Assembly (NCBI GenBank): GCA_937930825.1
Contig: CALHBL010000136.1
Span: 1 to 57,179, forward strand
Reading direction: 5' to 3'
Source of the DNA: an uncultured Bacteriovoracaceae bacterium
Lineage (GTDB): Bacteria; Bdellovibrionota; Bacteriovoracia; Bacteriovoracales; Bacteriovoracaceae
DNA: 57,179 bases
Below the pieces are notes generated by a model that was not told the DNA's origin, did no database searches, and worked only from the letters and a program-made list of their open reading frames with translations. Both the position numbers and the translations under genes were made by a program. Positions within the stretch are counted from its first letter, which is position 1; each line of letters begins with the position of its first letter. This document shows positions 1 to 57,179 of this stretch, piece by piece.

Positions 1-1
1 T

Positions 2-661
2 ATCATCCCTCCCTATCATGAGAAGCTCACAGAATTTGATGAGTTTGTCATGAGAGATAATGAAGCCGAGGAGCACTCTGGCAATTGGAAGAACGTATTT
101 AAACGTGATGCTGATCTTTGCGTAGAAATTGGAACGGGCTATGGCCACTTCATGCACGACTTCTGTGAAGAAAACCCTGACGTTAACTTTGTAGGTATCG
201 ATTTTCGCTTTAAGCGCTCTTATAATCTCGCCAGAAAACTGGCCAAGCACCCTCATAAGAACTTTAAATACCTGCGAGCTCGAGGGGAGAGAATTGAGTT
301 TATGTTTGAAGAGGGAGAAGTAGATAAGCTCTTCTATTTCTTTCCAGATCCATGGCCTAAGAAGAGGCACCACAAGAAGAGATTATTTCAAACTCCCTTT
401 CTAAAAGCCGCTTATCAAGTTCTGCGCCCAGGTGGGACGCTCTTTGTTAAGACTGACCATCGTGGCTATGGTGAATGGATGATTGATGTCATGCAGGACC
501 CAGAAGTAACAAGCCGCTTTGACATTAAGCTCAGCACTCTTGATCTCTATCAAGAGCATCCGGATCATTACTTAGCTAGCTTTCAAACTAAATTTGAGAA
601 AATATTCTTAAAAAAGAATGATACTATAAAAGCATTCGAACTCATCTCTAAAAAGGTTTAG
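2..661 (+). CDS. trmB: tRNA (guanine-N7-)-methyltransferase TrmB, 5' end missing
   Basis: TrmB uses S-adenosylmethionine to methylate guanine 46 in the variable loop of tRNAs in the cytoplasm. Counted from the Met at base 50, the SAM-binding loop VEIGTGYG is at residues 25-32, the family signature FPDPWPKKRHH at about 98-108, and the KTDHRGY block near 134-140. The frame stays open from base 50 back to base 2 and encodes further family-like sequence (PPYHEKLTEFDEFV). The true start therefore lies left of the window and the Met at 50 is internal. dnaG starts 11 bases after the stop, so the gene is probably cotranscribed with dnaG and rpoD. Confidence 0.95.
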   Translation: MIPPYHEKLTEFDEFVMRDNEAEEHSGNWKNVFKRDADLCVEIGTGYGHFMHDFCEENPDVNFVGIDFRFKRSYNLARKLAKHPHKNFKYLRARGERIEFMFEEGEVDKLFYFFPDPWPKKRHHKKRLFQTPFLKAAYQVLRPGGTLFVKTDHRGYGEWMIDVMQDPEVTSRFDIKLSTLDLYQEHPDHYLASFQTKFEKIFLKKNDTIKAFELISKKV

Positions 662-672
662 ACAGAACTATC

Positions 673-2559
673 ATGTCCGGCTCCATTGACGAACTTATTA
701 GTCGTATTAAGGATATTCCGATATCGGAAATCATTGGCCGCTATGTCCATACTGTTAAAAAAGGAACCCAGACATTAGCTGTCTGTCCTTTCCATGATGA
801 CCACTCTCCCTCACTCACTGTTAACGATCAACGAGGTATGTGGTTTTGCTTCGTCGATAATATGGGTGGGGACGCTATCAAATTTGTGCGGCTCTACCGC
901 AACTTGGACTTCATGGATGCTCTTCGTGATATTTGCGATAAGCTAGGATGGAACTTTGATGACTACCATCAGGAGCGAAAAGCTTCACCCAAAGTTGAAA
1001 TGGGTAAGAAGCTTCTCTCCACCGCTGCTAAGCTCTATCGAAAATTAGCTGAAACCGGTAAGCATCCTGCCTTCAATGATTTCTTAAGCAAGAGAGGCCT
1101 TAGCCAAGAAACGGCTCAAGTTTATCAGCTTGGCTTTGCTCCCAATGCTAGGGCGCTCTTTGATTACCTCTGTTCAATTAAAGAAGAAAAAGAAAGAGGC
1201 TTTGCCCTCCAAGTTGCTGAAGAAGTCGGCCTTATCAAGAAGAGCACTTATGGAGAAAAGTCCCACTATGATACCTTCAGGGACAGAATAATGTTCCCTA
1301 TATGGGACCACTTCGGCCAAGTGATTGGCTTTACTTCTCGCTCTACTAGTGACGATATCAAACCTAAATATCTCAATTCACTGGATTCATTCCTCTTTAA
1401 TAAGAAGAACCTCCTCTATGGCCTACACCTTGCAAAAAGTATGATCAGACAGAAGGATTCTGTCTTAATTGCGGAAGGAAATATGGATCAAGTGGCACTC
1501 TTTAAAAATGGATTTGAAAATAGTGTCGCTATTATGGGAGTTGCCCTCGGTGAGAGCTCTCTCATAAAAGTCCTCTCCTTAAGCAAGAATGTCATACTCT
1601 GCCTTGATAACGATTTGGCAGGATGGAAGGCAGGTACAAGAATTAATTCTCAATTCATGAATCAAGGCGTTACGCCTCTATTTCTCAACCTTGGTGAACA
1701 TAAAGACCCAGATGAATTTCTTTGTGCAGAAGGTCCTGTTTCTATGCAGAAGCTGATTGATGAAGCTAAACCCTTCATCGATATTGAGATTGAAAAACTC
1801 ATGCCTGAACCAATTCCGGCCCTGTCCGAGAGGAAGCTTGAGATCCTTCAAAAGGTTTTCGAGGTTATAAGTCCTTTAAAGAACACACTTTCCGCAACAG
1901 AAAGAGCCGTAACTTGGGCCAAGCGACTCGGACTTCAGTCAGATTCGAGCTCAATTATAAAGAGCTACACCGACTTCCTTGAAGGGAGCCAAAGGGTGAA
2001 AGTAGCTGCGCCTCACAAGATTGAAAGTGAGGAACTCCTTGAAGTGGGAGAATTAGAAAGAGGCAAAGTAAGGATCGATCGAAAACTAACCTCCGTTGAG
2101 ACAAGTCTCCTGCAAGAGTTAGTCCAACATCCAGAACTTTTACTCAACGATGAAATAACCGAACTCCTTGATTTTGTGGGAAATATTGATGTAAAAGAGT
2201 ATATTTTAAAGTTGAAAGATTTAATGTATGAGATTGACGAATCTGAGTATCCATCGGTTGTTTCTACACTTATGAATCAAGACAATCTATCAGCAGAGAT
2301 TACGGCCGTAGCTGGCGGTGCCCTTTATCGTTACCGCAGAACATCGCTTGATGAAAAGGTCGCTCTCCAAATGATTGCTGATATAAAAAAGAGATTGCAA
2401 GTGCAGCAACTCAAAGAAGAGAAGAACTCTTTAAAATTAGAACAAGCACAGGCGCAAACTCAAGAGGAACAACAAAGAGTTCTCACTGAGCTGCTCGAGA
2501 TTGATAAGAAAATCTCGCAGGTACGCGCTACCCCTAAGGGAAAGAAAAAATCGCTTTAG
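673..2559 (+). CDS. dnaG: DNA primase DnaG with altered zinc finger
   Basis: This is the replicative primase, which makes RNA primers at the fork and works with the replicative helicase. At 628 residues it has normal DnaG length. The N-terminal CHC2 zinc finger is at residues 38-62, with C38, H41 and C59, but the fourth ligand position is Asp62 (CFVD instead of the usual CFGC). The RNA-polymerase-like basic part has FPIWDHFGQVIGF and KYLNSLDSFLFNKKN. The Toprim core has AEGNMD (about residues 267-272) with its metal-binding Glu, LDNDLAG (about 311-317) with its Asp pair, and a KDPDEF segment. The C-terminal tail is Gln/Glu/Lys-rich and probably coiled-coil helicase-interacting sequence. It lies between trmB and rpoD, 34 bases before rpoD. 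The dnaG-rpoD order is the classic macromolecular synthesis operon core. Confidence 0.96.
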   Translation: MSGSIDELISRIKDIPISEIIGRYVHTVKKGTQTLAVCPFHDDHSPSLTVNDQRGMWFCFVDNMGGDAIKFVRLYRNLDFMDALRDICDKLGWNFDDYHQERKASPKVEMGKKLLSTAAKLYRKLAETGKHPAFNDFLSKRGLSQETAQVYQLGFAPNARALFDYLCSIKEEKERGFALQVAEEVGLIKKSTYGEKSHYDTFRDRIMFPIWDHFGQVIGFTSRSTSDDIKPKYLNSLDSFLFNKKNLLYGLHLAKSMIRQKDSVLIAEGNMDQVALFKNGFENSVAIMGVALGESSLIKVLSLSKNVILCLDNDLAGWKAGTRINSQFMNQGVTPLFLNLGEHKDPDEFLCAEGPVSMQKLIDEAKPFIDIEIEKLMPEPIPALSERKLEILQKVFEVISPLKNTLSATERAVTWAKRLGLQSDSSSIIKSYTDFLEGSQRVKVAAPHKIESEELLEVGELERGKVRIDRKLTSVETSLLQELVQHPELLLNDEITELLDFVGNIDVKEYILKLKDLMYEIDESEYPSVVSTLMNQDNLSAEITAVAGGALYRYRRTSLDEKVALQMIADIKKRLQVQQLKEEKNSLKLEQAQAQTQEEQQRVLTELLEIDKKISQVRATPKGKKKSL

Positions 2560-2593
2560 CGAATTTATAGGCAAAAACTTTTAAGGAGATTCA

Positions 2594-4366
2594 ATGTCAG
2601 TTGTTGGCGCCTTTATTAACTCCAAAGATTTCTCAAAACTCTTGATCAAGGGAAAAGATCAGAATTACCTCACACCAGAGGAAATTAACGACGCCATTCC
2701 CGTAAGTATCGTAGATCCTGAGATGGTTGATGAAATCATGGAAACAATCCAAGAAGCACGGATTGACATTCACAATCAGGAAACCGAAGAGGATGATGAT
2801 GGCATCCGTTTAGACGGTACTGAGATTATTGAAGAAACACTATCCAAAGAAGAGAAGGCCGAGCTTAAGTCTGCTTCTACGGATCCAGTTAAACTCTACC
2901 TCAAGAGAATGGGCTCAGTTGCCCTTCTTACTAGAGAGGGAGAAGTTGTCATTGCAAAAGAGATTGAAGAAGGTGAAAGAGAAATTATTCTTTCCTGCCT
3001 TAAATCTTCCCACGCACTGAATGAAGTTGTTGGCCTCAAAGCAAAAGTTGAAAGCCAAGAAAATCAAACGGAATATGTAAAAGAACTTGTGCGCGGCCTT
3101 GATGATGACTCTTCGACAAGAGAAATCAACAAATTCATGAAAACTATCTTTGAGACCTGCGACACAATTGGTGGCCTTCTCAAAGAAGTTGAAAATGAAG
3201 ATGGAACCCTCAAGAAGTTTGATGACGACCAAAATAAGAAGATGGAAGAGATCGGTGTTATTCTCACTGACTTAACTTTCAATCGAAAGATCATCAATAG
3301 CTTTGTTGAGCCAGTTAAGAAGTACTACATGCAATTTAGAGAATTATATGATCAACAAGATCGTATCTTTAAATTTCTAGAAGTTGGTGATTTTGATGAG
3401 TACCGTGTTGTTTATGACAAAGTCTTAGATGATGATGTTTTCAAAAGAAAATTAGCTAAAGATCTTTTTACAACTGATACAAAAATTGAACAACTCATTC
3501 GTAACCAAGAAGATGTTCTTAGAAAACTAAGAAGACTATCTCTTGATGCAGGAATGGAGTTCGATGATATCCATCGCGTTTATAAAATTATTCTAGATGG
3601 TGAAAGAAAAGCTGATGAGGCGAAAGCCAGACTTGTTGAGGCCAATTTAAGGCTTGTTGTTTCTATTGCTAAGAAATATACAAATCGTGGTCTTCAATTC
3701 TTAGACCTCATTCAAGAAGGAAATATTGGTCTAATGAAGGCCGTTGATAAGTTTGAGTACCGCCGTGGTTATAAATTCTCAACTTATGCTACTTGGTGGA
3801 TTCGCCAGGCCATTACTCGTGCAATTGCCGATCAGGCCCGAACAATTCGTATTCCAGTGCATATGATTGAAACAATCAACAAGATGGTGCGAACTCAAAG
3901 ACAACTTATTCAAGAGTTAGGGCGTGAGCCAACTCCCGAAGAAATTGCTGATCGCATGGAGCTTCCCGTAGAGAAAGTTAAGAAAGTTCAAAAAATCTCT
4001 AAAGAGCCCATTTCTCTTGAGACTCCAATTGGGGAAGAAGAAGACTCTTCACTTGGTGACTTCATTGAAGATAAGAAGATCATCTCGCCGGCCGATGCTG
4101 TTATGAGTGTTACTCTTTCTGAACAAACCAGAGCAGTACTCTCAACTTTAACTCCACGTGAAGAAAAAGTATTGAGAATGCGTTTTGGGATTGGTGAAAA
4201 GTCAGACCATACTCTTGAAGAGGTTGGTCAAGATTTCTTCGTTACAAGAGAGAGAATTCGTCAGATTGAAGCTAAGGCACTCCGCAAGCTTCGTCACCCC
4301 AGTAGAGCGAAGCTTCTCAAGGCTTACCTTGAAGGAACTATTCCTACTGGAGAGCGTGAGCAGTAA
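2594..4366 (+). CDS. rpoD: RNA polymerase primary sigma factor RpoD (sigma-70)
   Basis: This is the housekeeping sigma factor, which directs RNA polymerase to -10/-35 promoters. The 590 residues show region 1.1-like sequence at the N terminus, region 1.2 ([20 protein letters not shown], about 97-116), an acidic non-conserved insert, and region 2 from about 344 ([45 protein letters not shown]). Region 3 includes [13 protein letters not shown] and region 4.2 has the helix-turn-helix [20 protein letters not shown] near 539-558. An AAGGAG ribosome site lies 6 bases before the ATG. It is the last gene of the trmB-dnaG-rpoD unit and is followed by an intrinsic terminator. Full length, no missing motif seen. 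Confidence 0.98.
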
Positions 4367-4404
4367 GTCATTTTAACGCATACAAATCACTTTAAAAGAG
4401 AGTC

Positions 4405-4434
4405 AAACCCGAAGACCTATCTTCGGGTTTTTTT
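4405..4434 (+). terminator. intrinsic terminator after rpoD
   Basis: A perfect 10-bp stem (AAACCCGAAG / CTTCGGGTTT) with a 6-base loop is followed directly by a T run. It lies 39 bases after the rpoD stop and separates the core operon from the helicase gene. Confidence 0.93.
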
Positions 4435-4481
4435 ATTCCCATAAAGACCTTCTATATAGAGATTTTTCAAGCTTTTTCGCT

Positions 4482-4487
4482 TATAAT
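4482..4487 (+). promoter_or_regulatory. candidate -10 element for the SNF2 helicase gene
   Basis: TATAAT, a perfect sigma-70 -10 hexamer, lies 42 bases before the helicase ATG and just after the rpoD terminator. No good -35 hexamer is visible 16-18 bases upstream, so this is a weak to moderate call. Confidence 0.4.
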
Positions 4488-4529
4488 TGAAACTTTCTCA
4501 TCACTTTAGAATAAGGAAAATCCACTCAT

Positions 4530-7500
4530 ATGAGTCAATGGCAAGTCCCCGAGAATATTCAAGCTTTAGCAGAAAGCTACTTCAAACGACCAGTAATAGA
4601 AGATGCAAAGAGGCTCCTCCAGCTCTCTCGCGTTAGCGTCTCCTTCTCTAAGGGAACCCCAGAGACTTACTTCATCGTTAGTGGCATTGTTCGAGAGGAT
4701 AGAACTCACGAAACAAAGATTGTCTATAAGAAGAGACTTGAGGATACGCCTGAAGGGCCCGTTTCCTCAAACTGTGATTGCCATAGATGGACGAGTGAAG
4801 GCCACTGTCCCCACTCAGCTGCCATTTTTCTGACTTTTCATATTCACCTTATGAATGAGAAGAATTTTGATGCCCTTTCTGAAAATATGTCACACCCTCC
4901 AATACCTTTGGAGAATACTTTTGCTGTTAATGCCTATGAGTATGGAACAATCATCACAGCTCCCCACCAGTTAGAAAGAGCTCCTTCAAATTCAGCATAC
5001 TCAAGCCTTCAGTACCTTCTTCATTCTAAGAAAATCGTTAATTTTCCTATTCCAGAAACTTGGTTAGGAAGGCTTAATATCCAAATCACTTCTAATGAAC
5101 ACTTCAATGAAGCCTCTGGTGAAATGGAAAGCCTACCACTACTGCGCTTTAAACATATTAATGACGAAGAAAAAACAACGAGAGAGATCTCACTGTTTGA
5201 AAACTTATACCTCTTTAATTGGCAAAATGGTCAGTGCTTTCACTTACCTTCTGAATTAAAAGACCTCATCCAAAAAATTAGAATTCAAGGCACACGCCTT
5301 GATGTTAACGACCTTATCAAAATAGCCCAAGGTATCTCAGAGCAGTACCTAGAAGTTACAGTAGATGATATTCCTATTGGCGATATTCCAGTATTTGATG
5401 CAACAGCTCGTATCCATCTTAATAAGGCCAAGAAGGGCAATCAAATTGAGATTAACCTTCTCTTCCTAGATCCTGAAGAAAACCTCATTCATGCGCCCGA
5501 CTTTCTAAGGTCCTTCACCTTTCAAGGTGGGAAACTGTCTTCATTTAGAACTAAGAAAGATGCTTATGACTTTGTAGCAAAGATCTATGAATCCTTTGAC
5601 TCCGAAATGGAAGTTTATAAAACAAGCCTTCATACAAGTAGCCAAAAGAACTACTGGCAAAATCTCATTGAGTATACAATCTCACAGCCCCAGGCCTTAC
5701 TTTATAATGGTAAAACCAAGAGTCTTTGCCGCTACCAAAATAATTTTCTAAGAGATTTCTATGTGGCCCTCTATAAATGCTTTGGCGAGATGTTCTTTCG
5801 CTTCTCAAAGTATGATGGTGAAGGTCGCGAATTAACTTATGCCCTTCCCAACTCAACTCTCTTTCAGGGGCTTAGTGAATTCCATACTCGGACTCTGGCC
5901 CATGGAGTTCAGATTTACTACGACCGCAATGAGATCAGCCGCTGGTCTTCTAAAATTCGTTTTGAAAGAAAGAGCACAACAACAAATTGGTTTGATCTTG
6001 AACTTGAAGTTAACGATGCTGATATGTCCGTTGTTGATAATGTTGACCTCGATAATGGTCTGGCCGTTACAAAAGATGGTCTGATCCTCTTAACGAAGGA
6101 ACAAAAAGATCTGCTTCGCTTTGTGAAGAAATATACTAAGTACGAAGCTGAAAGTAAGTATGAAACAAATAACGGTGAAGAGAATTCTGAAGCAAAAGAA
6201 GATGAGGCCGAAGCAGAAACGATGAATCGTTTTGTGCTTCCTTTTAATCGCGCTAGAATATTTGAGCTCTTTGAACTGCGTAAGCTTGGAATAGATGGAG
6301 CACTAACTCCAGATGAGATTAATCTCTGTGAGTCCCTCGCAACTCTAGAGGAGATGCCAGAGTATCCCCTTCCCCCTAAACTCGTTGATATTCTACGCCC
6401 TTATCAGAAGGATGGTTATAACTGGCTTAAGTTCCTCCATGAAAATAAGTTAGGTGCCTGTCTTGCTGATGACATGGGCCTAGGGAAGACTCTCCAAACT
6501 ATTACATTTCTGACCTCTATCTATGAAGATATCAATCATGTCCTGATTGTTTGTCCTGTAACTATTCTTCTCAATTGGGAAGCTGAGTTTAAGAAATTCT
6601 CTGATATTGACGTTCACATCTATCATGGCGGCGATCGCCAATTCTCTAGTGATAAGAAAATCATCTTAACTTCATACGGCGTTATGAAAAGAGAAATAGA
6701 TGAGACATTTGCCGAACAACACTTTGATGTGGTTATTCTCGACGAAGTTCAACACTTGAAGAATATACGCTCTCTTGGGGCCTTTGCTGCACGAAAGCTT
6801 AAAGCTGATTTTCGCATTTGCTTAACTGGTACACCAGTAGAGAATGACCTTGCTGAATTCTACAATGTCCTTGACCTGTCAATTCCTGGAATTTGGGGCG
6901 ATTTACAATTTATTAGAACTTCTTCTAATAAGAAGAGCCGACTACTTGCAAGAAGAACAGCTGCTCCTTTTATTTTAAGAAGAACTAAGGATCAAGTCTT
7001 AACAGACCTCCCTCCTAAGATTGAAAATAATGTCTATCTCGGTCTCTCTGAAAAAGAAGACCAGAATTATAAGGCGAGCTTAGTCAGTATCAAGAGTAAA
7101 ATAGAGAATGCTCCTTCTAAGAAGAAGTATGGAGAAATTCTAAGAGGACTTCTTGAGCTTAGGCAGAAATGCTTATGGCAGAATAAAACTTCCGATTATG
7201 ATTTCAAAGCACCTAAGGTTGACTCCACTAAGATCATGTTTCTTATGGATACTCTTGAGCAAATTATGGAAGAAGGGCATCAGGCCATCATCTTCAGCCA
7301 GTTTACGACTTACCTTGATATCATCCAAAAAATTATTCATGAGAAGCACTGGAAGATGGCAAGAATTGATGGAACCCAAACAGTTAAGAAGCGCCAAAGC
7401 CAAGTTGAAATCTTTCAAGAAAGAAAAGCACCCATTTTTCTCATCTCGCTTAAGGCCGGTGGTGTAGGGCTCAACCTTACTGCCGCTAGCTACGTTTTCA

Positions 7501-7742
7501 TCATGGACCCTTGGTGGAATCCGGCCGTAGAAAGCCAGGCGATTGACCGGGCCCATAGAATTGGCCAGGAAAACACCCTCACAGTCTACCGCCCTATCAT
7601 CAAGGGATCAGTCGAAGAGAAAGTTCTAGAGCTTCAGAAAATGAAGAAAGAGCTCTTTAAAGATCTTCTTCACTCAGATGATGACCAAGAACTCTTTACG
7701 GGTAAGCTGACAATGAAGGACTTTGAGTCTCTTCTGAGCTAA
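4530..7742 (+). CDS. SWIM zinc-finger SNF2-family DNA helicase/translocase
   Basis: This is a superfamily 2 Swi2/Snf2 ATPase, probably a double-stranded DNA translocase that remodels protein-DNA complexes; its exact role in bacteria is not established. Of 1070 residues, the N-terminal SWIM zinc finger has C82, C84, C93 and H95 (CxCx8CxH). A long non-conserved middle follows, with an acidic Glu-rich linker near 545-565. The helicase core has Walker A DDMGLGKT (about 648-655), the DEVQH box (about 740), GTPVEND (about 768), and helicase-C motifs SLKAGGVGLNL, DPWWNPA and AIDRAHRIGQ (about 1005). An AAGGAAAA ribosome site precedes the ATG. It stands alone between the rpoD terminator and the activator gene. 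The SWIM plus SNF2 order is a known bacterial architecture. Confidence 0.93.
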   Translation: MSQWQVPENIQALAESYFKRPVIEDAKRLLQLSRVSVSFSKGTPETYFIVSGIVREDRTHETKIVYKKRLEDTPEGPVSSNCDCHRWTSEGHCPHSAAIFLTFHIHLMNEKNFDALSENMSHPPIPLENTFAVNAYEYGTIITAPHQLERAPSNSAYSSLQYLLHSKKIVNFPIPETWLGRLNIQITSNEHFNEASGEMESLPLLRFKHINDEEKTTREISLFENLYLFNWQNGQCFHLPSELKDLIQKIRIQGTRLDVNDLIKIAQGISEQYLEVTVDDIPIGDIPVFDATARIHLNKAKKGNQIEINLLFLDPEENLIHAPDFLRSFTFQGGKLSSFRTKKDAYDFVAKIYESFDSEMEVYKTSLHTSSQKNYWQNLIEYTISQPQALLYNGKTKSLCRYQNNFLRDFYVALYKCFGEMFFRFSKYDGEGRELTYALPNSTLFQGLSEFHTRTLAHGVQIYYDRNEISRWSSKIRFERKSTTTNWFDLELEVNDADMSVVDNVDLDNGLAVTKDGLILLTKEQKDLLRFVKKYTKYEAESKYETNNGEENSEAKEDEAEAETMNRFVLPFNRARIFELFELRKLGIDGALTPDEINLCESLATLEEMPEYPLPPKLVDILRPYQKDGYNWLKFLHENKLGACLADDMGLGKTLQTITFLTSIYEDINHVLIVCPVTILLNWEAEFKKFSDIDVHIYHGGDRQFSSDKKIILTSYGVMKREIDETFAEQHFDVVILDEVQHLKNIRSLGAFAARKLKADFRICLTGTPVENDLAEFYNVLDLSIPGIWGDLQFIRTSSNKKSRLLARRTAAPFILRRTKDQVLTDLPPKIENNVYLGLSEKEDQNYKASLVSIKSKIENAPSKKKYGEILRGLLELRQKCLWQNKTSDYDFKAPKVDSTKIMFLMDTLEQIMEEGHQAIIFSQFTTYLDIIQKIIHEKHWKMARIDGTQTVKKRQSQVEIFQERKAPIFLISLKAGGVGLNLTAASYVFIMDPWWNPAVESQAIDRAHRIGQENTLTVYRPIIKGSVEEKVLELQKMKKELFKDLLHSDDDQELFTGKLTMKDFESLLS

Positions 7743-7744
7743 TT

Positions 7745-7835
7745 TCTCATTAATGAAATAGATAAGTTCTTGATTCTTAGTTATTTAAGTACTCTCCTCT
7801 TTCATTAAAGTCTCATTAATGCAGTAGTGAAATAG
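7745..7835. repeat. repeated palindromic TCATTAATGA-type sites upstream of the activator
   Basis: TCTCATTAATG occurs at 7745-7755 and 7811-7821, with a diverged copy TTTCATTAAAG between them at about 7800-7810. The first copy contains the perfect 10-bp palindrome TCATTAATGA, and both full copies are followed by GAAATAG. They lie between the helicase stop and the activator start, so they could be operator sites. No regulator is known for them. Confidence 0.4.
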
Positions 7836-7894
7836 TGCTACTTTCTTCTTTCATTTTATTCTAGAAATAGTTTTAAAAAAGACTAGGAGTCAAA

Positions 7895-9199
7895 GTGAGA
7901 AGAGAAGTTATCTATACCGGAAGCAATGACAAATTGATTGCCCTCCTTAATGAGAAGGGCGTGAGAACAACTCTTATTTCTAATATCGCTTCTTTTAAAA
8001 CTTCGAAGCGTTCAGTTTTTATTCTCTTTGCTGATGAGAAATGCACTGATCTGCTACCCGATTGCTCCAATCATCAACTCGCATGGGCCAAGAGCAAGGG
8101 CATCCCTCCCCTCTATGTCTCTTCTCATTTAGATATGAAGAGAACTCGCGCCTTATACCAGCTAGGCTTTGATCGAGTCTTCAAGGAAGATGATCATATG
8201 AAGGGCTTACTAGACTTTCTCATACCTCCAAAGAAAGTAGTTCCAGGCCACCTTCTTGGAGGCAGCAATATTTACAATGATGAAGTCACCAAACTCTTCA
8301 ACTTGCTCTCACGCTCCAGTGCACCTGTGCTGATCCGCGGAGAATCCGGAGTGGGAAAAACTCACCTTGTGGAAAAAATAGTGAAAGAACTCTACCCCAG
8401 TAAGAAGTTCATCGCCAAGAACCTTAGCGAGTATAGTGCCCATCTCTTAGAATCAGAGCTCTTTGGCCATACCAAGGGTGCTTTCACTGGTGCTGTTGAA
8501 AATAGAAAGGGATTATTTGAAAAGGCCGATGGAGGTTTTCTCTTCTTAGATGAGATAGCAACTCTTCCTCTACTCACTCAACAGAAAATTCTAAAAGTAA
8601 TCGAAGAGAAGTGTGTCACGCCAGTAGGTTCTAATAAGTCCATTGAACTCAATTTTCAGCTCATCACAGCAACCTGTGAAGACCTGGGTCTGGCCATGAA
8701 AGAGAAGCGCTTTAGAGAGGATCTCTATTACCGCTTATCCCTATCCTGCGTCCATATTCCTTCTATAGCTCAAAGGGCAGAAGAAATAGAGCTGATACTC
8801 TATCATCTGCAGGAAGCAAGTGATCACAAAATATCTTTTAGTGATGAATCAATAGAACTCTTAAAGCAAAGACAGTGGAAGGGAAATTACCGTGAGCTGC
8901 AGTCTCTACTTTTAGAACTTAGTTTAAAAGAGATTTCCTATGTGACACCAAAGAATTTACCAAAGGTTAGAGATAATCAAAGTGAAGACGGAGAAGATCT
9001 TCTCACTCAAAAACAAAGGCAAATTATTAAATCCGCTGGCCTTCCAGAGCTCATCAAGAAAATAGAGCTAGAGTCCTTCCAGGCCACGGCCAAACACCTC
9101 AAGGGCAGAACAAACCAAATCTGCGAAGTGCTCAAAATCTCAAAGAGCGTCTACTACCGCATCCAACAAAGTATCGAAACCTCGGTGGATGCTTCATAA
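7895..9199 (+). CDS. sigma-54-interacting transcriptional activator (bacterial enhancer-binding protein)
   Basis: This is an AAA+ activator that remodels sigma-54 RNA polymerase. The first ~110 residues look like a degenerate receiver-type sensor with no clear phosphorylation Asp. The AAA+ core follows: Walker A GESGVGKT (149-156), the sigma-54 contact loop GAFTGA (195-200), Walker B FLFLDE (215-220), and REDLYYRLS. The C terminus carries a Fis-type helix-turn-helix with a recognizable [14 protein letters not shown] block. The start is GTG with ACTAGGAG upstream, spaced as a ribosome site. It is monocistronic, and repeated palindromes in its upstream gap could be its own control sites. Its targets are unknown; no convincing -24/-12 promoter was found in the window by eye. 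Confidence 0.9.
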
Positions 9200-9214
9200 C
9201 CCAAGAAAGCTTTC

Positions 9215-9781
9215 TTAGCGAGCGTAGATAACCCTCTCACTCTGGTCCAAAGCCCGAAGAATAGCACTTTTGTCTATATCTTTAAACGATTTATTCACAA
9301 AAGGATTGGTCGCTTCGGTATCAATTCCGTCTGTGTAGATTAATTTTACAATTTCCGTAAACTTTGCAATTTCTTCTTTATTGTGGCTTAAGTAATGATC
9401 GCCAACGGACTCTCTTAAATCGATGACTTCTTCATCAATAACATCAAGAACCTTAACCTCTCGCTTATCTCCATTAGGAAGTTTGATTTTCAATTTATAA
9501 TCCTCAAGAAGCTCAGGCATTTTATCTAGAATAAAGACATCCTCATCGAATTCGTTGCGATCCCAGATTCCTCCGGAGATGATTACGGTTCTTTCGTCTT
9601 CAAAAGCATTTGTATCAATTACGTGACCTGCACCACCACCTCCACTTACGCCAGGAGCAGCAATATACCCATCAATGGACGGGCCACCACCTCCTGTTCC
9701 ACCCCCAACTCCACTACCGGAAGCAAAATTAGTAGGTATAGATAAAAAACTTAGTAAAACTATTAAAAGGACTGAGTTCAT
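9215..9781 (-). CDS. secreted protein with glycine-rich N-terminal linker, unknown function
   Basis: I do not recognise this 188-residue protein. It starts with a signal peptide (hydrophobic residues about 3-16, probable cleavage after NFAS). A flexible Gly/Ser-rich segment follows (GSGVGGGTGGGG, then GVSGGGGAG, to about residue 53) and then an acidic, Lys-containing globular part of about 130 residues with no known motif. The Gly-rich part may be a spacer or wall/surface tether. Its ATG overlaps the stop of the upstream gene as ATGA (9778-9781), so the two are probably translationally coupled and act together. It converges with the activator gene, ending 15 bases from it. Confidence 0.75.
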   Translation of the reverse strand: MNSVLLIVLLSFLSIPTNFASGSGVGGGTGGGGPSIDGYIAAPGVSGGGGAGHVIDTNAFEDERTVIISGGIWDRNEFDEDVFILDKMPELLEDYKLKIKLPNGDKREVKVLDVIDEEVIDLRESVGDHYLSHNKEEIAKFTEIVKLIYTDGIDTEATNPFVNKSFKDIDKSAILRALDQSERVIYAR

Positions 9782-10611
9782 TTCAAAACCTCCCCAACAG
9801 AAGGTAGAGTTATCGCCGAAAAAGAGTAAGTTCTTAATTTCGTGGATATCTCTTGGTTCGTTTTTTTATTAGAATTATAACGAGATCTTAAATCGTCGTA
9901 GAATGCTTTAATCTCAAGTTCAATTTTAATATGCTCTTCATCGGTAACTCTAAAGAAAGAACTTTTCCACATATCAAATATTGAACTAAATCCCACCACT
10001 TTATTTCTAAGTATAGCTAACTCTGCTGTATAACGAGTAAAAGATTCTGTATTAATAAACTGATACCAGCTGCCTTCACTGTTCCTTTGCACTTCACCCA
10101 AATCATACTTCAAGACGCATTCATCATATTTAGTTTCTGCCCATCCCTGAAAAAGTGATAGAATTTTCTCAGAACTAGGATTAACGTACTCTTCAATACT
10201 ATTGTCTATTGTTTTAGCATATCTAAAATAGCAAAATCCAAAAACAACCTCTTCGCGTAAGCTTTGATCACCAAACCATGAAGTTAAGAAGTATGTTTCA
10301 TAGATATCGTCGACCTCAAAGCTCGTAATATCATCCCAATCTTTATTTTTTAAAATATTAGCTTTTATAAACCACTTAAGATCATCAGGAACCTTCCTTA
10401 TCCAATCCATAGGATTTTCAGAACTAAATGCCTTGGTGAGAATTGCGGCGACTGTTCGGGTTTTTGGCATTCGTGAGATTAGGCCTTCCTGCCAGCGCCA
10501 GCCTGTGCTAGTTCCAATGACGTCCATGGCATTATTAGTCTTGGCTATATCGACCAGCTGACTAACAATGCTTTGGGCATTGGGTAAGGTTAAATTAATT
10601 TGTGCATCCAC
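9778..10611 (-). CDS. hypothetical protein, partner of the Gly-rich secreted protein
   Basis: The protein has 277 residues, is not recognised, and lacks an obvious signal peptide or membrane segment. It is rich in aromatic and charged residues (TSTGWRWQEGL, DLKWFIKANI, YETYFLTSWFGDQS) and looks soluble and mainly helical. The start is GTG, with AAGGGG about 9 bases upstream. It overlaps the next gene by 4 bases, and a possible small secreted ORF lies 21 bases upstream, suggesting a three-gene unit on this strand. Function is unknown. Confidence 0.75.
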   Translation of the reverse strand: MDAQINLTLPNAQSIVSQLVDIAKTNNAMDVIGTSTGWRWQEGLISRMPKTRTVAAILTKAFSSENPMDWIRKVPDDLKWFIKANILKNKDWDDITSFEVDDIYETYFLTSWFGDQSLREEVVFGFCYFRYAKTIDNSIEEYVNPSSEKILSLFQGWAETKYDECVLKYDLGEVQRNSEGSWYQFINTESFTRYTAELAILRNKVVGFSSIFDMWKSSFFRVTDEEHIKIELEIKAFYDDLRSRYNSNKKTNQEISTKLRTYSFSAITLPSVGEVLK

Positions 10612-10632
10612 TAATGAAGTCCCCTTAAATAT

Positions 10633-10818
10633 TTATCTTGAAAACTGATTTCCCATTGTTTTTTTGAAGAAACAATACTTTTGCTCCTTCTGAGTAAGAA
10701 TTACAGGTCCAGACTGCGCAACTATCTGATTTAAGTTGAGGGCTTTCATTAAAATGAAAAGACAGGTTAATGAAATTCGTTTTTTAGGAAATACACTGCC
10801 AAAGCCTTGATTTTTCAT
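10633..10818 (-). CDS. possible small secreted protein (61 residues)
   Basis: This short ORF begins with a plausible signal peptide: a basic PKKR, a hydrophobic stretch ISLTCLFILMKAL, and a polar end IVAQSG that could be cleaved, leaving about 25 residues. It is the first frame of the minus-strand group, 21 bases upstream of the 277-residue gene. No strong ribosome site precedes its ATG, so it may be chance. It is kept because of its position and signal-like composition. Confidence 0.35.
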   Translation of the reverse strand: MKNQGFGSVFPKKRISLTCLFILMKALNLNQIVAQSGPVILTQKEQKYCFFKKTMGNQFSR

Positions 10819-10932
10819 TTTGTGGAAATTTGGTTTTACACATTATGAAATAGCAGTGAAATCTGAATATACCCCAAATAAAATCTTCGCTATCAAAGGC
10901 ATGACTTAATCAATGAGTAACAAGGCGATAGA

Positions 10933-11379
10933 ATGCAAGAAAATAGAACGATCGAAGACCTTATAAAGAGCAAAATCGATGCTGTTCACCAGGCACAAGT
11001 GAATCATCTCAACCTATCCCTTGTTAGTAAGCTTAGCGAAATTGGGATTTCTGAAAACCGACTTGGCCGTATCCTCTTTGGTATCATTAAGCTCAAAGAA
11101 GATGATAAAATCACTATCGTAACTTCTCATTGTTCAAAATATTACCATTTTTCATTCTGTCACAGGGACTGTGGCAACCTCATCTTCCCCAAGAATGGAC
11201 CTACTCTTCCCCTCTCTACTGATAAGCTCTTTCCAGCAGCAGATCAAGTATCCCCCATTCTTCTACGAGAATTCGAAGATGTCGATCTCTTCTGCACCTT
11301 ATCCCCCGGTGCGGAAGAGCTCCATCTTCGAATTCCTCTTCTCTCTAATAGCTTACAAACTCTTGAGAAGGCCTCTTAG
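10933..11379 (+). CDS. hypothetical protein (148 residues)
   Basis: No family is recognised. The protein has no signal peptide or membrane segment. It begins with a helical, charged region (MQENRTIEDLIKSK), and the middle holds a Cys/His cluster (SHCSKYYHFSFCHRDCGN, about residues 65-82) that could bind metal, although the spacing fits no standard finger. An AAGG ribosome site precedes the ATG. It is divergent from the minus-strand secreted-protein group and is followed by the protease lipoprotein gene, which appears to have its own promoter. Confidence 0.7.
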   Translation: MQENRTIEDLIKSKIDAVHQAQVNHLNLSLVSKLSEIGISENRLGRILFGIIKLKEDDKITIVTSHCSKYYHFSFCHRDCGNLIFPKNGPTLPLSTDKLFPAADQVSPILLREFEDVDLFCTLSPGAEELHLRIPLLSNSLQTLEKAS

Positions 11380-11403
11380 GCCTGTGCACCGACTTTAAAT
11401 ATG

Positions 11404-11431
11404 TAAACTTTTATAAGAAAAAGGCCGAAGA
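11404..11431 (+). promoter_or_regulatory. sigma-28 (FliA)-like promoter before the protease lipoprotein
   Basis: TAAACTTT (11404-11411), 12 bases, then GCCGAAGA (11424-11431). The E. coli FliA consensus, from memory, is TAAAGTTT-N11-GCCGATAA, so the matches are 7/8 and 6/8. It ends only 6 bases before the ATG, which would make the transcript leaderless or nearly so; this is the weakest of the three similar sites. Confidence 0.4.
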
Positions 11432-11437
11432 GATTGC

Positions 11438-12208
11438 ATGCGCAATCTATTTCTTACCATTTTTATCCTCTGCTTTTCTAGCTCCTGTACTCAGCTAGTT
11501 CGTAATCCCTCAAATATATTTGGAAGAGATGATAGAATAAAGCTTCCTCTTAAGGCCGCTCCAAGCGTAGGCAGACTCTTCAAAAATCGCCTAGATTTAT
11601 CAAGTTGGGGTACGGCATTTCACATATCACAGTGCCACCTGCTTAGTGCTTACCATGTGGTAAAAAGTACTGATAAAGAAATGACATCAAATGATACGGC
11701 CTATTTTCTTTCCATTAAAGAAAAAGGACTTATCGCGGCCAAACCTATTGCCTGGGGGACCCCACATAAAGGCAACCTCAATGATAATGACTGGGTAATT
11801 CTCAAACTAGAAAAATGTATTAGCTTAACCAAGAATGAAATATTCCAACTATCACCCTACCAGAATGTAAATGAGTTGAGATCCCTAAAGGTAAAACTCA
11901 TTGGATTTCCTGAAGATCATGATCCTCGAAATGTCTATATTGATGAAAAGTGCAAAGTAGGTGACGAGCCTATTGACCCTAAGGATGGAGATGGAATCGG
12001 TCACAATTGTGCCACCAGACCGGGTAACTCTGGATCTCCTATTTTCCATGGAAGCCTCAACTCTCGCCCCATTGCGATTGCCATCACAGTATCCAGCAAG
12101 GGCAACCTTCAAGACTCAATCTCAGGGTATTTCCCCTGGATTGCCAATAGAGCAACTCCTATTGCTCCTATTAGGGCCGCATTTCAAAAGTTATTGCCGA
12201 TAAAATAA
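11438..12208 (+). CDS. V8-like (S1B-type) trypsin-fold serine protease, lipoprotein
   Basis: This is a predicted membrane-anchored secreted endopeptidase. The signal peptide ends in a lipobox (FSSSC, Cys17). The chymotrypsin-fold triad is visible: His73 in LLSAYHVV, Asp118 in NDNDWVILKL, and Ser198 in GNSGSP, a form typical of glutamyl-endopeptidase/V8 relatives rather than GDSGGP. At 256 residues the length is normal for the fold. An insert between Asp and Ser (PIDPKDGDGIG) is acidic and could bind calcium. It is preceded by a sigma-28-like site and followed after 48 bases by another secreted-protein gene, suggesting coordinated expression with it. The substrate is unknown. Confidence 0.87.
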   Translation: MRNLFLTIFILCFSSSCTQLVRNPSNIFGRDDRIKLPLKAAPSVGRLFKNRLDLSSWGTAFHISQCHLLSAYHVVKSTDKEMTSNDTAYFLSIKEKGLIAAKPIAWGTPHKGNLNDNDWVILKLEKCISLTKNEIFQLSPYQNVNELRSLKVKLIGFPEDHDPRNVYIDEKCKVGDEPIDPKDGDGIGHNCATRPGNSGSPIFHGSLNSRPIAIAITVSSKGNLQDSISGYFPWIANRATPIAPIRAAFQKLLPIK

Positions 12209-12209
12209 C

Positions 12210-12237
12210 TCAAGTTTAGAGAAAGATATGCCGATAT
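12210..12237 (+). promoter_or_regulatory. sigma-28 (FliA)-like promoter before the transglutaminase-like gene
   Basis: TCAAGTTT (12210-12217), 12 bases, then GCCGATAT (12230-12237); each box matches the remembered FliA consensus at 7/8. The -10 ends 19 bases before the TTG start, with the ribosome site AAAAGGA between them. This is the best of the three similar sites. Confidence 0.62.
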
Positions 12238-12256
12238 AAATAGAAAAGGATACTTT

Positions 12257-14101
12257 TTGAAATTAACTCTTTTCATTATTGCCCTCTCTATTTCAACACA
12301 GCTCTTGGCAGACTCACTCGAGCTTTTTGGCCTTAAAGAGGTCGAGTCTGTACCAACGACCGCCCCCGAAATAGTGGCACAAACAAGTCATTTCTCAATA
12401 ACATATTCTGGTTTTTTTACATCTAAAGACTCTAGTGCCAAATCAAGAGGTACTTATGGAAAGAATAATTATCGTAATTTCATGAATGCACTTGCAGCAC
12501 AAGGAAATACAAATGCCCTTAATATTTTAACTCTTGAGGACCTAGAGAGCGATTACTTAGCGACTAACAAAGCTCAATCATATTGGAGCACACTTTCAGG
12601 CCCAGAGCGCTCTGGACTGCTTCACATTTATGCTCAACAAATAATCAATCAAAATATCCCCTTAGGGTTAATTCTTAGTGAATACTCAATCAGATCTATG
12701 ATCTTAAATCCAAGCCAATGGAAGAACTATCTCCATGAAATAAAAGATAAATTGTCATTTGAAGAAAAAATTCGACTGGCCTCTCACTTTGGTGGAAAAT
12801 TTGGTGATAATTATAATTACGATAGGGCAGATCAAGTTGGCAGTGAAGGCGAAGGCATCGTTACTATTGAAGAAATGCTACAATCAGTCTCTAGCAATGA
12901 GCCCGGTGGTATTTGCCGAGATGTTACTCTTGCTCAATCTCAAATTCTAAAGGAGTTAGGGGTCGCTCACTCTAGTATTTATATGGTTTCCTATAAAACA
13001 ACAAATGGAAGGCATGCTATTTTAGCCGCTCTTGATCCAGAAAATCCGGGAAATATTGTTAAATTAAACTACTCTTACATAACGGAGAACAGCGAAGTTC
13101 ATGGAAATGCACAGCTCACACAAGACACAACAATTCCAGACATAGGTATTCTCTATAAAGTTTATGATGCCAATGGCACCCCTGTAGCTCAAGTCCCAAC
13201 AGAAGTTGGTCAAATTTTTAAGGATGTTACCAACCAAGACAGACATCATTTTTCTAAAAACTATATGCTTCAAAAAGCTCAAATTCAAACTTACTTTGGA
13301 CAGGCTACCCTCTTTAAAGGAGAAACAAGTGCTGCGGATAAAGTAAGTGGTGTTGCCTTAAACGGAAGTATGAAAGGCAGAAGCTGGGAAAGTGATTATT
13401 CCGCTGCCATTGCAAATAGAAAAGGTAACAGAACTCTTGTCACCATTGATCAAATTTCTGTTTATGCCCATTTAAATTTTAGGCTTAATTCTCCAGACAT
13501 GAATATTGGTAATAACTTTAAAGTTAAAGCTTTCTCAGGTATTCAATCTGAGAACCAACTTGCAACGACTAGATTAAGAAGAAAGAGTAACTCTACTATT
13601 TTAGCGGATGATTATGGAATAGACCCATCAACAGTTGTCTATGCAGGGGTGAGAGCAGATTGGAAAACAAAAAAGGGAAGAGCCAGTAGTGAATTCAAAG
13701 CCTCGACGTATCACGATTGGAATAATGTTGTTAATACTTCCGAAGGGCAAGGACTTCACCCCGAACAAGTAACTTGGACGACACAACATTCGGAGAATTT
13801 ATCTGAGTCTACTGAAGTTACCGGCAGCTTAAGTGTCCAAGGAAGCCAGTTAGGTGGCTCGGCAACTATAAATACACAATTTCGTAATACAGAAAATGGT
13901 CTATCTGCTCAAGCAAGTTATCAAATGTCACTTGGAAGGCCTCCTTCTTTTACTGAGGATTTTAATGAAATGATAAGTTTTGAGATATCAAAAGATGAAA
14001 GAGACGAGCATAAACTGGGGCCTATCTATAGTATTCAGTATCAAAAAAACCTAGCAAACGATGACGAAGTACTGGGTATAGATTTTGGTTGGGACCATTA
14101 A
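12257..14101 (+). CDS. exported protein with transglutaminase-like cysteine-peptidase domain and beta-rich C-terminal half
   Basis: The protein has 614 residues with a signal peptide (hydrophobic 2-17, cleavage near LLA-DS). Around residues 217-262 is a transglutaminase-like core: Cys220 in GGICRDVT, His253 in GRHAIL, and Asp260 in ALDPE. This is the Cys-His-Asp order of that superfamily, used for proteolysis, amide hydrolysis or cross-linking. From about 380 to the end the sequence alternates polar and apolar residues with many Ser/Thr/Asn (GSLSVQGSQLGGSATI), like outer-membrane beta strands. The fold and location of this half are inference. The start is TTG with AAAAGGA upstream. A sigma-28-like promoter is directly upstream. 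It probably acts in the periplasm or at the outer membrane. Confidence 0.72.
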   Translation: MKLTLFIIALSISTQLLADSLELFGLKEVESVPTTAPEIVAQTSHFSITYSGFFTSKDSSAKSRGTYGKNNYRNFMNALAAQGNTNALNILTLEDLESDYLATNKAQSYWSTLSGPERSGLLHIYAQQIINQNIPLGLILSEYSIRSMILNPSQWKNYLHEIKDKLSFEEKIRLASHFGGKFGDNYNYDRADQVGSEGEGIVTIEEMLQSVSSNEPGGICRDVTLAQSQILKELGVAHSSIYMVSYKTTNGRHAILAALDPENPGNIVKLNYSYITENSEVHGNAQLTQDTTIPDIGILYKVYDANGTPVAQVPTEVGQIFKDVTNQDRHHFSKNYMLQKAQIQTYFGQATLFKGETSAADKVSGVALNGSMKGRSWESDYSAAIANRKGNRTLVTIDQISVYAHLNFRLNSPDMNIGNNFKVKAFSGIQSENQLATTRLRRKSNSTILADDYGIDPSTVVYAGVRADWKTKKGRASSEFKASTYHDWNNVVNTSEGQGLHPEQVTWTTQHSENLSESTEVTGSLSVQGSQLGGSATINTQFRNTENGLSAQASYQMSLGRPPSFTEDFNEMISFEISKDERDEHKLGPIYSIQYQKNLANDDEVLGIDFGWDH

Positions 14102-14106
14102 AAGAC

Positions 14107-14134
14107 TCAAGTTTTTAACCGAGCAATCCGATAC
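14107..14134 (+). promoter_or_regulatory. sigma-28 (FliA)-like promoter before the 53-residue lipoprotein
   Basis: TCAAGTTT (14107-14114), 12 bases, then TCCGATAC (14127-14134). The -35 box is identical and the spacing equal to the site at 12210. The -10 end is 29 bases from the GTG start. Confidence 0.55.
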
Positions 14135-14163
14135 AGTAATAAACATCAAACGAAGGTTTGCTA

Positions 14164-14325
14164 GTGAAGAGAGCTGTTATCCTTGCCTGTATTTTAACTT
14201 CATCATGTACTATATACTCCACTAGAGATCAGAGGCTACTAAAGGCAACTCAAGAGAAAGAAAAAGAGGACATTCTGAAAAAGAAGAAGAAGAAGTACTA
14301 CCGCTCTCTTTCAAGTGAAGATTGA
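14164..14325 (+). CDS. small lipoprotein (53 residues)
   Basis: This frame begins at GTG and reads MKRAVILACILTSSCTIYST, so it has a short basic N region, a hydrophobic core and a lipobox LTSSC with Cys15. The mature part is only about 39 residues, very charged, with a run of six Lys followed by YYRS. GAAGG lies 7 bases before the start and a sigma-28-like promoter precedes it. The last 28 bases overlap the end of the convergent glycosyltransferase gene. Function is unknown; a Lys-rich tail on a lipid anchor could bind envelope polymers, which is a guess. Confidence 0.65.
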   Translation: MKRAVILACILTSSCTIYSTRDQRLLKATQEKEKEDILKKKKKKYYRSLSSED

Positions 14326-15083
14326 TTTTTTAATTCTAATAACTTTGAGTATTTTAAAAAAGCTGACAGAGCATTAATCGTACAGATTATTAAACCATAG
14401 CGCCCATCCAAGAAACCTCTTTTAAGAACGTAGTCTTTCAAAAACTTGAGAGGTGGCCTCGTTATAACTTTAAAAATACTTGAGCGAGTTCCGGCCTCAT
14501 AAGCAGACTTTGCAGCAATTGTCGTAAACTTATTAGTTTGTTCTATATGGTCACTAATGGAATCATAGCTATAGTGAAGTAGATCTCCCTTTAGCCATAC
14601 AGGCGCTTGATTAGATTTCAAGTGAAGGTAATCGTGTGGATTACTCCCGGACCAGACAACAAGATCTTTTCTTGCAAGCCTTAGTTTAACATCAGGATAC
14701 CACCCGCTGTGGCGAACCCAAAATCCTGCGTAGTCAGTTAATCGATTGAATGAGTAGGCTTCGGCAATGAAGTTCTTTTTTACTGCTAAAATGCTATCTC
14801 TTAGCTCAGAACCAATCACTTCATCTGCATCTAAACTTAAAACCACATCATGTGTACACAGGGATAGGGCAAAGTTTTTCTGCTCTATATGGCCTACAAA
14901 CTTGTTTTCATAAAAAATTACCTCTTGATAACTTTGGGCCATACTTGGTGTCTTATCGGTAGAAAACGAATCAACAACAATTATCTCATCTGCAATTCCT
15001 AACAGAGAATTAAGACAGCGAGAAATTTTGTCTTCTTCATTAAAACATATAATTGCTGCTGAAATTTTTACTGAATTGGCCAA
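14298..15083 (-). CDS. glycosyltransferase family 2, WaaE/KdtX-like
   Basis: This is a GT-A-fold transferase, probably adding a sugar to the inner LPS core. The N terminus has ISAAIICFNEEDKISRCL and IVVDSFSTDKT (nucleotide binding), then LSLDADEV (DxD, metal binding), and AYSFNRLTDYAGFWVRHSGW, a stretch I associate with WaaE/KdtX/LgtF beta-1,4-glucosyltransferases of heptose. At 261 residues the length is usual for that group. The start is TTG with TAGGA 7 bases upstream. It lies next to a GT9 heptosyltransferase-like gene on the other strand, consistent with LPS core work. Its 3' end overlaps the small lipoprotein gene. Confidence 0.88.
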   Translation of the reverse strand: MANSVKISAAIICFNEEDKISRCLNSLLGIADEIIVVDSFSTDKTPSMAQSYQEVIFYENKFVGHIEQKNFALSLCTHDVVLSLDADEVIGSELRDSILAVKKNFIAEAYSFNRLTDYAGFWVRHSGWYPDVKLRLARKDLVVWSGSNPHDYLHLKSNQAPVWLKGDLLHYSYDSISDHIEQTNKFTTIAAKSAYEAGTRSSIFKVITRPPLKFLKDYVLKRGFLDGRYGLIICTINALSAFLKYSKLLELKNQSSLERER

Positions 15084-15183
15084 TCGTAATCCTAAGAAGA
15101 GAGGTCTTTCTTTATATATCGCTACTGGATATGACTATATTAGCATAGCTTCTCCTGCAGGCAACGCCATGATTAAACTCTTC

Positions 15184-15212
15184 AAGACAACACCTCTATT
15201 TTAACCTATGAT
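15184..15212 (+). promoter_or_regulatory. sigma-70 promoter placed directly at the GT9 start codon
   Basis: AAGACA (15184-15189), 17 bases, then TATGAT (15207-15212). The ATG begins 7 bases after the -10 ends, about where transcription would start, and no Shine-Dalgarno sequence is visible. This fits a leaderless mRNA. Confidence 0.5.
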
Positions 15213-15218
15213 TAATCA

Positions 15219-16223
15219 ATGAAAAAATCCCTCCCAAAGACCTTGCTTGTCCTCAAGAACAGAGCACTTGGCGACTCTATTATCACTCTTGGTGCTATAC
15301 AGTATCTAAAGGAAATTCTGCCAGAAACTCGTATCATTTACGCAGTACCCAAATGGATCGCCCCCCTCTATGAGAATCTAGAAACTAAAGCGGATAAAGT
15401 CATCTCCCTAGATTTTAAAAACCTTTCTTCATGGAAAGAGAGTCGTCAAAAGTTGAAAAAAGAAGGCATAGATACAGTCGTCGAATTTTTTCAAAGCGGT
15501 AGAACAGCAAAGTTTTTCAATACCTATAAGTTCATTGGTGGACCCCGCTACTTCTTTCATAATCATCACAGTAGTAAAGGAATTGTTCATAATCAGGGTA
15601 AGATCAAAGCAAATATTCAAAGGGATTTAGATGCAGCTTGGACTTACTTTAGTGAGGGAGCTATCCCCTCTTATAAAGACTACTGCCCTCAGGCAAAAAT
15701 TAAGCAATCGGTAGAAAAGGAAAGAAAAATTATTCTAGGTGTAGTCGCCACCAGAGAGACTAAGATGTGGCCTCTTACGTCTTATGTAGAACTTGCTAGA
15801 CTCTTAAATCAAAAGAACCCAGACTTTCGAGTTGAAATTCCACTAGGACCTGGTGATCAGAAAATAGAACGAGAGCTCAATCGTTTAGGCCTCCCTCCCA
15901 ATACTAAGCTCCTAAAAGCAAGCTTGAAAGATCTTCCGCTACACCTATCTAAAGCACTACTCTATGCAGGCAACGATACTGGGATTAAGCATATTTGCGC
16001 GGCCTTAGATATTCCAACGATTACACTCTTTGGTCCTGAACCTCCTCATGAATGGCATCCTTATAATATAGAAGAACATCCTTTCTTTTTTAAAGAGCCT
16101 CTTGAGTGCCGAACGAAAGTCAGTCATTACTGCGGCCTTTCCACTTGTGACTCTATGATTTGCTTAAATGATTTTAAGCCAATAGAGGTTTATGGAAAGT
16201 TGAAAGAAATTATAACAGCTTAA
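15219..16223 (+). CDS. glycosyltransferase family 9 (heptosyltransferase-like)
   Basis: This is a GT-B-fold transferase of the ADP-heptose:LPS heptosyltransferase family, acting on the cytoplasmic side of the inner membrane. It has the N-terminal RALGDSIITLGAIQYLKE, the mid KMWPLTSYVELARLLN, and the C-terminal donor-site block YAGNDTGIKHICAALDIPTI followed by LFGPEPPHEWHPY. At 334 residues the length is normal. Four Cys near the C terminus (CRTKVSHYCGLSTCDSMIC) are often seen in this family. It is monocistronic with a promoter abutting the ATG, and convergent with the GT22 gene 12 bases away. The exact sugar cannot be read from sequence. Confidence 0.88.
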   Translation: MKKSLPKTLLVLKNRALGDSIITLGAIQYLKEILPETRIIYAVPKWIAPLYENLETKADKVISLDFKNLSSWKESRQKLKKEGIDTVVEFFQSGRTAKFFNTYKFIGGPRYFFHNHHSSKGIVHNQGKIKANIQRDLDAAWTYFSEGAIPSYKDYCPQAKIKQSVEKERKIILGVVATRETKMWPLTSYVELARLLNQKNPDFRVEIPLGPGDQKIERELNRLGLPPNTKLLKASLKDLPLHLSKALLYAGNDTGIKHICAALDIPTITLFGPEPPHEWHPYNIEEHPFFFKEPLECRTKVSHYCGLSTCDSMICLNDFKPIEVYGKLKEIITA

Positions 16224-16235
16224 CTTTCTAAATTT

Positions 16236-17684
16236 CTAATTACATTTGAAGAGTGACCAAACCCGTGAACGGCTCAGCCAATTACCTATATTAAAGTGAA
16301 GCAACCACTCTGGATAGGCCAAGTATAAAGAGGTACAATTTTCCTTATTCGATAACTCAAAATAATCAGCGCCCTTTCTCAAGAAAATATACTTAGGCCC
16401 AGATACCCCATTAAGATCTTTTAAGTCCTTCCAAACTTCAACAGAAAAATCTGGTTTTTTATAAAACTCAATATCCAAACCTAGCATTGTGAAAGGACTC
16501 TCATCTTTGGCATATATTTTAGTAATTTCTTCCTTACCCCAAAGGAATGAGTAGAAGTTCACAGAAGGATTTACGGCCTTTGTTGAGGCAATAACAAGAG
16601 CACATAAGTTAACAAGTAAGCAAAGATTGATAAGGAAACGAAAAGACTTCTTATTCCAATATTCCCTAATTCTACTTTCATATTCCTGATAGAAGAAAAG
16701 AAGAAAGAGAGGAGATAGAACCATTGTTGGAAAGAGATAGCGCACTTCTTTATGGCCAATTAAAGAATGGAAAATAAAAAGAGGGAGTGTCATCCATGTA
16801 AGAGGATGACGCCACATTTTAACCCAACCCCAGATTGTTCCACAGAGCAAGAGAAGTGATAGAGGTGGAAGTCCACGCAGGAAACTCCAGCGAATATATT
16901 CCCACACAGGTGCATGACCAGAGCCTGCAAGACGGCCCTCAATGAAATTAGTTCTATAATAGTGCCAAAGGCTAAAGCCCCACTCCCCATAACCCCAATA
17001 GTCTATAACTGTTCCGATGCCTATTGCTATAATCACTCCAAGAGCTGAATAAACTAATTTAGGATAGTTTCTGTTTTCTATAAAAAGACAATAGAACCAA
17101 ACAAAGGCCACTGGCAGGGCCATCTGAAAGCGGGCATGGTACGTCAAGCCCCAAAGGAGGCCAGCTAAAAAGAACCAACGTGTTTCTTTCTTAGTAAGGA
17201 AAATTACCGTTCCTAAAATGAAGAGTGAAATAGATAAAGACTCTGAACTTGTTCGCACATGGACAAAGGGAGCAAACCAAATGAAGTTTAATAAGATAAA
17301 ACCCCACTTTTGTAAGCGCTCATTCTCGCTAAACCATACTTTTAAAAGTCTTGTTAGATATAGTGTTGCGAACCAACCAAAGAAGCCCGTCAAAAAGCGA
17401 TAGTACCAAGAATAGAAGAAGGGGTTATCAATACCCATAAGTTTCAATGGAGCTGAAAGACAGTAGTATAAGAATGTTTGCAGCCATGGACGTATTTTAT
17501 CGTGATATTCCCATGGAAGCTGGTCCGCACTTATTCCATCCCACTTTAAATTAAGAAATTCTATAATTTGAAAATGTTCATCAAAATGTTGAAAGCCAGT
17601 AGAAAAGTAACTTGCCCACAAGTGAATTATGACAGACGCCCAAAGCAAGAACTTAAAACTTAATTTATCAATTGCAGCAATCAC
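16236..17684 (-). CDS. GT22-like (Alg9/PIG-B type) membrane mannosyltransferase
   Basis: This is a polytopic GT-C transferase of 482 residues with about ten hydrophobic segments. The family motif HFDEHFQIIEF (about residues 33-43) sits in the first periplasmic loop, followed by WEYHDKIRPWLQ, as in Alg9/PIG-B/GT22 enzymes, which use polyprenyl-phosphate sugars. The HKEVRYLFP block (about 313-321) is another family signature. It overlaps the upstream GT2 gene by 4 bases. That gene resembles polyprenyl-phosphate-glucose synthases and may supply its donor. Confidence 0.83.
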   Translation of the reverse strand: MIAAIDKLSFKFLLWASVIIHLWASYFSTGFQHFDEHFQIIEFLNLKWDGISADQLPWEYHDKIRPWLQTFLYYCLSAPLKLMGIDNPFFYSWYYRFLTGFFGWFATLYLTRLLKVWFSENERLQKWGFILLNFIWFAPFVHVRTSSESLSISLFILGTVIFLTKKETRWFFLAGLLWGLTYHARFQMALPVAFVWFYCLFIENRNYPKLVYSALGVIIAIGIGTVIDYWGYGEWGFSLWHYYRTNFIEGRLAGSGHAPVWEYIRWSFLRGLPPLSLLLLCGTIWGWVKMWRHPLTWMTLPLFIFHSLIGHKEVRYLFPTMVLSPLFLLFFYQEYESRIREYWNKKSFRFLINLCLLVNLCALVIASTKAVNPSVNFYSFLWGKEEITKIYAKDESPFTMLGLDIEFYKKPDFSVEVWKDLKDLNGVSGPKYIFLRKGADYFELSNKENCTSLYLAYPEWLLHFNIGNWLSRSRVWSLFKCN

Positions 17685-18397
17685 TTGCCTCTCCCATATT
17701 TTAAATAAAGGGAGATCATCTCAAAAGGTGCTTTTAAAAAGTCAGAAGTCTTCAAGCGTGACCCTCCTATATCTTCCCAATTTTCCAGTGGTATCTCATG
17801 CCAGTTCTTTACAGCGCTTGAGCCTTTTAACTTAAGCCGAAGAAATAGCTCCACATCAAATATCCACTTCGATATAAAAGGCTCTTCAATAACCTCACTA
17901 AGAATTTTTCTTTCAAATAGTTTTGCTCCACATTGAGTATCGTAAACGGGAAGATTTAAAAGAATAGAAGCTGCTGTTGCAAAGAATCTACCAAGGTAGT
18001 GGCGATACCACTTCCGGTTGATATTTCCACCAAGTCTAAGGATCCGCGCTCCTATTATAACTTCTTTCTTTTTTTGCACCCAATACTCAAAGAGAGAAAT
18101 TTCAGACAAGGGTGTCGCTAAATCAGCGTCTAAGAAACCAATATGTGAATATTTTTGATCAGAGCAAACTTCCTTCATTCCCCGACGAACTGCTTCAGCT
18201 TTTCCACAATTCTCTGCTAAATCTATAACTTTAGAAGAATCAAATAGAGCAGTAATCGCCTCTAGAGTATTATCGCTTGATCCGTCATTTACAAAGTAGA
18301 AGCTCACTTCAGGGTGAGTATTTTGCCAAGTTTTAAAAACTTTGAAATCTGTTCTTTCAGCCTCGTTATAACACGGGACAATAAATGCGATTGCCAA
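17681..18397 (-). CDS. GT2, polyprenyl-phosphate glucosyltransferase-like (Alg5 type)
   Basis: The protein has 238 residues and a GT-A fold: AIAFIVPCYNEAERTD at the N terminus, FVNDGSSDNT, NCGKAEAVRRGM, the DxD motif FLDADLATP, and DTQCGAKLF. The last elements and their spacing are typical of Alg5 and bacterial polyprenyl-phosphate glucose or mannose synthases. The usual two C-terminal membrane helices of some relatives are absent, so it would be peripheral. The start is TTG with an AAGGG ribosome site. It overlaps the GT22 gene by 4 bases, suggesting donor synthase and user are made together. Confidence 0.83.
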   Translation of the reverse strand: MAIAFIVPCYNEAERTDFKVFKTWQNTHPEVSFYFVNDGSSDNTLEAITALFDSSKVIDLAENCGKAEAVRRGMKEVCSDQKYSHIGFLDADLATPLSEISLFEYWVQKKKEVIIGARILRLGGNINRKWYRHYLGRFFATAASILLNLPVYDTQCGAKLFERKILSEVIEEPFISKWIFDVELFLRLKLKGSSAVKNWHEIPLENWEDIGGSRLKTSDFLKAPFEMISLYLKYGRGK

Positions 18398-18489
18398 TTT
18401 CTACCCTTTTAAAAATTAAATCCTATTGTTCTTTAAGTTATCCGAAAATAAAAATATTATTACCAAAAGAACTCAAACTGGAACATATC

Positions 18490-20244
18490 ATGAGTAATAA
18501 GAAATATTATATTTTTTGGCCGGGAGTCATACTCATTGGCATCATCTTCTATTGCATAAGAGCTCCCATGCTCACAATTGAAAATTCTTTAAAGGGTTGG
18601 AACTCAGATTACGCTATATTTGTCATGATGGGAGAAGATATTCTGACAGGAAAAGGCTTTCCCTTTTTCTACTGGGGAGGAAATTACCTTGGCCCGCTTA
18701 ATAGCTTTCTCATGGGACTGACTCAAAGAGTCATGGAACTCTTTGGCTACCAACAAGCGATTCCTTTTATTCCTGGGACATCCTTCACAATTGGACCTCT
18801 TGCAGCAAGTATTAACTGCCTCTGGATGTTCTTTGTCGGCACTCTCTTCTATGGGCTGGCCTTTATAAGACTATTTTCAGTATGGGAAACACTACTGGCC
18901 TGCCTTATTATTTCAATCGGGGGAGAAAGTTTTGTCCGCTTTTCTCTTCGCCCCTTAGCACCAGAAGTTGCCTATCTCTTGGCAGGGCTTATTACCTGGA
19001 GAGGCATTGCCACCATTCAAAGTCCTTCAAAGACCAATAAAGTCATCTTTGGTTTCTTATTTGGTTTTTCTTGGTGGATGAATCAAATGACTATCTTTGC
19101 TTTAGCTCCCATCTTCTATTACTTCATAAGTCAAAACCAATACTACAAAACCCTAAGAACTCAATTCCATTTTAAAGATAGAATATTACTAAAAATGAAG
19201 TCCCTTGGACTAAGTCCCCTTGCTAAACCTTTGAAGTACTTTCTCTCCTTTGCCTATTCACTTATAGCTATAAACTTCTTAATGGGGGTTTATATTGCAG
19301 CGGCAGGAGGAATTAACGAGCGTCTCTTTGGAGTTAAGTTAAAGATTCATAATGGCTTTTCACCCATGAAAACAAGTTTACTCATTTTTCTAGGTATTCA
19401 ATTTATAATTTGGTTTTTTAAGGATAGAGATTCCAAGACAATTATGAGAAATATATTTATCAAGCTCAAGTTCTTCTTCATTGGATTCTTTCTGGGTTAT
19501 GGCCCTGTCCTACTGGGAAAATTACTAGGCCTCTATAAGAAAGGATATAAACCTTCTTTTAAATTCGTTCCTCTCATGCATCTTCCTGCGTACTGGAGAG
19601 ATTTAGTTTTAGATTTCTTTCCAAGGCTTCTTGTGAGTAAGGAGGCGGTTTATCTTCTTCCTCTTCTTTCTATACTACTTGTAACAGCGTTATTCACTAT
19701 TAAGAGACATTACCCTACAATTAAAAATTACTTTCTTGCAATGCCAGTGAAACCACCAATTCATAGCATTCTTTGGGGAACACTCCTCTTTAATTTATTC
19801 TATGTATTATTTTGTGAAAGAGTAAGGGATAATTATATGGCGAGGACGGCATTTAGATATGCTTTACTTAGCCTCCCTATCCTTGCTATCTATGTCACTA
19901 CAATATTCCGAAGAATTCCAAATATGAATGTTGGGATTATTACAACTCTTCTGGCATTCGTCCCTTTTACCCTTGGCCAGTACTCTCAAGGTCAAGCTCA
20001 GCTTAAGAAAATGATGGCGGCTACTGACCATAGAGATCAACTGGAAAGAATCATGCAATCGGAATGTGAAATTTTCTTTAATGACTATTGGGAAACATAT
20101 CTCTATGAATATCTCCTACAGCATCAAAAAAGATTTGCTGTTAAGGATGGGCAAAGAGGTCAAGATAGAACGAGGGAGCACACAAAGCTTCTGAATCAAT
20201 CTCCTAAGAAGAAATGTTTGGACTATAAGGTGATGCCGCTTTAA
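18490..20244 (+). CDS. polytopic membrane protein, GT-C-like glycosyltransferase
   Basis: The protein has 584 residues from the chosen ATG; the frame is open 35 codons further, but that part is polar and runs into the divergent gene, and GGA lies 7 bases before this ATG. It has about ten membrane segments. A first external loop with NSDYAIFVMMGEDILTGKG and FYWGGNYLGPLNSFL fits the acidic catalytic loop of GT-C enzymes. A long soluble tail at the C terminus contains ECEIFFNDYWETYLYEYLL. Family-level substrate cannot be told. It probably uses a lipid-linked sugar and acts on the periplasmic face. Confidence 0.7.
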   Translation: MSNKKYYIFWPGVILIGIIFYCIRAPMLTIENSLKGWNSDYAIFVMMGEDILTGKGFPFFYWGGNYLGPLNSFLMGLTQRVMELFGYQQAIPFIPGTSFTIGPLAASINCLWMFFVGTLFYGLAFIRLFSVWETLLACLIISIGGESFVRFSLRPLAPEVAYLLAGLITWRGIATIQSPSKTNKVIFGFLFGFSWWMNQMTIFALAPIFYYFISQNQYYKTLRTQFHFKDRILLKMKSLGLSPLAKPLKYFLSFAYSLIAINFLMGVYIAAAGGINERLFGVKLKIHNGFSPMKTSLLIFLGIQFIIWFFKDRDSKTIMRNIFIKLKFFFIGFFLGYGPVLLGKLLGLYKKGYKPSFKFVPLMHLPAYWRDLVLDFFPRLLVSKEAVYLLPLLSILLVTALFTIKRHYPTIKNYFLAMPVKPPIHSILWGTLLFNLFYVLFCERVRDNYMARTAFRYALLSLPILAIYVTTIFRRIPNMNVGIITTLLAFVPFTLGQYSQGQAQLKKMMAATDHRDQLERIMQSECEIFFNDYWETYLYEYLLQHQKRFAVKDGQRGQDRTREHTKLLNQSPKKKCLDYKVMPL

Positions 20245-20255
20245 GTATTAGTGCC

Positions 20256-21818
20256 CTATAGAGAAACACGCCCTTCACCTTCTACACTTTCAAGGTTTGA
20301 AATTTTAGAAGAAACAACGAATTGATAAGAAAAGAGTTTATGCCAAGAATAAGCAAGGAAATAGTAGAGGTGATCACACAGCTTAATAAAGCGACTCTTT
20401 CCTGATGAAGAAAATACGACCTCAAAGGGAAGACCAGTGGGCTTAAGGCCCTGAACTTTAAAACCGCTATTCTCTAATACCTGACCAATTGAAAACTTAG
20501 TGAAGAAGCGTAAATGAGTTGAATCCAAAGGTCCACGGCTAGCATAGTTGAAACGGCCAATCGCAAGACTTAAGCGGTAAACCCAAATCGCAATATTAGG
20601 AACTGAAACAATAAGATCCCCATCTGCTTTTAAATAGCGCTTCACTGATTTTAATATTTCAGAGGGATTACTCACTCTTGGCAATAAATCACACAAAATG
20701 ACATAGTCGAATTCTCTTTTAAAAGGAAGCTGTTTAAGCAGTGAAAAATCAATTTCAGTATAGTCGCTTTGGGGTATAAGCGTTTCTTCAACACTCTTTT
20801 GATCGACTACACAAACTCGCTCACATCGATTTTTTAAAGTTTTATAGAGTAGACCATCACTATCACCAATCAGTAGAATTTGTCCGTCGTTCTTCTTAAC
20901 TGATTGAATAATAATTTCGTGAGAACTATAAGGACTAAACTTTCTTTGATAAAGAAACTCTCTATTTACAATATAAGAGCCCTTCCGAATCAAGTGCAAT
21001 TGATGAAGACGATAAGTAATAACCGCCTTACAAACATCAAAAGCATATTGAAAGCCATCAACATTGCACTCTTCATCACCATAGAAAGTTTGAATGGGAA
21101 CTTCTTTTATGGGTGCACCTAAGTGACGGCACTGAATAATTATTTCAGTATCAAAGTGAAAATCATCCGTATTCATTTGAATTGGAATTTTCTTCAAAAT
21201 CTTAGTTGAGTACATTCGGTAACCAGAATGAAACTCGGTAAGTTTTGTGCCTAGAATTATATTTTCAAATGTCGTAAGGACTTGGTTGCCAATGAATTTA
21301 TACAGGGGCATTCCACCTTTAAGTGCATCCTTCTTTCTCATCATTCGTGAAGCAAAGACGACATCGTACTTTTCTTCCACAGCAGGAAGCATCAGATCAA
21401 CTAAGAATTCCGGAGCATACTGTCCGTCTCCATGAAGCATGATAACGTAATCTAAACCTTTGTTAATTGCATACTCGTAACCGACTTTTTGATTACCACC
21501 ATAACGAAGATTGCGAGGGTTCTTATAAACACTTAACTGATCTTGCCAGGGGCTAGTCTTGGCCATTTCCTTTGCAATATCAAAAGTATTATCAGGACTA
21601 TTGTCGTCAAATATAAATATTTCGCTTACTACCTTTTTTAATCTTTCATCAATTCGTGCAAGAGTACTTCCAATATGGTTTGCAGCATTGTAACTAAGAA
21701 CAAGTATTCCAAAACGAGGAAAGCTCTCTCCAAGCTCTTCCTTTCGCTTAAGGAGGAGTGATAGTTTTTCTTCATTGATTTTGAAGTCTATTTCGTGACC
21801 TGATCTTGAAACTAACAC
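20256..21818 (-). CDS. GT2 glycosyltransferase-methyltransferase fusion
   Basis: The protein has 520 residues in two parts. Residues ~35-260 form a GT2 domain like dolichol-phosphate-mannose synthase: FGILVLSYNAANHIG, FIFDDNSPDNT, LHGDGQYAPE (DxD position HGDG) and FHSGYRMYS. Residues ~310-500 form a class I SAM methyltransferase: GQILLIGDSDGLLY, DYVILCDLLPRVSNP, YLKADGDLIVSVPNIA and HLRFFTKFSI. The GTG start overlaps the rmlB stop by 7 bases, so it belongs to the rmlA-rmlB unit. It may transfer and then methylate a dTDP-derived deoxysugar, or make a methylated polyprenyl-linked donor; the second idea is inference. Confidence 0.85.
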   Translation of the reverse strand: MLVSRSGHEIDFKINEEKLSLLLKRKEELGESFPRFGILVLSYNAANHIGSTLARIDERLKKVVSEIFIFDDNSPDNTFDIAKEMAKTSPWQDQLSVYKNPRNLRYGGNQKVGYEYAINKGLDYVIMLHGDGQYAPEFLVDLMLPAVEEKYDVVFASRMMRKKDALKGGMPLYKFIGNQVLTTFENIILGTKLTEFHSGYRMYSTKILKKIPIQMNTDDFHFDTEIIIQCRHLGAPIKEVPIQTFYGDEECNVDGFQYAFDVCKAVITYRLHQLHLIRKGSYIVNREFLYQRKFSPYSSHEIIIQSVKKNDGQILLIGDSDGLLYKTLKNRCERVCVVDQKSVEETLIPQSDYTEIDFSLLKQLPFKREFDYVILCDLLPRVSNPSEILKSVKRYLKADGDLIVSVPNIAIWVYRLSLAIGRFNYASRGPLDSTHLRFFTKFSIGQVLENSGFKVQGLKPTGLPFEVVFSSSGKSRFIKLCDHLYYFLAYSWHKLFSYQFVVSSKISNLESVEGEGRVSL

Positions 21819-22807
21819 TTCTTATCCATAGTCACCGACTTAACCCACTGCTGATTATTAAGATACCAGGATACTGTTTCCTTTAAACCCTCTTCAAAAG
21901 TTACAGTGGGCCCAAAGCCAAGCTCTTTATTTGCCTTAGAAAAATTCATAGCGTAACGCCAGTCATGTCCCTTTCTATCTTCAACAAAGCTAATTAATTC
22001 TTCTGGCTTTTCTAAAATATTTAGTATGTTTTTCACCACATCAATATTTCTTATTTCAGAATCGCCTCCTAAATTATAGGCGTTACCAGAGTGTCCCTTC
22101 TTGAAGACTTCCCAAACACCTTTATTATGATCATCAACGTAAATCCAATCTCGTATATTCTGTCCATCTCCATAAACAGGAAGCTTCTCACTAGCTAAGG
22201 CCTTAGCAATCATTACTGGTATCAGCTTTTCAGGAAATTGGAATGGCCCATAATTATTTGAACATCTGGTTATAACTGAATCCAGCTTGTAAGTTTCAAA
22301 ATAACTCATTACAAGTAAATCTGAACTTGCTTTGGATGCACTATAAGGACTGCTAGGATTAATTTTATGTTCTTCAGTAAAAGCCGGCTCAGTCTCACTA
22401 AGCTGTCCATAAACCTCATCAGTACTCACATGACAGAAGCGAATATCATCTCGTCCAAAATTTAAGGATGCGTTGAGAAGATTTAGAGTACCTAAGACAT
22501 TTGTTTCAACAAAGATATTGGGGTTGCTAATTGAATTATCAACATGGCTTTCAGCTGCAAAGTGAATGACGCCACTAAAGTCATTCTTCTTAAAAAGTGT
22601 ATCAATCAATTCTTTATCGCGAATATCAGCTTTTACAAAAGAGAGATGAGAATTATTAGAAATCTCTTCTTCTATTGTTGGGTAATGACCTGCATAGGTT
22701 AAGGCATCTAGTATCAAGAATTCATAGTCTTTTTCTAAAGCTGCAATTTTCTTTACAAAATTAGAACCAATGAAGCCTGCACAGCCAGTAAGAAGAATTT
22801 TTTTCAC
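21812..22807 (-). CDS. rmlB: dTDP-glucose 4,6-dehydratase RmlB
   Basis: RmlB converts dTDP-glucose to dTDP-4-keto-6-deoxyglucose with bound NAD. The protein is 331 residues, the usual length. The Rossmann motif GCAGFIG spans residues 8-14, SHVDNSISNP follows at 87-96, TDEVYG with the catalytic TDE is at 129-134, and the YSASK Tyr/Lys pair is Y155/K159. CSNNYGPFQFPEKLIP is the classic RmlB substrate block. It starts 3 bases after rmlA. RmlC is not in the window, and the only RmlD-like SDR is 16 kb away on the other strand, so the 4-keto sugar may feed the RfbH branch next door instead of rhamnose. Confidence 0.94.
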   Translation of the reverse strand: MKKILLTGCAGFIGSNFVKKIAALEKDYEFLILDALTYAGHYPTIEEEISNNSHLSFVKADIRDKELIDTLFKKNDFSGVIHFAAESHVDNSISNPNIFVETNVLGTLNLLNASLNFGRDDIRFCHVSTDEVYGQLSETEPAFTEEHKINPSSPYSASKASSDLLVMSYFETYKLDSVITRCSNNYGPFQFPEKLIPVMIAKALASEKLPVYGDGQNIRDWIYVDDHNKGVWEVFKKGHSGNAYNLGGDSEIRNIDVVKNILNILEKPEELISFVEDRKGHDWRYAMNFSKANKELGFGPTVTFEEGLKETVSWYLNNQQWVKSVTMDKKC

Positions 22808-22810
22808 GAG

Positions 22811-23704
22811 TCACTCTTCCTCATATTCTTTTAGAATCACTTTTAAATAATCTTTATAAGGACTATTAGGAGTTTCTTCTATAACAGCACTTAATTGCTG
22901 AGTATTAATAAAATTCATGCGAAGAGCAATCTCTTCTAAGCAAGCAACTTTAAAGCCCTGTCTTTGCTCTAAAGCAGCAATATATGAGCTCGCCTCTAGT
23001 AATGACTGAGGCGTTCCAGTATCCAACCATGCCATCCCCCTACTTATAACTTCAACTCTTAGCGAGCCTTCATCCAAGTAACTTTGGATCAAGTCTGTAA
23101 TCTCTAACTCACCTCTCCTAGAAGGCTTTTGAGCTTTAACTCTTGAGGCCGCTGAACCGTCCATTAAGTAAAGGCCTGGAATCGCATAATTTGATTGTGG
23201 ACTTTTCGGCTTTTCAACAATTGATTTTACTTCCTTAGTTTTCTTATCAAATTCGACGACCCCGTAACGCTCGGGATCATTGACTGGGTAGGCAAAGACC
23301 TGCGCCTTGAGACCACCTTTCTTAGCTCTTTGCTGATCGACTGCTGCTCTAAAAGGTTTAAAATCACCATGAAAGAGATTATCCCCAAGAACCATGAGTG
23401 AGTCTTGCCCCTGAAGGAAGTCTTCACCGATTAAGTAAGCTTCGGCAATCCCCTTGGGCTCGGCCTGGGTTTTAAATTGAATATCTACGCCAAAGCGTGC
23501 GCCGCTACCAAGAAGATTCTCGAAGAATGGCCTATCAAATTCAGTGGTAATAATAAGAACTTCTCTAACACCACACATCATCAAAAGACTAAGGGGGTAG
23601 TAGATCATGGGTTTATCATAAATGGGCTGAAGCTGCTTTGTGACAACACTAGTTAAGGGGTAGAGCCTAGAACCAGCTCCCCCAGCAAGAATAATTCCCT
23701 TCAT
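22811..23704 (-). CDS. rmlA: glucose-1-phosphate thymidylyltransferase RmlA
   Basis: RmlA makes dTDP-glucose from dTTP and glucose-1-phosphate. The protein is 297 residues. The nucleotide-binding signature LAGGAGSRLYPLT begins at residue 6, followed by KQLQPIYDKPMIYYPLS, VLGDNLFHG, EKPKSPQSNYAIPGLYLMD and WLDTGTPQSLLEAS, all canonical for RmlA. GAAGG lies about 9 bases before the ATG. It is the first gene of rmlA-rmlB-GT2/methyltransferase and is divergent from the SDR-rfbH unit, with 69 bases between that could hold shared control. Confidence 0.95.
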   Translation of the reverse strand: MKGIILAGGAGSRLYPLTSVVTKQLQPIYDKPMIYYPLSLLMMCGVREVLIITTEFDRPFFENLLGSGARFGVDIQFKTQAEPKGIAEAYLIGEDFLQGQDSLMVLGDNLFHGDFKPFRAAVDQQRAKKGGLKAQVFAYPVNDPERYGVVEFDKKTKEVKSIVEKPKSPQSNYAIPGLYLMDGSAASRVKAQKPSRRGELEITDLIQSYLDEGSLRVEVISRGMAWLDTGTPQSLLEASSYIAALEQRQGFKVACLEEIALRMNFINTQQLSAVIEETPNSPYKDYLKVILKEYEEE

Positions 23705-23731
23705 GGCCTGGCCTTCGTCGATTCACAACGG

Positions 23732-23752
23732 GTCTAATTTAGATTAGTCTAA
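23732..23752. repeat. small repeat in the rmlA / SDR divergent gap
   Basis: GTCTAA is repeated directly at 23732 and 23747 (15 bases apart). The stretch between contains the inverted repeat CTAAT-TTAG-ATTAG. This could be an operator serving both divergent units, but the elements are short and may be chance. Confidence 0.3.
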
Positions 23753-23773
23753 GCATACTTCAAGGAGAAGCTA

Positions 23774-24595
23774 ATGTCAGGAATATCTGTCTTTGGTGGT
23801 ACTGGCTTCATAGGAAGTGAGTTCTGCGTAGTGACAAAAAAAGAAGTGCACAAGATCGAAAGAAGTGAGCGCTGCCCCCAAAGTGCTGAGTCAGTATATT
23901 TTATAAGTACAACTGATAATTATAATGTATTTGAAAATTTACATCTAGATATTGATGTTAATTTAAGTATTCTGATGGACGTCTTAAAACACCTCAAGCC
24001 CAATGAGTCTACCTTTAACTTTATATCATCTTGGTTCGTTTATGGTGATACTCCCTTGCCCGCAACTGAAGAATCCCCATGCGACCCAAAGGGCTTTTAT
24101 TCAATAACCAAAAGAGCTGCTGAACAACTTATTATATCCTATTGTAAAACCTTTAATATTAATTACCGAATTTTAAGATTATGCAATGTCTATGGTGCTG
24201 GCGATAACTCTGCATCTAAAAAGAAGAATGCACTTCAATACCTCATCGAGCGTTTTAAGAATGATGAAGAGATAAACCTCTACCATGCAGGAGAATTCTA
24301 TCGAGACTACATGCATGTCCATGATGTCTCCCGCGCCATTGAACTCATTATAGATAAGGGAGAGCTCAATCAAATTTATAATATAGGTTCAGGTGACAAA
24401 GTACTATTCAAGGATCTCATTGAGTTAATAGTCCAAGAAACGGCATCCAAGTCACCTATTTCTGCGATAGAGCCTCCTCAATTTCACCAAATCATTCAAG
24501 TCAAAAATTTTTACTTTAAAACAGATAAACTCAAGGCCCTCGGCTTTAAACAAACTATGGACCTTCAGGAAGGAATCAAGAAATTATGTCAGTAA
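23774..24595 (+). CDS. NAD(P)-dependent SDR sugar epimerase/reductase
   Basis: This is an extended short-chain dehydrogenase acting on a nucleotide sugar. The protein has 273 residues with a Rossmann motif FGGTGFIGSE near the N terminus, SSWFVYGD (catalytic Ser/Thr region), YSITK (Tyr/Lys pair), LRLCNVYGAGD and YRDYMHVHDVSRAI. It is shorter than RmlB or GalE, closer in size to abequose/paratose-synthase-like reductases. It has a strong AAGGAG site and overlaps rfbH by 10 bases. The likely role is to reduce or epimerize the 3-deoxy-4-keto sugar made with RfbH. The exact product is unknown. Confidence 0.8.
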   Translation: MSGISVFGGTGFIGSEFCVVTKKEVHKIERSERCPQSAESVYFISTTDNYNVFENLHLDIDVNLSILMDVLKHLKPNESTFNFISSWFVYGDTPLPATEESPCDPKGFYSITKRAAEQLIISYCKTFNINYRILRLCNVYGAGDNSASKKKNALQYLIERFKNDEEINLYHAGEFYRDYMHVHDVSRAIELIIDKGELNQIYNIGSGDKVLFKDLIELIVQETASKSPISAIEPPQFHQIIQVKNFYFKTDKLKALGFKQTMDLQEGIKKLCQ

Positions 24596-25902
24596 ATGAG
24601 AAAATAACCACCTTTATACAACAACTAAGAGCAGAGGGAGAGGATGTTTTTCCTTTTCTGTATAATAAGAAACTAGAAACCTTTAACCCCGAAAAAGATT
24701 GGGTGTTCTACTCGGGTCCCTATTGGGGCGATGAAGAAATTGCAGCTGCAATGGAGAGCTTGATTACAGGAAAGTGGGTAGCTGCTGGTGAAAACGTGGC
24801 CCGCTTTGAAAGAGAATTTTCAAAGAAGTATCATTTCAAAAGTTCACTAATGGTTAACTCAGGTTCTTCCGCCAACTTGGTTATGATAGCGGCCTCCAAA
24901 AAGCACTTTGGCTGGAGTGATGGAGATGAAGTTATAGTTTCTCCTGTTGGGTTTCCCACAACAATTTCTCCCTTAGTTCAAAATGGCTTAAAACCAATTT
25001 TTACTGATATTACCTACGATGATCTTAACTTTGACCTCGACCAAGTTGAAAAGGCCATTACCCCAAGAACGAGAGCTATTTTTCTCTCTCCCGTACTTGG
25101 CAACTCACCAGATATTGATAGGATTCTCTCTATCTGTAATAGCAATGGCATAAAACTCATACTCGATGGATGTGACTCACTAGGCTCAAAGTGGAAAGGA
25201 AGAGATCTTTCAGATTACGCTGCTGTTACCTCCTGCTCTTTCTATCCCGCTCACCATATGACGACAGGTGAAGGCGGAATGGTCAGTTCTTTAGATGATG
25301 AGCTTATAAAAATGGCGAGAAGGTTTGCTTGGTGGGGCAGAGATTGCTTCTGCACTGGTGCAACAAATCTTTCACCGGTAGGGGCCTGTGGAAATCGCTT
25401 TGATAAGTGGATTGAAGGCTACGATAATAAGGTAGATCATAAGTACCTCTTCAGCGAGATCGGCTACAACCTAAAACCACTTGAGTTACAAGGATCTATT
25501 GGTCTCGTGCAAATGAAGAAATCTGATGAAATACATTCCAAGAGAAAAGATACCAAAGAAAAATTAGAGGTTATTTTAAAAAAACATCTTGGTGAGAGAA
25601 TATCTATTCCCCAGCAAGCGCCCAATGCTGAAACGAGCTGGTTCGGTGTACCTATCATTTGTAACGAAAATAAATTGAAGCAAATGCTTGTTGAGCACTT
25701 TGAAAGTAATAGGATTCAAACAAGAAACTACTTTGCAGGTAATGTTCTTCTTCACCCAGGGTATAAACACCTAGATGATGCTAAGAGGTTCCCACTTGCC
25801 AACAGAGTCCTTGATGAAGTTTTCTTTATTGGTTGTCATCCAAGCTATAATGAAGCTGTTTTTGAAAGAGTTGATCAAGTACTATCAGCTTTTAAAGGCT
25901 AG
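24586..25902 (+). CDS. rfbH: RfbH/DdhC-type 4-keto-6-deoxyhexose 3-dehydrase (PMP, iron-sulfur)
   Basis: RfbH enzymes remove the C3 hydroxyl of an NDP-4-keto-6-deoxyhexose, using pyridoxamine phosphate and a [2Fe-2S] cluster, in 3,6-dideoxyhexose synthesis. The 438 residues have the aminotransferase fold, but SFYPAHHMTTGEGG carries His223-His224 where aminotransferases have the PLP-binding Lys; this is the hallmark of the group. Cluster cysteines are C196, C254, C256 and C268. Their spacing C-X57-C-X1-C-X11-C has a four-residue longer last gap than the C-X57-C-X1-C-X7-C I remember for the CDP-sugar enzyme. No CDP-glucose genes (ddhA, ddhB) and no ferredoxin-like reductase (DdhD) are in the window. 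Confidence 0.88.
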   Translation: MSVNEKITTFIQQLRAEGEDVFPFLYNKKLETFNPEKDWVFYSGPYWGDEEIAAAMESLITGKWVAAGENVARFEREFSKKYHFKSSLMVNSGSSANLVMIAASKKHFGWSDGDEVIVSPVGFPTTISPLVQNGLKPIFTDITYDDLNFDLDQVEKAITPRTRAIFLSPVLGNSPDIDRILSICNSNGIKLILDGCDSLGSKWKGRDLSDYAAVTSCSFYPAHHMTTGEGGMVSSLDDELIKMARRFAWWGRDCFCTGATNLSPVGACGNRFDKWIEGYDNKVDHKYLFSEIGYNLKPLELQGSIGLVQMKKSDEIHSKRKDTKEKLEVILKKHLGERISIPQQAPNAETSWFGVPIICNENKLKQMLVEHFESNRIQTRNYFAGNVLLHPGYKHLDDAKRFPLANRVLDEVFFIGCHPSYNEAVFERVDQVLSAFKG

Positions 25903-27311
25903 TAACTAATCTTAGGTGAGATCAAAAGAAATTCGGGATAGAAGTAGAGATCTAACTTTCTCTTTTTAAAGTTAAAAGCTACTTCTAGGCCTTCTTCTAA
26001 TTTATGACCTTCGGGTACTAAAAAAGCACAGTCCTTACAGCTCATGTAATCAGCAGTAAATTCAGGAACTCTAATTGCCTTAGTTTTGTACCCTTCGAAA
26101 CCCAGCTTTCCAGCAAGGGACCAATAATCATAAAGGTCTCCAAGAATAAGAATTTTAGAAGGCACTCTATCTGTTGCTTTAAGAACCTCTAACACTTTAT
26201 GCAGTTCAGGGTCTCTTCTCGTTCTATGAGTAAGAGGAAAAATAAGAAGAACAATGCCGGCAATGGGAATGATTCCGGTCACAATTTTTTTCAACTTTCC
26301 TTCCCACTTCTCACTTACAAGCTCGGTTAGGCCATGGCCCGCCATAATGGCCATATAGGGATAGAGTAGAATTAAATAGTTAGAATATTTAAACTTTGGA
26401 ACAGAGAGACCAAGGAGACAAACAAGGAAGTAGGAAGCTGCTGATTTGTAGATAAAATCATTTTTATTTTTAAAGGTTTTCCACAATCCAAAGAGGGCAA
26501 TGAGAAACCAAAGAGGTGCTTTCTTAATTAGAAATATAAAGTAAGTATAGAAAGGACTTCCTCCATTCCTCGCACCAACGATGGTATCGATGAAAGTAAA
26601 ACTAAACCATTTCTCAAAAATATAGAATTTATCTATTCCATATAAAGAGAGTGGCCAGAGGCCGAAGATTAAAAAACCAAGAAGAAGTCCAAGCCAAGGA
26701 GCTAGCCTAAGTAAATCCTTAGTATTTCCCTCCCATAGAAGACTGAGCAGTTGAGCAGCTGGAATTAAGAAAGCGAGCGGGCCCTTTGTAAGTAAGGCAA
26801 GACCAAAGAATAGGCCATTAAGATACCACCACTTCCTATCCTCACGGGTTTTTAAAAAGGCCCAATAGCCTAACAAGGCAAAGAGCATGAGAGCTATATC
26901 AGTATTGGGAAAGCGTACTTTCTTAAATAAGGGAGGAGTTGATAAAAAGAAGAAAGCTACCCAAAAAGATAAATCTTTCTTCTTACTTTTAAAGATTCTA
27001 AAAAGAAGAGCAAAGCTGCCGAGGTAGAATAGGGAGGCATAGAGGCGGGAAGAGACATAGCTAACGCCAAATATTTTAAAAAATAGGCCTTCAAGAATAA
27101 AGGTTAGAGGAATATGGTGAGTAAATTCACTGTAAACATAGTCAGTGAAGTGAGGCACCAACCAGAAACCCTTTTCAGCAGCATTTTTTCCAAATAGGCC
27201 ATAGATATAACCATCTGAGAAGAAGCCCGGAAGCCAAGCGTGCTGAAGTGAGAGAATGAGCCCTAGGGCGAGAAGCCAGAGAAAGCTTAGGTTATAATTT
27301 CGTTGTTCCAT
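25899..27311 (-). CDS. ArnT/PMT-family (GT-C) membrane glycosyltransferase
   Basis: The protein has 470 residues with about ten membrane segments. The N-terminal loop FFSDGYIYGLFGKNAAEKG contains the acidic residue used by the PMT/ArnT family. FTHHIPLTFILEGLFFKIFG and SRLYASLFYLG follow, as in dolichyl-phosphate-mannose protein mannosyltransferases and ArnT, and RFPNTDIALMLFALLGYW comes next. A soluble C-terminal domain of about 100 residues is present. It would transfer a sugar from a polyprenyl-phosphate donor on the periplasmic side. Its end overlaps the convergent rfbH end by 4 bases. Its promoter appears to abut the ATG, with no ribosome site. Confidence 0.85.
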   Translation of the reverse strand: MEQRNYNLSFLWLLALGLILSLQHAWLPGFFSDGYIYGLFGKNAAEKGFWLVPHFTDYVYSEFTHHIPLTFILEGLFFKIFGVSYVSSRLYASLFYLGSFALLFRIFKSKKKDLSFWVAFFFLSTPPLFKKVRFPNTDIALMLFALLGYWAFLKTREDRKWWYLNGLFFGLALLTKGPLAFLIPAAQLLSLLWEGNTKDLLRLAPWLGLLLGFLIFGLWPLSLYGIDKFYIFEKWFSFTFIDTIVGARNGGSPFYTYFIFLIKKAPLWFLIALFGLWKTFKNKNDFIYKSAASYFLVCLLGLSVPKFKYSNYLILLYPYMAIMAGHGLTELVSEKWEGKLKKIVTGIIPIAGIVLLIFPLTHRTRRDPELHKVLEVLKATDRVPSKILILGDLYDYWSLAGKLGFEGYKTKAIRVPEFTADYMSCKDCAFLVPEGHKLEEGLEVAFNFKKRKLDLYFYPEFLLISPKISY

Positions 27312-27318
27312 GAATTAA

Positions 27319-27348
27319 ATCATACCTAGCAAAGTTATCTTTGCCCAA
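27319..27348 (-). promoter_or_regulatory. promoter for the ArnT-like gene, start-codon-proximal
   Basis: Read on the minus strand: TTGGGC (27348-27343), 18 bases, TATGAT (27324-27319), 7 bases, then the ATG (27311-27309). No Shine-Dalgarno sequence is seen. Its -35 overlaps the -35 of the divergent promoter. Confidence 0.5.
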
Positions 27349-27369
27349 TTGGCTTACTTAAAATATAAC
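27341..27369 (+). promoter_or_regulatory. promoter for the 564-residue membrane protein, start-codon-proximal
   Basis: TTGCCC (27341-27346), 17 bases, TATAAC (27364-27369), 5 bases, then ATG at 27375. No usable Shine-Dalgarno sequence is present. Its -35 shares 27343-27346 with the opposite-strand promoter. Confidence 0.5.
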
Positions 27370-27374
27370 TAGGC

Positions 27375-29069
27375 ATGCTCTTTTTGTTGTTTATAATTAT
27401 TGCTTCTTACTTAATTTTTAGTGGGATCACTTTACTTTTTTTTGAGCCAAGTCACTACTCTAGAAACGCTGCACAACCTTTTATCTTTGGTATCGCCTTC
27501 GTCTCAATGACACTTCTTCCGATCAGCTTTATATCTGGCATTAATCACTACTTATTTTACACATTCATTCTCCTGGGCTTGTTAGGATTAATAAGAAGAA
27601 GAGAACTTATCCCCAAGCTTATAAAATCCCCTGTATGGGCGTCTTTTTCTTTTATCCTGATCATTAGCCTCTTTATGGCCTACGAGCATTATCCCTTTGC
27701 AAGTGATACGGATATTTACCATATGAACTCAGTTCAATGGCTTAAAGAATATGGAACTGTTAAAGGCTTAGCAAACTTGAGCAATCGTTTTGGCTTTAAC
27801 TCTACTTGGCATATGCTCGGGGCCCTTTTTGATCATGGACTACTTGAGGGTCGTTCTCCGTGGGTGCTGCCGTGCTTAAGCTACACTATTGGTTTTACTT
27901 ATTTCTTCAACGAGATATTTAATGCTAAAAAGAGGTGGCAAATTATCTACTCAGCTCTTATCCTCTATTGGACGACAATAAATATTTTAACTTGGGGCTT
28001 TCCGAGTCTTCATTATGATTTTCTTCCTTTGCTGCTTATTTCAATCGTATTTTATGAAGTGATCCTTTCCACAAAAGAAAGCCCTAATCTTAAGAGTCAC
28101 AAAATTTCAGCTTGGATGCTTCTCCTAACCTTCTCATTCACACTAAAGCAAGTTGGGGCTTTAAGCCTGATCTTTATGTTCTTACTAGGTTTAGTAAGCC
28201 TAAGAAAAACAAGAGAGCTTTCGGCCAAGAATCTCCTCTGTATCACCATTATTCCTTTAGCAGTCTTCTTCTTTTGGCTTTTAAGAAACTTATACCTTTC
28301 AGGTTATCCGCTATTCCCAGCTTCGTACTTTGCCCAAGATTTTGATTGGACTATTCCTCTAAGTAAGGTGAACAGTATTTATCAAGATATAGTGGGCTGG
28401 GCCAGAATGCCAGGCCCGGGATATCTTGATCAATTTTCTGACCCTAATATAAAATGGCTCCCTTCGTGGTTGAAAATGCAATCTCATAGCATACGCTTCT
28501 GGCTACTAGCTATAATTCCAGGTAGCGCTGCTTTATTTATTTGGATACGGATTCTTCTTACAAAGAAAATTCAAAGTTCTTTCTTTCTCTTAACTTGGTT
28601 TTCTTGCTCACTCGCCTTCTGGTTTTTTTCAGCACCGGATATTAGGTTTGGAGATGGATTTTTCTTTTGTGCCTTAGGAAGTGGTGTTGCCTATCTTCCA
28701 ATATTTAACAAAAATGTAATTAAGAATAATATGAGAATTTATACCTCTATCTGCATATTAGCTCTCGTCCTAAGCTCAACGATGGTCTTAGTGGTCACTG
28801 GAAAAAGAGGTCCATTATCTTTTTTTAAAATAGGGCATCATCAATCAGGAGCTCTAGTTCAAAGAACTACTACGTCGGGATTAAAAGTTTGGACTCCCAT
28901 TTCCCCTAAGAGCTGTAATAATAAGAGCGATAAGTTTATCTGTTCTTCTAATTCGAAAGTATATGAAAAGCTTCCAGCCTGTGGAAATTCTCCTATTCCA
29001 TGCACCCCATTCTTCAACCCACAGCTAAAGCTAATCGGAACGAAGCTAGAAGAAGGGTTTAGGCCGTAG
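27375..29069 (+). CDS. polytopic membrane protein, LIC_10190-like
   Basis: The protein has 564 residues with about twelve hydrophobic segments starting at the N terminus. A loop with FASDTDIYHMNSVQWLKEYG (about 105-124), followed by RFGFNSTWHMLGALFDHG, resembles the membrane family named LIC_10190 from Leptospira surface-glycan loci. I recall this only approximately. An Asp-rich loop after the first helices suggests GT-C-like catalysis. The C-terminal 80 residues are soluble and hold several Cys (KSCNN, KFICSS, PACGN, IPCTP), perhaps disulfide-bonded in the periplasm. It is a single-gene unit converging on the dehydratase gene. Confidence 0.7.
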   Translation: MLFLLFIIIASYLIFSGITLLFFEPSHYSRNAAQPFIFGIAFVSMTLLPISFISGINHYLFYTFILLGLLGLIRRRELIPKLIKSPVWASFSFILIISLFMAYEHYPFASDTDIYHMNSVQWLKEYGTVKGLANLSNRFGFNSTWHMLGALFDHGLLEGRSPWVLPCLSYTIGFTYFFNEIFNAKKRWQIIYSALILYWTTINILTWGFPSLHYDFLPLLLISIVFYEVILSTKESPNLKSHKISAWMLLLTFSFTLKQVGALSLIFMFLLGLVSLRKTRELSAKNLLCITIIPLAVFFFWLLRNLYLSGYPLFPASYFAQDFDWTIPLSKVNSIYQDIVGWARMPGPGYLDQFSDPNIKWLPSWLKMQSHSIRFWLLAIIPGSAALFIWIRILLTKKIQSSFFLLTWFSCSLAFWFFSAPDIRFGDGFFFCALGSGVAYLPIFNKNVIKNNMRIYTSICILALVLSSTMVLVVTGKRGPLSFFKIGHHQSGALVQRTTTSGLKVWTPISPKSCNNKSDKFICSSNSKVYEKLPACGNSPIPCTPFFNPQLKLIGTKLEEGFRP

Positions 29070-29071
29070 AA

Positions 29072-30934
29072 TTACTGGATAGTTTCATTCATTGAGCTAT
29101 CAACAAAAGGAATATACTCTTTCACTAATATCTGAAGCTTTTTCTTAAAAATATAAGAAGAGTCTTCTGAACTATTCTTAAGCTCATCAACCTTAGCAAA
29201 TAGATTTTCAGTTACCAACCGAGCACATGCAACCCTTACTAGCGGATGAGAAGTTTTCATTGTTTTTTCGTCTTCTAAGAATAACTCTTCGTAGAGCTTT
29301 TCACCAGGTCGTAAACCTAAGAACTTAATTTCAATATCCTTGTGGGGTGTATATCCAGAAAGAATAATAAGCTCCTTAGCGAGGTCATAGATTTTCACAG
29401 GTTCACCCATATCAAGAACAAAAATCTCTCCTCCACTACCAATACTGCCTGCCTGCATAATAAGTTGAGCTGCTTCAGGAATAGACATAAAGTAACGAGT
29501 AATGTCTTTGTGTGTAACTGTTACAGGACCTCCATTTTTTATCTGGTCTTGAAAAAGTGGTATGACACTACCATTACTTCCAAGAACATTTCCGAATCGA
29601 ACAGTCATAAACTTAGTTTTGCCTTTCATATCCTGGCAAATCATTTCTGCGACTCTCTTAGTTGCACCCATAACATTTGTTGGCCTTACTGCTTTATCAG
29701 TAGAAATCATTACAAAACGATCAACCCCAAACTCTGCAGCAACAGAGGCAAGCTTAAAAGTCCCTAACACATTGGTTTTAAAACACTCAAATGGGGAATG
29801 CTCCATAAGAGGAACATGCTTATAAGCGGCTACATGATATACAATATTGGGCCTATGCGCTTTAAATGCTTCGCTAAGCCTAAGCTCGTCTCTAATATCT
29901 CCGATAAACGGAACTATCTCAACATCTAAAAACTTACCTCGTAACTTTCTATCTATTTCATAAAGGGCAAATTCACTTAACTCAAATAAAACAATCTTTG
30001 ATGGTTTAAATTTACAAATTTGAACACAGAGTTCAGAGCCAATCGATCCCCCAGCTCCAGATACTAAAATGACTTTTGTAGAGTTAACTCTACCAATTGA
30101 AGAAACATCTAATGAAACTGGTTCCCTGCCAAGTAGGTCTTCAGGGTGAACCTCTCTCAACTGAGATATTTTACTCATTTGTGAAGCTAACTCAGATAAA
30201 GAAGGAAGGGACCGAACCTCAACTCCTTCAATACCATCACAGTTATTTATGACTTGCCTCATCTCTTGAGAGTTTGCTGCCGGAAGAGCAATTAAAATCC
30301 TCTTAACCCCGTAACGCTTACACAATACTGAAAGCTGGCTAATCGTGCCCCTAACTTTAACCCCATGAATTTGTCTTCCCTGCTTGGATCGATCATCATC
30401 GACAAAGCCAACAATTCTACAATTAGAAGACCTTTCATTTACAAATTCTCTGGCCAGTTTTTCACCGGCACTTCCTGCGCCCACAATAATAGAGGGAACA
30501 CTCTCAATGCTTTTGCCCATGATATTGTCTCTAATGAAACGATAAATAAAACGCCCGCCCCCAATCGTGACAATCATGACAAACCAGTTAATAAAAATTA
30601 TTGAGCGCGGTAGAATCGTCAAATTTCCAGTTTGATATAGAATGAGAGGAGCTATCACGAGAGTGATTGTTACGGCTTTAATTATCTGCTTTAAATCGTG
30701 CATACTCGAAAAGCGCCAAATTCCTCGATAGAGCCCTACAAAGTAGAATATAACCTGCTGAGTAAATACGATAACCAATGCCATCTCGAGAGTATTGCTT
30801 TCATTAAAGTAACTTAAATAACTATCGCTAAGCCTTAAGTACAAAGACAAATAAAAGGCGACAAATGTCAACACTGAGTCATGAATAAAAACTAGGAATG
30901 TCTTATATCTGCTTTTGAAAGTCATAAGGTCCAC
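29072..30934 (-). CDS. membrane-bound NDP-sugar 4,6-dehydratase, FlaA1/PglF/WbpM/CapD type
   Basis: The likely reaction is UDP-GlcNAc to UDP-4-keto-6-deoxy-GlcNAc, the first step toward bacillosamine- or QuiNAc-type sugars. The protein has 620 residues with four N-terminal membrane helices (to about residue 130) and a nucleotide-binding domain with IIVGAGSAGEKLARE. The catalytic SDR domain from about 285 has SGAGGSIGSELC, HVAAYKHVPLMEHSP, STDKAVRPTNVMGATKR, RFGNVLGSNGSVIPLF and RPGEKLYEELF. The length and membrane part match PglF/WbpM rather than short PseB. The start is uncertain: GTG at 30934 or ATG at 30925, neither with a good ribosome site. It is divergent from the phosphoglycosyl transferase gene, a common partner. 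Confidence 0.92.
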   Translation of the reverse strand: MDLMTFKSRYKTFLVFIHDSVLTFVAFYLSLYLRLSDSYLSYFNESNTLEMALVIVFTQQVIFYFVGLYRGIWRFSSMHDLKQIIKAVTITLVIAPLILYQTGNLTILPRSIIFINWFVMIVTIGGGRFIYRFIRDNIMGKSIESVPSIIVGAGSAGEKLAREFVNERSSNCRIVGFVDDDRSKQGRQIHGVKVRGTISQLSVLCKRYGVKRILIALPAANSQEMRQVINNCDGIEGVEVRSLPSLSELASQMSKISQLREVHPEDLLGREPVSLDVSSIGRVNSTKVILVSGAGGSIGSELCVQICKFKPSKIVLFELSEFALYEIDRKLRGKFLDVEIVPFIGDIRDELRLSEAFKAHRPNIVYHVAAYKHVPLMEHSPFECFKTNVLGTFKLASVAAEFGVDRFVMISTDKAVRPTNVMGATKRVAEMICQDMKGKTKFMTVRFGNVLGSNGSVIPLFQDQIKNGGPVTVTHKDITRYFMSIPEAAQLIMQAGSIGSGGEIFVLDMGEPVKIYDLAKELIILSGYTPHKDIEIKFLGLRPGEKLYEELFLEDEKTMKTSHPLVRVACARLVTENLFAKVDELKNSSEDSSYIFKKKLQILVKEYIPFVDSSMNETIQ

Positions 30935-31001
30935 AGGAGAAAGTAGAAAATATTAGTTTCTACCTTAACTCTACACAAAATAAAAAAGGAGACTATAAGC
31001 G

Positions 31002-31032
31002 TTAACAAATTTGGTTAAATTCTGTGTAAAAT
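31002..31032 (+). promoter_or_regulatory. candidate promoter close to the phosphoglycosyl transferase start
   Basis: TTAACA (31002-31007), 19 bases, then TAAAAT (31027-31032), ending 7 bases before the ATG. The spacer is longer than ideal. The short distance and lack of a ribosome site again fit a leaderless start. If real, it begins the 26-kb + strand run. Confidence 0.4.
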
Positions 31033-31039
31033 AGCTTAA

Positions 31040-31600
31040 ATGAAAAGAGTTTTCGACATCCTGCTTGCTATTTTCCTTTGTTTTCCACTAGCTCCGCTTT
31101 TTCTAATCATTAGCTTACTAGTGAAGCTGACATCCCAAGGTCCGGCCTTACATCGCTCCAAAAGAGTTGGTCGCAATGGAGTCATATTCCTCATGCCTAA
31201 ATTTAGATCTATGTTTATAAATACGCCAAATGTAGCAACACACCTCCTCAAAGACTCTTCAAGTCACATAACAAAACTTGGCTCCTTCCTTAGGAAGACA
31301 AGTTTAGATGAAATCCCTCAATTAGCTAGCGTCATCAAGGGGGAGATGTCATTTGTTGGGCCGAGGCCCGCACTCTTTAATCAATACGATCTCATTTCAA
31401 TGAGAGATCAATTGAAAATCAATAATTTAAGGCCAGGTATAACAGGATGGGCGCAAATTAACGGAAGAGATGAAATCTCCATAGAAGAAAAAATTAAACT
31501 TGATGCTCACTACTTGAAGCATCAAAATATCTGGCTTGATATAAGAATAATAGTCCTAACTATTTCCAAAGTTTTTCTCTCGAGTAACGTCAAGCACTAG
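31040..31600 (+). CDS. initiating phosphoglycosyl transferase (PglC/WcaJ-type bacterial sugar transferase)
   Basis: It transfers a phospho-sugar from an NDP-sugar to undecaprenyl phosphate, the first step of lipid-linked glycan assembly. The protein has 186 residues, the size of a minimal PglC-like enzyme: one N-terminal re-entrant hydrophobic helix (FDILLAIFLCFPLAPLFLII), GPALHRSKRVGRNG, PKFRSM, the catalytic Asp-Glu in LRKTSLDEIPQL, KGEMSFVGPRPA and RPGITGWAQINGRDE. It opens the long + strand run and faces the PglF-like dehydratase gene. The pair suggests a first sugar of diNAcBac, QuiNAc or FucNAc type, though no PglE/PglD pair for bacillosamine is clearly present. Confidence 0.93.
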   Translation: MKRVFDILLAIFLCFPLAPLFLIISLLVKLTSQGPALHRSKRVGRNGVIFLMPKFRSMFINTPNVATHLLKDSSSHITKLGSFLRKTSLDEIPQLASVIKGEMSFVGPRPALFNQYDLISMRDQLKINNLRPGITGWAQINGRDEISIEEKIKLDAHYLKHQNIWLDIRIIVLTISKVFLSSNVKH

Positions 31601-31664
31601 CTTCACTCATGCTTGCCATTTTTTGATTTCTATATGCAACTTTTTTAATGTATCCTTTCACGCT

Positions 31665-33455
31665 ATGAATGTGCCAAAAGCAGTTAAGAATTTCTCTCAC
31701 AAACTATCTCAATCACTTCAAAAAAGTGAGATTCAAATCCTTGTTGCATGTTTGACTTACTTGGTGGTAGGAGTTTGGCTTCTCCAAAGCTTCCCAATTG
31801 CCTTTGATGAAGCTAAGGCTTTCTTAGTCGCAAAGAAAGTGGCCCTTGGAAGAGATGTAGGAATTAATATTCATGGAGGCTCAAACTCTTCACTTTTTTA
31901 TTCGTTTTACAGTACTGTTATTCAACTCTTTGGAGCTGATATTAGTGTCGCTAGAACTTGCAATATCATTATTCACTCCATATCAATTGCTTTTTTTTGG
32001 ATTACCCTTAAGAGGAATATTCTTCAATCAAAAAATGCAGGGATTGCATTAACTTTCTTCCTCTTCGCTTTTATGCTCAATCCATTTACTCTAGCCTACA
32101 CAATTCCAGTTAACCACTTTAGCCTTTCTCTATCTTTTCTTATCATGAGCGCTGCAGCTACTATTGAATTTTTCTTTGATAAAAAAGCATCATTGAAGAA
32201 AATGCAAGTTCTCTGTATTGCTATGGCATTCTTCACTACCCTGACATTATATATTCGTCCCCACATGTTTCCACTAATCATTATTCCCTTATTGGCAACT
32301 GTCCACATCAGCAAAAGAGACTTTCGCCTGAGACTATTGAGTTTATTTATTTGTACTATTGTAACTTTATGTTTGGTACTTGATTTTTACCTTCTAAAAA
32401 GCATAATAACAGGTGAGCAAGTTGATATTAATGTTGCTAAATTCCTTATTACCCATAGACTTACCCCCCTTATAAACCTTTTAGATGTCTACCTCTATGA
32501 CTTTAAAGCTGCCAGAGGGTTCCTCCAAAAATTATCTTCACTTCTCACCTATCCTAGACAGCTCAATGATCTCCCTAGAGACCCTCTGATTCAACCTATA
32601 AGCCACCTCTATATTTTTAAATCCTTTATTCTTCAGGCTATTGGCCTACATGTGAGTACTATTTTTCTCTTTACTTTTTCTATTTATGGTTTTTGTTTTT
32701 GGAAAAAATTCCAACCAAGTCCTGAACAGAAGACATTTCTTTTCACAGTAATTATCTCAATACCTATATTGAGTATTCCTCTGTATCTACTGCGTTACCT
32801 AGAGTCGACCTCCTTTTCATACTTTTATCAAGCTTTCTTTTTATTATCTGTCGGAGCCGTTGTTATCCTAAGCATCCTATCAAACAAACAAGAAACTAAA
32901 CTTGCATCTTTCACTATTTCCAGCTTCTTTGTCCTTCTTTGTCTACAGAATATCCTCTTTCTTAAACCCCAACGAAACTTAGATAACCCTTTCAAATTTG
33001 TCTTTGGTAGTAATTCAAAGCTAAACTCATCAAATAAATACAGTATCAAAGCATTAAAAGAGTCTGCGCAGGTGATTAACTCATTTCTTAAAAATGACGA
33101 GCTTGTCTTACTGGGCCACTACGCAATAGCCCCTTATTTAAAAGGCAAAACTATCTCAGGCTTAGAAATGAATATTTATAGGAAATTCTTCAGTAAGAAG
33201 AATTTTCTTGCCTTAGACAAGGCTTCTACCATTAATCCGATGGGTGCTTCTGCAAATTTAATATACAGAAAGCTCCTTCAAAACCAAAAGGTAGCTGTCG
33301 TAGTTGAAGACGGAAGTATCCACAAAGACTTAATCAATAATTTAAAAGAAGAAGGTTTATATAAACAAGTGCTTTCCCTTTCCTATGGAAATATACTTGT
33401 TCCTAATATACCCAGAAATAAAGACATTACTCAAAATAAATCAACACAACTCTAG
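31665..33455 (+). CDS. polytopic membrane protein, PMT/GT-C-like glycosyltransferase
   Basis: The protein has 596 residues from this ATG. A TTG 14 codons upstream is in frame, but the extra residues are unlike a membrane-protein start and no ribosome site supports either. A weak promoter (TTGATT at 31623, N17, TAATGT) would start transcription just before the ATG. There are about ten membrane segments. FPIAFDEAKAFLVAKKVALG in the first loop supplies the Asp-Glu of PMT/ArnT-like enzymes, with HGGSNSSLFYSFYS after it. A soluble domain of about 150 residues ends the protein. Acceptor and donor are unknown. Confidence 0.7.
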   Translation: MNVPKAVKNFSHKLSQSLQKSEIQILVACLTYLVVGVWLLQSFPIAFDEAKAFLVAKKVALGRDVGINIHGGSNSSLFYSFYSTVIQLFGADISVARTCNIIIHSISIAFFWITLKRNILQSKNAGIALTFFLFAFMLNPFTLAYTIPVNHFSLSLSFLIMSAAATIEFFFDKKASLKKMQVLCIAMAFFTTLTLYIRPHMFPLIIIPLLATVHISKRDFRLRLLSLFICTIVTLCLVLDFYLLKSIITGEQVDINVAKFLITHRLTPLINLLDVYLYDFKAARGFLQKLSSLLTYPRQLNDLPRDPLIQPISHLYIFKSFILQAIGLHVSTIFLFTFSIYGFCFWKKFQPSPEQKTFLFTVIISIPILSIPLYLLRYLESTSFSYFYQAFFLLSVGAVVILSILSNKQETKLASFTISSFFVLLCLQNILFLKPQRNLDNPFKFVFGSNSKLNSSNKYSIKALKESAQVINSFLKNDELVLLGHYAIAPYLKGKTISGLEMNIYRKFFSKKNFLALDKASTINPMGASANLIYRKLLQNQKVAVVVEDGSIHKDLINNLKEEGLYKQVLSLSYGNILVPNIPRNKDITQNKSTQL

Positions 33456-33486
33456 AGAGTAAGCAAGTGGACTTGGAGTCTCTAAA

Positions 33487-34620
33487 ATGACATTAAAAAT
33501 TTTAACAATAGTTGGAACTCGACCAGAGCTAATAAAACTTAGCTCTACAATTAAACTCTTAGACACCTCATTTCGCCACGTCCTTGTGCATACAGGACAA
33601 AACTACGACTACGAGCTAAATGAAGTATTCTTTAAGGATCTTCTTATTCGAAAGCCTGATTACTTTCTAGAGTCAGCAAGAGACTCTCCGGCCAAAACAG
33701 TAGGAGCTGTGATCTCTAGCTTTGACGAAGTTTTGGAAAAAGAGGTCCCTGATGCCGTCCTTTTGTACGGAGACACTAATAGCTGCCTTTCAGTTATATC
33801 TGCGAAGAAGAGAAAGATACCAGTATTTCATATGGAAGCTGGAAACCGCTGTTTTGATCAAAGAGTACCTGAAGAAGTTAATCGCAAGATTGTTGATCAC
33901 CTAAGTGATATTAATATGGTTCATAGTGAGCATGCGAGAAGATACCTTACTAGCGAAGGCATTAAACCTGAAACTATTATTAAGACAGGCTCACCTCTTG
34001 GGGAAGTCTTCAACGAGTTTAAGGAAGAAATAGAAAAGTCAAATATCCTTACGAATCTAAATATTCTAGAAAATAAATACTTTATAGTGAGTGCCCATAG
34101 AGAAGAAAATGTCGACAGTGAGAAAAACTTTAGAAGCCTTCTTGATTCTCTTAACTTTCTAGCTGAGAAGTTTAATTTCCCCATTGTATTTTCGACTCAC
34201 CCGAGAACCCGCAAAAGACTTGATGCACTTTCAGGCTTAAAATTAAATTCACTAATAAAGTTTATAAAGCCTTTAGGCTTTTTTGATTATAACAAACTAC
34301 AGAAATGTGCCTACTGTGTAATCTCAGATAGTGGAACTATAACTGAAGAGTCCCATTACCTCGGTTTTCCAGGAATAATGACACGGAATGCTCATGAGCG
34401 GCCAGAAGGCATGGATGTAGGAAAAATAATAATGTCAGGCTTAACTCGAGAGGGAGTTTTTGACTCTGTAAATTTAGCTGTTAAATTACATAAGAATCAA
34501 ACTCGAACAATCGAGAACTATTCCTATGACTCTGTTTCTAGCCAAGTAGTTAAGATTATTCAAAGTTACACGGGTTATATAAATCGAACCGTATGGTCTA
34601 AAGGAAATCAAAATGTTTAA
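33487..34620 (+). CDS. UDP-GlcNAc 2-epimerase family (WecB/CapG/FnlC type)
   Basis: This is a non-hydrolysing UDP-HexNAc 2-epimerase with GT-B fold, 377 residues, the usual length. Motifs are VGTRPELIKLSS (8-19), HTGQNYDYELNEVFF (35-49), HMEAGNRCFDQRVPEEVNR (118-136), SAHREENVD, and SDSGTITEES near 280. The last block and the FKDLLIRKPDYFL segment look more like CapG/FnlC, which acts on 6-deoxy sugars, than WecB. That fits the next gene, a CapE/PseB-like dehydratase overlapping by 8 bases. The ribosome site GGAG is 8 bases before the ATG. Confidence 0.88.
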   Translation: MTLKILTIVGTRPELIKLSSTIKLLDTSFRHVLVHTGQNYDYELNEVFFKDLLIRKPDYFLESARDSPAKTVGAVISSFDEVLEKEVPDAVLLYGDTNSCLSVISAKKRKIPVFHMEAGNRCFDQRVPEEVNRKIVDHLSDINMVHSEHARRYLTSEGIKPETIIKTGSPLGEVFNEFKEEIEKSNILTNLNILENKYFIVSAHREENVDSEKNFRSLLDSLNFLAEKFNFPIVFSTHPRTRKRLDALSGLKLNSLIKFIKPLGFFDYNKLQKCAYCVISDSGTITEESHYLGFPGIMTRNAHERPEGMDVGKIIMSGLTREGVFDSVNLAVKLHKNQTRTIENYSYDSVSSQVVKIIQSYTGYINRTVWSKGNQNV

Positions 34621-35632
34621 AGATAAGGTACTCTTAATTACTGGTGGAACAGGCTCTTTCGGTAATGCGGTTCTAAGACGTTTTCTTGAGTCTGATATAA
34701 AAGAAGTTCGCATTTTCTCAAGAGACGAGAAAAAACAAGATGACATGAGAAAATTATATATGCATCCTAAACTTCGTTTTTATATTGGCGATGTTCGAAA
34801 TATCAATTCCTTGAACTCAGCAATGAGAGGGGTAGATTATGTTTTCCATGCTGCAGCCTTAAAGCAAGTGCCATCGTGTGAATTCTACCCAATGGAAGCA
34901 GTTCAGACTAATATTTTAGGAACTGAAAATGTTCTAAATGCAGCAATAGACAACAACGTTGAGAAGGTCATTTGCTTATCAACCGACAAGGCAGTCTACC
35001 CCATCAATGCCATGGGCATGTCTAAAGCCCTGATGGAGAAAACCTTCGTCGCAAAATCAAGAACTATAGAAGGGCGACAAACAATTATTTGCGGTACCCG
35101 CTATGGAAATGTAATGGCCTCTCGTGGCTCTGTTATTCCGCTCTTTCTTGATCAAATTCGTGAAGGAAAGGAAATTACAATCACTGACCCAACAATGACT
35201 CGTTTCATGATGAGCCTTGATGATGCAGTTGAACTTGTTCTCTTCGCCTTTGAGAATGGCAAGCAAGGAGAGATCTTTGTTCAAAAAGCACCTGCGGCGA
35301 CAATTCAAGTCTTGGCCGAAACGCTCAGAGAAATGGTTAACAAGCCTCAACATCCCATTAAAGTCATTGGAACAAGGCACGGAGAAAAACTTTACGAGAC
35401 TCTATTAACTCGAGAAGAGATGGTGCACGCTAAAGATGAGGGTCGCTATTATAGAATAAAGCCTGATAATAGAGACTTAAACTATGCTAAGTATTTCGAA
35501 GACGGACAAAGTATTATTTCTCAAGCAGAGGAGTATCACTCCCATAATACCGACCGGCTCAACTCAGCTCAACTGATGAACCTACTTACCGGCCTGCATG
35601 AAATCCAACAGGATTTAAAGCAGTTTCGATAG
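34613..35632 (+). CDS. UDP-GlcNAc 4,6-dehydratase (inverting), CapE/PseB type
   Basis: This is a soluble short dehydratase of 339 residues that removes water and inverts C5, giving UDP-2-acetamido-2,6-dideoxy-L-arabino-hexos-4-ulose. It has the Rossmann motif TGGTGSFGNAVLRRFL, FSRDEKKQDDMR, HAAALKQVPSCE, STDKAVYPINAMGMSK with the catalytic Met/Lys region, RYGNVMASRGSVIPLF and GTRHGEKLYETLL. The C-terminal PDNRDLNYAKYF and EYHSHNTDRL segments are those I associate with CapE/FnlA. Its product is the shared precursor of L-FucNAc (with CapG, the gene before) and of pseudaminic acid (with PseC, two genes after). AAGGAAAT precedes the ATG. Confidence 0.92.
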   Translation: MFKDKVLLITGGTGSFGNAVLRRFLESDIKEVRIFSRDEKKQDDMRKLYMHPKLRFYIGDVRNINSLNSAMRGVDYVFHAAALKQVPSCEFYPMEAVQTNILGTENVLNAAIDNNVEKVICLSTDKAVYPINAMGMSKALMEKTFVAKSRTIEGRQTIICGTRYGNVMASRGSVIPLFLDQIREGKEITITDPTMTRFMMSLDDAVELVLFAFENGKQGEIFVQKAPAATIQVLAETLREMVNKPQHPIKVIGTRHGEKLYETLLTREEMVHAKDEGRYYRIKPDNRDLNYAKYFEDGQSIISQAEEYHSHNTDRLNSAQLMNLLTGLHEIQQDLKQFR

Positions 35633-35650
35633 ACCCATGCTCGACGCAGG

Positions 35651-35680
35651 TTGACTTTTATTTAATCAAAAGCCTAAAAT
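35651..35680 (+). promoter_or_regulatory. internal sigma-70 promoter before the cytidylyltransferase gene
   Basis: TTGACT (35651-35656), 18 bases, TAAAAT (35675-35680) in one of the widest gaps of the long + strand run (77 bases). Each hexamer matches consensus at 5 of 6. It would let the genes from 35710 onward be expressed separately from the epimerase/dehydratase pair. Confidence 0.55.
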
Positions 35681-35709
35681 GCTGCTAGTTTCAACAAGGT
35701 AGGGCAATT

Positions 35710-36126
35710 TTGATAACAGGATACACGACAGGTGTTTATGACCTCTTTCACATCGGCCATATCAACCTATTAAGAAATGCTAAATCTTTATGCGACAAGC
35801 TAATCGTTGGTGTAACTGTTGATGAACTTGTCGCCTACAAGAACAAGAAATCAGTCATTCCCTTTGAAGAGAGAATGGAAATCGTTCGCTCCTGCCAATA
35901 TGTAGATGCAGTTATTCCTCAAGAATCAATGGACAAAATGGAGAACTGGCAACGACTCAAGTTTGATATTATGTTTGTTGGTGACGATTGGTACCAAACT
36001 GAAAAGTGGAATACTATTGAAGAAGATTTTAAAGAAAAGGGCGTAAAGGTGATTTACTTTCCTTACACTAAGGGAACTTCTTCAACATTGATTAATGAAG
36101 TCTTAAAAGGCTTAAGAGAGAAGTAA
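35710..36126 (+). CDS. TagD-like cytidylyltransferase family protein
   Basis: This is a small nucleotidyltransferase of 138 residues with the HxGH active site at 14-17 (GVYDLFHIGHINLL), a VDELVAYKNKK phosphate-binding stretch and the C-terminal YTKGTSSTLI equivalent of the family ISSTxI motif. TagD makes CDP-glycerol from CTP and glycerol-3-phosphate, and relatives activate other small phosphates. The start is TTG with AAGGTAGGG upstream. It is followed after one base by pseC. The substrate could be glycerol phosphate or a sugar phosphate; context does not decide. Confidence 0.87.
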   Translation: MITGYTTGVYDLFHIGHINLLRNAKSLCDKLIVGVTVDELVAYKNKKSVIPFEERMEIVRSCQYVDAVIPQESMDKMENWQRLKFDIMFVGDDWYQTEKWNTIEEDFKEKGVKVIYFPYTKGTSSTLINEVLKGLREK

Positions 36127-36127
36127 G

Positions 36128-37351
36128 ATGGAACTCCTGCCTTATAACAGACAATTTATAGACGAAGATGATATTCTTGCAGTGACAGAGGCTTTGCGCA
36201 GTCCTTTTTTAACAACAGGCCCTATAGCAGATGAGTTTGAAAGAGAGCTCGCGGCATATGTCGGCTCTAAGTATGCAGTTGCTTGTTGTAATGGTACAGC
36301 TGCCTTACACATAGCACTCCTAGCACTTGGGATAAAAAAGGGTGATGCAGTTTTAACGACACCAAACACATTTCTTTCAGATGCAAATGCCGCCAGGTTC
36401 ATTGATGCTGACATTATCTTTGCCGATATTGACCCTGAAACAGCAAATCTATGCCCACAAAGAACCCGGGAAGCCCTCCAGTCTAATCCAAATATCAAGG
36501 CCATAATCCCCGTTCACTTTGCTGGACAACCTGTAAAAGTTGAAGAATTCAAGAAATTATCAGATGAATACAATGTCGTTATCCTTGAAGATGGATGTCA
36601 TGCATTAGGTGCATCTTATACTGATAAAACGGGAAATGTGCATAAAGTTGGCTCAAACTCTTTTTGTGATCTCACTACATTCTCATTTCATCCTGTAAAG
36701 AATATTACAACAGGAGAAGGTGGAGCAGTAACTACAAATAATGAGGAGCTCTTCAAACTTCTAAAAAAGTATCGTTCTCACGGCAACTCTAAAGAGCCAA
36801 ATGAAATGACCTATGAAGAGAATGCCTTTACTGAGATTGACGGGGAAAAAGTATTTAACCCTTGGTACTACGAAATGCACTACCTAGCCAATAACTACCG
36901 TATAAGTGACTTCCAATGTGCTCTTGGTCTATCACAATTAAAAAAACTTGATTACTTTATTGAACGTAGAAACTTACTTGCCAATCTCTATAGACAGTCA
37001 ATATCAAAACTCAATCATGACCGTATTCGATCGTTGTCTCAAGAACCTGGAAACCGAAATGCCTACCACCTCTTTGTTGTTCTAATCCCTATGCAGTCTC
37101 TCCGTGGCGGCAGGGCCAATCTTATGAATAGATTAAGGAAAAGAGGAATTAACACACAAGTTCATTATATTCCTATTTACCAGCAACCTTATTATCGCCA
37201 ATACTTCGGAAAACTTCTCAAATTTGATAATGCTGAAAATTACTATAATGAGTGCTTAAGCCTCCCACTATTTCCAGCGCTAACGAATGAGCACCCCCAG
37301 CTTATAGTAAATCATATTGATGAAATTATCTCAGACCTCTGGATTGATTAA
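36128..37351 (+). CDS. pseC: PseC-like UDP-4-keto-6-deoxy-AltNAc aminotransferase
   Basis: This is a PLP-dependent DegT/DnrJ/EryC1 aminotransferase that adds the 4-amino group to the product of the inverting dehydratase, in the pseudaminic acid pathway. The 407 residues begin with LPYNRQFIDEDDILAV and SPFLTTGPIADEFERELA, typical of PseC, followed by CCNGTAALHIALLAL, VHFAGQPV and EDGCHALGA. The PLP-binding Lys191 is in FSFHPVKNITTGEGG. It starts one base after the cytidylyltransferase stop, so translation is probably coupled. It could also serve a LegC-like role, but the CapE/PseB gene nearby favours PseC. Confidence 0.88.
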   Translation: MELLPYNRQFIDEDDILAVTEALRSPFLTTGPIADEFERELAAYVGSKYAVACCNGTAALHIALLALGIKKGDAVLTTPNTFLSDANAARFIDADIIFADIDPETANLCPQRTREALQSNPNIKAIIPVHFAGQPVKVEEFKKLSDEYNVVILEDGCHALGASYTDKTGNVHKVGSNSFCDLTTFSFHPVKNITTGEGGAVTTNNEELFKLLKKYRSHGNSKEPNEMTYEENAFTEIDGEKVFNPWYYEMHYLANNYRISDFQCALGLSQLKKLDYFIERRNLLANLYRQSISKLNHDRIRSLSQEPGNRNAYHLFVVLIPMQSLRGGRANLMNRLRKRGINTQVHYIPIYQQPYYRQYFGKLLKFDNAENYYNECLSLPLFPALTNEHPQLIVNHIDEIISDLWID

Positions 37352-37352
37352 A

Positions 37353-38105
37353 GTGAAAATTGTAGCAACTATTGAAGCAAGGATGGGCTCTTCACGGCTG
37401 CCCAATAAAGTCTTGATGGATATTGGAGGAATGAAAAGTCTCGAGTGCCAGATAAAGAGACTGAAACGCTCTAAGCTTATAGATACAATAGTCATTGCAA
37501 CTACTGACAAAAGTAGTGATGACCTTCTTGTTGCTTTTGCAGATGATATGGATGTTGCCTGTTTCAGAGGAAGTGAGCAAGATATCCTTGCAAGAATATT
37601 AGGTGCAGCAAAATCTCAAGACGCTAGTCTTCAAGTTCAGATAACTGGTGACTGCCCTTTAATTGACCCTGAGATCGTAGATCAAGTTATTCAGTGCTAC
37701 TTAGATAATTCCAAGGATTTTGATTTCGTTTCAAATGAAATAGAGCGCTCGTATCCAATCGGTCTAGACTGCCGTGTATTCCCTACTACAGTCTTAGAAG
37801 AAGTAGATCGAGATTGTAAAGACCCTATTCATAGGATTCACGGATCTACTTATATCTATATGGGACCTGGTAAAAATAAATATAAAAGTAAAAATTTTTT
37901 TGCTCCTAATGAACTCAATCACCCTTTGTGGAGATGGACTTTAGATACTCCTGAAGACCTAGAGTTTTTTAAGTCTGTACTAAATCACTTTAAAGAGGAA
38001 ATCATCAACTTAACCTCAATTGAGTTGAAAAATTGGTTGGTAAAAAATCCTGACATAGTCGAAGTGAACTCAAAGGTTAGGCAAAAAACGATTGAGGAAG
38101 GATAA
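37353..38105 (+). CDS. SpsF-like cytidylyltransferase (CMP-nonulosonate synthetase-like), copy 1
   Basis: SpsF proteins belong to the CMP-Kdo/CMP-Neu synthetase superfamily and are found in Bacillus sps-type loci; a CMP-sugar-forming role is likely but not proved. I start it at GTG 37353, which gives 250 residues beginning VKIVATIEARMGSSRLPNKV; upstream in-frame starts lie inside pseC. The nucleotide-binding RMGSSRLPNKVL motif, VIATTDKSSDD, CFRGSEQDILAR and ITGDCPLIDPEIVD are visible. Its stop overlaps the next start as TAATG. A paralog lies at 41746. Confidence 0.83.
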   Translation: MKIVATIEARMGSSRLPNKVLMDIGGMKSLECQIKRLKRSKLIDTIVIATTDKSSDDLLVAFADDMDVACFRGSEQDILARILGAAKSQDASLQVQITGDCPLIDPEIVDQVIQCYLDNSKDFDFVSNEIERSYPIGLDCRVFPTTVLEEVDRDCKDPIHRIHGSTYIYMGPGKNKYKSKNFFAPNELNHPLWRWTLDTPEDLEFFKSVLNHFKEEIINLTSIELKNWLVKNPDIVEVNSKVRQKTIEEG

Positions 38106-39052
38106 TGACATTAAACTGCGCAATTGTTGGCTGCGGACTAATCGCTGGGGGCTACGACACCCCTTTAGAAGATAATTATATTCGTACGCATGCAAAAGCT
38201 ATTAAAAATAATTCAAGAACTAGGTTGATTGCAGTTTGCGATAAAGATATAGATACGGCAAAGAAATTTGCAGAGAAATGGGAAGTCGAAAATTTCTACG
38301 ATTCCCTAGACAAGCTAGTTTTTAAGCATGATCTTGGTCTACTCTGTATTTCCACTCCTACAAATACCCACTTACCACTTACTACTAAAGCGCTTGAGTT
38401 AAAGATCCCTTGCATATGGCTTGAAAAACCTGCTGCCCATAATTTAACTGATCTAAAGGAGATGATGATTTTATCCAAAAAATCATCATCAAAAATTTTT
38501 ATAAATTACTTCAGACGCTACGATGAAGGTTTTAAGAAGATAAAGAACTACCTTGACTCAAGTGAGGTTTTATCAGTTACTGCCTATTATACAAAAGGCC
38601 TGTCTCACAACGGCAGCCACTTATTAAACCTACTCAATTGGTGGTTTGGAGAACTAAAAGAGTTCAATAACTTAGAAGTCTTCCAATGTGAAAAATACCC
38701 CTCCGTTACTGCCTCTCTTAACTATGAGAAGGCAAAAGTGGATATAAAGGCTTTTGACCATAACCTCTTTGAGCTTTTCGAACTAGATATTATTCTTCGC
38801 AACTCTCGAATTAGAGTTTTAGAGGGTGGACAGAGAATAGAGTTCTATAAAGTGAACACGTCTCCTTATTATAAAGAATATAGAAACCTTACTCTTTTTG
38901 AAGTTCATGAAGGCACTTATGGCCTGTTTATGAAAGAAGGACTGAATTCAATTTTAAATGGAGAGGTTATAAACACACTGGAAGAAGAATTAATTATCAG
39001 AACCTCAATAGAAGAAATAGAACGAGAAGCAGGAATTAGCCGTGATCGATAA
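38105..39052 (+). CDS. Gfo/Idh/MocA family sugar oxidoreductase
   Basis: This is an NAD(P)-dependent oxidoreductase of 315 residues. The N-terminal Rossmann motif AIVGCGLIAGGYD is followed by LIAVCDKDIDTA, CISTPTNTHLPLT and the family EKP motif in WLEKPAAHNL. The C-terminal half has the alpha/beta substrate domain with YFRRYDEGFK. Such enzymes oxidize or reduce ring carbons of NDP-sugars or inositols. Packed by overlap between the SpsF copy and an SDR, it may modify a branch sugar or a nonulosonate precursor. Confidence 0.83.
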   Translation: MTLNCAIVGCGLIAGGYDTPLEDNYIRTHAKAIKNNSRTRLIAVCDKDIDTAKKFAEKWEVENFYDSLDKLVFKHDLGLLCISTPTNTHLPLTTKALELKIPCIWLEKPAAHNLTDLKEMMILSKKSSSKIFINYFRRYDEGFKKIKNYLDSSEVLSVTAYYTKGLSHNGSHLLNLLNWWFGELKEFNNLEVFQCEKYPSVTASLNYEKAKVDIKAFDHNLFELFELDIILRNSRIRVLEGGQRIEFYKVNTSPYYKEYRNLTLFEVHEGTYGLFMKEGLNSILNGEVINTLEEELIIRTSIEEIEREAGISRDR

Positions 39053-39959
39053 AAACAAAAAAAAGGTACTAGTACTCGGTGCTACAGGACTTTTAGGACA
39101 TCATTGCTTTCAACTCTTTAAGAAAAATTTTCAGAATTGCATTGGAACTTATAATACAACTTCTAATAATCAACCTGACTATCTACAATTTGATGCCACT
39201 AGTGATATTCATGTGCTTGATAAAGTTTTATCGACGTATCAACCTGACCTAATTGTAAATACGATAGCCTACGTAACAGTCGATGGATGTGAAAAAAAAC
39301 CAGACTTGGCGTATAAACTTAATGCTCAATTTGTAAAAGAACTTGTTGAAGCTTTAAAAAGAAATGGCTTGAGTAATCGGCACCTTATTCAAATTTCTTC
39401 GGACAGTGTTTATGGCAATAAAGACTCAATAAGGCCTTGGAGAGAAGAAGATGCAACAGAGCCCTTATCAATATATGCAAAAACTAAGCTTCAGGGTGAA
39501 CACTTTGCAGAGACTCACGAGGGACCAGTTTCAATCTTAAGAACTGCATTTTATGGAATTAACGTCTACTCTGATAAGAGCTTATTATCGTGGATTATCA
39601 GTAATGCTAGAAAAGGTGTACCTATGAATGGTTGGGAGAATATTTATTTTTGCCCCGTGTCAGCAGAAACCCTCTCTAGTATTATATCTCAGATCTTTCA
39701 GCTATCAGCTACCGGTATTTTCAATGTTGGGAGTACTGATATGTGTAATAAATATGATTTTGTTTTTGAAGTTTGTAACTCACTGAATTTAAATGCTAAA
39801 GTTAATCGTTTCAAAAAAGATCAAGAAGATATCAAAAATATTCGCCCCAATGACACAACTCTAGACTCTTCTAAACTGGCCAGTATCATAGATTGGCACA
39901 CTAAATGGAAGGAAGACTTAAACGTCTACCTCAATAATATTCACTTTCAAGAGAGTTAA
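39042..39959 (+). CDS. RmlD-like SDR sugar reductase
   Basis: The protein has 305 residues of the RmlD substrate-binding family, which reduces NDP-4-keto-6-deoxy sugars. It has the Rossmann motif VLGATGLLGHHCF, NTIAYVTVDGCEKKPDLAYKLNAQ (known NDP-sugar-binding region, given here by its ends VTVDGCE and LNAQF), SSDSVYGN, and the YAKTK Tyr/Lys pair. The start is GTG, overlapping the oxidoreductase by 11 bases, with AGGAA upstream. It might be the rhamnose-type last step for the rml genes 15 kb away, but its operon position argues for a local sugar, perhaps as substitute for the missing CapF. Confidence 0.82.
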   Translation: MIDKNKKKVLVLGATGLLGHHCFQLFKKNFQNCIGTYNTTSNNQPDYLQFDATSDIHVLDKVLSTYQPDLIVNTIAYVTVDGCEKKPDLAYKLNAQFVKELVEALKRNGLSNRHLIQISSDSVYGNKDSIRPWREEDATEPLSIYAKTKLQGEHFAETHEGPVSILRTAFYGINVYSDKSLLSWIISNARKGVPMNGWENIYFCPVSAETLSSIISQIFQLSATGIFNVGSTDMCNKYDFVFEVCNSLNLNAKVNRFKKDQEDIKNIRPNDTTLDSSKLASIIDWHTKWKEDLNVYLNNIHFQES

Positions 39960-40011
39960 ACTTTTGTTTAATATATTACCTGAATAACTAATATAGATTA
40001 GGAGTACTGTA

Positions 40012-41085
40012 GTGAGTATTGAATTTAGAATTGAAGACAAGCTTATAGGTTCAAACCATCCAACTTACTTCATAGCAGATATTGCAGCAAATCACGACGG
40101 AAACCTCGACAAGGCCATTAAGCTTATCAGGCTAGCGGCCGAAGCTGGTGCTGACGCCGTAAAGTTTCAACACTTTAATGCCAAAGGAATTGTTTCTGAC
40201 AAGGGCTTTAAGGATCTGCAAAACCAAAAATCTCACCAAGCTAAGTGGAACAAAACAGTATTCGAAGTTTATGAAGATGCCTCATTGAATCGAAACTGGA
40301 CTACTGAGCTACAGAATGCAGCAAAAGAGTATGGCGTACACTTCTTCTCATCCCCTTATGACTTCGAAGCCGTCGACCTACTCAACAAAGCCGGAGCACC
40401 TGCTCATAAGATAGGATCTGGCGATATCACCTGGACTAAAATGATTGAGTATATCTCTCAATCCAATAAACCAGTTATTCTTGCTACAGGAGCTTCAACA
40501 ATAGAAGATGTTGAAAGGGCCATGGATACATTGAACAGGTTTGATGTTCCAAAATGCCTTATGCAGTGTAATACCAATTATACCGGAGACTTAGAAAACT
40601 TAAAGCATATTCACCTAAATGTACTCAGCACTTATAAGCTTCTGTACCCTAATGTTGTTCTTGGGTTGTCCGATCATACACCTGGCCACTCTACAGTCCT
40701 AGGGGCCGTTGCCTTAGGAGCTAGAATGGTTGAAAAGCACTTCACAGATGACAAATCTCAAGAGGGTCCCGATCACAAATTCTCTATGGACCCAAGAGAC
40801 TGGAAGGAGATGGTTGATCGCACAAGAGAATTAGAAGCTGCTCTTGGCTCTACTAGAAAGTTTATAGCGGGTAATGAGCAAGAAACTGTTGTTCTTCAAA
40901 GAAGGTGCCTTCGTTTAAAAGAAGAGCTCACCAAAGGTGCTGTTTTGACCGAAAATAACTTAGAGGTCTTAAGACCAGCTCCCGCAGATGCGATTATGCC
41001 TTACGACTTGAACAAAATTCTTGGTAAGAGACTTAATAAAAATAAAACTGCTGGCGAACACCTGACATTTTTTGATGTTGAATAG
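40012..41085 (+). CDS. NeuB/PseI/SpsE-family nonulosonate synthase, copy 1
   Basis: NeuB-family enzymes condense phosphoenolpyruvate with a 6-carbon amino sugar to form a nine-carbon sialic-acid-like sugar. The 357 residues have a TIM-barrel domain with IADIAANHDGNLDKAI (17-32), DAVKFQHF, KIGSGDITW, GLSDHTPGH, MVEKHFTDD and GPDHKFSM. A C-terminal SAF/antifreeze-like domain has RLKEELTKGAVLTENNL and LRPAP. The usual Glu of the AEIG block is Asp here (ADIA). The start is GTG with TTAGGAG upstream. It is the first of two copies in one run. Confidence 0.9.
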   Translation: MSIEFRIEDKLIGSNHPTYFIADIAANHDGNLDKAIKLIRLAAEAGADAVKFQHFNAKGIVSDKGFKDLQNQKSHQAKWNKTVFEVYEDASLNRNWTTELQNAAKEYGVHFFSSPYDFEAVDLLNKAGAPAHKIGSGDITWTKMIEYISQSNKPVILATGASTIEDVERAMDTLNRFDVPKCLMQCNTNYTGDLENLKHIHLNVLSTYKLLYPNVVLGLSDHTPGHSTVLGAVALGARMVEKHFTDDKSQEGPDHKFSMDPRDWKEMVDRTRELEAALGSTRKFIAGNEQETVVLQRRCLRLKEELTKGAVLTENNLEVLRPAPADAIMPYDLNKILGKRLNKNKTAGEHLTFFDVE

Positions 41086-41743
41086 TAAAAGCCGCTTAGC
41101 CGTTGTTATCCCTGCTTATAATGAAGAGAAGACTATCGAAATGGTCATCGATCAGGTGCACTCAAGAGGTTATGCAGTAATAGTTGTATCGGATGGATCC
41201 AATGACCGTACCGTTGAAATTGCGACAGACAGAAAAGCCCATGTCATCGATCATATTCAAAATAAAGGATATGAAGCTGCTCTTAGCACCGGCGTACATG
41301 CTGCTCATGAAATGGGTTTTGAACTAGCAGCAACCTTTGATGCTGATGGGCAGCTTGCAGCAGATGACTTATCGCTTTTCATAAAGAAACTCGATGAAGA
41401 AAGTAGCGATATAGTTGTGGGGATAAGAAACTATCGCAACCGATATAGCGAAAACCTTCTTGCTCTCTTTGGAAAAATAAGATTCAACATAGAAGATCCT
41501 TTGTGTGGATTAAAGCTTTATCGATTAGAAAAAGCATCGAATTTCTTTCCTTTTGACTCTGATAAGCTTGTAGGAATGGAACTTGCCTTTAAGATGGCTT
41601 CTGCTCATTTAAAGTTCTCTCAAGTTCCTATTCAGGTAAGAAAAAGAGTTGGTGAATCTCGCTATGGAACCTCCCTAAAAGGAGAAGTCTTCATTCTTCA
41701 TTCTTTAAAAAAATCTATTCAAAAATTTGGACTACGGGCTTAA
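41075..41743 (+). CDS. glycosyltransferase family 2 (DPM1-like)
   Basis: The protein has 222 residues from the ATG (a TTG one codon earlier is also possible), beginning inside the end of the synthase gene. GT-A motifs are AVVIPAYNEEKTIEMV, VVSDGSNDRT, NKGYEAALSTGVHAA, the DxD block TFDADGQL and DPLCGLKLY. No membrane helices are present, so it resembles the soluble dolichol-phosphate-mannose synthase type. It may make a polyprenyl-phosphate sugar or add a sugar directly. Confidence 0.83.
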   Translation: MLNSKSRLAVVIPAYNEEKTIEMVIDQVHSRGYAVIVVSDGSNDRTVEIATDRKAHVIDHIQNKGYEAALSTGVHAAHEMGFELAATFDADGQLAADDLSLFIKKLDEESSDIVVGIRNYRNRYSENLLALFGKIRFNIEDPLCGLKLYRLEKASNFFPFDSDKLVGMELAFKMASAHLKFSQVPIQVRKRVGESRYGTSLKGEVFILHSLKKSIQKFGLRA

Positions 41744-41745
41744 AG

Positions 41746-42492
41746 ATGGCAAAAACAGTAGCGATTGTGCAGGCCAGACTCTCCTCGACTCGACTTCCGG
41801 AGAAAGTTCTCAAACCACTACTTTCAAAACCAGTACTCGCCCACGTAATAGATAGACTAGACCAAGTTAACTTAATTGATGAAGTAGTAATTGCCACAAC
41901 AATAGACAAAGAAGATGATCCCCTGATCGATTGGTGTAAAAAGAATGGTAAAAGCTATTTCAGGGGAGATTTAACAAATGTTCTCTCTCGATTTTATTAT
42001 TGTGCTAACCAATATCAAGCAGACCACATAGTAAGAGTAACCTCTGACAACCCTTTGGTTGATCCGTTTTTAGTAGAGCAAACACTCAAGCATTACTTCA
42101 AAACTAAATCTGACTACTGCGCAAATAATATTGTTAAATCTTTTCCTCATGGCCTAGACGTGGAAGTTTTTTCTTTTGAATCGCTAAGAGCTTCATTTGA
42201 GGAAGCAAAAGAAGCTTTTGAACTTGAGCATGTCACCCAATTTATTAGACATCGTGTAGACAGGTTTAAAGTCGAAAATTACCTCTCCCCCAAGCCTATG
42301 TCACATATTAGAATAACTTGTGATGAGCCTGAAGACTTTCAACTGATCAAAATTATTTTAAAGATATTGGGCGAAAGTGCGAATTTCCATAGTATTGTTA
42401 AACTTTTCGAAGAGTTACCAGCTCTTTGCAATGTCAATAAAAGTGCTAAATTGCGCCACAAAGAATACAATGACGGCCAAGGAATTAAATAA
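41746..42492 (+). CDS. SpsF-like cytidylyltransferase, copy 2
   Basis: The protein has 248 residues, paralogous to the gene at 37353: VAIVQARLSSTRLPEKVL at the N terminus, VIATTIDKEDD, YFRGDLTNVLSRFYY, VTSDNPLVDPFLV and CDEPEDFQLIK. It begins 3 bases after the GT2 gene. Two different copies in one run imply two activated sugars or two steps. By position this one pairs with NeuB copy 1 just upstream and with the second aminotransferase downstream. Confidence 0.83.
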   Translation: MAKTVAIVQARLSSTRLPEKVLKPLLSKPVLAHVIDRLDQVNLIDEVVIATTIDKEDDPLIDWCKKNGKSYFRGDLTNVLSRFYYCANQYQADHIVRVTSDNPLVDPFLVEQTLKHYFKTKSDYCANNIVKSFPHGLDVEVFSFESLRASFEEAKEAFELEHVTQFIRHRVDRFKVENYLSPKPMSHIRITCDEPEDFQLIKIILKILGESANFHSIVKLFEELPALCNVNKSAKLRHKEYNDGQGIK

Positions 42493-42506
42493 AAAAAGGA
42501 AAACCC

Positions 42507-43742
42507 ATGACAGATAAGCTCGCTATTCTTGGAGGAACACCTGTAAAAGAAACCCCCTTTCCAGGCTACAATACTATAACTGACAATGAGATCAATGCTG
42601 CTGTTGAAGTCATGAAAACAGGAATCTTATCAGGTTATGTTGCAAACCCAGGCCCTGAATTTCTTGGGGGGAAATGGACTTTAGAACTTGAAGAGGAGTT
42701 TAAAAAATTATTTAACTGCAAATATGCTATCAGCGTTAACTCAGCAACTTCTGGTCTGCATGCAGCACTCGCAGCAGCAGGTGTAGGACCAGGAGACGAG
42801 GTCATCGTTTCTCCATACTCAATGTCAGCTTCTGCAACTGCTGCAATCATGTGCGGTGGAACTCCAGTATTTGTTGATATTGAGCCTGATACTTTCTGCC
42901 TTCAAGTTGAACATGTGATGGCGGCAATTACACCACGGACGAAGGCCATTATGGCCGTTAATATCTTTGGACTTCCCGCTGATCTTACTTCGCTAAGAAA
43001 AGTAGCTGATCAAAATAATCTCATCCTCGTTGAAGACAATGCTCAGGCTCCTGCAGCAAAGTGCGCTGGCTCATGGACTGGAACAATTGGTGACATGGGC
43101 ATCTTTAGCTTGAATAGACATAAAACGATGCAATGTGGAGAAGGTGGAGTCGTCATTACAAACGACAAAACCCTAGCAAAGAGACTTAGAATGGTAAGAA
43201 ACCACGGGGAAACTGTCTTACCAGAATGGGGTGATGAACTAAGAGGTCACGAAGATATTGTAGGCTATAATTACCGTTTAACTGAAGTTCAAGCAGCAAT
43301 TGCAAAACCTCAAGTTCAAAGACTACATGAACTAAATGACCACCGAATAAAGCTTGCTGACTATCTTAGTACCCAACTTCAAGAGATTGACTTCTTAAGC
43401 TCTCCTAAAATCAGAGAAGACTGTACTCATGTATATTACCTTTATCCAATGATTTTTCATCCAGATAAAATTAATATCTCTAGAGACCGTTTTATAGAAG
43501 CAATGAAGGCCGAGGGTATGCCAGTTTCAAACTATGTTCGTCCTCTTTACCACATTCCTCTCTATACTAATAAGTGTGGGAACCACCCTTCTTATGACCC
43601 TAGTAAGAACCCTGTTGTAGAAAAATTATGGAAAGAAACAATGATTGTAACACCAATTTGCCACCCTCCGCTTTCGAAAGAAGACATTGACTTATTCGTA
43701 AACGCCATTAAAAAAATTGCCTCCTCTTCTGAGATGTTATGA
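42507..43742 (+). CDS. DegT/DnrJ/EryC1/StrS-family aminotransferase (SpsC/StsC-like)
   Basis: This is a PLP-dependent sugar aminotransferase of 411 residues. The start LAILGGTPVKETPFPG is typical of the StsC/AHBA-synthase/SpsC side of the family. It has NSATSGLHAALAAAGV, SPYSMSASATAAI, EDNAQAPAAK and the PLP-Lys region LNRHKTMQCGEGGVV, then NYRLTEVQAA. A good ribosome site AAAGGAAAA precedes the ATG. It shares ATGA with the next start. Clearly different from PseC at 36128, so it probably aminates a different keto sugar or polyol. Confidence 0.9.
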   Translation: MTDKLAILGGTPVKETPFPGYNTITDNEINAAVEVMKTGILSGYVANPGPEFLGGKWTLELEEEFKKLFNCKYAISVNSATSGLHAALAAAGVGPGDEVIVSPYSMSASATAAIMCGGTPVFVDIEPDTFCLQVEHVMAAITPRTKAIMAVNIFGLPADLTSLRKVADQNNLILVEDNAQAPAAKCAGSWTGTIGDMGIFSLNRHKTMQCGEGGVVITNDKTLAKRLRMVRNHGETVLPEWGDELRGHEDIVGYNYRLTEVQAAIAKPQVQRLHELNDHRIKLADYLSTQLQEIDFLSSPKIREDCTHVYYLYPMIFHPDKINISRDRFIEAMKAEGMPVSNYVRPLYHIPLYTNKCGNHPSYDPSKNPVVEKLWKETMIVTPICHPPLSKEDIDLFVNAIKKIASSSEML

Positions 43743-44707
43743 AAATACTCGTTCATTCTTCAGAAGCTGGTTTTTCAACTTTTATAGAGCCGATTCTTCA
43801 AGAGCTTCAAAAAGAAGGACACTTAGTTAAACTCGAACTACATTCCAAGGCAATCGATTTCCTCAGCTCCTTCAAACAAAGCCAGTTTGATTTTCCAGAC
43901 TTAGTTTTCACAGGCTTTGATGACGTCAATATTGATCTAACATCAAAATTTCTTCAGAAATACTCCGGTAAACCAGCTATTGGCTTTTTAGATTCGTGGA
44001 GAGGCATCAATCGATTTTGGAAAGAAAATGGAGATCTTCGAAGACTGTCCAACCTAGTATTAGTCCCTAGCTCTTTTTGTCTCGATTACCTTATACAACG
44101 GGGCCTACCACTAAGAAAACTACATACAATTGGTCACCCGGCAATGAATTCAATTCAATCTATAAAGTTAAGAAAAAAAGATCTTCTTGAGTCTTTCTCC
44201 CTACCTGTTAACTATAAGGTTCATCTACCCAATCTTGTTTTTTTTTCTGAGCCTCTTAGACTACCAAATGGCGAAAGACCAAGCCTAACTCAAGCACTAA
44301 CTAAGAATGGTTCAATATTAATAGATGAAGTATTTCATGAGTTCAATAAAGACTTCAACTTATTCTTGAAGCTCCATCCTATTGAGAAAGCCGGCACCCC
44401 TAGTGGCTGGTTTAATATTGACAATCTGAGACTTGAACAGGCTTTAGCCCTTTCCGACAAGACCTTAGGAGTTGCTAGCACTGTCATGAGTTACTCTAAA
44501 TGGGCGTGTATCGAAACACATTGCCTAAGTCGACAATTACTCAATTGGCAGCCAAGCTATAGCGATGTCCCAATACCCATTTGGGAAAAAATTGAAGAAC
44601 TTAATCTTCTAAATACATCTAACCTTCGAAAAACTAATCACTTGCATTTGACTGACCCTTTTTCATTCAAAGAGTTTCTAAATATCGTTAAATTAGCCTT
44701 GAACTAA
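43739..44707 (+). CDS. putative GT-B-like glycosyltransferase, unknown family
   Basis: I do not recognise the family of this 322-residue protein. The N terminus KILVHSSEAGFSTFIEPIL is Rossmann-like, PDLVFTGFDD and AIGFLDSWRG follow, VLVPSSFCLDYLIQRGL resembles the inter-domain region of GT-B enzymes, and FLKLHPIEKAG resembles the C-terminal donor-domain HP segment of capsule and teichoic-type transferases. It overlaps the aminotransferase gene by 4 bases. No signal peptide. Transfer of a nonulosonic acid is possible but unproved. Confidence 0.6.
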   Translation: MKILVHSSEAGFSTFIEPILQELQKEGHLVKLELHSKAIDFLSSFKQSQFDFPDLVFTGFDDVNIDLTSKFLQKYSGKPAIGFLDSWRGINRFWKENGDLRRLSNLVLVPSSFCLDYLIQRGLPLRKLHTIGHPAMNSIQSIKLRKKDLLESFSLPVNYKVHLPNLVFFSEPLRLPNGERPSLTQALTKNGSILIDEVFHEFNKDFNLFLKLHPIEKAGTPSGWFNIDNLRLEQALALSDKTLGVASTVMSYSKWACIETHCLSRQLLNWQPSYSDVPIPIWEKIEELNLLNTSNLRKTNHLHLTDPFSFKEFLNIVKLALN

Positions 44708-44751
44708 AAACGCTAATTGACTAATAAAGTCATGAGCTCTATAAATTAATA

Positions 44752-45729
44752 ATGGAAGAATTTAAATTAAGAAATGATAAAGGCCTCAAGCCTAACCTTT
44801 GGTGTAACAGCTGTGGTTTTAGTGAACTTGAGTTTGGAAGTAATACCTACAAATGCCTAGAGTGCTCAACAGAAATAAACACTATTTATGATGTTCCCAG
44901 TTTCTTGGAGTTTCGAACTAAAGAAGAAGAAAACAGCTTTAATTATTGGGATGGAGGAATTCCTGGCACTGTAGATGGAGGTTACCAACACGGAAAAGTT
45001 AGTGCAAAGTATCCAGAAAAAGACTGGTTCCTTGAGGGCGACACTGTGCGATACAGCCAATACCCAAGACTTGCTCGCTTTTGTGAATTCGAAAAGTTTA
45101 AAGATAAAATGGTACTAGACATTGGCCCTGGCAGGGGCCAAGAAACACTTCATTTCGCTAATCATGGAGCCAAAGTTACAGCTTTAGACTACGCCTCTCA
45201 AGGCGTGAAGTTAGTAAAGGAGAGAATCAAGCAATTCGATTTAAATGCTAGTTTGGTTCAGGGGGACGCAACGGCCCTCCCTTTTAAGAGCAACTCATTT
45301 GACCTTGTTTTTAGCTACGGCGTTCTTCACCACATTCCTGAAATGCAAAAATCGATAGATGAGGTATTCAGAGTTCTAAAGCCAGGAGCGTCTGCCAAAA
45401 TTATGGTTTACCACAAAGGCCTTTTTTACTATAAAGATATGTTTTTAAAATGGTACTTATTGAAGGGTAACTTTCTAAAGCATACCTGGAAGGAATATAT
45501 AAAAATAGCTATGGAGCAAAAGGCTGGAAAATGCCCAGTCGTTTACATTGGTAGTATGAAGACAATTCTAAAGCAATTCGAAAACTTTGAGGTAGAGTCC
45601 TACTTTAATGATGAAATAATCGAAAGCAGGCTAATTCGCTGGAATATTATTCCGAGAAGCTTTATTCAAAAATTCAGTAACCTTCTAGGTGCTTATTGCC
45701 ACATCAATTTGAGAAAACCTCTGAAATAA
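44752..45729 (+). CDS. class I SAM-dependent methyltransferase with N-terminal zinc ribbon
   Basis: The protein has 325 residues. The first ~35 hold two Cys pairs (WCNSCG and YKCLECS) that look like a zinc ribbon, as in several sugar or small-molecule methyltransferases. The SAM domain has VLDIGPGRGQETLHF, ALDYASQGVKLVKERI, GDATALPFKSNSFDLVFS, LHHIPEMQKSIDEVFRVLKP. The last ~90 residues are less conserved and probably bind substrate. It likely methylates a sugar hydroxyl of the glycan or its precursor. No clear ribosome site is seen before the ATG. Confidence 0.85.
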   Translation: MEEFKLRNDKGLKPNLWCNSCGFSELEFGSNTYKCLECSTEINTIYDVPSFLEFRTKEEENSFNYWDGGIPGTVDGGYQHGKVSAKYPEKDWFLEGDTVRYSQYPRLARFCEFEKFKDKMVLDIGPGRGQETLHFANHGAKVTALDYASQGVKLVKERIKQFDLNASLVQGDATALPFKSNSFDLVFSYGVLHHIPEMQKSIDEVFRVLKPGASAKIMVYHKGLFYYKDMFLKWYLLKGNFLKHTWKEYIKIAMEQKAGKCPVVYIGSMKTILKQFENFEVESYFNDEIIESRLIRWNIIPRSFIQKFSNLLGAYCHINLRKPLK

Positions 45730-45750
45730 TACTTTTCTACTAAGGATGTT

Positions 45751-45906
45751 ATGAAAAAAACTGCAGAGTCTACTTCAAATCACCCTGCTGATTTTCAGCT
45801 TCTCTTAGTAATAGCAACACCATTGGATGAGCTAGGTATGGGTACCGCTTACTTTTCTACCCAGACTTTATACCCTAGCCATACTAGAATTGAAGCACTT
45901 TATTAA
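45751..45906 (+). CDS. small protein (51 residues) directly before pseG
   Basis: This complete small frame runs ATG to TAA with an AAGGA ribosome site about 5 bases upstream, starting MKKTAESTSNHPADFQLLLV. It fills the gap between the methyltransferase and pseG genes; the pseG ATG lies 3 bases after its stop and lacks a strong ribosome site of its own, which suggests translational coupling. One moderately hydrophobic stretch (FQLLLVIATPL) is present, no family is known. It could be a small partner protein, a leader frame controlling pseG, or a remnant of a lost gene. Confidence 0.5.
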   Translation: MKKTAESTSNHPADFQLLLVIATPLDELGMGTAYFSTQTLYPSHTRIEALY

Positions 45907-45909
45907 GAC

Positions 45910-46902
45910 ATGATTATTCTCTTAGCGGACTCAGCACCTCATGTCGGGTTTGGACACATACGAAGAATGATGACTCTCTATGATTTCTTAAAGAACGATT
46001 TTGCTACTAGCTTAGCATCACTTAACCCACCACCTTCACTTATTAAGGAGTTTCAAGAAAATAATATCTCTTACACCAGCCTAAAGTCTCTGAACCACCT
46101 AGAGTTAAAAGAGAAAAATCCAAATTTAAACTTTATAGTGTTCGACGGCTATGACTTCAGTGACAAGCTCATCAACTCCTTTAAAGAGATAGGTATAGGC
46201 ACTATGCTAGTAGAGGACTTTAGTAACTGTATTAAAAGTCCAGATATTATTCTTAATCATAGCCCTGGTTGTTCAGGTCATATGTATACGGGTAATTACT
46301 CACTTACTGGTCCCCAATATTCTTTAGTAAACCCTGTTTTCAATACAAAGAATAACTACAGTTATAAAAGAGGACAAGTCATGCTCTCCTATGGAGGAGT
46401 CGACCCAATGGGGCTTTCTCTTCCAACTCTAAAAGCTCTTTTAAATTTAGAGGAAAAGTTCAGTATTTATTTATTAGCAGGGTCAGAGGAAAAGGCCAAG
46501 GAGATAGAATCTCAACTACTCCCTAGGCAAAGAAAGGAGGTTGAAATTTTATCCAACATTCCTGCTGCGTCTGTAGCAAAAATTATGTCAACTAGTGAAT
46601 TTGGTATTTTCCCTGCCAGCACAATTGCAATGGAGGCTTGTCAAACAAGGTTACCTATCATTGTAACTCAAACCTCTGATAACCAAGAGCTATATAGGAA
46701 GGGACTCGTTGAACTATGCCTAGCTCATTACATTGAACCGAAAAACTTAGGCAGTACAAAGCTCTTAACTTGCGCAATAGCTCAACTTAGAGCTCAAAGT
46801 TCTAACTTATTAAGCGCCCAAGAATATTATTTTGATGGCGAGTCTAAAACTAGAATTATAAATGAGATTAACAAATTTCTACAGGCTCAAAATGAAATAT
46901 AA
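45910..46902 (+). CDS. pseG: PseG-like UDP-sugar hydrolase (nonulosonate pathway)
   Basis: PseG removes UDP from UDP-2,4-diacylamino-2,4,6-trideoxy-L-altrose, giving the free sugar for the PseI synthase. The protein has 330 residues in a GT-B-like fold: ADSAPHVGFGHIRRMMTLY with catalytic-type His16, FIVFDGYDFSD, NHSPGC, GPQYSLVNPVF, LSYGGVDPMGLS, and PASTIAMEACQTRLP. The SpsG relatives in Bacillus share these blocks. It follows a 51-residue frame by 3 bases and overlaps the first formyltransferase gene by 11 bases. Confidence 0.85.
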   Translation: MIILLADSAPHVGFGHIRRMMTLYDFLKNDFATSLASLNPPPSLIKEFQENNISYTSLKSLNHLELKEKNPNLNFIVFDGYDFSDKLINSFKEIGIGTMLVEDFSNCIKSPDIILNHSPGCSGHMYTGNYSLTGPQYSLVNPVFNTKNNYSYKRGQVMLSYGGVDPMGLSLPTLKALLNLEEKFSIYLLAGSEEKAKEIESQLLPRQRKEVEILSNIPAASVAKIMSTSEFGIFPASTIAMEACQTRLPIIVTQTSDNQELYRKGLVELCLAHYIEPKNLGSTKLLTCAIAQLRAQSSNLLSAQEYYFDGESKTRIINEINKFLQAQNEI

Positions 46903-47695
46903 GTACACCTCTCTTATTTTAGTTGGTGACTTTTGGGGATTATCCCTTTTGCTGAAGTATATACCTCACCAATTGGTGAGCTGTCTTATTTGCTCTTCAA
47001 TCAGGCCTCAATACATCAAAAAGATAGAAATGCTCGGCCGTGATCTTAATAAGAAGGTCTTGATTCAACCACCCTACAAGAGTAAATATTATCCAACATT
47101 TTTCGATGCTCTTAAAGTAGATGACTATGATCTTCTTATTTGTAATTCTTACTCACTTTTAATCCAAGAAAATGTTCTAGAGCTCGTTAATCAAAATGCT
47201 ATAAATATACACCCTTCCCTTCTACCTAAGAATAGAGGGCCTCACCCCACTCAATGGGTCATCATAAAAGGAGAAACTCAAACAGGCGTGACTATGCATT
47301 ACATGGATAATCAATTTGATTGTGGGGACCTTATTTCACAACAAGAGATAAGTATTGACTACTATGATACATGGGTAAGCTTAGATGAAAAAATCTCTAA
47401 GACTACTGAGTCACTTATTAAAACTAATATCGACAGGATCTTATGCGGCAATAATGAACGAACCCAACAGGATTCTAGCTTATCAAGCAAGAATGGAAAG
47501 TTAAATGCGGACTTTCCCCAAATAGACTTCAAAACTATGACAGATCTTGAAATTTATAATCTTATAAGAGGACAAGTTTCTCCTCTTAGCGGAGCCTTCA
47601 TCACATCTAAAGATGGTAAAAGGACTCATTTTCCGACCTTAACATCTATGAAGGAAATCGAAAATCTCAGAAGAAAGTGGAGTAAGAGTGAATAA
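46892..47695 (+). CDS. sugar N-formyltransferase, Fmt/ArnA-type fold, copy 1
   Basis: These enzymes transfer a formyl group from N10-formyltetrahydrofolate to an amino sugar or other amine. From ATG 46892 (the frame extends 10 codons into pseG) the protein has 267 residues. The catalytic Asn-His-Asp set is visible: INIHPSLLPKNRGPHPTQW gives Asn and His with the SLLP loop, and NQFDCGDLISQQ gives the Asp. The C-terminal part has IRGQVSPLSGAFI, a weak form of the Fmt C domain. Too short and wrongly placed to be the initiator-tRNA enzyme. Context between pseG and a synthase suggests an amino-sugar substrate. Confidence 0.85.
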   Translation: MKYKYTSLILVGDFWGLSLLLKYIPHQLVSCLICSSIRPQYIKKIEMLGRDLNKKVLIQPPYKSKYYPTFFDALKVDDYDLLICNSYSLLIQENVLELVNQNAINIHPSLLPKNRGPHPTQWVIIKGETQTGVTMHYMDNQFDCGDLISQQEISIDYYDTWVSLDEKISKTTESLIKTNIDRILCGNNERTQQDSSLSSKNGKLNADFPQIDFKTMTDLEIYNLIRGQVSPLSGAFITSKDGKRTHFPTLTSMKEIENLRRKWSKSE

Positions 47696-48587
47696 GAACC
47701 CATCGATCGCTTTACTTGTTTGCGGAGGGCTCGGCCTTGAAGCTCTTCAAAGCTTAAATTCAGATCATTCTATAACCTTTGTTTTCACTGACTCTAAATC
47801 ACTCTCAGTCATTCAATACTGTAAGACTAATGCAATCCCATTCTTCAGTTCTAATCCTCGAAGAGGGAGTGGTGCGAACTTTCTAAACATAAATCAACTC
47901 TCCAAACCAGATATCCTATTTTCTATTAACTACAAATATATCATTGAAGATGATATTTTTAATTTTTGTGAAATAATAGCTTTAAATGTTCATGGATCCT
48001 TACTACCAAAGTACAGAGGTCGAACACCTCTCATATGGGCCATTATTAATGGTGAAGAAAAGACTGGAATTACTATTCATGAGATTGATGCTGGCTGTGA
48101 TACCGGAGGCATTATTCTTCAGCAAGAAGTCACTATTCCAGTCTCAGCCACTGGACATGAGATGATCGAAGTTTTTAAGACGCTATATACCACAATGGTC
48201 AGACAGAGCATTCAACTAATTAAGTCCGGAAGCTATAAAGTGATCAAACAAATTGAAAAAGAGGCCACCTTTTACGGTCGCAGAACACCAGAGGATGGAG
48301 AAATTAATTGGGAGTGGAGTAGCTCCAGGATTTACAACTGGGTACGCGCTCTATCTCCACCCTATCCTGGTGCATTTAGCTACGTGTGTAATCAAAAATT
48401 TATCATTGAGAAGGTAACGAAAATCGAACACCCATTTTCACCTCTTCAAAAGAATGGAACTGTGATAGGTTTTATAGCAAATAGCCCAATCATTAAGTGC
48501 CAAGATGGTTGCATCTTAGTCGAGAAACATGACCCAGCAAGTCATTTAAAAATTAATCATCAGTTAACAGGTGTAAAGTATGAGTGA
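47688..48587 (+). CDS. sugar N-formyltransferase, Fmt/ArnA-type fold, copy 2
   Basis: The protein has 299 residues from a GTG start that overlaps the previous gene by 8 bases. LNVHGSLLPKYRGRTPLIWA carries the catalytic Asn/His and the folate loop, TGITIHEIDAGCDTGGIILQ the Asp, and the C-terminal INWEWSSSRIYNWVRAL followed by PPYPGAFSY is the canonical Fmt/ArnA C domain. More conserved than copy 1. The adjacent PseG and NeuB-type genes point to formylation of a 4-amino or 7-amino group of a nonulosonate precursor. ArnA and VioF are family examples acting on sugars. Confidence 0.9.
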   Translation: MNKNPSIALLVCGGLGLEALQSLNSDHSITFVFTDSKSLSVIQYCKTNAIPFFSSNPRRGSGANFLNINQLSKPDILFSINYKYIIEDDIFNFCEIIALNVHGSLLPKYRGRTPLIWAIINGEEKTGITIHEIDAGCDTGGIILQQEVTIPVSATGHEMIEVFKTLYTTMVRQSIQLIKSGSYKVIKQIEKEATFYGRRTPEDGEINWEWSSSRIYNWVRALSPPYPGAFSYVCNQKFIIEKVTKIEHPFSPLQKNGTVIGFIANSPIIKCQDGCILVEKHDPASHLKINHQLTGVKYE

Positions 48588-49596
48588 CGATAGAACATTT
48601 ATCATTGCAGAGATTGGAAACAATCATAACGGCAAACTAGAGAAAGCTATTAAAATGGTTGATGCTGCTGCGGCCGCAAAAGTAGATGCAGTTAAAATTC
48701 AATCCTTTAGAGGGCTTGATATTGTTTCTCCAAAAGTAAAGGCCAACGAATATCCTGGCTGGAATGTTAAAGAATTTGAGTATTGGTTTCAGTTTTTAGA
48801 TACCATTGCCCTTCCACTAGAAGACCATCAAGAACTCATTGACTATTCTCATTCAAAAGGTCTTAAATTTATAACAACACCTGTTTCTCCGGCAATTGTT
48901 GGAATCCTTGAGGAACTAAAAGGCATAGATGGATATAAGCTAGCCTCCATGGACTTAAATAATATTCCCCTTATTGAAGCTATGTCTAAAACTAGAAAGC
49001 CTATAACAATGTCTACCGGCATGGGTGCTTTAAGCGAAATACAAACGGCGGTAGAAAAATTTAAACGAAGTAATATTAATATCCTTCATTGTATTAGTGA
49101 CTACCCTTTACAAGCAAAGAATGCTGCATTAACAAATATTTCAGTCCTTAAAAAAGCATTTCCAGATCATACAATTGGTTTTTCAGACCACTCGCTTGGA
49201 CATGAACTGACCCTCTGCTCACTTGCTCTAGGAGCTAAAGTAATTGAAAAACATATTACTTTAGATAGAAATGATACAGAACTAGCAGAACATCACTTCT
49301 CCTTAGAGCCTAAAGAATTAACTGAGATGGTGAGTTGGATACGAGATATAGATTATAACCTGACTCAAAAAGATTGGCAAAGAAGCCCTCAAGAATCTGA
49401 GGGTAAGAGAAAATTTAGACGAAGCTACCATTATAAATCAAACCTCTTGAAAGGCCACTTAGTGCAGCTTGAGGACCTTACTTTTATAAGACCAGGGCAA
49501 GGAATCGATCATAAACAAATTGATGACCTTTTAAATAAACCACTGATAAAAGACATTCAGGCATATTCCCCCTGCCTTCTTCAAGATGTGAATTAG
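48580..49596 (+). CDS. NeuB/PseI-family nonulosonate synthase, copy 2
   Basis: This 338-residue phosphoenolpyruvate-condensing synthase retains the usual Glu in IAEIGNNHNGKLEKAI (9-24). It then has DAVKIQSF, YKLASMDLNNIPLIEAM, TMSTGMG, IGFSDHSLGHELTL and VIEKHITLD, followed by EHHFSLEPKEL and a C-terminal SAF domain (SNLLKGHLVQLEDLTFIRP). It overlaps formyltransferase 2 by 8 bases and follows pseG and both formyltransferases, so it probably takes the formylated free sugar as substrate. By sequence it is closer to the PseI/SpsE side than copy 1, though I cannot separate PseI, LegI and NeuB by eye. Confidence 0.9.
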   Translation: MSDDRTFIIAEIGNNHNGKLEKAIKMVDAAAAAKVDAVKIQSFRGLDIVSPKVKANEYPGWNVKEFEYWFQFLDTIALPLEDHQELIDYSHSKGLKFITTPVSPAIVGILEELKGIDGYKLASMDLNNIPLIEAMSKTRKPITMSTGMGALSEIQTAVEKFKRSNINILHCISDYPLQAKNAALTNISVLKKAFPDHTIGFSDHSLGHELTLCSLALGAKVIEKHITLDRNDTELAEHHFSLEPKELTEMVSWIRDIDYNLTQKDWQRSPQESEGKRKFRRSYHYKSNLLKGHLVQLEDLTFIRPGQGIDHKQIDDLLNKPLIKDIQAYSPCLLQDVN

Positions 49597-49604
49597 AAGG
49601 AAAT

Positions 49605-50312
49605 ATGCTCAATATTGAAAAAAAGAAAATACTAGTCATTGCTGCCCATCCGGATGATGAAGTCATTGGAGTTGGCGGAACTATTCATAAGTTAGTAAAA
49701 GAACATAAATGCGAAGCACATTGCCTAATTTTGGGGGAAGGCTTAACAGCAAGAGGACCATCTAACAACCGAGAGGCGTGGACTGAGCAGCTTAACCATC
49801 ACCGTCAAAATACTTTAAAATCATCCGTAATTTTAGGTTACAAAACATCTGAAGCATTAAACTTTCCAGATAATCGGTTTGACTCAGTCACTCTTTTAGA
49901 CATTGTAAAAGTTATAGAAAAAAAATGCGAAGAGATTCTACCTGATATTATTTTTACACATCACGGAAGTGACCTAAATATCGACCACCGCATCACCTGC
50001 GAAGCAGTATTAACTGCAAACAGGCCACAACCTCATGAACAGAGAAGATCTATACTTACATTTGAAACCCTCTCTTCAACGGAGTGGCAAGCGCCATTGG
50101 CCTCTCAAGCGTTTCTTCCGAACATATATATTGAGATAAATAAAGATAACCTCGATTCTAAAATTAAAGCTTTAGAAGCGTATGATACAGAAATTAAAAA
50201 GTACCCTCATCCTAGATCTACTAAGGGCCTAACAATTACTGCACAAAGGTGGGGGCTAAATGTTGGAGTGAATTATGCTGAGGGCTTTCGCTTACTACGA
50301 ACAATTATTTAG
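49605..50312 (+). CDS. PIG-L/LmbE-family N-deacetylase
   Basis: This is a zinc-dependent deacetylase that removes acetyl from GlcNAc-type or other amide groups. The protein has 235 residues: VIAAHPDDEVIGVGGTI with the zinc motif HPDDE at 15-19, EAWTEQLNHHR, LNFPDNRFDSV, and HHGSDLNIDHRI supplying further zinc and catalytic residues. It lies 8 bases after the second synthase gene. Next to two formyltransferases it could expose an amine for formylation, swapping acetyl for formyl on a sugar. Confidence 0.88.
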   Translation: MLNIEKKKILVIAAHPDDEVIGVGGTIHKLVKEHKCEAHCLILGEGLTARGPSNNREAWTEQLNHHRQNTLKSSVILGYKTSEALNFPDNRFDSVTLLDIVKVIEKKCEEILPDIIFTHHGSDLNIDHRITCEAVLTANRPQPHEQRRSILTFETLSSTEWQAPLASQAFLPNIYIEINKDNLDSKIKALEAYDTEIKKYPHPRSTKGLTITAQRWGLNVGVNYAEGFRLLRTII

Positions 50313-50321
50313 GAGATAGCA

Positions 50322-51020
50322 TTGATTCTTTCAGCACACCAGCCAGCATTTATACCTTGGTTAGGCTACCTCCATAGAATAATGCTTGCGGATAAATTTG
50401 TAATTCTGGATAATGTTCAATTTGAAAAAAACTCATATACTAACCGTAATAGAATAATGGGGCCCAATGGGCCGATGTGGATAACGATTCCCGTTTCTCT
50501 TAAAGGGCATACAGACTCAACTATTAAAGATATTCAAATTCCAAATTCTAACTGGCGTAAAAAAGTATCTAAATCTATTTACCAGTCTTATATCAAATCA
50601 CCCTTTTTAAAAGATCATTGGGCTTTTTTTGAAAATGTATTTGAAAGAGAGTGGAAAAGCTTAGTTGAAATTAACCAAGAAATCCTTCATTATCTCTTAG
50701 CTGCTTTTGAGATTGAAACTCCTATTTATCTACAAAGTGAATTAGAAACCATAGGAAAGAAACAGGACCTCATTATTTCTCTATGCGAATATTTTAGCGC
50801 TGATCAATTTATTTTTGGCCCAAATGGCAAAAGCTATATAGAAAAAAAACTTTTTTCAGAAAAAGAAATTATACCAAGTTTCCACTATTATAATTCTCAA
50901 CCCTACCCCCAAAGAGGCAAGGAATTTTTACCTAATTTAGCGGCTATTGATCTACTATTTAACTTACCTAAAGAGCAATTAAAAGGAGCTCTTATAAGTG
51001 GTGGAATAATTGAAAAATAG
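50322..51020 (+). CDS. WbqC-family protein
   Basis: The protein has 232 residues with the family N terminus LSAHQPAFIPWLGYLHRI, then DNVQFEKNSYTNRNRI, ITIPVSLKGH and FGPNGKSYI. WbqC-like proteins occur in O-antigen and modified amino-sugar loci; their catalytic role is not settled in what I know, and amide-forming or acyl transfer functions have been proposed. The start is TTG with AGGAG 6 bases upstream. Placed after the deacetylase, it could act on the same exposed amine. Confidence 0.83.
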   Translation: MILSAHQPAFIPWLGYLHRIMLADKFVILDNVQFEKNSYTNRNRIMGPNGPMWITIPVSLKGHTDSTIKDIQIPNSNWRKKVSKSIYQSYIKSPFLKDHWAFFENVFEREWKSLVEINQEILHYLLAAFEIETPIYLQSELETIGKKQDLIISLCEYFSADQFIFGPNGKSYIEKKLFSEKEIIPSFHYYNSQPYPQRGKEFLPNLAAIDLLFNLPKEQLKGALISGGIIEK

Positions 51021-52785
51021 ATCTGCACTTATTCTTGCGTCTCCTCTTTCTAAGCAGCATCTAACAAGTAAGTTTGACTCCTACATACCGCTTACCCTTT
51101 TAGCGTATCGTGAGCTAGAAAAAAATAATTTACCAGTCTCACCTATAGAACAATTTTACTCCCGTAATGACCATAATATCAAAATCGATCTTTTTAATTC
51201 TGATCTAAAAGAATTACTTGAGTTACTCGATAAAAACGCTGAAGAATTAAACCTTGGAAGGAATCGTTACTCTCTTAACGGATTTTGGTTCTTCCATAGA
51301 CTACAAGACCTTTTTTACATAAAAAACCTATCTCTTTCATTTCTTTCTCAGTTCGATGAAATAACTCTTCATTCCTTTTTTAACAAAAAGAAAGTGCACA
51401 AAATCAATGTTAGTTGGGATTCTCTTCGTTTCGAATCCTTTGGTGGAGGAACAGAACATGTTGTTCAATGGATCGACTATTTTTTAAGTAAAGAAAATAT
51501 AAAATATAGTTTCTTTTCTGTAGAAGATCAGTATCGAAGAACAAAAAAACTAGGTTCACCTCTTTTAAACCTGATCTTTCGACTTCCTAAAATCCTTTCT
51601 TCGCGAAGTCAAAAAGCCTTCAACCATTTCAGCAATAATCTTGAATCTAAAGATCATATAGTATGGAAAATACAAGAAGGCTATGAAGTAAAGGTTCTTG
51701 AGGAAGAATTGTCACATGTAAACTTTAAAGCACCTCATTTCATTACCCCAGAGACACAAAATGTTGCCTCTTTCGAAAGCAGTTTAGTACCCCACTTCTT
51801 AGATAAACATTTCCCTGAGTGTAAAAAGTTGCTTATGTCATTCTTTGAAGACTATCAAAGTAATATTGTCTCCTCTGCTCCTAACGCTAAAAAATATATA
51901 AATGATCAAATCTTTAAAGAAAAGCCTAGGGCACTTCTCTATTCTTCAGGATCCTCTACTTTAAAAGAGGCTCTATATGCTGAAGCTGCAAATGACAACA
52001 AAGTCCATGTTGCCTTCTTTAAGCACTCAGGCATTGAGAATATTTTTCTTAAAGAAAGCTATCTTGACTTATATTTTGAAAAATCCCGTTTTATACCCCG
52101 AATTCAATTCATCCATTCTCCAATAGAGCTCAATCATTTAAAAGCTAGTGACTCTATTCAAGCTACCTCTATATTTCCTCTTGAAAACAAGTACTATCCT
52201 TCATCTCCTCAAGGAGTTCTATATTCAATGGGTCCATCTGCAACATGGTCCTTAAAGGATATTCATAAAATCACGCTCAACTCTGAAAAGTATTCTTTTA
52301 TAAAGAGTACTTTAAAGTCCTCTCAATTTCTAAGAAAACCCATGCATATAAAGGTCCACCCGGCTGACTGGAGTGAGTCACACTACCTTCTATCTCAAAT
52401 AAATCACCCTTCATTTAAATACAAAATTCTTGCCGGCGGTACGATCGAAAAGATAATCAATCATTATGAGGTGATAGTCTTAGATATGATTTCGACCAAA
52501 GTATTAAATGCGGCCCTTAGATCTCAGAAAAAAATAATACTTTATAAGCCTAAGGGAGTACAAGTGAATCCCGACTACTACAAATATCTAGAGAAGCGAG
52601 TTCGGATAGTATCTGACTATAAGGATATAGGTTCAGCTATCTTTGAAGCCTTAAAAGAAGATGAACTTTCCTTTAAAAATAAACTAAGAGATTTTGACAG
52701 CATCTTTTTCACTAAAGTCAATAGGAAAGAGTCATTTCAAATTATACAAGAGAAACTAGACATCAATAAGAAAGCGAGTAGATAA
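51010..52785 (+). CDS. unknown surface-glycan protein, GT-B-like C-terminal half
   Basis: I do not recognise this 591-residue protein. The N-terminal half has an ASPLSKQHLTSKFDSYIPL segment and ESFGGGTEHVVQWIDYFLS. The C-terminal half resembles the donor domain of CDP-glycerol or capsule transferases: MHIKVHPADWSES (HP motif), YKILAGGTIEKIINHYE, VIVLDMISTKVLNAALRS and KIILYKPKGVQ. The TTG start overlaps wbqC by 11 bases. No signal peptide or membrane helix. It probably transfers a sugar or polyol phosphate, and could use the product of the TagD-like gene at 35710, which is inference. Confidence 0.55.
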   Translation: MKNRSALILASPLSKQHLTSKFDSYIPLTLLAYRELEKNNLPVSPIEQFYSRNDHNIKIDLFNSDLKELLELLDKNAEELNLGRNRYSLNGFWFFHRLQDLFYIKNLSLSFLSQFDEITLHSFFNKKKVHKINVSWDSLRFESFGGGTEHVVQWIDYFLSKENIKYSFFSVEDQYRRTKKLGSPLLNLIFRLPKILSSRSQKAFNHFSNNLESKDHIVWKIQEGYEVKVLEEELSHVNFKAPHFITPETQNVASFESSLVPHFLDKHFPECKKLLMSFFEDYQSNIVSSAPNAKKYINDQIFKEKPRALLYSSGSSTLKEALYAEAANDNKVHVAFFKHSGIENIFLKESYLDLYFEKSRFIPRIQFIHSPIELNHLKASDSIQATSIFPLENKYYPSSPQGVLYSMGPSATWSLKDIHKITLNSEKYSFIKSTLKSSQFLRKPMHIKVHPADWSESHYLLSQINHPSFKYKILAGGTIEKIINHYEVIVLDMISTKVLNAALRSQKKIILYKPKGVQVNPDYYKYLEKRVRIVSDYKDIGSAIFEALKEDELSFKNKLRDFDSIFFTKVNRKESFQIIQEKLDINKKASR

Positions 52786-54545
52786 TGCAAAAAATAGCGT
52801 TAATAAAAAGGGTTCCAGGGTATAAGAGTATTATACTTCTTATCCTTCTTTCAGGTTTTGCGGAAGGTTTTGGCATATCAACTCTCGTTCCAGTTGTTTC
52901 TTATCTTACAAGCGCAACTCAATCTCTTTCCACTATACCTTCACCCTTTAACAAACTAGTTCCTGCGCTAATATCAATTGGTATAGATCCATCATTTGAG
53001 GTGCTCTTAGCACTAACCTTACTCTTAATGGTGCTTTCTTTTGCAATGGTTTATTATCAACAATGTGTGGCCGCAATGGCTCAACTAAAGTTCCTAGAAA
53101 AGTTGAGAGGTGATGCAGTAGAGAGTCTCTTTAATTCTAATTGGCCCTACCTTGCAAAGGTATCTTCGGGTCAGTCAAGTAATACCATAATTACAGAATC
53201 GGAACGAGGCGTCGAGGCGATAATGGCTTTAATAAATTTATTGGCAAACGCTTTTCTCCTTCTGGTTTATATGACTTTTGCAATGCTATTATCTTGGAAA
53301 CTTTTTTTGATAGCTGGCATTACAATTTTCTCTGCAGCTATTTTTGGCAGAAGGCTTATTAGAAAAGTTCGAGAAACAGGAAAGAGTCGTGTTGATATGA
53401 ACTCTAAGTATCATCTAAAATTAGTTGAATATATACGGGCCATTAAACTAGTAAAGGCAACAAGTCTAAAAGGAGAGGTTTTAAGTAGACTAGCAGGGCC
53501 TAACCGTGAAACTGCTCACTCCCTAAAAGAAATCATAATAAGCTCAGCTAGGATGCGTTTTGAACTACAAAGTATTATTAGTATTGCTATGGTTCTTATC
53601 CTCTATGTTGCTATAAAGTACCTTAGTATTCAAGTGTCAAAACTTCTAGTTTTTATGTATATCGTTATGCGATTAGCTCCCAAATTTTCGACACTTCAAG
53701 GCCAATACCATAGCTTCTCTGCTCATTACCCGGCCATTTCTATACTAGATAATCTTCTCCAAGACACAATAGAAAATAAGGAGTCTTTAATAAAGGGCAC
53801 AAAGTTAAAGGAGTTTAATGGAAATATAGAATTTAAAAATATCTCTTATCAGTATCCTAATACACAATTCAAATCCTTACGTAATCTCTCTTTCAAAATA
53901 CAAAATAAACAATTTATTGCTTTTGTTGGTAAAAGTGGTAGCGGTAAGACTACTTTAATAGACATGATCATGGGTCTTTTAAGACCTAGTTACGGAGAAC
54001 TACTTATCGCTGGTCAAAATGCTGAGCTATTAGATCTTGAATCATTAAGGGAGCATATAGGACTTGTATCTCAAGATAGTCACTTTTTCACTGGTACAAT
54101 ACAAGACAATCTAACTATAGGTACTCAATTAAAGGATGAAAAACACATTCTTAACTGCTTAGAAGTAGCTCAATTGAAAAAATTTGTTACCTCACTCCCA
54201 CTTGGTTTAAACACCATAATTGGAGAGGGTGGTATTAATCTATCTGGTGGTCAGAATCAAAGACTCGCCATTGCAAGAGCCTTAATTAGAAAGCCTAGTA
54301 TCTTAATCTTAGATGAAGCTACCAGCTCCCTTGATAAAGAGTCTGAGTATGACTTCCAAAGTGCTATCGAAAAAATTGCTCACAATTACACTATCATAGC
54401 GGTAGCTCACAAAATTGAAACAATCAAACATGCTGATAGTATCTACTTTATGCAAGAAGGCCAAATTGCAGAGTCCGGTAGCTACAAAGAGTTGATGGAG
54501 AAAGCAGGAGCCTTCTTTGACCTCCAAAGCAGTTATAATAGGTAA
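52785..54545 (+). CDS. ABC exporter with fused membrane and ATPase domains (MsbA/PglK-like)
   Basis: This is a half-transporter of 586 residues working as a dimer: six membrane helices in the first ~330 residues, then the ATPase with Walker A GKSGSGKTT (about 382), signature LSGGQNQRLAIARAL (about 486), Walker B ILILDEATSSLD (about 507) and the switch His in AVAHKIET. In glycan loci such proteins flip lipid-linked oligosaccharides, as PglK does in Campylobacter. No Wzx flippase was seen in the window, which supports that role. Its ATG overlaps the previous stop (TAATG). A 94-base gap follows. Confidence 0.9.
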   Translation: MQKIALIKRVPGYKSIILLILLSGFAEGFGISTLVPVVSYLTSATQSLSTIPSPFNKLVPALISIGIDPSFEVLLALTLLLMVLSFAMVYYQQCVAAMAQLKFLEKLRGDAVESLFNSNWPYLAKVSSGQSSNTIITESERGVEAIMALINLLANAFLLLVYMTFAMLLSWKLFLIAGITIFSAAIFGRRLIRKVRETGKSRVDMNSKYHLKLVEYIRAIKLVKATSLKGEVLSRLAGPNRETAHSLKEIIISSARMRFELQSIISIAMVLILYVAIKYLSIQVSKLLVFMYIVMRLAPKFSTLQGQYHSFSAHYPAISILDNLLQDTIENKESLIKGTKLKEFNGNIEFKNISYQYPNTQFKSLRNLSFKIQNKQFIAFVGKSGSGKTTLIDMIMGLLRPSYGELLIAGQNAELLDLESLREHIGLVSQDSHFFTGTIQDNLTIGTQLKDEKHILNCLEVAQLKKFVTSLPLGLNTIIGEGGINLSGGQNQRLAIARALIRKPSILILDEATSSLDKESEYDFQSAIEKIAHNYTIIAVAHKIETIKHADSIYFMQEGQIAESGSYKELMEKAGAFFDLQSSYNR

Positions 54546-54639
54546 TGAGGAATTTAATAATTAATCGAGTCTCTTTTTTCACTAAGTCATCTTTAAGAAA
54601 ATGTATTTTGATAGTTATTAAAAAGAAGAAGGAAGTACT

Positions 54640-56118
54640 ATGATATTTAACTCTTTAGAGTTTGCTCTATTCTTTCCATTATTTTTTGTGATTTACTCAC
54701 TGCTTTATACAAATTTAAAAAAGCAAAACTTAATCATATTAGTTGCAAGCTACCTTTTCTATGGCTGGTGGGATTGGAGGTTTTTAACACTAATTATGGC
54801 AAGTACTCTTGTTGATTTTATTATAGGACTCGAGATAGCAAAAGCAAGTCATGAAAAGAAAAGAAAAAAACTTTTATTGATAAGTATTTTTTTCAACCTA
54901 GGATTACTTGCTTTTTTCAAATATTATAATTTTTTCATAGATAATCTCATCTCATCTTTTTCATTTCTAGGCATCAAATTGCAAACTCGCTCACTTAATA
55001 TTATTTTACCTATTGGAATCAGCTTCTACACATTTCAAACAATGAGTTACACTATTGATATATATAAGAAAAAGATAAAACCAGTAACTGCAATTATTTC
55101 GTTTGCAGCTTTTGTGTCTTTTTTTCCACAACTTGTTGCTGGCCCAATAGAAAGAGCAACAAATCTCTTACCCCAGTTTCAAAAAAAACGAATATTAAAA
55201 TATGAACAGGTAGCTGATGGACTAAAGTTAGTAGTTTGGGGCTTATTTAAAAAGGTTGTTATTGCTGATAGGCTAGCTATTCTAGTAAATAATGTTTACG
55301 GATCGCCTAATGAGTATAATGGAGTTTGCCTTGTTATCGCTACTATTTTCTTTGCCTTCCAAATTTATTTAGACTTTTCTGGTTATTCAGATATTGCGAT
55401 TGGTGCCGCAGAAACTCTAGGGTTTAAATTAATGAATAATTTTAATCGACCCTACTTTTCTAAAAGTGTGTCAGAGTTTTGGAAAAGGTGGCATATATCA
55501 CTTTCAAGCTGGTTTAGAGATTATGTATACATCCCCTTAGGTGGGAATAAATGCTCCAAAAAAAGGCTTTATTTAAACCTCATTATCACTTTTACCCTTA
55601 GTGGACTATGGCATGGGGCAAACTGGACCTATATTATTTGGGGAGCATTGAATGGTGCCTATCTGATTTCTTCTATATGGGTAAGTAATATTAAAAGTCA
55701 GTTTATCGTTGAATCGGAAGACAAAAAGCGTCTTTCCAATATTACAAAATTATGTAAAATCTCTACCACCTTTATTCTAATTTGTCTTTCTTGGATCTTC
55801 TTCAGGGCCCGAACAGTTCATGAGGCTCTCTATATTATCTCCAACCTTCATACTGGATGGGCAGAGACCATAAGAAAGATTATTAGCGGCTCGATTCCAG
55901 GAATGAACTTTGGCTTAGGAGCTAAAGAGTTTGTTATTTCTTGTTTACTCCTACTGTTTATCTTAATTGTTCATTTACTGCAGAGAAGTAAGCCTCTAAG
56001 GGAGACAGTTAAAAACCTGCCTACCTATCCAAGGTGGATTTTTTACTATAGCGCAGTACTGTCCATTATTTATTTAGGAGCTTATGGTGAAAACCAGTTT
56101 ATATATTTCCAATTTTAG
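54640..56118 (+). CDS. MBOAT-family membrane O-acyltransferase (AlgI/PatA/DltB-like)
   Basis: The protein has 492 residues with about eleven membrane helices. It has LPIGISFYTFQTMSYTIDIY, FFPQLVAGPIERA, LDFSGYSDIAIG, FWKRWHISLSSWFRDYVYIPLGG, and the catalytic-type His in SGLWHGANWTYIIWG at about residue 324. The family moves acyl groups, usually acetyl, across the membrane to surface polysaccharides. A GAAGGAAG ribosome site precedes the ATG. The next gene, an SGNH-type protein, starts inside its 3' end, and such pairs work together (AlgI with AlgJ/AlgX, PatA with PatB). Confidence 0.93.
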   Translation: MIFNSLEFALFFPLFFVIYSLLYTNLKKQNLIILVASYLFYGWWDWRFLTLIMASTLVDFIIGLEIAKASHEKKRKKLLLISIFFNLGLLAFFKYYNFFIDNLISSFSFLGIKLQTRSLNIILPIGISFYTFQTMSYTIDIYKKKIKPVTAIISFAAFVSFFPQLVAGPIERATNLLPQFQKKRILKYEQVADGLKLVVWGLFKKVVIADRLAILVNNVYGSPNEYNGVCLVIATIFFAFQIYLDFSGYSDIAIGAAETLGFKLMNNFNRPYFSKSVSEFWKRWHISLSSWFRDYVYIPLGGNKCSKKRLYLNLIITFTLSGLWHGANWTYIIWGALNGAYLISSIWVSNIKSQFIVESEDKKRLSNITKLCKISTTFILICLSWIFFRARTVHEALYIISNLHTGWAETIRKIISGSIPGMNFGLGAKEFVISCLLLLFILIVHLLQRSKPLRETVKNLPTYPRWIFYYSAVLSIIYLGAYGENQFIYFQF

Positions 56119-57179
56119 GGATTTAAGAAAAATTCTCTTAAAGCTAATGATTTTTAGCCCACTACTTCTTCTTGTAATAGCCGTAAATTACTTTGTTGAC
56201 ATTGCTAATATTTATTCCAAATCTGATTACTATGACTTTATAGCAAAATCTATTTATTCAAATAAAAATGTTTATGGCATAACAAATTTAGATGAAAGGA
56301 TATTACAAAAAACATTAATTAATTTTCCTCAGAAGAAGTCTAAAGATTTAGTCATTATCGGCAGCTCGCGTTCGATGCAAATTGGTAATAATGTTTTTCC
56401 CGGAAATGTATTTAATCACTCTGTCTCAGGAGCCAGTATCGAAGATTATCTTGCTCTTATATACAACTATTACAAAGCTGGACGCTTACCCACTCACCTT
56501 CTGCTAGGTTTAGACCCTTGGGTACTGAATAAAAACAATGATCAATCGAGATGGCAATCCATCGCAAGCGACTACTTTAGAATGACTGAAGTCCTCAATA
56601 TTCCCCATAAGAATAAAATATCTTCTACTAAGCAATTAAATCTTATCTCATTTACATATTTTCAAAAGAATATAAATAACTTTACCAAAGTACTAAAACG
56701 AAAAGTGATAGATCATCATCAACTAGTTGCGACTAAAGATCAAACTATCAAAGAAAGCTCCGCTATACTCTCCGATGGAAGGAGGTTACATGGGAAAGAT
56801 GTTCATGATCTAACAGCTGAATCAGTTAAAAAATCAGCGATATCATTTGCTCAAAATGAAATTGTATACTCCTTAAGAGATTTTGCAGAGCTCTTTACTC
56901 CTAATATCAAGATTATTGAAAAGCTTATTCTATTTTTAAAAAAAAATCATGTAAGCATTTCATTCTTCCTTCCCCCATATCACCCTGAGGCATATCGTAG
57001 ATTAATTAAAAGAGAAAATACTAAAATCATAATAAACAGCGAGGATGCCTTTAGAAAGATAGCTTCAAAGTACAATATTTCGATTGTGGGATCCTACAAT
57101 CCCTTCACCTATAATTTAAAAGAAAGTCACTTCTCTGATGGTATGCATCCTAAAGAAGAAGCTATAGAAATAATTTTCA
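56084..57179 (+). CDS. SGNH-type protein paired with the MBOAT gene, 3' end missing
   Basis: This frame is open from ATG 56084 (or GTG 56087, better spaced from GGAG) through the window end, 365 codons so far, overlapping the MBOAT gene by 35 bases. One membrane anchor lies at about residues 17-36. The rest should be periplasmic. Motifs VIIGSSRSMQIG (about 90-101, Ser of the GDS-like block) and FSDGMHP (about 350-356, Asp-x-x-His block) fit the SGNH hydrolase/acetyltransferase fold, as in AlgX/AlgJ-type partners. It would complete acyl transfer from the MBOAT protein to the surface glycan. Confidence 0.8.
   Translation, partial: MVKTSLYISNFRDLRKILLKLMIFSPLLLLVIAVNYFVDIANIYSKSDYYDFIAKSIYSNKNVYGITNLDERILQKTLINFPQKKSKDLVIIGSSRSMQIGNNVFPGNVFNHSVSGASIEDYLALIYNYYKAGRLPTHLLLGLDPWVLNKNNDQSRWQSIASDYFRMTEVLNIPHKNKISSTKQLNLISFTYFQKNINNFTKVLKRKVIDHHQLVATKDQTIKESSAILSDGRRLHGKDVHDLTAESVKKSAISFAQNEIVYSLRDFAELFTPNIKIIEKLILFLKKNHVSISFFLPPYHPEAYRRLIKRENTKIIINSEDAFRKIASKYNISIVGSYNPFTYNLKESHFSDGMHPKEEAIEIIF

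Follow-up and report, generated by a model that had tools for sequence, protein, structure and literature searches.

PseH catalyses the acetyl-CoA-dependent N-acetylation of the 4-amine of the pseudaminic acid pathway. The 57,179-nucleotide stretch of DNA analysed here (the window) carries a PseG-like hydrolase and a NeuB-family synthase alongside two predicted formyltransferases (FT1 and FT2) and a PIG-L deacetylase, which raises the question of which acyl group is placed on that amine and whether the second nitrogen of the sugar is altered as well. The operon probably builds a sialic-acid-like surface sugar with formyl where relatives have acetyl. In its full form this reading, which we consider somewhat better than even, is that operon 45910-51020 completes a CMP-nonulosonate pathway with N-formylation in place of the usual N-acetylation, and that FT1 and PIG-L probably tailor the other nitrogen.

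The initial annotation had listed a PseG, two formyltransferases, a synthase and a deacetylase. All five open reading frames (ORFs) were found at the same coordinates on the plus strand, each with a family match, and they form one compact operon. The gene junctions from PseG to WbqC are overlapping or separated by 8-9 bp. As called (46862), FT1 overlaps PseG by 41 bp; the alternative ATG at 46892 overlaps the PseG stop and is the likelier true start, and residues 1-10 of the FT1 model are of low confidence (pLDDT 57).

Predicted nonulosonate genes and their neighbours in the window, with profile scores.
Feature	Coordinates	Strand	Evidence
FnlA/PseB-like UDP-GlcNAc 4,6-dehydratase/5-epimerase	34613..35632	+	TIGR04130 575 bits (cut-off 730), TIGR03589 340 (cut-off 408)
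PseC aminotransferase, makes 4-amino sugar	36128..37351	+	TIGR03588 457 bits, above cut-off 423.5
CMP-sugar cytidylyltransferase 1, SpsF/PseF-like	37317..38105	+	PF02348; PseF 26 bits
NeuB1, second nonulosonate synthase	40012..41085	+	PF03102 251 bits
Cytidylyltransferase 2, SpsF-like	41746..42492	+	PF02348
PseG-like UDP-sugar hydrolase, divergent	45910..46902	+	TIGR03590 113 bits (cut-off 153.6); GFGH motif retained
FT1 N-formyltransferase (predicted)	46862..47695	+	PF00551 94 bits; likely start 46892
FT2 two-domain ArnA-like N-formyltransferase (predicted), PseH slot	47688..48587	+	PF00551 + PF02911
NeuB2 nonulosonate synthase	48580..49596	+	PF03102 224 bits
PIG-L deacetylase	49605..50312	+	PF02585; HPDDE and DHR motifs intact
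WbqC-family protein	50322..51020	+	PF08889 230 bits

The dehydratase is the top PseB-like gene genome-wide, and no better PseB candidate was found in the genome. Both cytidylyltransferases missed the PseF cut-off of 205.7 bits (29 and 26 bits) and are of the SpsF type, as in relatives' clusters; cytidylyltransferase 2 scored 145-177 bits against its counterparts in the PseG-containing loci L073, L093 and L100. NeuB1 and NeuB2 are the only NeuB genes of the genome, and NeuB1 belongs to an adjoining set with an oxidoreductase, a reductase, a GT2 and an aminotransferase.

Pfam scans of window ORFs of at least 120 aa (ORFs overlapping longer ones excluded; the DegT gene at 42507 scanned with NCBIfam only; ORF 56084-57178 extending past the window end) found neither a GNAT nor a hexapeptide acyltransferase, in agreement with the initial annotation. 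The sole other acyltransferase seen in the window is an MBOAT O-acyltransferase at 54640. A PseH homologue elsewhere in the genome had been named as evidence that would count against formylation; the genome-wide search of the 88% complete genome gave no credible match, the two weak GNAT matches on other contigs scoring 26 bits against a cut-off of 93.

By catalytic residues and fold, FT1 and FT2 are predicted sugar N-formyltransferases of the Fmt/ArnA superfamily. The Asn-His-Asp residues described earlier as intact are present in both (N115/H117/D153 in FT1, N100/H102/D138 in FT2), and the suggested structural comparison with ArnA bore out the assignment at fold level: ArnA was the best match of the FT1 model (pLDDT 88.6, TM 0.77) and aligned with the FT2 model (pLDDT 93.6) at TM ~0.85. 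FT2 matched the ArnA formyltransferase domain with E=4e-46. FT1 is without the Pfam C-terminal formyltransferase domain. ArnA has the fold, the triad and, by prediction, UDP-4-amino sugar chemistry in common with both, but differs in its fused dehydrogenase domain, which FT1 and FT2 lack, in its gene context and in its clade. Identity with ArnA was rejected, as the score was 187 bits against an equivalog cut-off of 777 and FT2 falls in a clade with 100/100 support, separate from ArnA and Fmt. Housekeeping Fmt or purine enzymes were also rejected as identities of FT1 and FT2; the Fmt of this genome lies on contig C257 and groups with E. coli Fmt.

The FT2 clade covers Bdellovibrionota (inferred), Gammaproteobacteria and Bacteroidota, its members including proteins of L073 (same family as the window's bacterium), of Pseudohalioglobus lutimaris and of Bacteroidota. 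For four of the six other members the gene sits immediately between those of PseG and NeuB and overlaps its neighbours, and since the identical PseG-FT-NeuB order is found again in other phyla, the association goes beyond chance. L111 and L114 of this clade additionally carry a GNAT, and PseG was not found in their genomes. In sibling clusters the PseH slot is taken by a GNAT (L078, L079, L093, L110, L222 and L226), or the GNAT is fused to PseG (L084, L100 and L106). L073, with a formyltransferase, and L093, with a GNAT, have sister PseI proteins and close PseG proteins; formyltransferase and GNAT have therefore been exchanged within a conserved background. In P. lutimaris HF004 the remaining pathway enzymes all score above cut-off (PseB 539, PseC 558, PseF 330, PseG 210 and PseI 487 bits), and an FT2 relative, at 9977-10864 of locus L113, stands in PseH's stead; neither a PseH above cut-off nor a PIG-L was found in that genome.

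PseJ is an N-formyltransferase assigned to the pseudaminate pathway, in which it stands in for PseH. Its structures (PDB 6ci2, 6ci4, 6ci5 and 6edk) are of a formyltransferase named for that pathway. Like FT2, PseJ occupies the place of PseH in a PseG/NeuB cluster; it is shorter, whereas FT2 has a Formyl_trans_C domain. FT1 and FT2 were rejected as PseJ orthologues at 59 and 56 bits, both below their scores to ArnA (161 for FT2). Locus L077, from the phylum of the window's bacterium, contains PseG, NeuB and a true PseJ (194 bits, E=2e-56 to solved PseJ), and no GNAT or PseH was found in this PseG/NeuB locus. A formyl group on the 4-N (C7) position is thus well supported by the FT2 clade, the synteny at the PseH slot, the P. 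lutimaris gene set and the PseJ of L077. The proposal of a formyltransferase at the PseH step stands for FT2, on its clade, recurrent synteny and the PseH/FT exchange between related clusters.

From the computed gene set, catalytic residues and recurrent exchange of PseH for a formyltransferase, we infer substrate, position and order as follows. PseC (36128) would yield a UDP-2-acetamido-4-amino-trideoxy-hexose, to whose 4-amine FT2 would transfer formyl from 10-formyl-tetrahydrofolate. PseG would then remove UDP from the formylated sugar, NeuB2 would condense the sugar with phosphoenolpyruvate, and a SpsF-like enzyme would activate the nonulosonate with CMP. The predicted product is a 7-N-formyl nonulosonic acid, in the simplest case Pse5Ac7Fo or an isomer. 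FT1 and PIG-L probably act on the other nitrogen: PIG-L would strip the acetyl that the 2-N retains from UDP-GlcNAc, and FT1 would formylate the freed amine to give the 5,7-di-N-formyl sugar, although this second formyl is less likely than not.

Residues H15, D17, D18, D127 and H128 of PIG-L are invariant in an alignment with 36-44% identical proteins from Pse-type clusters, and its nearest solved relative is diacetylchitobiose deacetylase. No other PIG-L was found in a genome scan, and an identity as the bacillithiol deacetylase BshB was rejected (54 bits, cut-off 182.5). PIG-L occurs with FT-fold proteins in NulO loci more often than expected (8/10 vs 10/69, p=6e-5, in a test that counts related loci as independent). 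In all nine of the FT-like partners from relatives the catalytic Asn is missing; they therefore lend FT1 no direct support, and co-occurrence was withdrawn as direct proof of di-formylation. FT1 itself is a singleton long branch in the formyltransferase tree, without a close relative, and no independent synteny was found for it. Its membership of the PIG-L-paired clade of short formyltransferases was ruled out by the tree and by the difference in Asn. Of the one or two formyl groups first suggested, the first would be accounted for by FT2; the second, with PIG-L exposing the amine, is plausible and unproven, given Asn-less partners elsewhere. A 5,7-di-N-formyl nonulosonic acid as product of the operon, with FT2 formylating the PseH amine and PIG-L and FT1 swapping the GlcNAc-derived acetyl, otherwise invariant, for formyl, is accordingly put forward only tentatively. 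If true, this deacetylate-and-reacylate module, recurrent in nonulosonate clusters, would account for 5-N-formyl sugars.

WbqC is the immediate neighbour of PIG-L both in this operon and in L103, and in L093 the two are close together. Wherever PIG-L occurs among the sampled loci, either an FT-like gene or WbqC accompanies it, and WbqC recurs in PseG/NeuB loci. These observations, with the further aminotransferases at 42507 (DegT) and 24586, speak for a mono-formyl sugar in which FT2 acts on the 4-N and PIG-L frees the 2-N for another group added by WbqC, the substrate of FT1 being some other amino sugar in that glycan. No activity is known for WbqC, however, and the overlap of FT1 with both PseG and FT2 points to action in the same pathway, so that this alternative is possible and still doubtful.

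The N-formyl nonulosonate may also be a stereoisomer other than pseudaminate, e.g. legionaminate reached via a PseG-like hydrolase, a route that has been put forward for the sps pathway of B. subtilis. The window PseG aligned with the UDP-sugar hydrolase 3hbm and is a long branch in the PseG tree without close kin. NeuB2 scored 248 bits against a PseI cut-off of 340; with groups picked after the tree was seen, AU tests disfavoured its nesting inside the PseI clade (p 0.001 and 0.025) and did not reject a position as sister of that clade (p 0.34). Canonical pseudaminic acid is unsafe to assume because PseG, synthase, dehydratase and cytidylyltransferases remain below their equivalog cut-offs and NeuB2 does not nest within the PseI clade. 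SpsE and PseI are the closest solved synthases of NeuB2 with near-equal scores, and sps genes, spsG among them, are needed for legionaminic acid (PMC7439481). Against this stand a PseC above its Pse cut-off, a best dehydratase of the 5-epimerising FnlA/PseB type, and NeuB proteins of the PseI clade in the other FT2-clade loci; a different stereoisomer is about as probable as the WbqC alternative. Least probable, and improbable in itself, is that FT1 and FT2 both formylate some other amino sugar in the surface glycan while a PseH encoded in the 12% of the genome not recovered provides a diacetyl nonulosonate: the incompleteness of the genome and the several aminotransferases of the window would allow it, but both genes tightly overlap PseG and NeuB2, FT2 relatives hold the identical slot in distant organisms, and P. 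lutimaris likewise has no PseH above cut-off.

N-formyl nonulosonates and PseJ were known before, and the idea of a formyltransferase acting in place of PseH has precedent. Pse5Ac7Fo and 5-N-formyl-legionaminate have already been described as sugars (PMC3210612, PMC6137143). The accessible text on the Pseudoalteromonas distincta KMM 638 polysaccharide gives a 5-acetamido-7-formamido nonulosonic acid, the simplest product predicted here, as a chemical structure without gene assignment (PMC3210612). In Halorubrum sp. PV6 a formyltransferase gene likewise lies in a nonulosonate cluster, and there the formylated sugar was observed; that pathway leads to legionaminate via LegG, its formyltransferase is predicted only, and its formyl is at C5 rather than C7 (PMC6137143). 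Flagellin glycosylation islands of Geobacillus contain Pse genes without PseH and, in some island types, formyltransferase genes, to which the accessible part of that report does not assign the PseH step in making Pse; nor does that part report a PIG-L (PMC5109656). In the literature available for searching, no text was found that mentions pseudaminic acid together with the terms di-N-formyl or 7-N-formyl.

The deacetylase module, if it works as proposed, would be a testable route to C5-altered sugars. We know of no established enzyme set for C5-altered nonulosonates. The FT2 clade suggests that, besides PseJ and independently of it, a second family of ArnA-type enzymes has taken over from PseH, with members in three or more phyla (Bdellovibrionota inferred). 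Genes of the FT2 type are readily mistaken for methionyl-tRNA formyltransferase, and cluster-based prediction of bacterial sialic-acid-like sugars would then name the wrong N-acyl group.

The five genes placed by the initial annotation were confirmed when coordinates were rechecked in the window, as were their families: a PseG-like hydrolase, two Formyl_trans_N proteins (formyltransferases FT1 and FT2), a NeuB synthase (NeuB2) and a PIG-L deacetylase. The genes make up one operon: the pairs PseG/FT1, FT1/FT2 and FT2/NeuB2 overlap, and PIG-L and then WbqC follow downstream of NeuB2, each within 9 bp. The probable start codon of FT1 is at 46892, within the stop of PseG; the first N-terminal residues of this protein are poorly modelled. 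The noted lack of GNAT and hexapeptide acetyltransferases held in Pfam scans of the window, and a PseH search of the 88%-complete genome yielded only weak GNAT matches, unlinked to the window. Genome searches located the sole PIG-L found, both NeuB genes (n=2, no others) and the best PseB-like gene within the window.

PseG and NeuB gene neighbourhoods in relatives were sampled together with neighbourhoods of FT2 relatives in named genomes, and genes were labelled by profiles built in this analysis. In canonical sibling clusters a GNAT sits between PseG and NeuB or is fused to PseG. That slot is taken by a formyltransferase in locus L073, Crocinitomix and Bacteroidetes MAGs (L112, L115) and Pseudohalioglobus lutimaris (L113). 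The 45 PseG loci with NeuB nearby comprised 21 with GNAT, 10 with a formyltransferase and no GNAT (3 of which entered the sample through FT2 itself) and 14 with neither. Synthases of L073 (formyltransferase) and L093 (GNAT) are sisters and their hydrolases close; therefore, the enzyme was exchanged in an otherwise conserved cluster. FT2 and the slot-filling enzymes form a fully supported clade excluding E. coli ArnA, E. coli Fmt and the genome's own Fmt. Formylation at the PseH step, as originally proposed for both enzymes, is thus supported for FT2 by clade, slot and exchange, while FT1 is a long-branched singleton in the formyltransferase tree. FT1 keeps Asn-His-Asp, and its modelled fold resembles ArnA (TM 0.77). 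A distant formyltransferase in L072 (PseC-PseG-NeuB-FT, GNAT absent) shows that others were likewise recruited to such loci. In L084, L100, L106, L224, L232, L233 and L239, PseG is fused to PseH (GNAT) in a protein of about 470-520 aa. PseG was not detected in the searched genomes of L111 and L114, so that the hydrolase step must fall to another protein.

In P. lutimaris, PseB, PseC, PseF, PseG and PseI all exceed curated cut-offs and an FT2 relative occupies the PseH slot; its genome search found neither PseH over the cut-off nor PIG-L. Given slot, GNAT/formyltransferase exchange, this gene set and the separate clade, FT2 is best taken for a counterpart of PseJ that is not its orthologue; solved structures of PseJ exist (PDB). 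The likeness would lie in function, the difference in FT2 falling outside the PseJ family. New here, beside the additional FT1/PIG-L/WbqC set, is a distinct and widespread family of formyltransferases placed at the PseH step.

PseC exceeds its curated cut-off, and the window's other Pse enzymes fall below theirs. Both synthases, NeuB2 and NeuB1, lie outside the PseI clade; tree tests, with groups named after the tree was seen and long branches involved, disfavoured NeuB2 nested within this clade and allowed it as sister. SpsG is PseG-like. Since the legionaminate pathway proposed for B. subtilis employs it (PMC7439481), a PseG-like hydrolase alone does not prove pseudaminate. For these reasons the product is claimed as an N-formyl nonulosonate and not specifically as pseudaminate; Pse5Ac7Fo would be the simplest product. 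Precedents are (i) Pse5Ac7Fo, on record for Pseudoalteromonas distincta (PMC3210612); (ii) 5-N-formyl-legionaminate, recorded together with a predicted formyltransferase in Halorubrum sp. PV6 (PMC6137143); (iii) Geobacillus islands, noted to hold Pse genes without PseH and also formyltransferases (PMC5109656). The window's NeuB1 region (see table) is possibly a second ulosonic acid pathway.

Exposure of a second amine by the deacetylase, also proposed initially, is plausible. In its favour, PIG-L co-occurs with formyltransferase-fold proteins in the phylum's nonulosonate loci (8/10 vs 10/69, Fisher p=6e-5, loci not fully independent), and L097, L232, L238 and L239 contain GNAT, formyltransferase and PIG-L, which fits release of a second nitrogen by PIG-L. 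Against it, the catalytic Asn of N-H-D is absent from all nine formyltransferase-like proteins of relatives' PIG-L loci (at least two separate clades), which may catalyse something other than the usual formyl transfer, and the window's PIG-L adjoins WbqC. Both window formyltransferases possess this Asn, unlike those nine. Known PIG-L enzymes deacetylate sugars at 2-acetamido groups. The likely target is therefore the nitrogen that comes from GlcNAc, at C5 of the product; the nearest solved relatives of the window's enzyme are diacetylchitobiose deacetylases. A second formyl on the nonulosonate is plausible. WbqC-dependent acylation in its place is an equal rival, favoured by PIG-L lying beside WbqC here as in L103. 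WbqC-family genes recur in PseG/NeuB loci (the window, L082, L093, L103, L233, L241, L249), part of which carry no labelled GNAT, and WbqC is a candidate for an unrecognised N-acyl-group enzyme.

Coordinates of loci and proteins
Locus	Position	Feature
L113	8880-14996	P. lutimaris HF004; complete Pse pathway, FT2-family enzyme replacing PseH
L077	3557-6312	Same phylum; NeuB and PseG adjoin a true PseJ orthologue (E=2e-56 against the solved protein)
L111	9438-11909	Bacteroidota; GNAT, FT2-family enzyme and NeuB together
L114	9366-11846	Bacteroidota; as L111
L078	7307-9388	Second PseG-like class (weaker scores) beside non-PseI synthase and separate aminotransferase; cluster also has canonical Pse set
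L079	5168-7241	As L078
Window	36128-43742	NeuB1, two SpsF-like cytidylyltransferases, GFO/IDH oxidoreductase, RmlD-like reductase, GT2, DegT aminotransferase
Window	50322-51020	WbqC
L071 (G175)	5000-14000	Dehydratase, aminotransferase, 2-epimerase, formyltransferase-like protein, PIG-L, NeuB in a row
L071	8385-9272	Asn-less formyltransferase-like protein
L075	6871-7752	Asn-less formyltransferase-like protein
L097	8653-9333	Asn-less formyltransferase-like protein
L221	7182-7874	Asn-less formyltransferase-like protein
L232	10666-11397	Asn-less formyltransferase-like protein
L238	7786-8475	Asn-less formyltransferase-like protein
L259	4611-5246	Asn-less formyltransferase-like protein
L259	5929-6597	Asn-less formyltransferase-like protein
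L239	7577-8263	Asn-less formyltransferase-like protein; E=2e-61 to PDB 1zgh, whose deposited name is methionyl-tRNA formyltransferase
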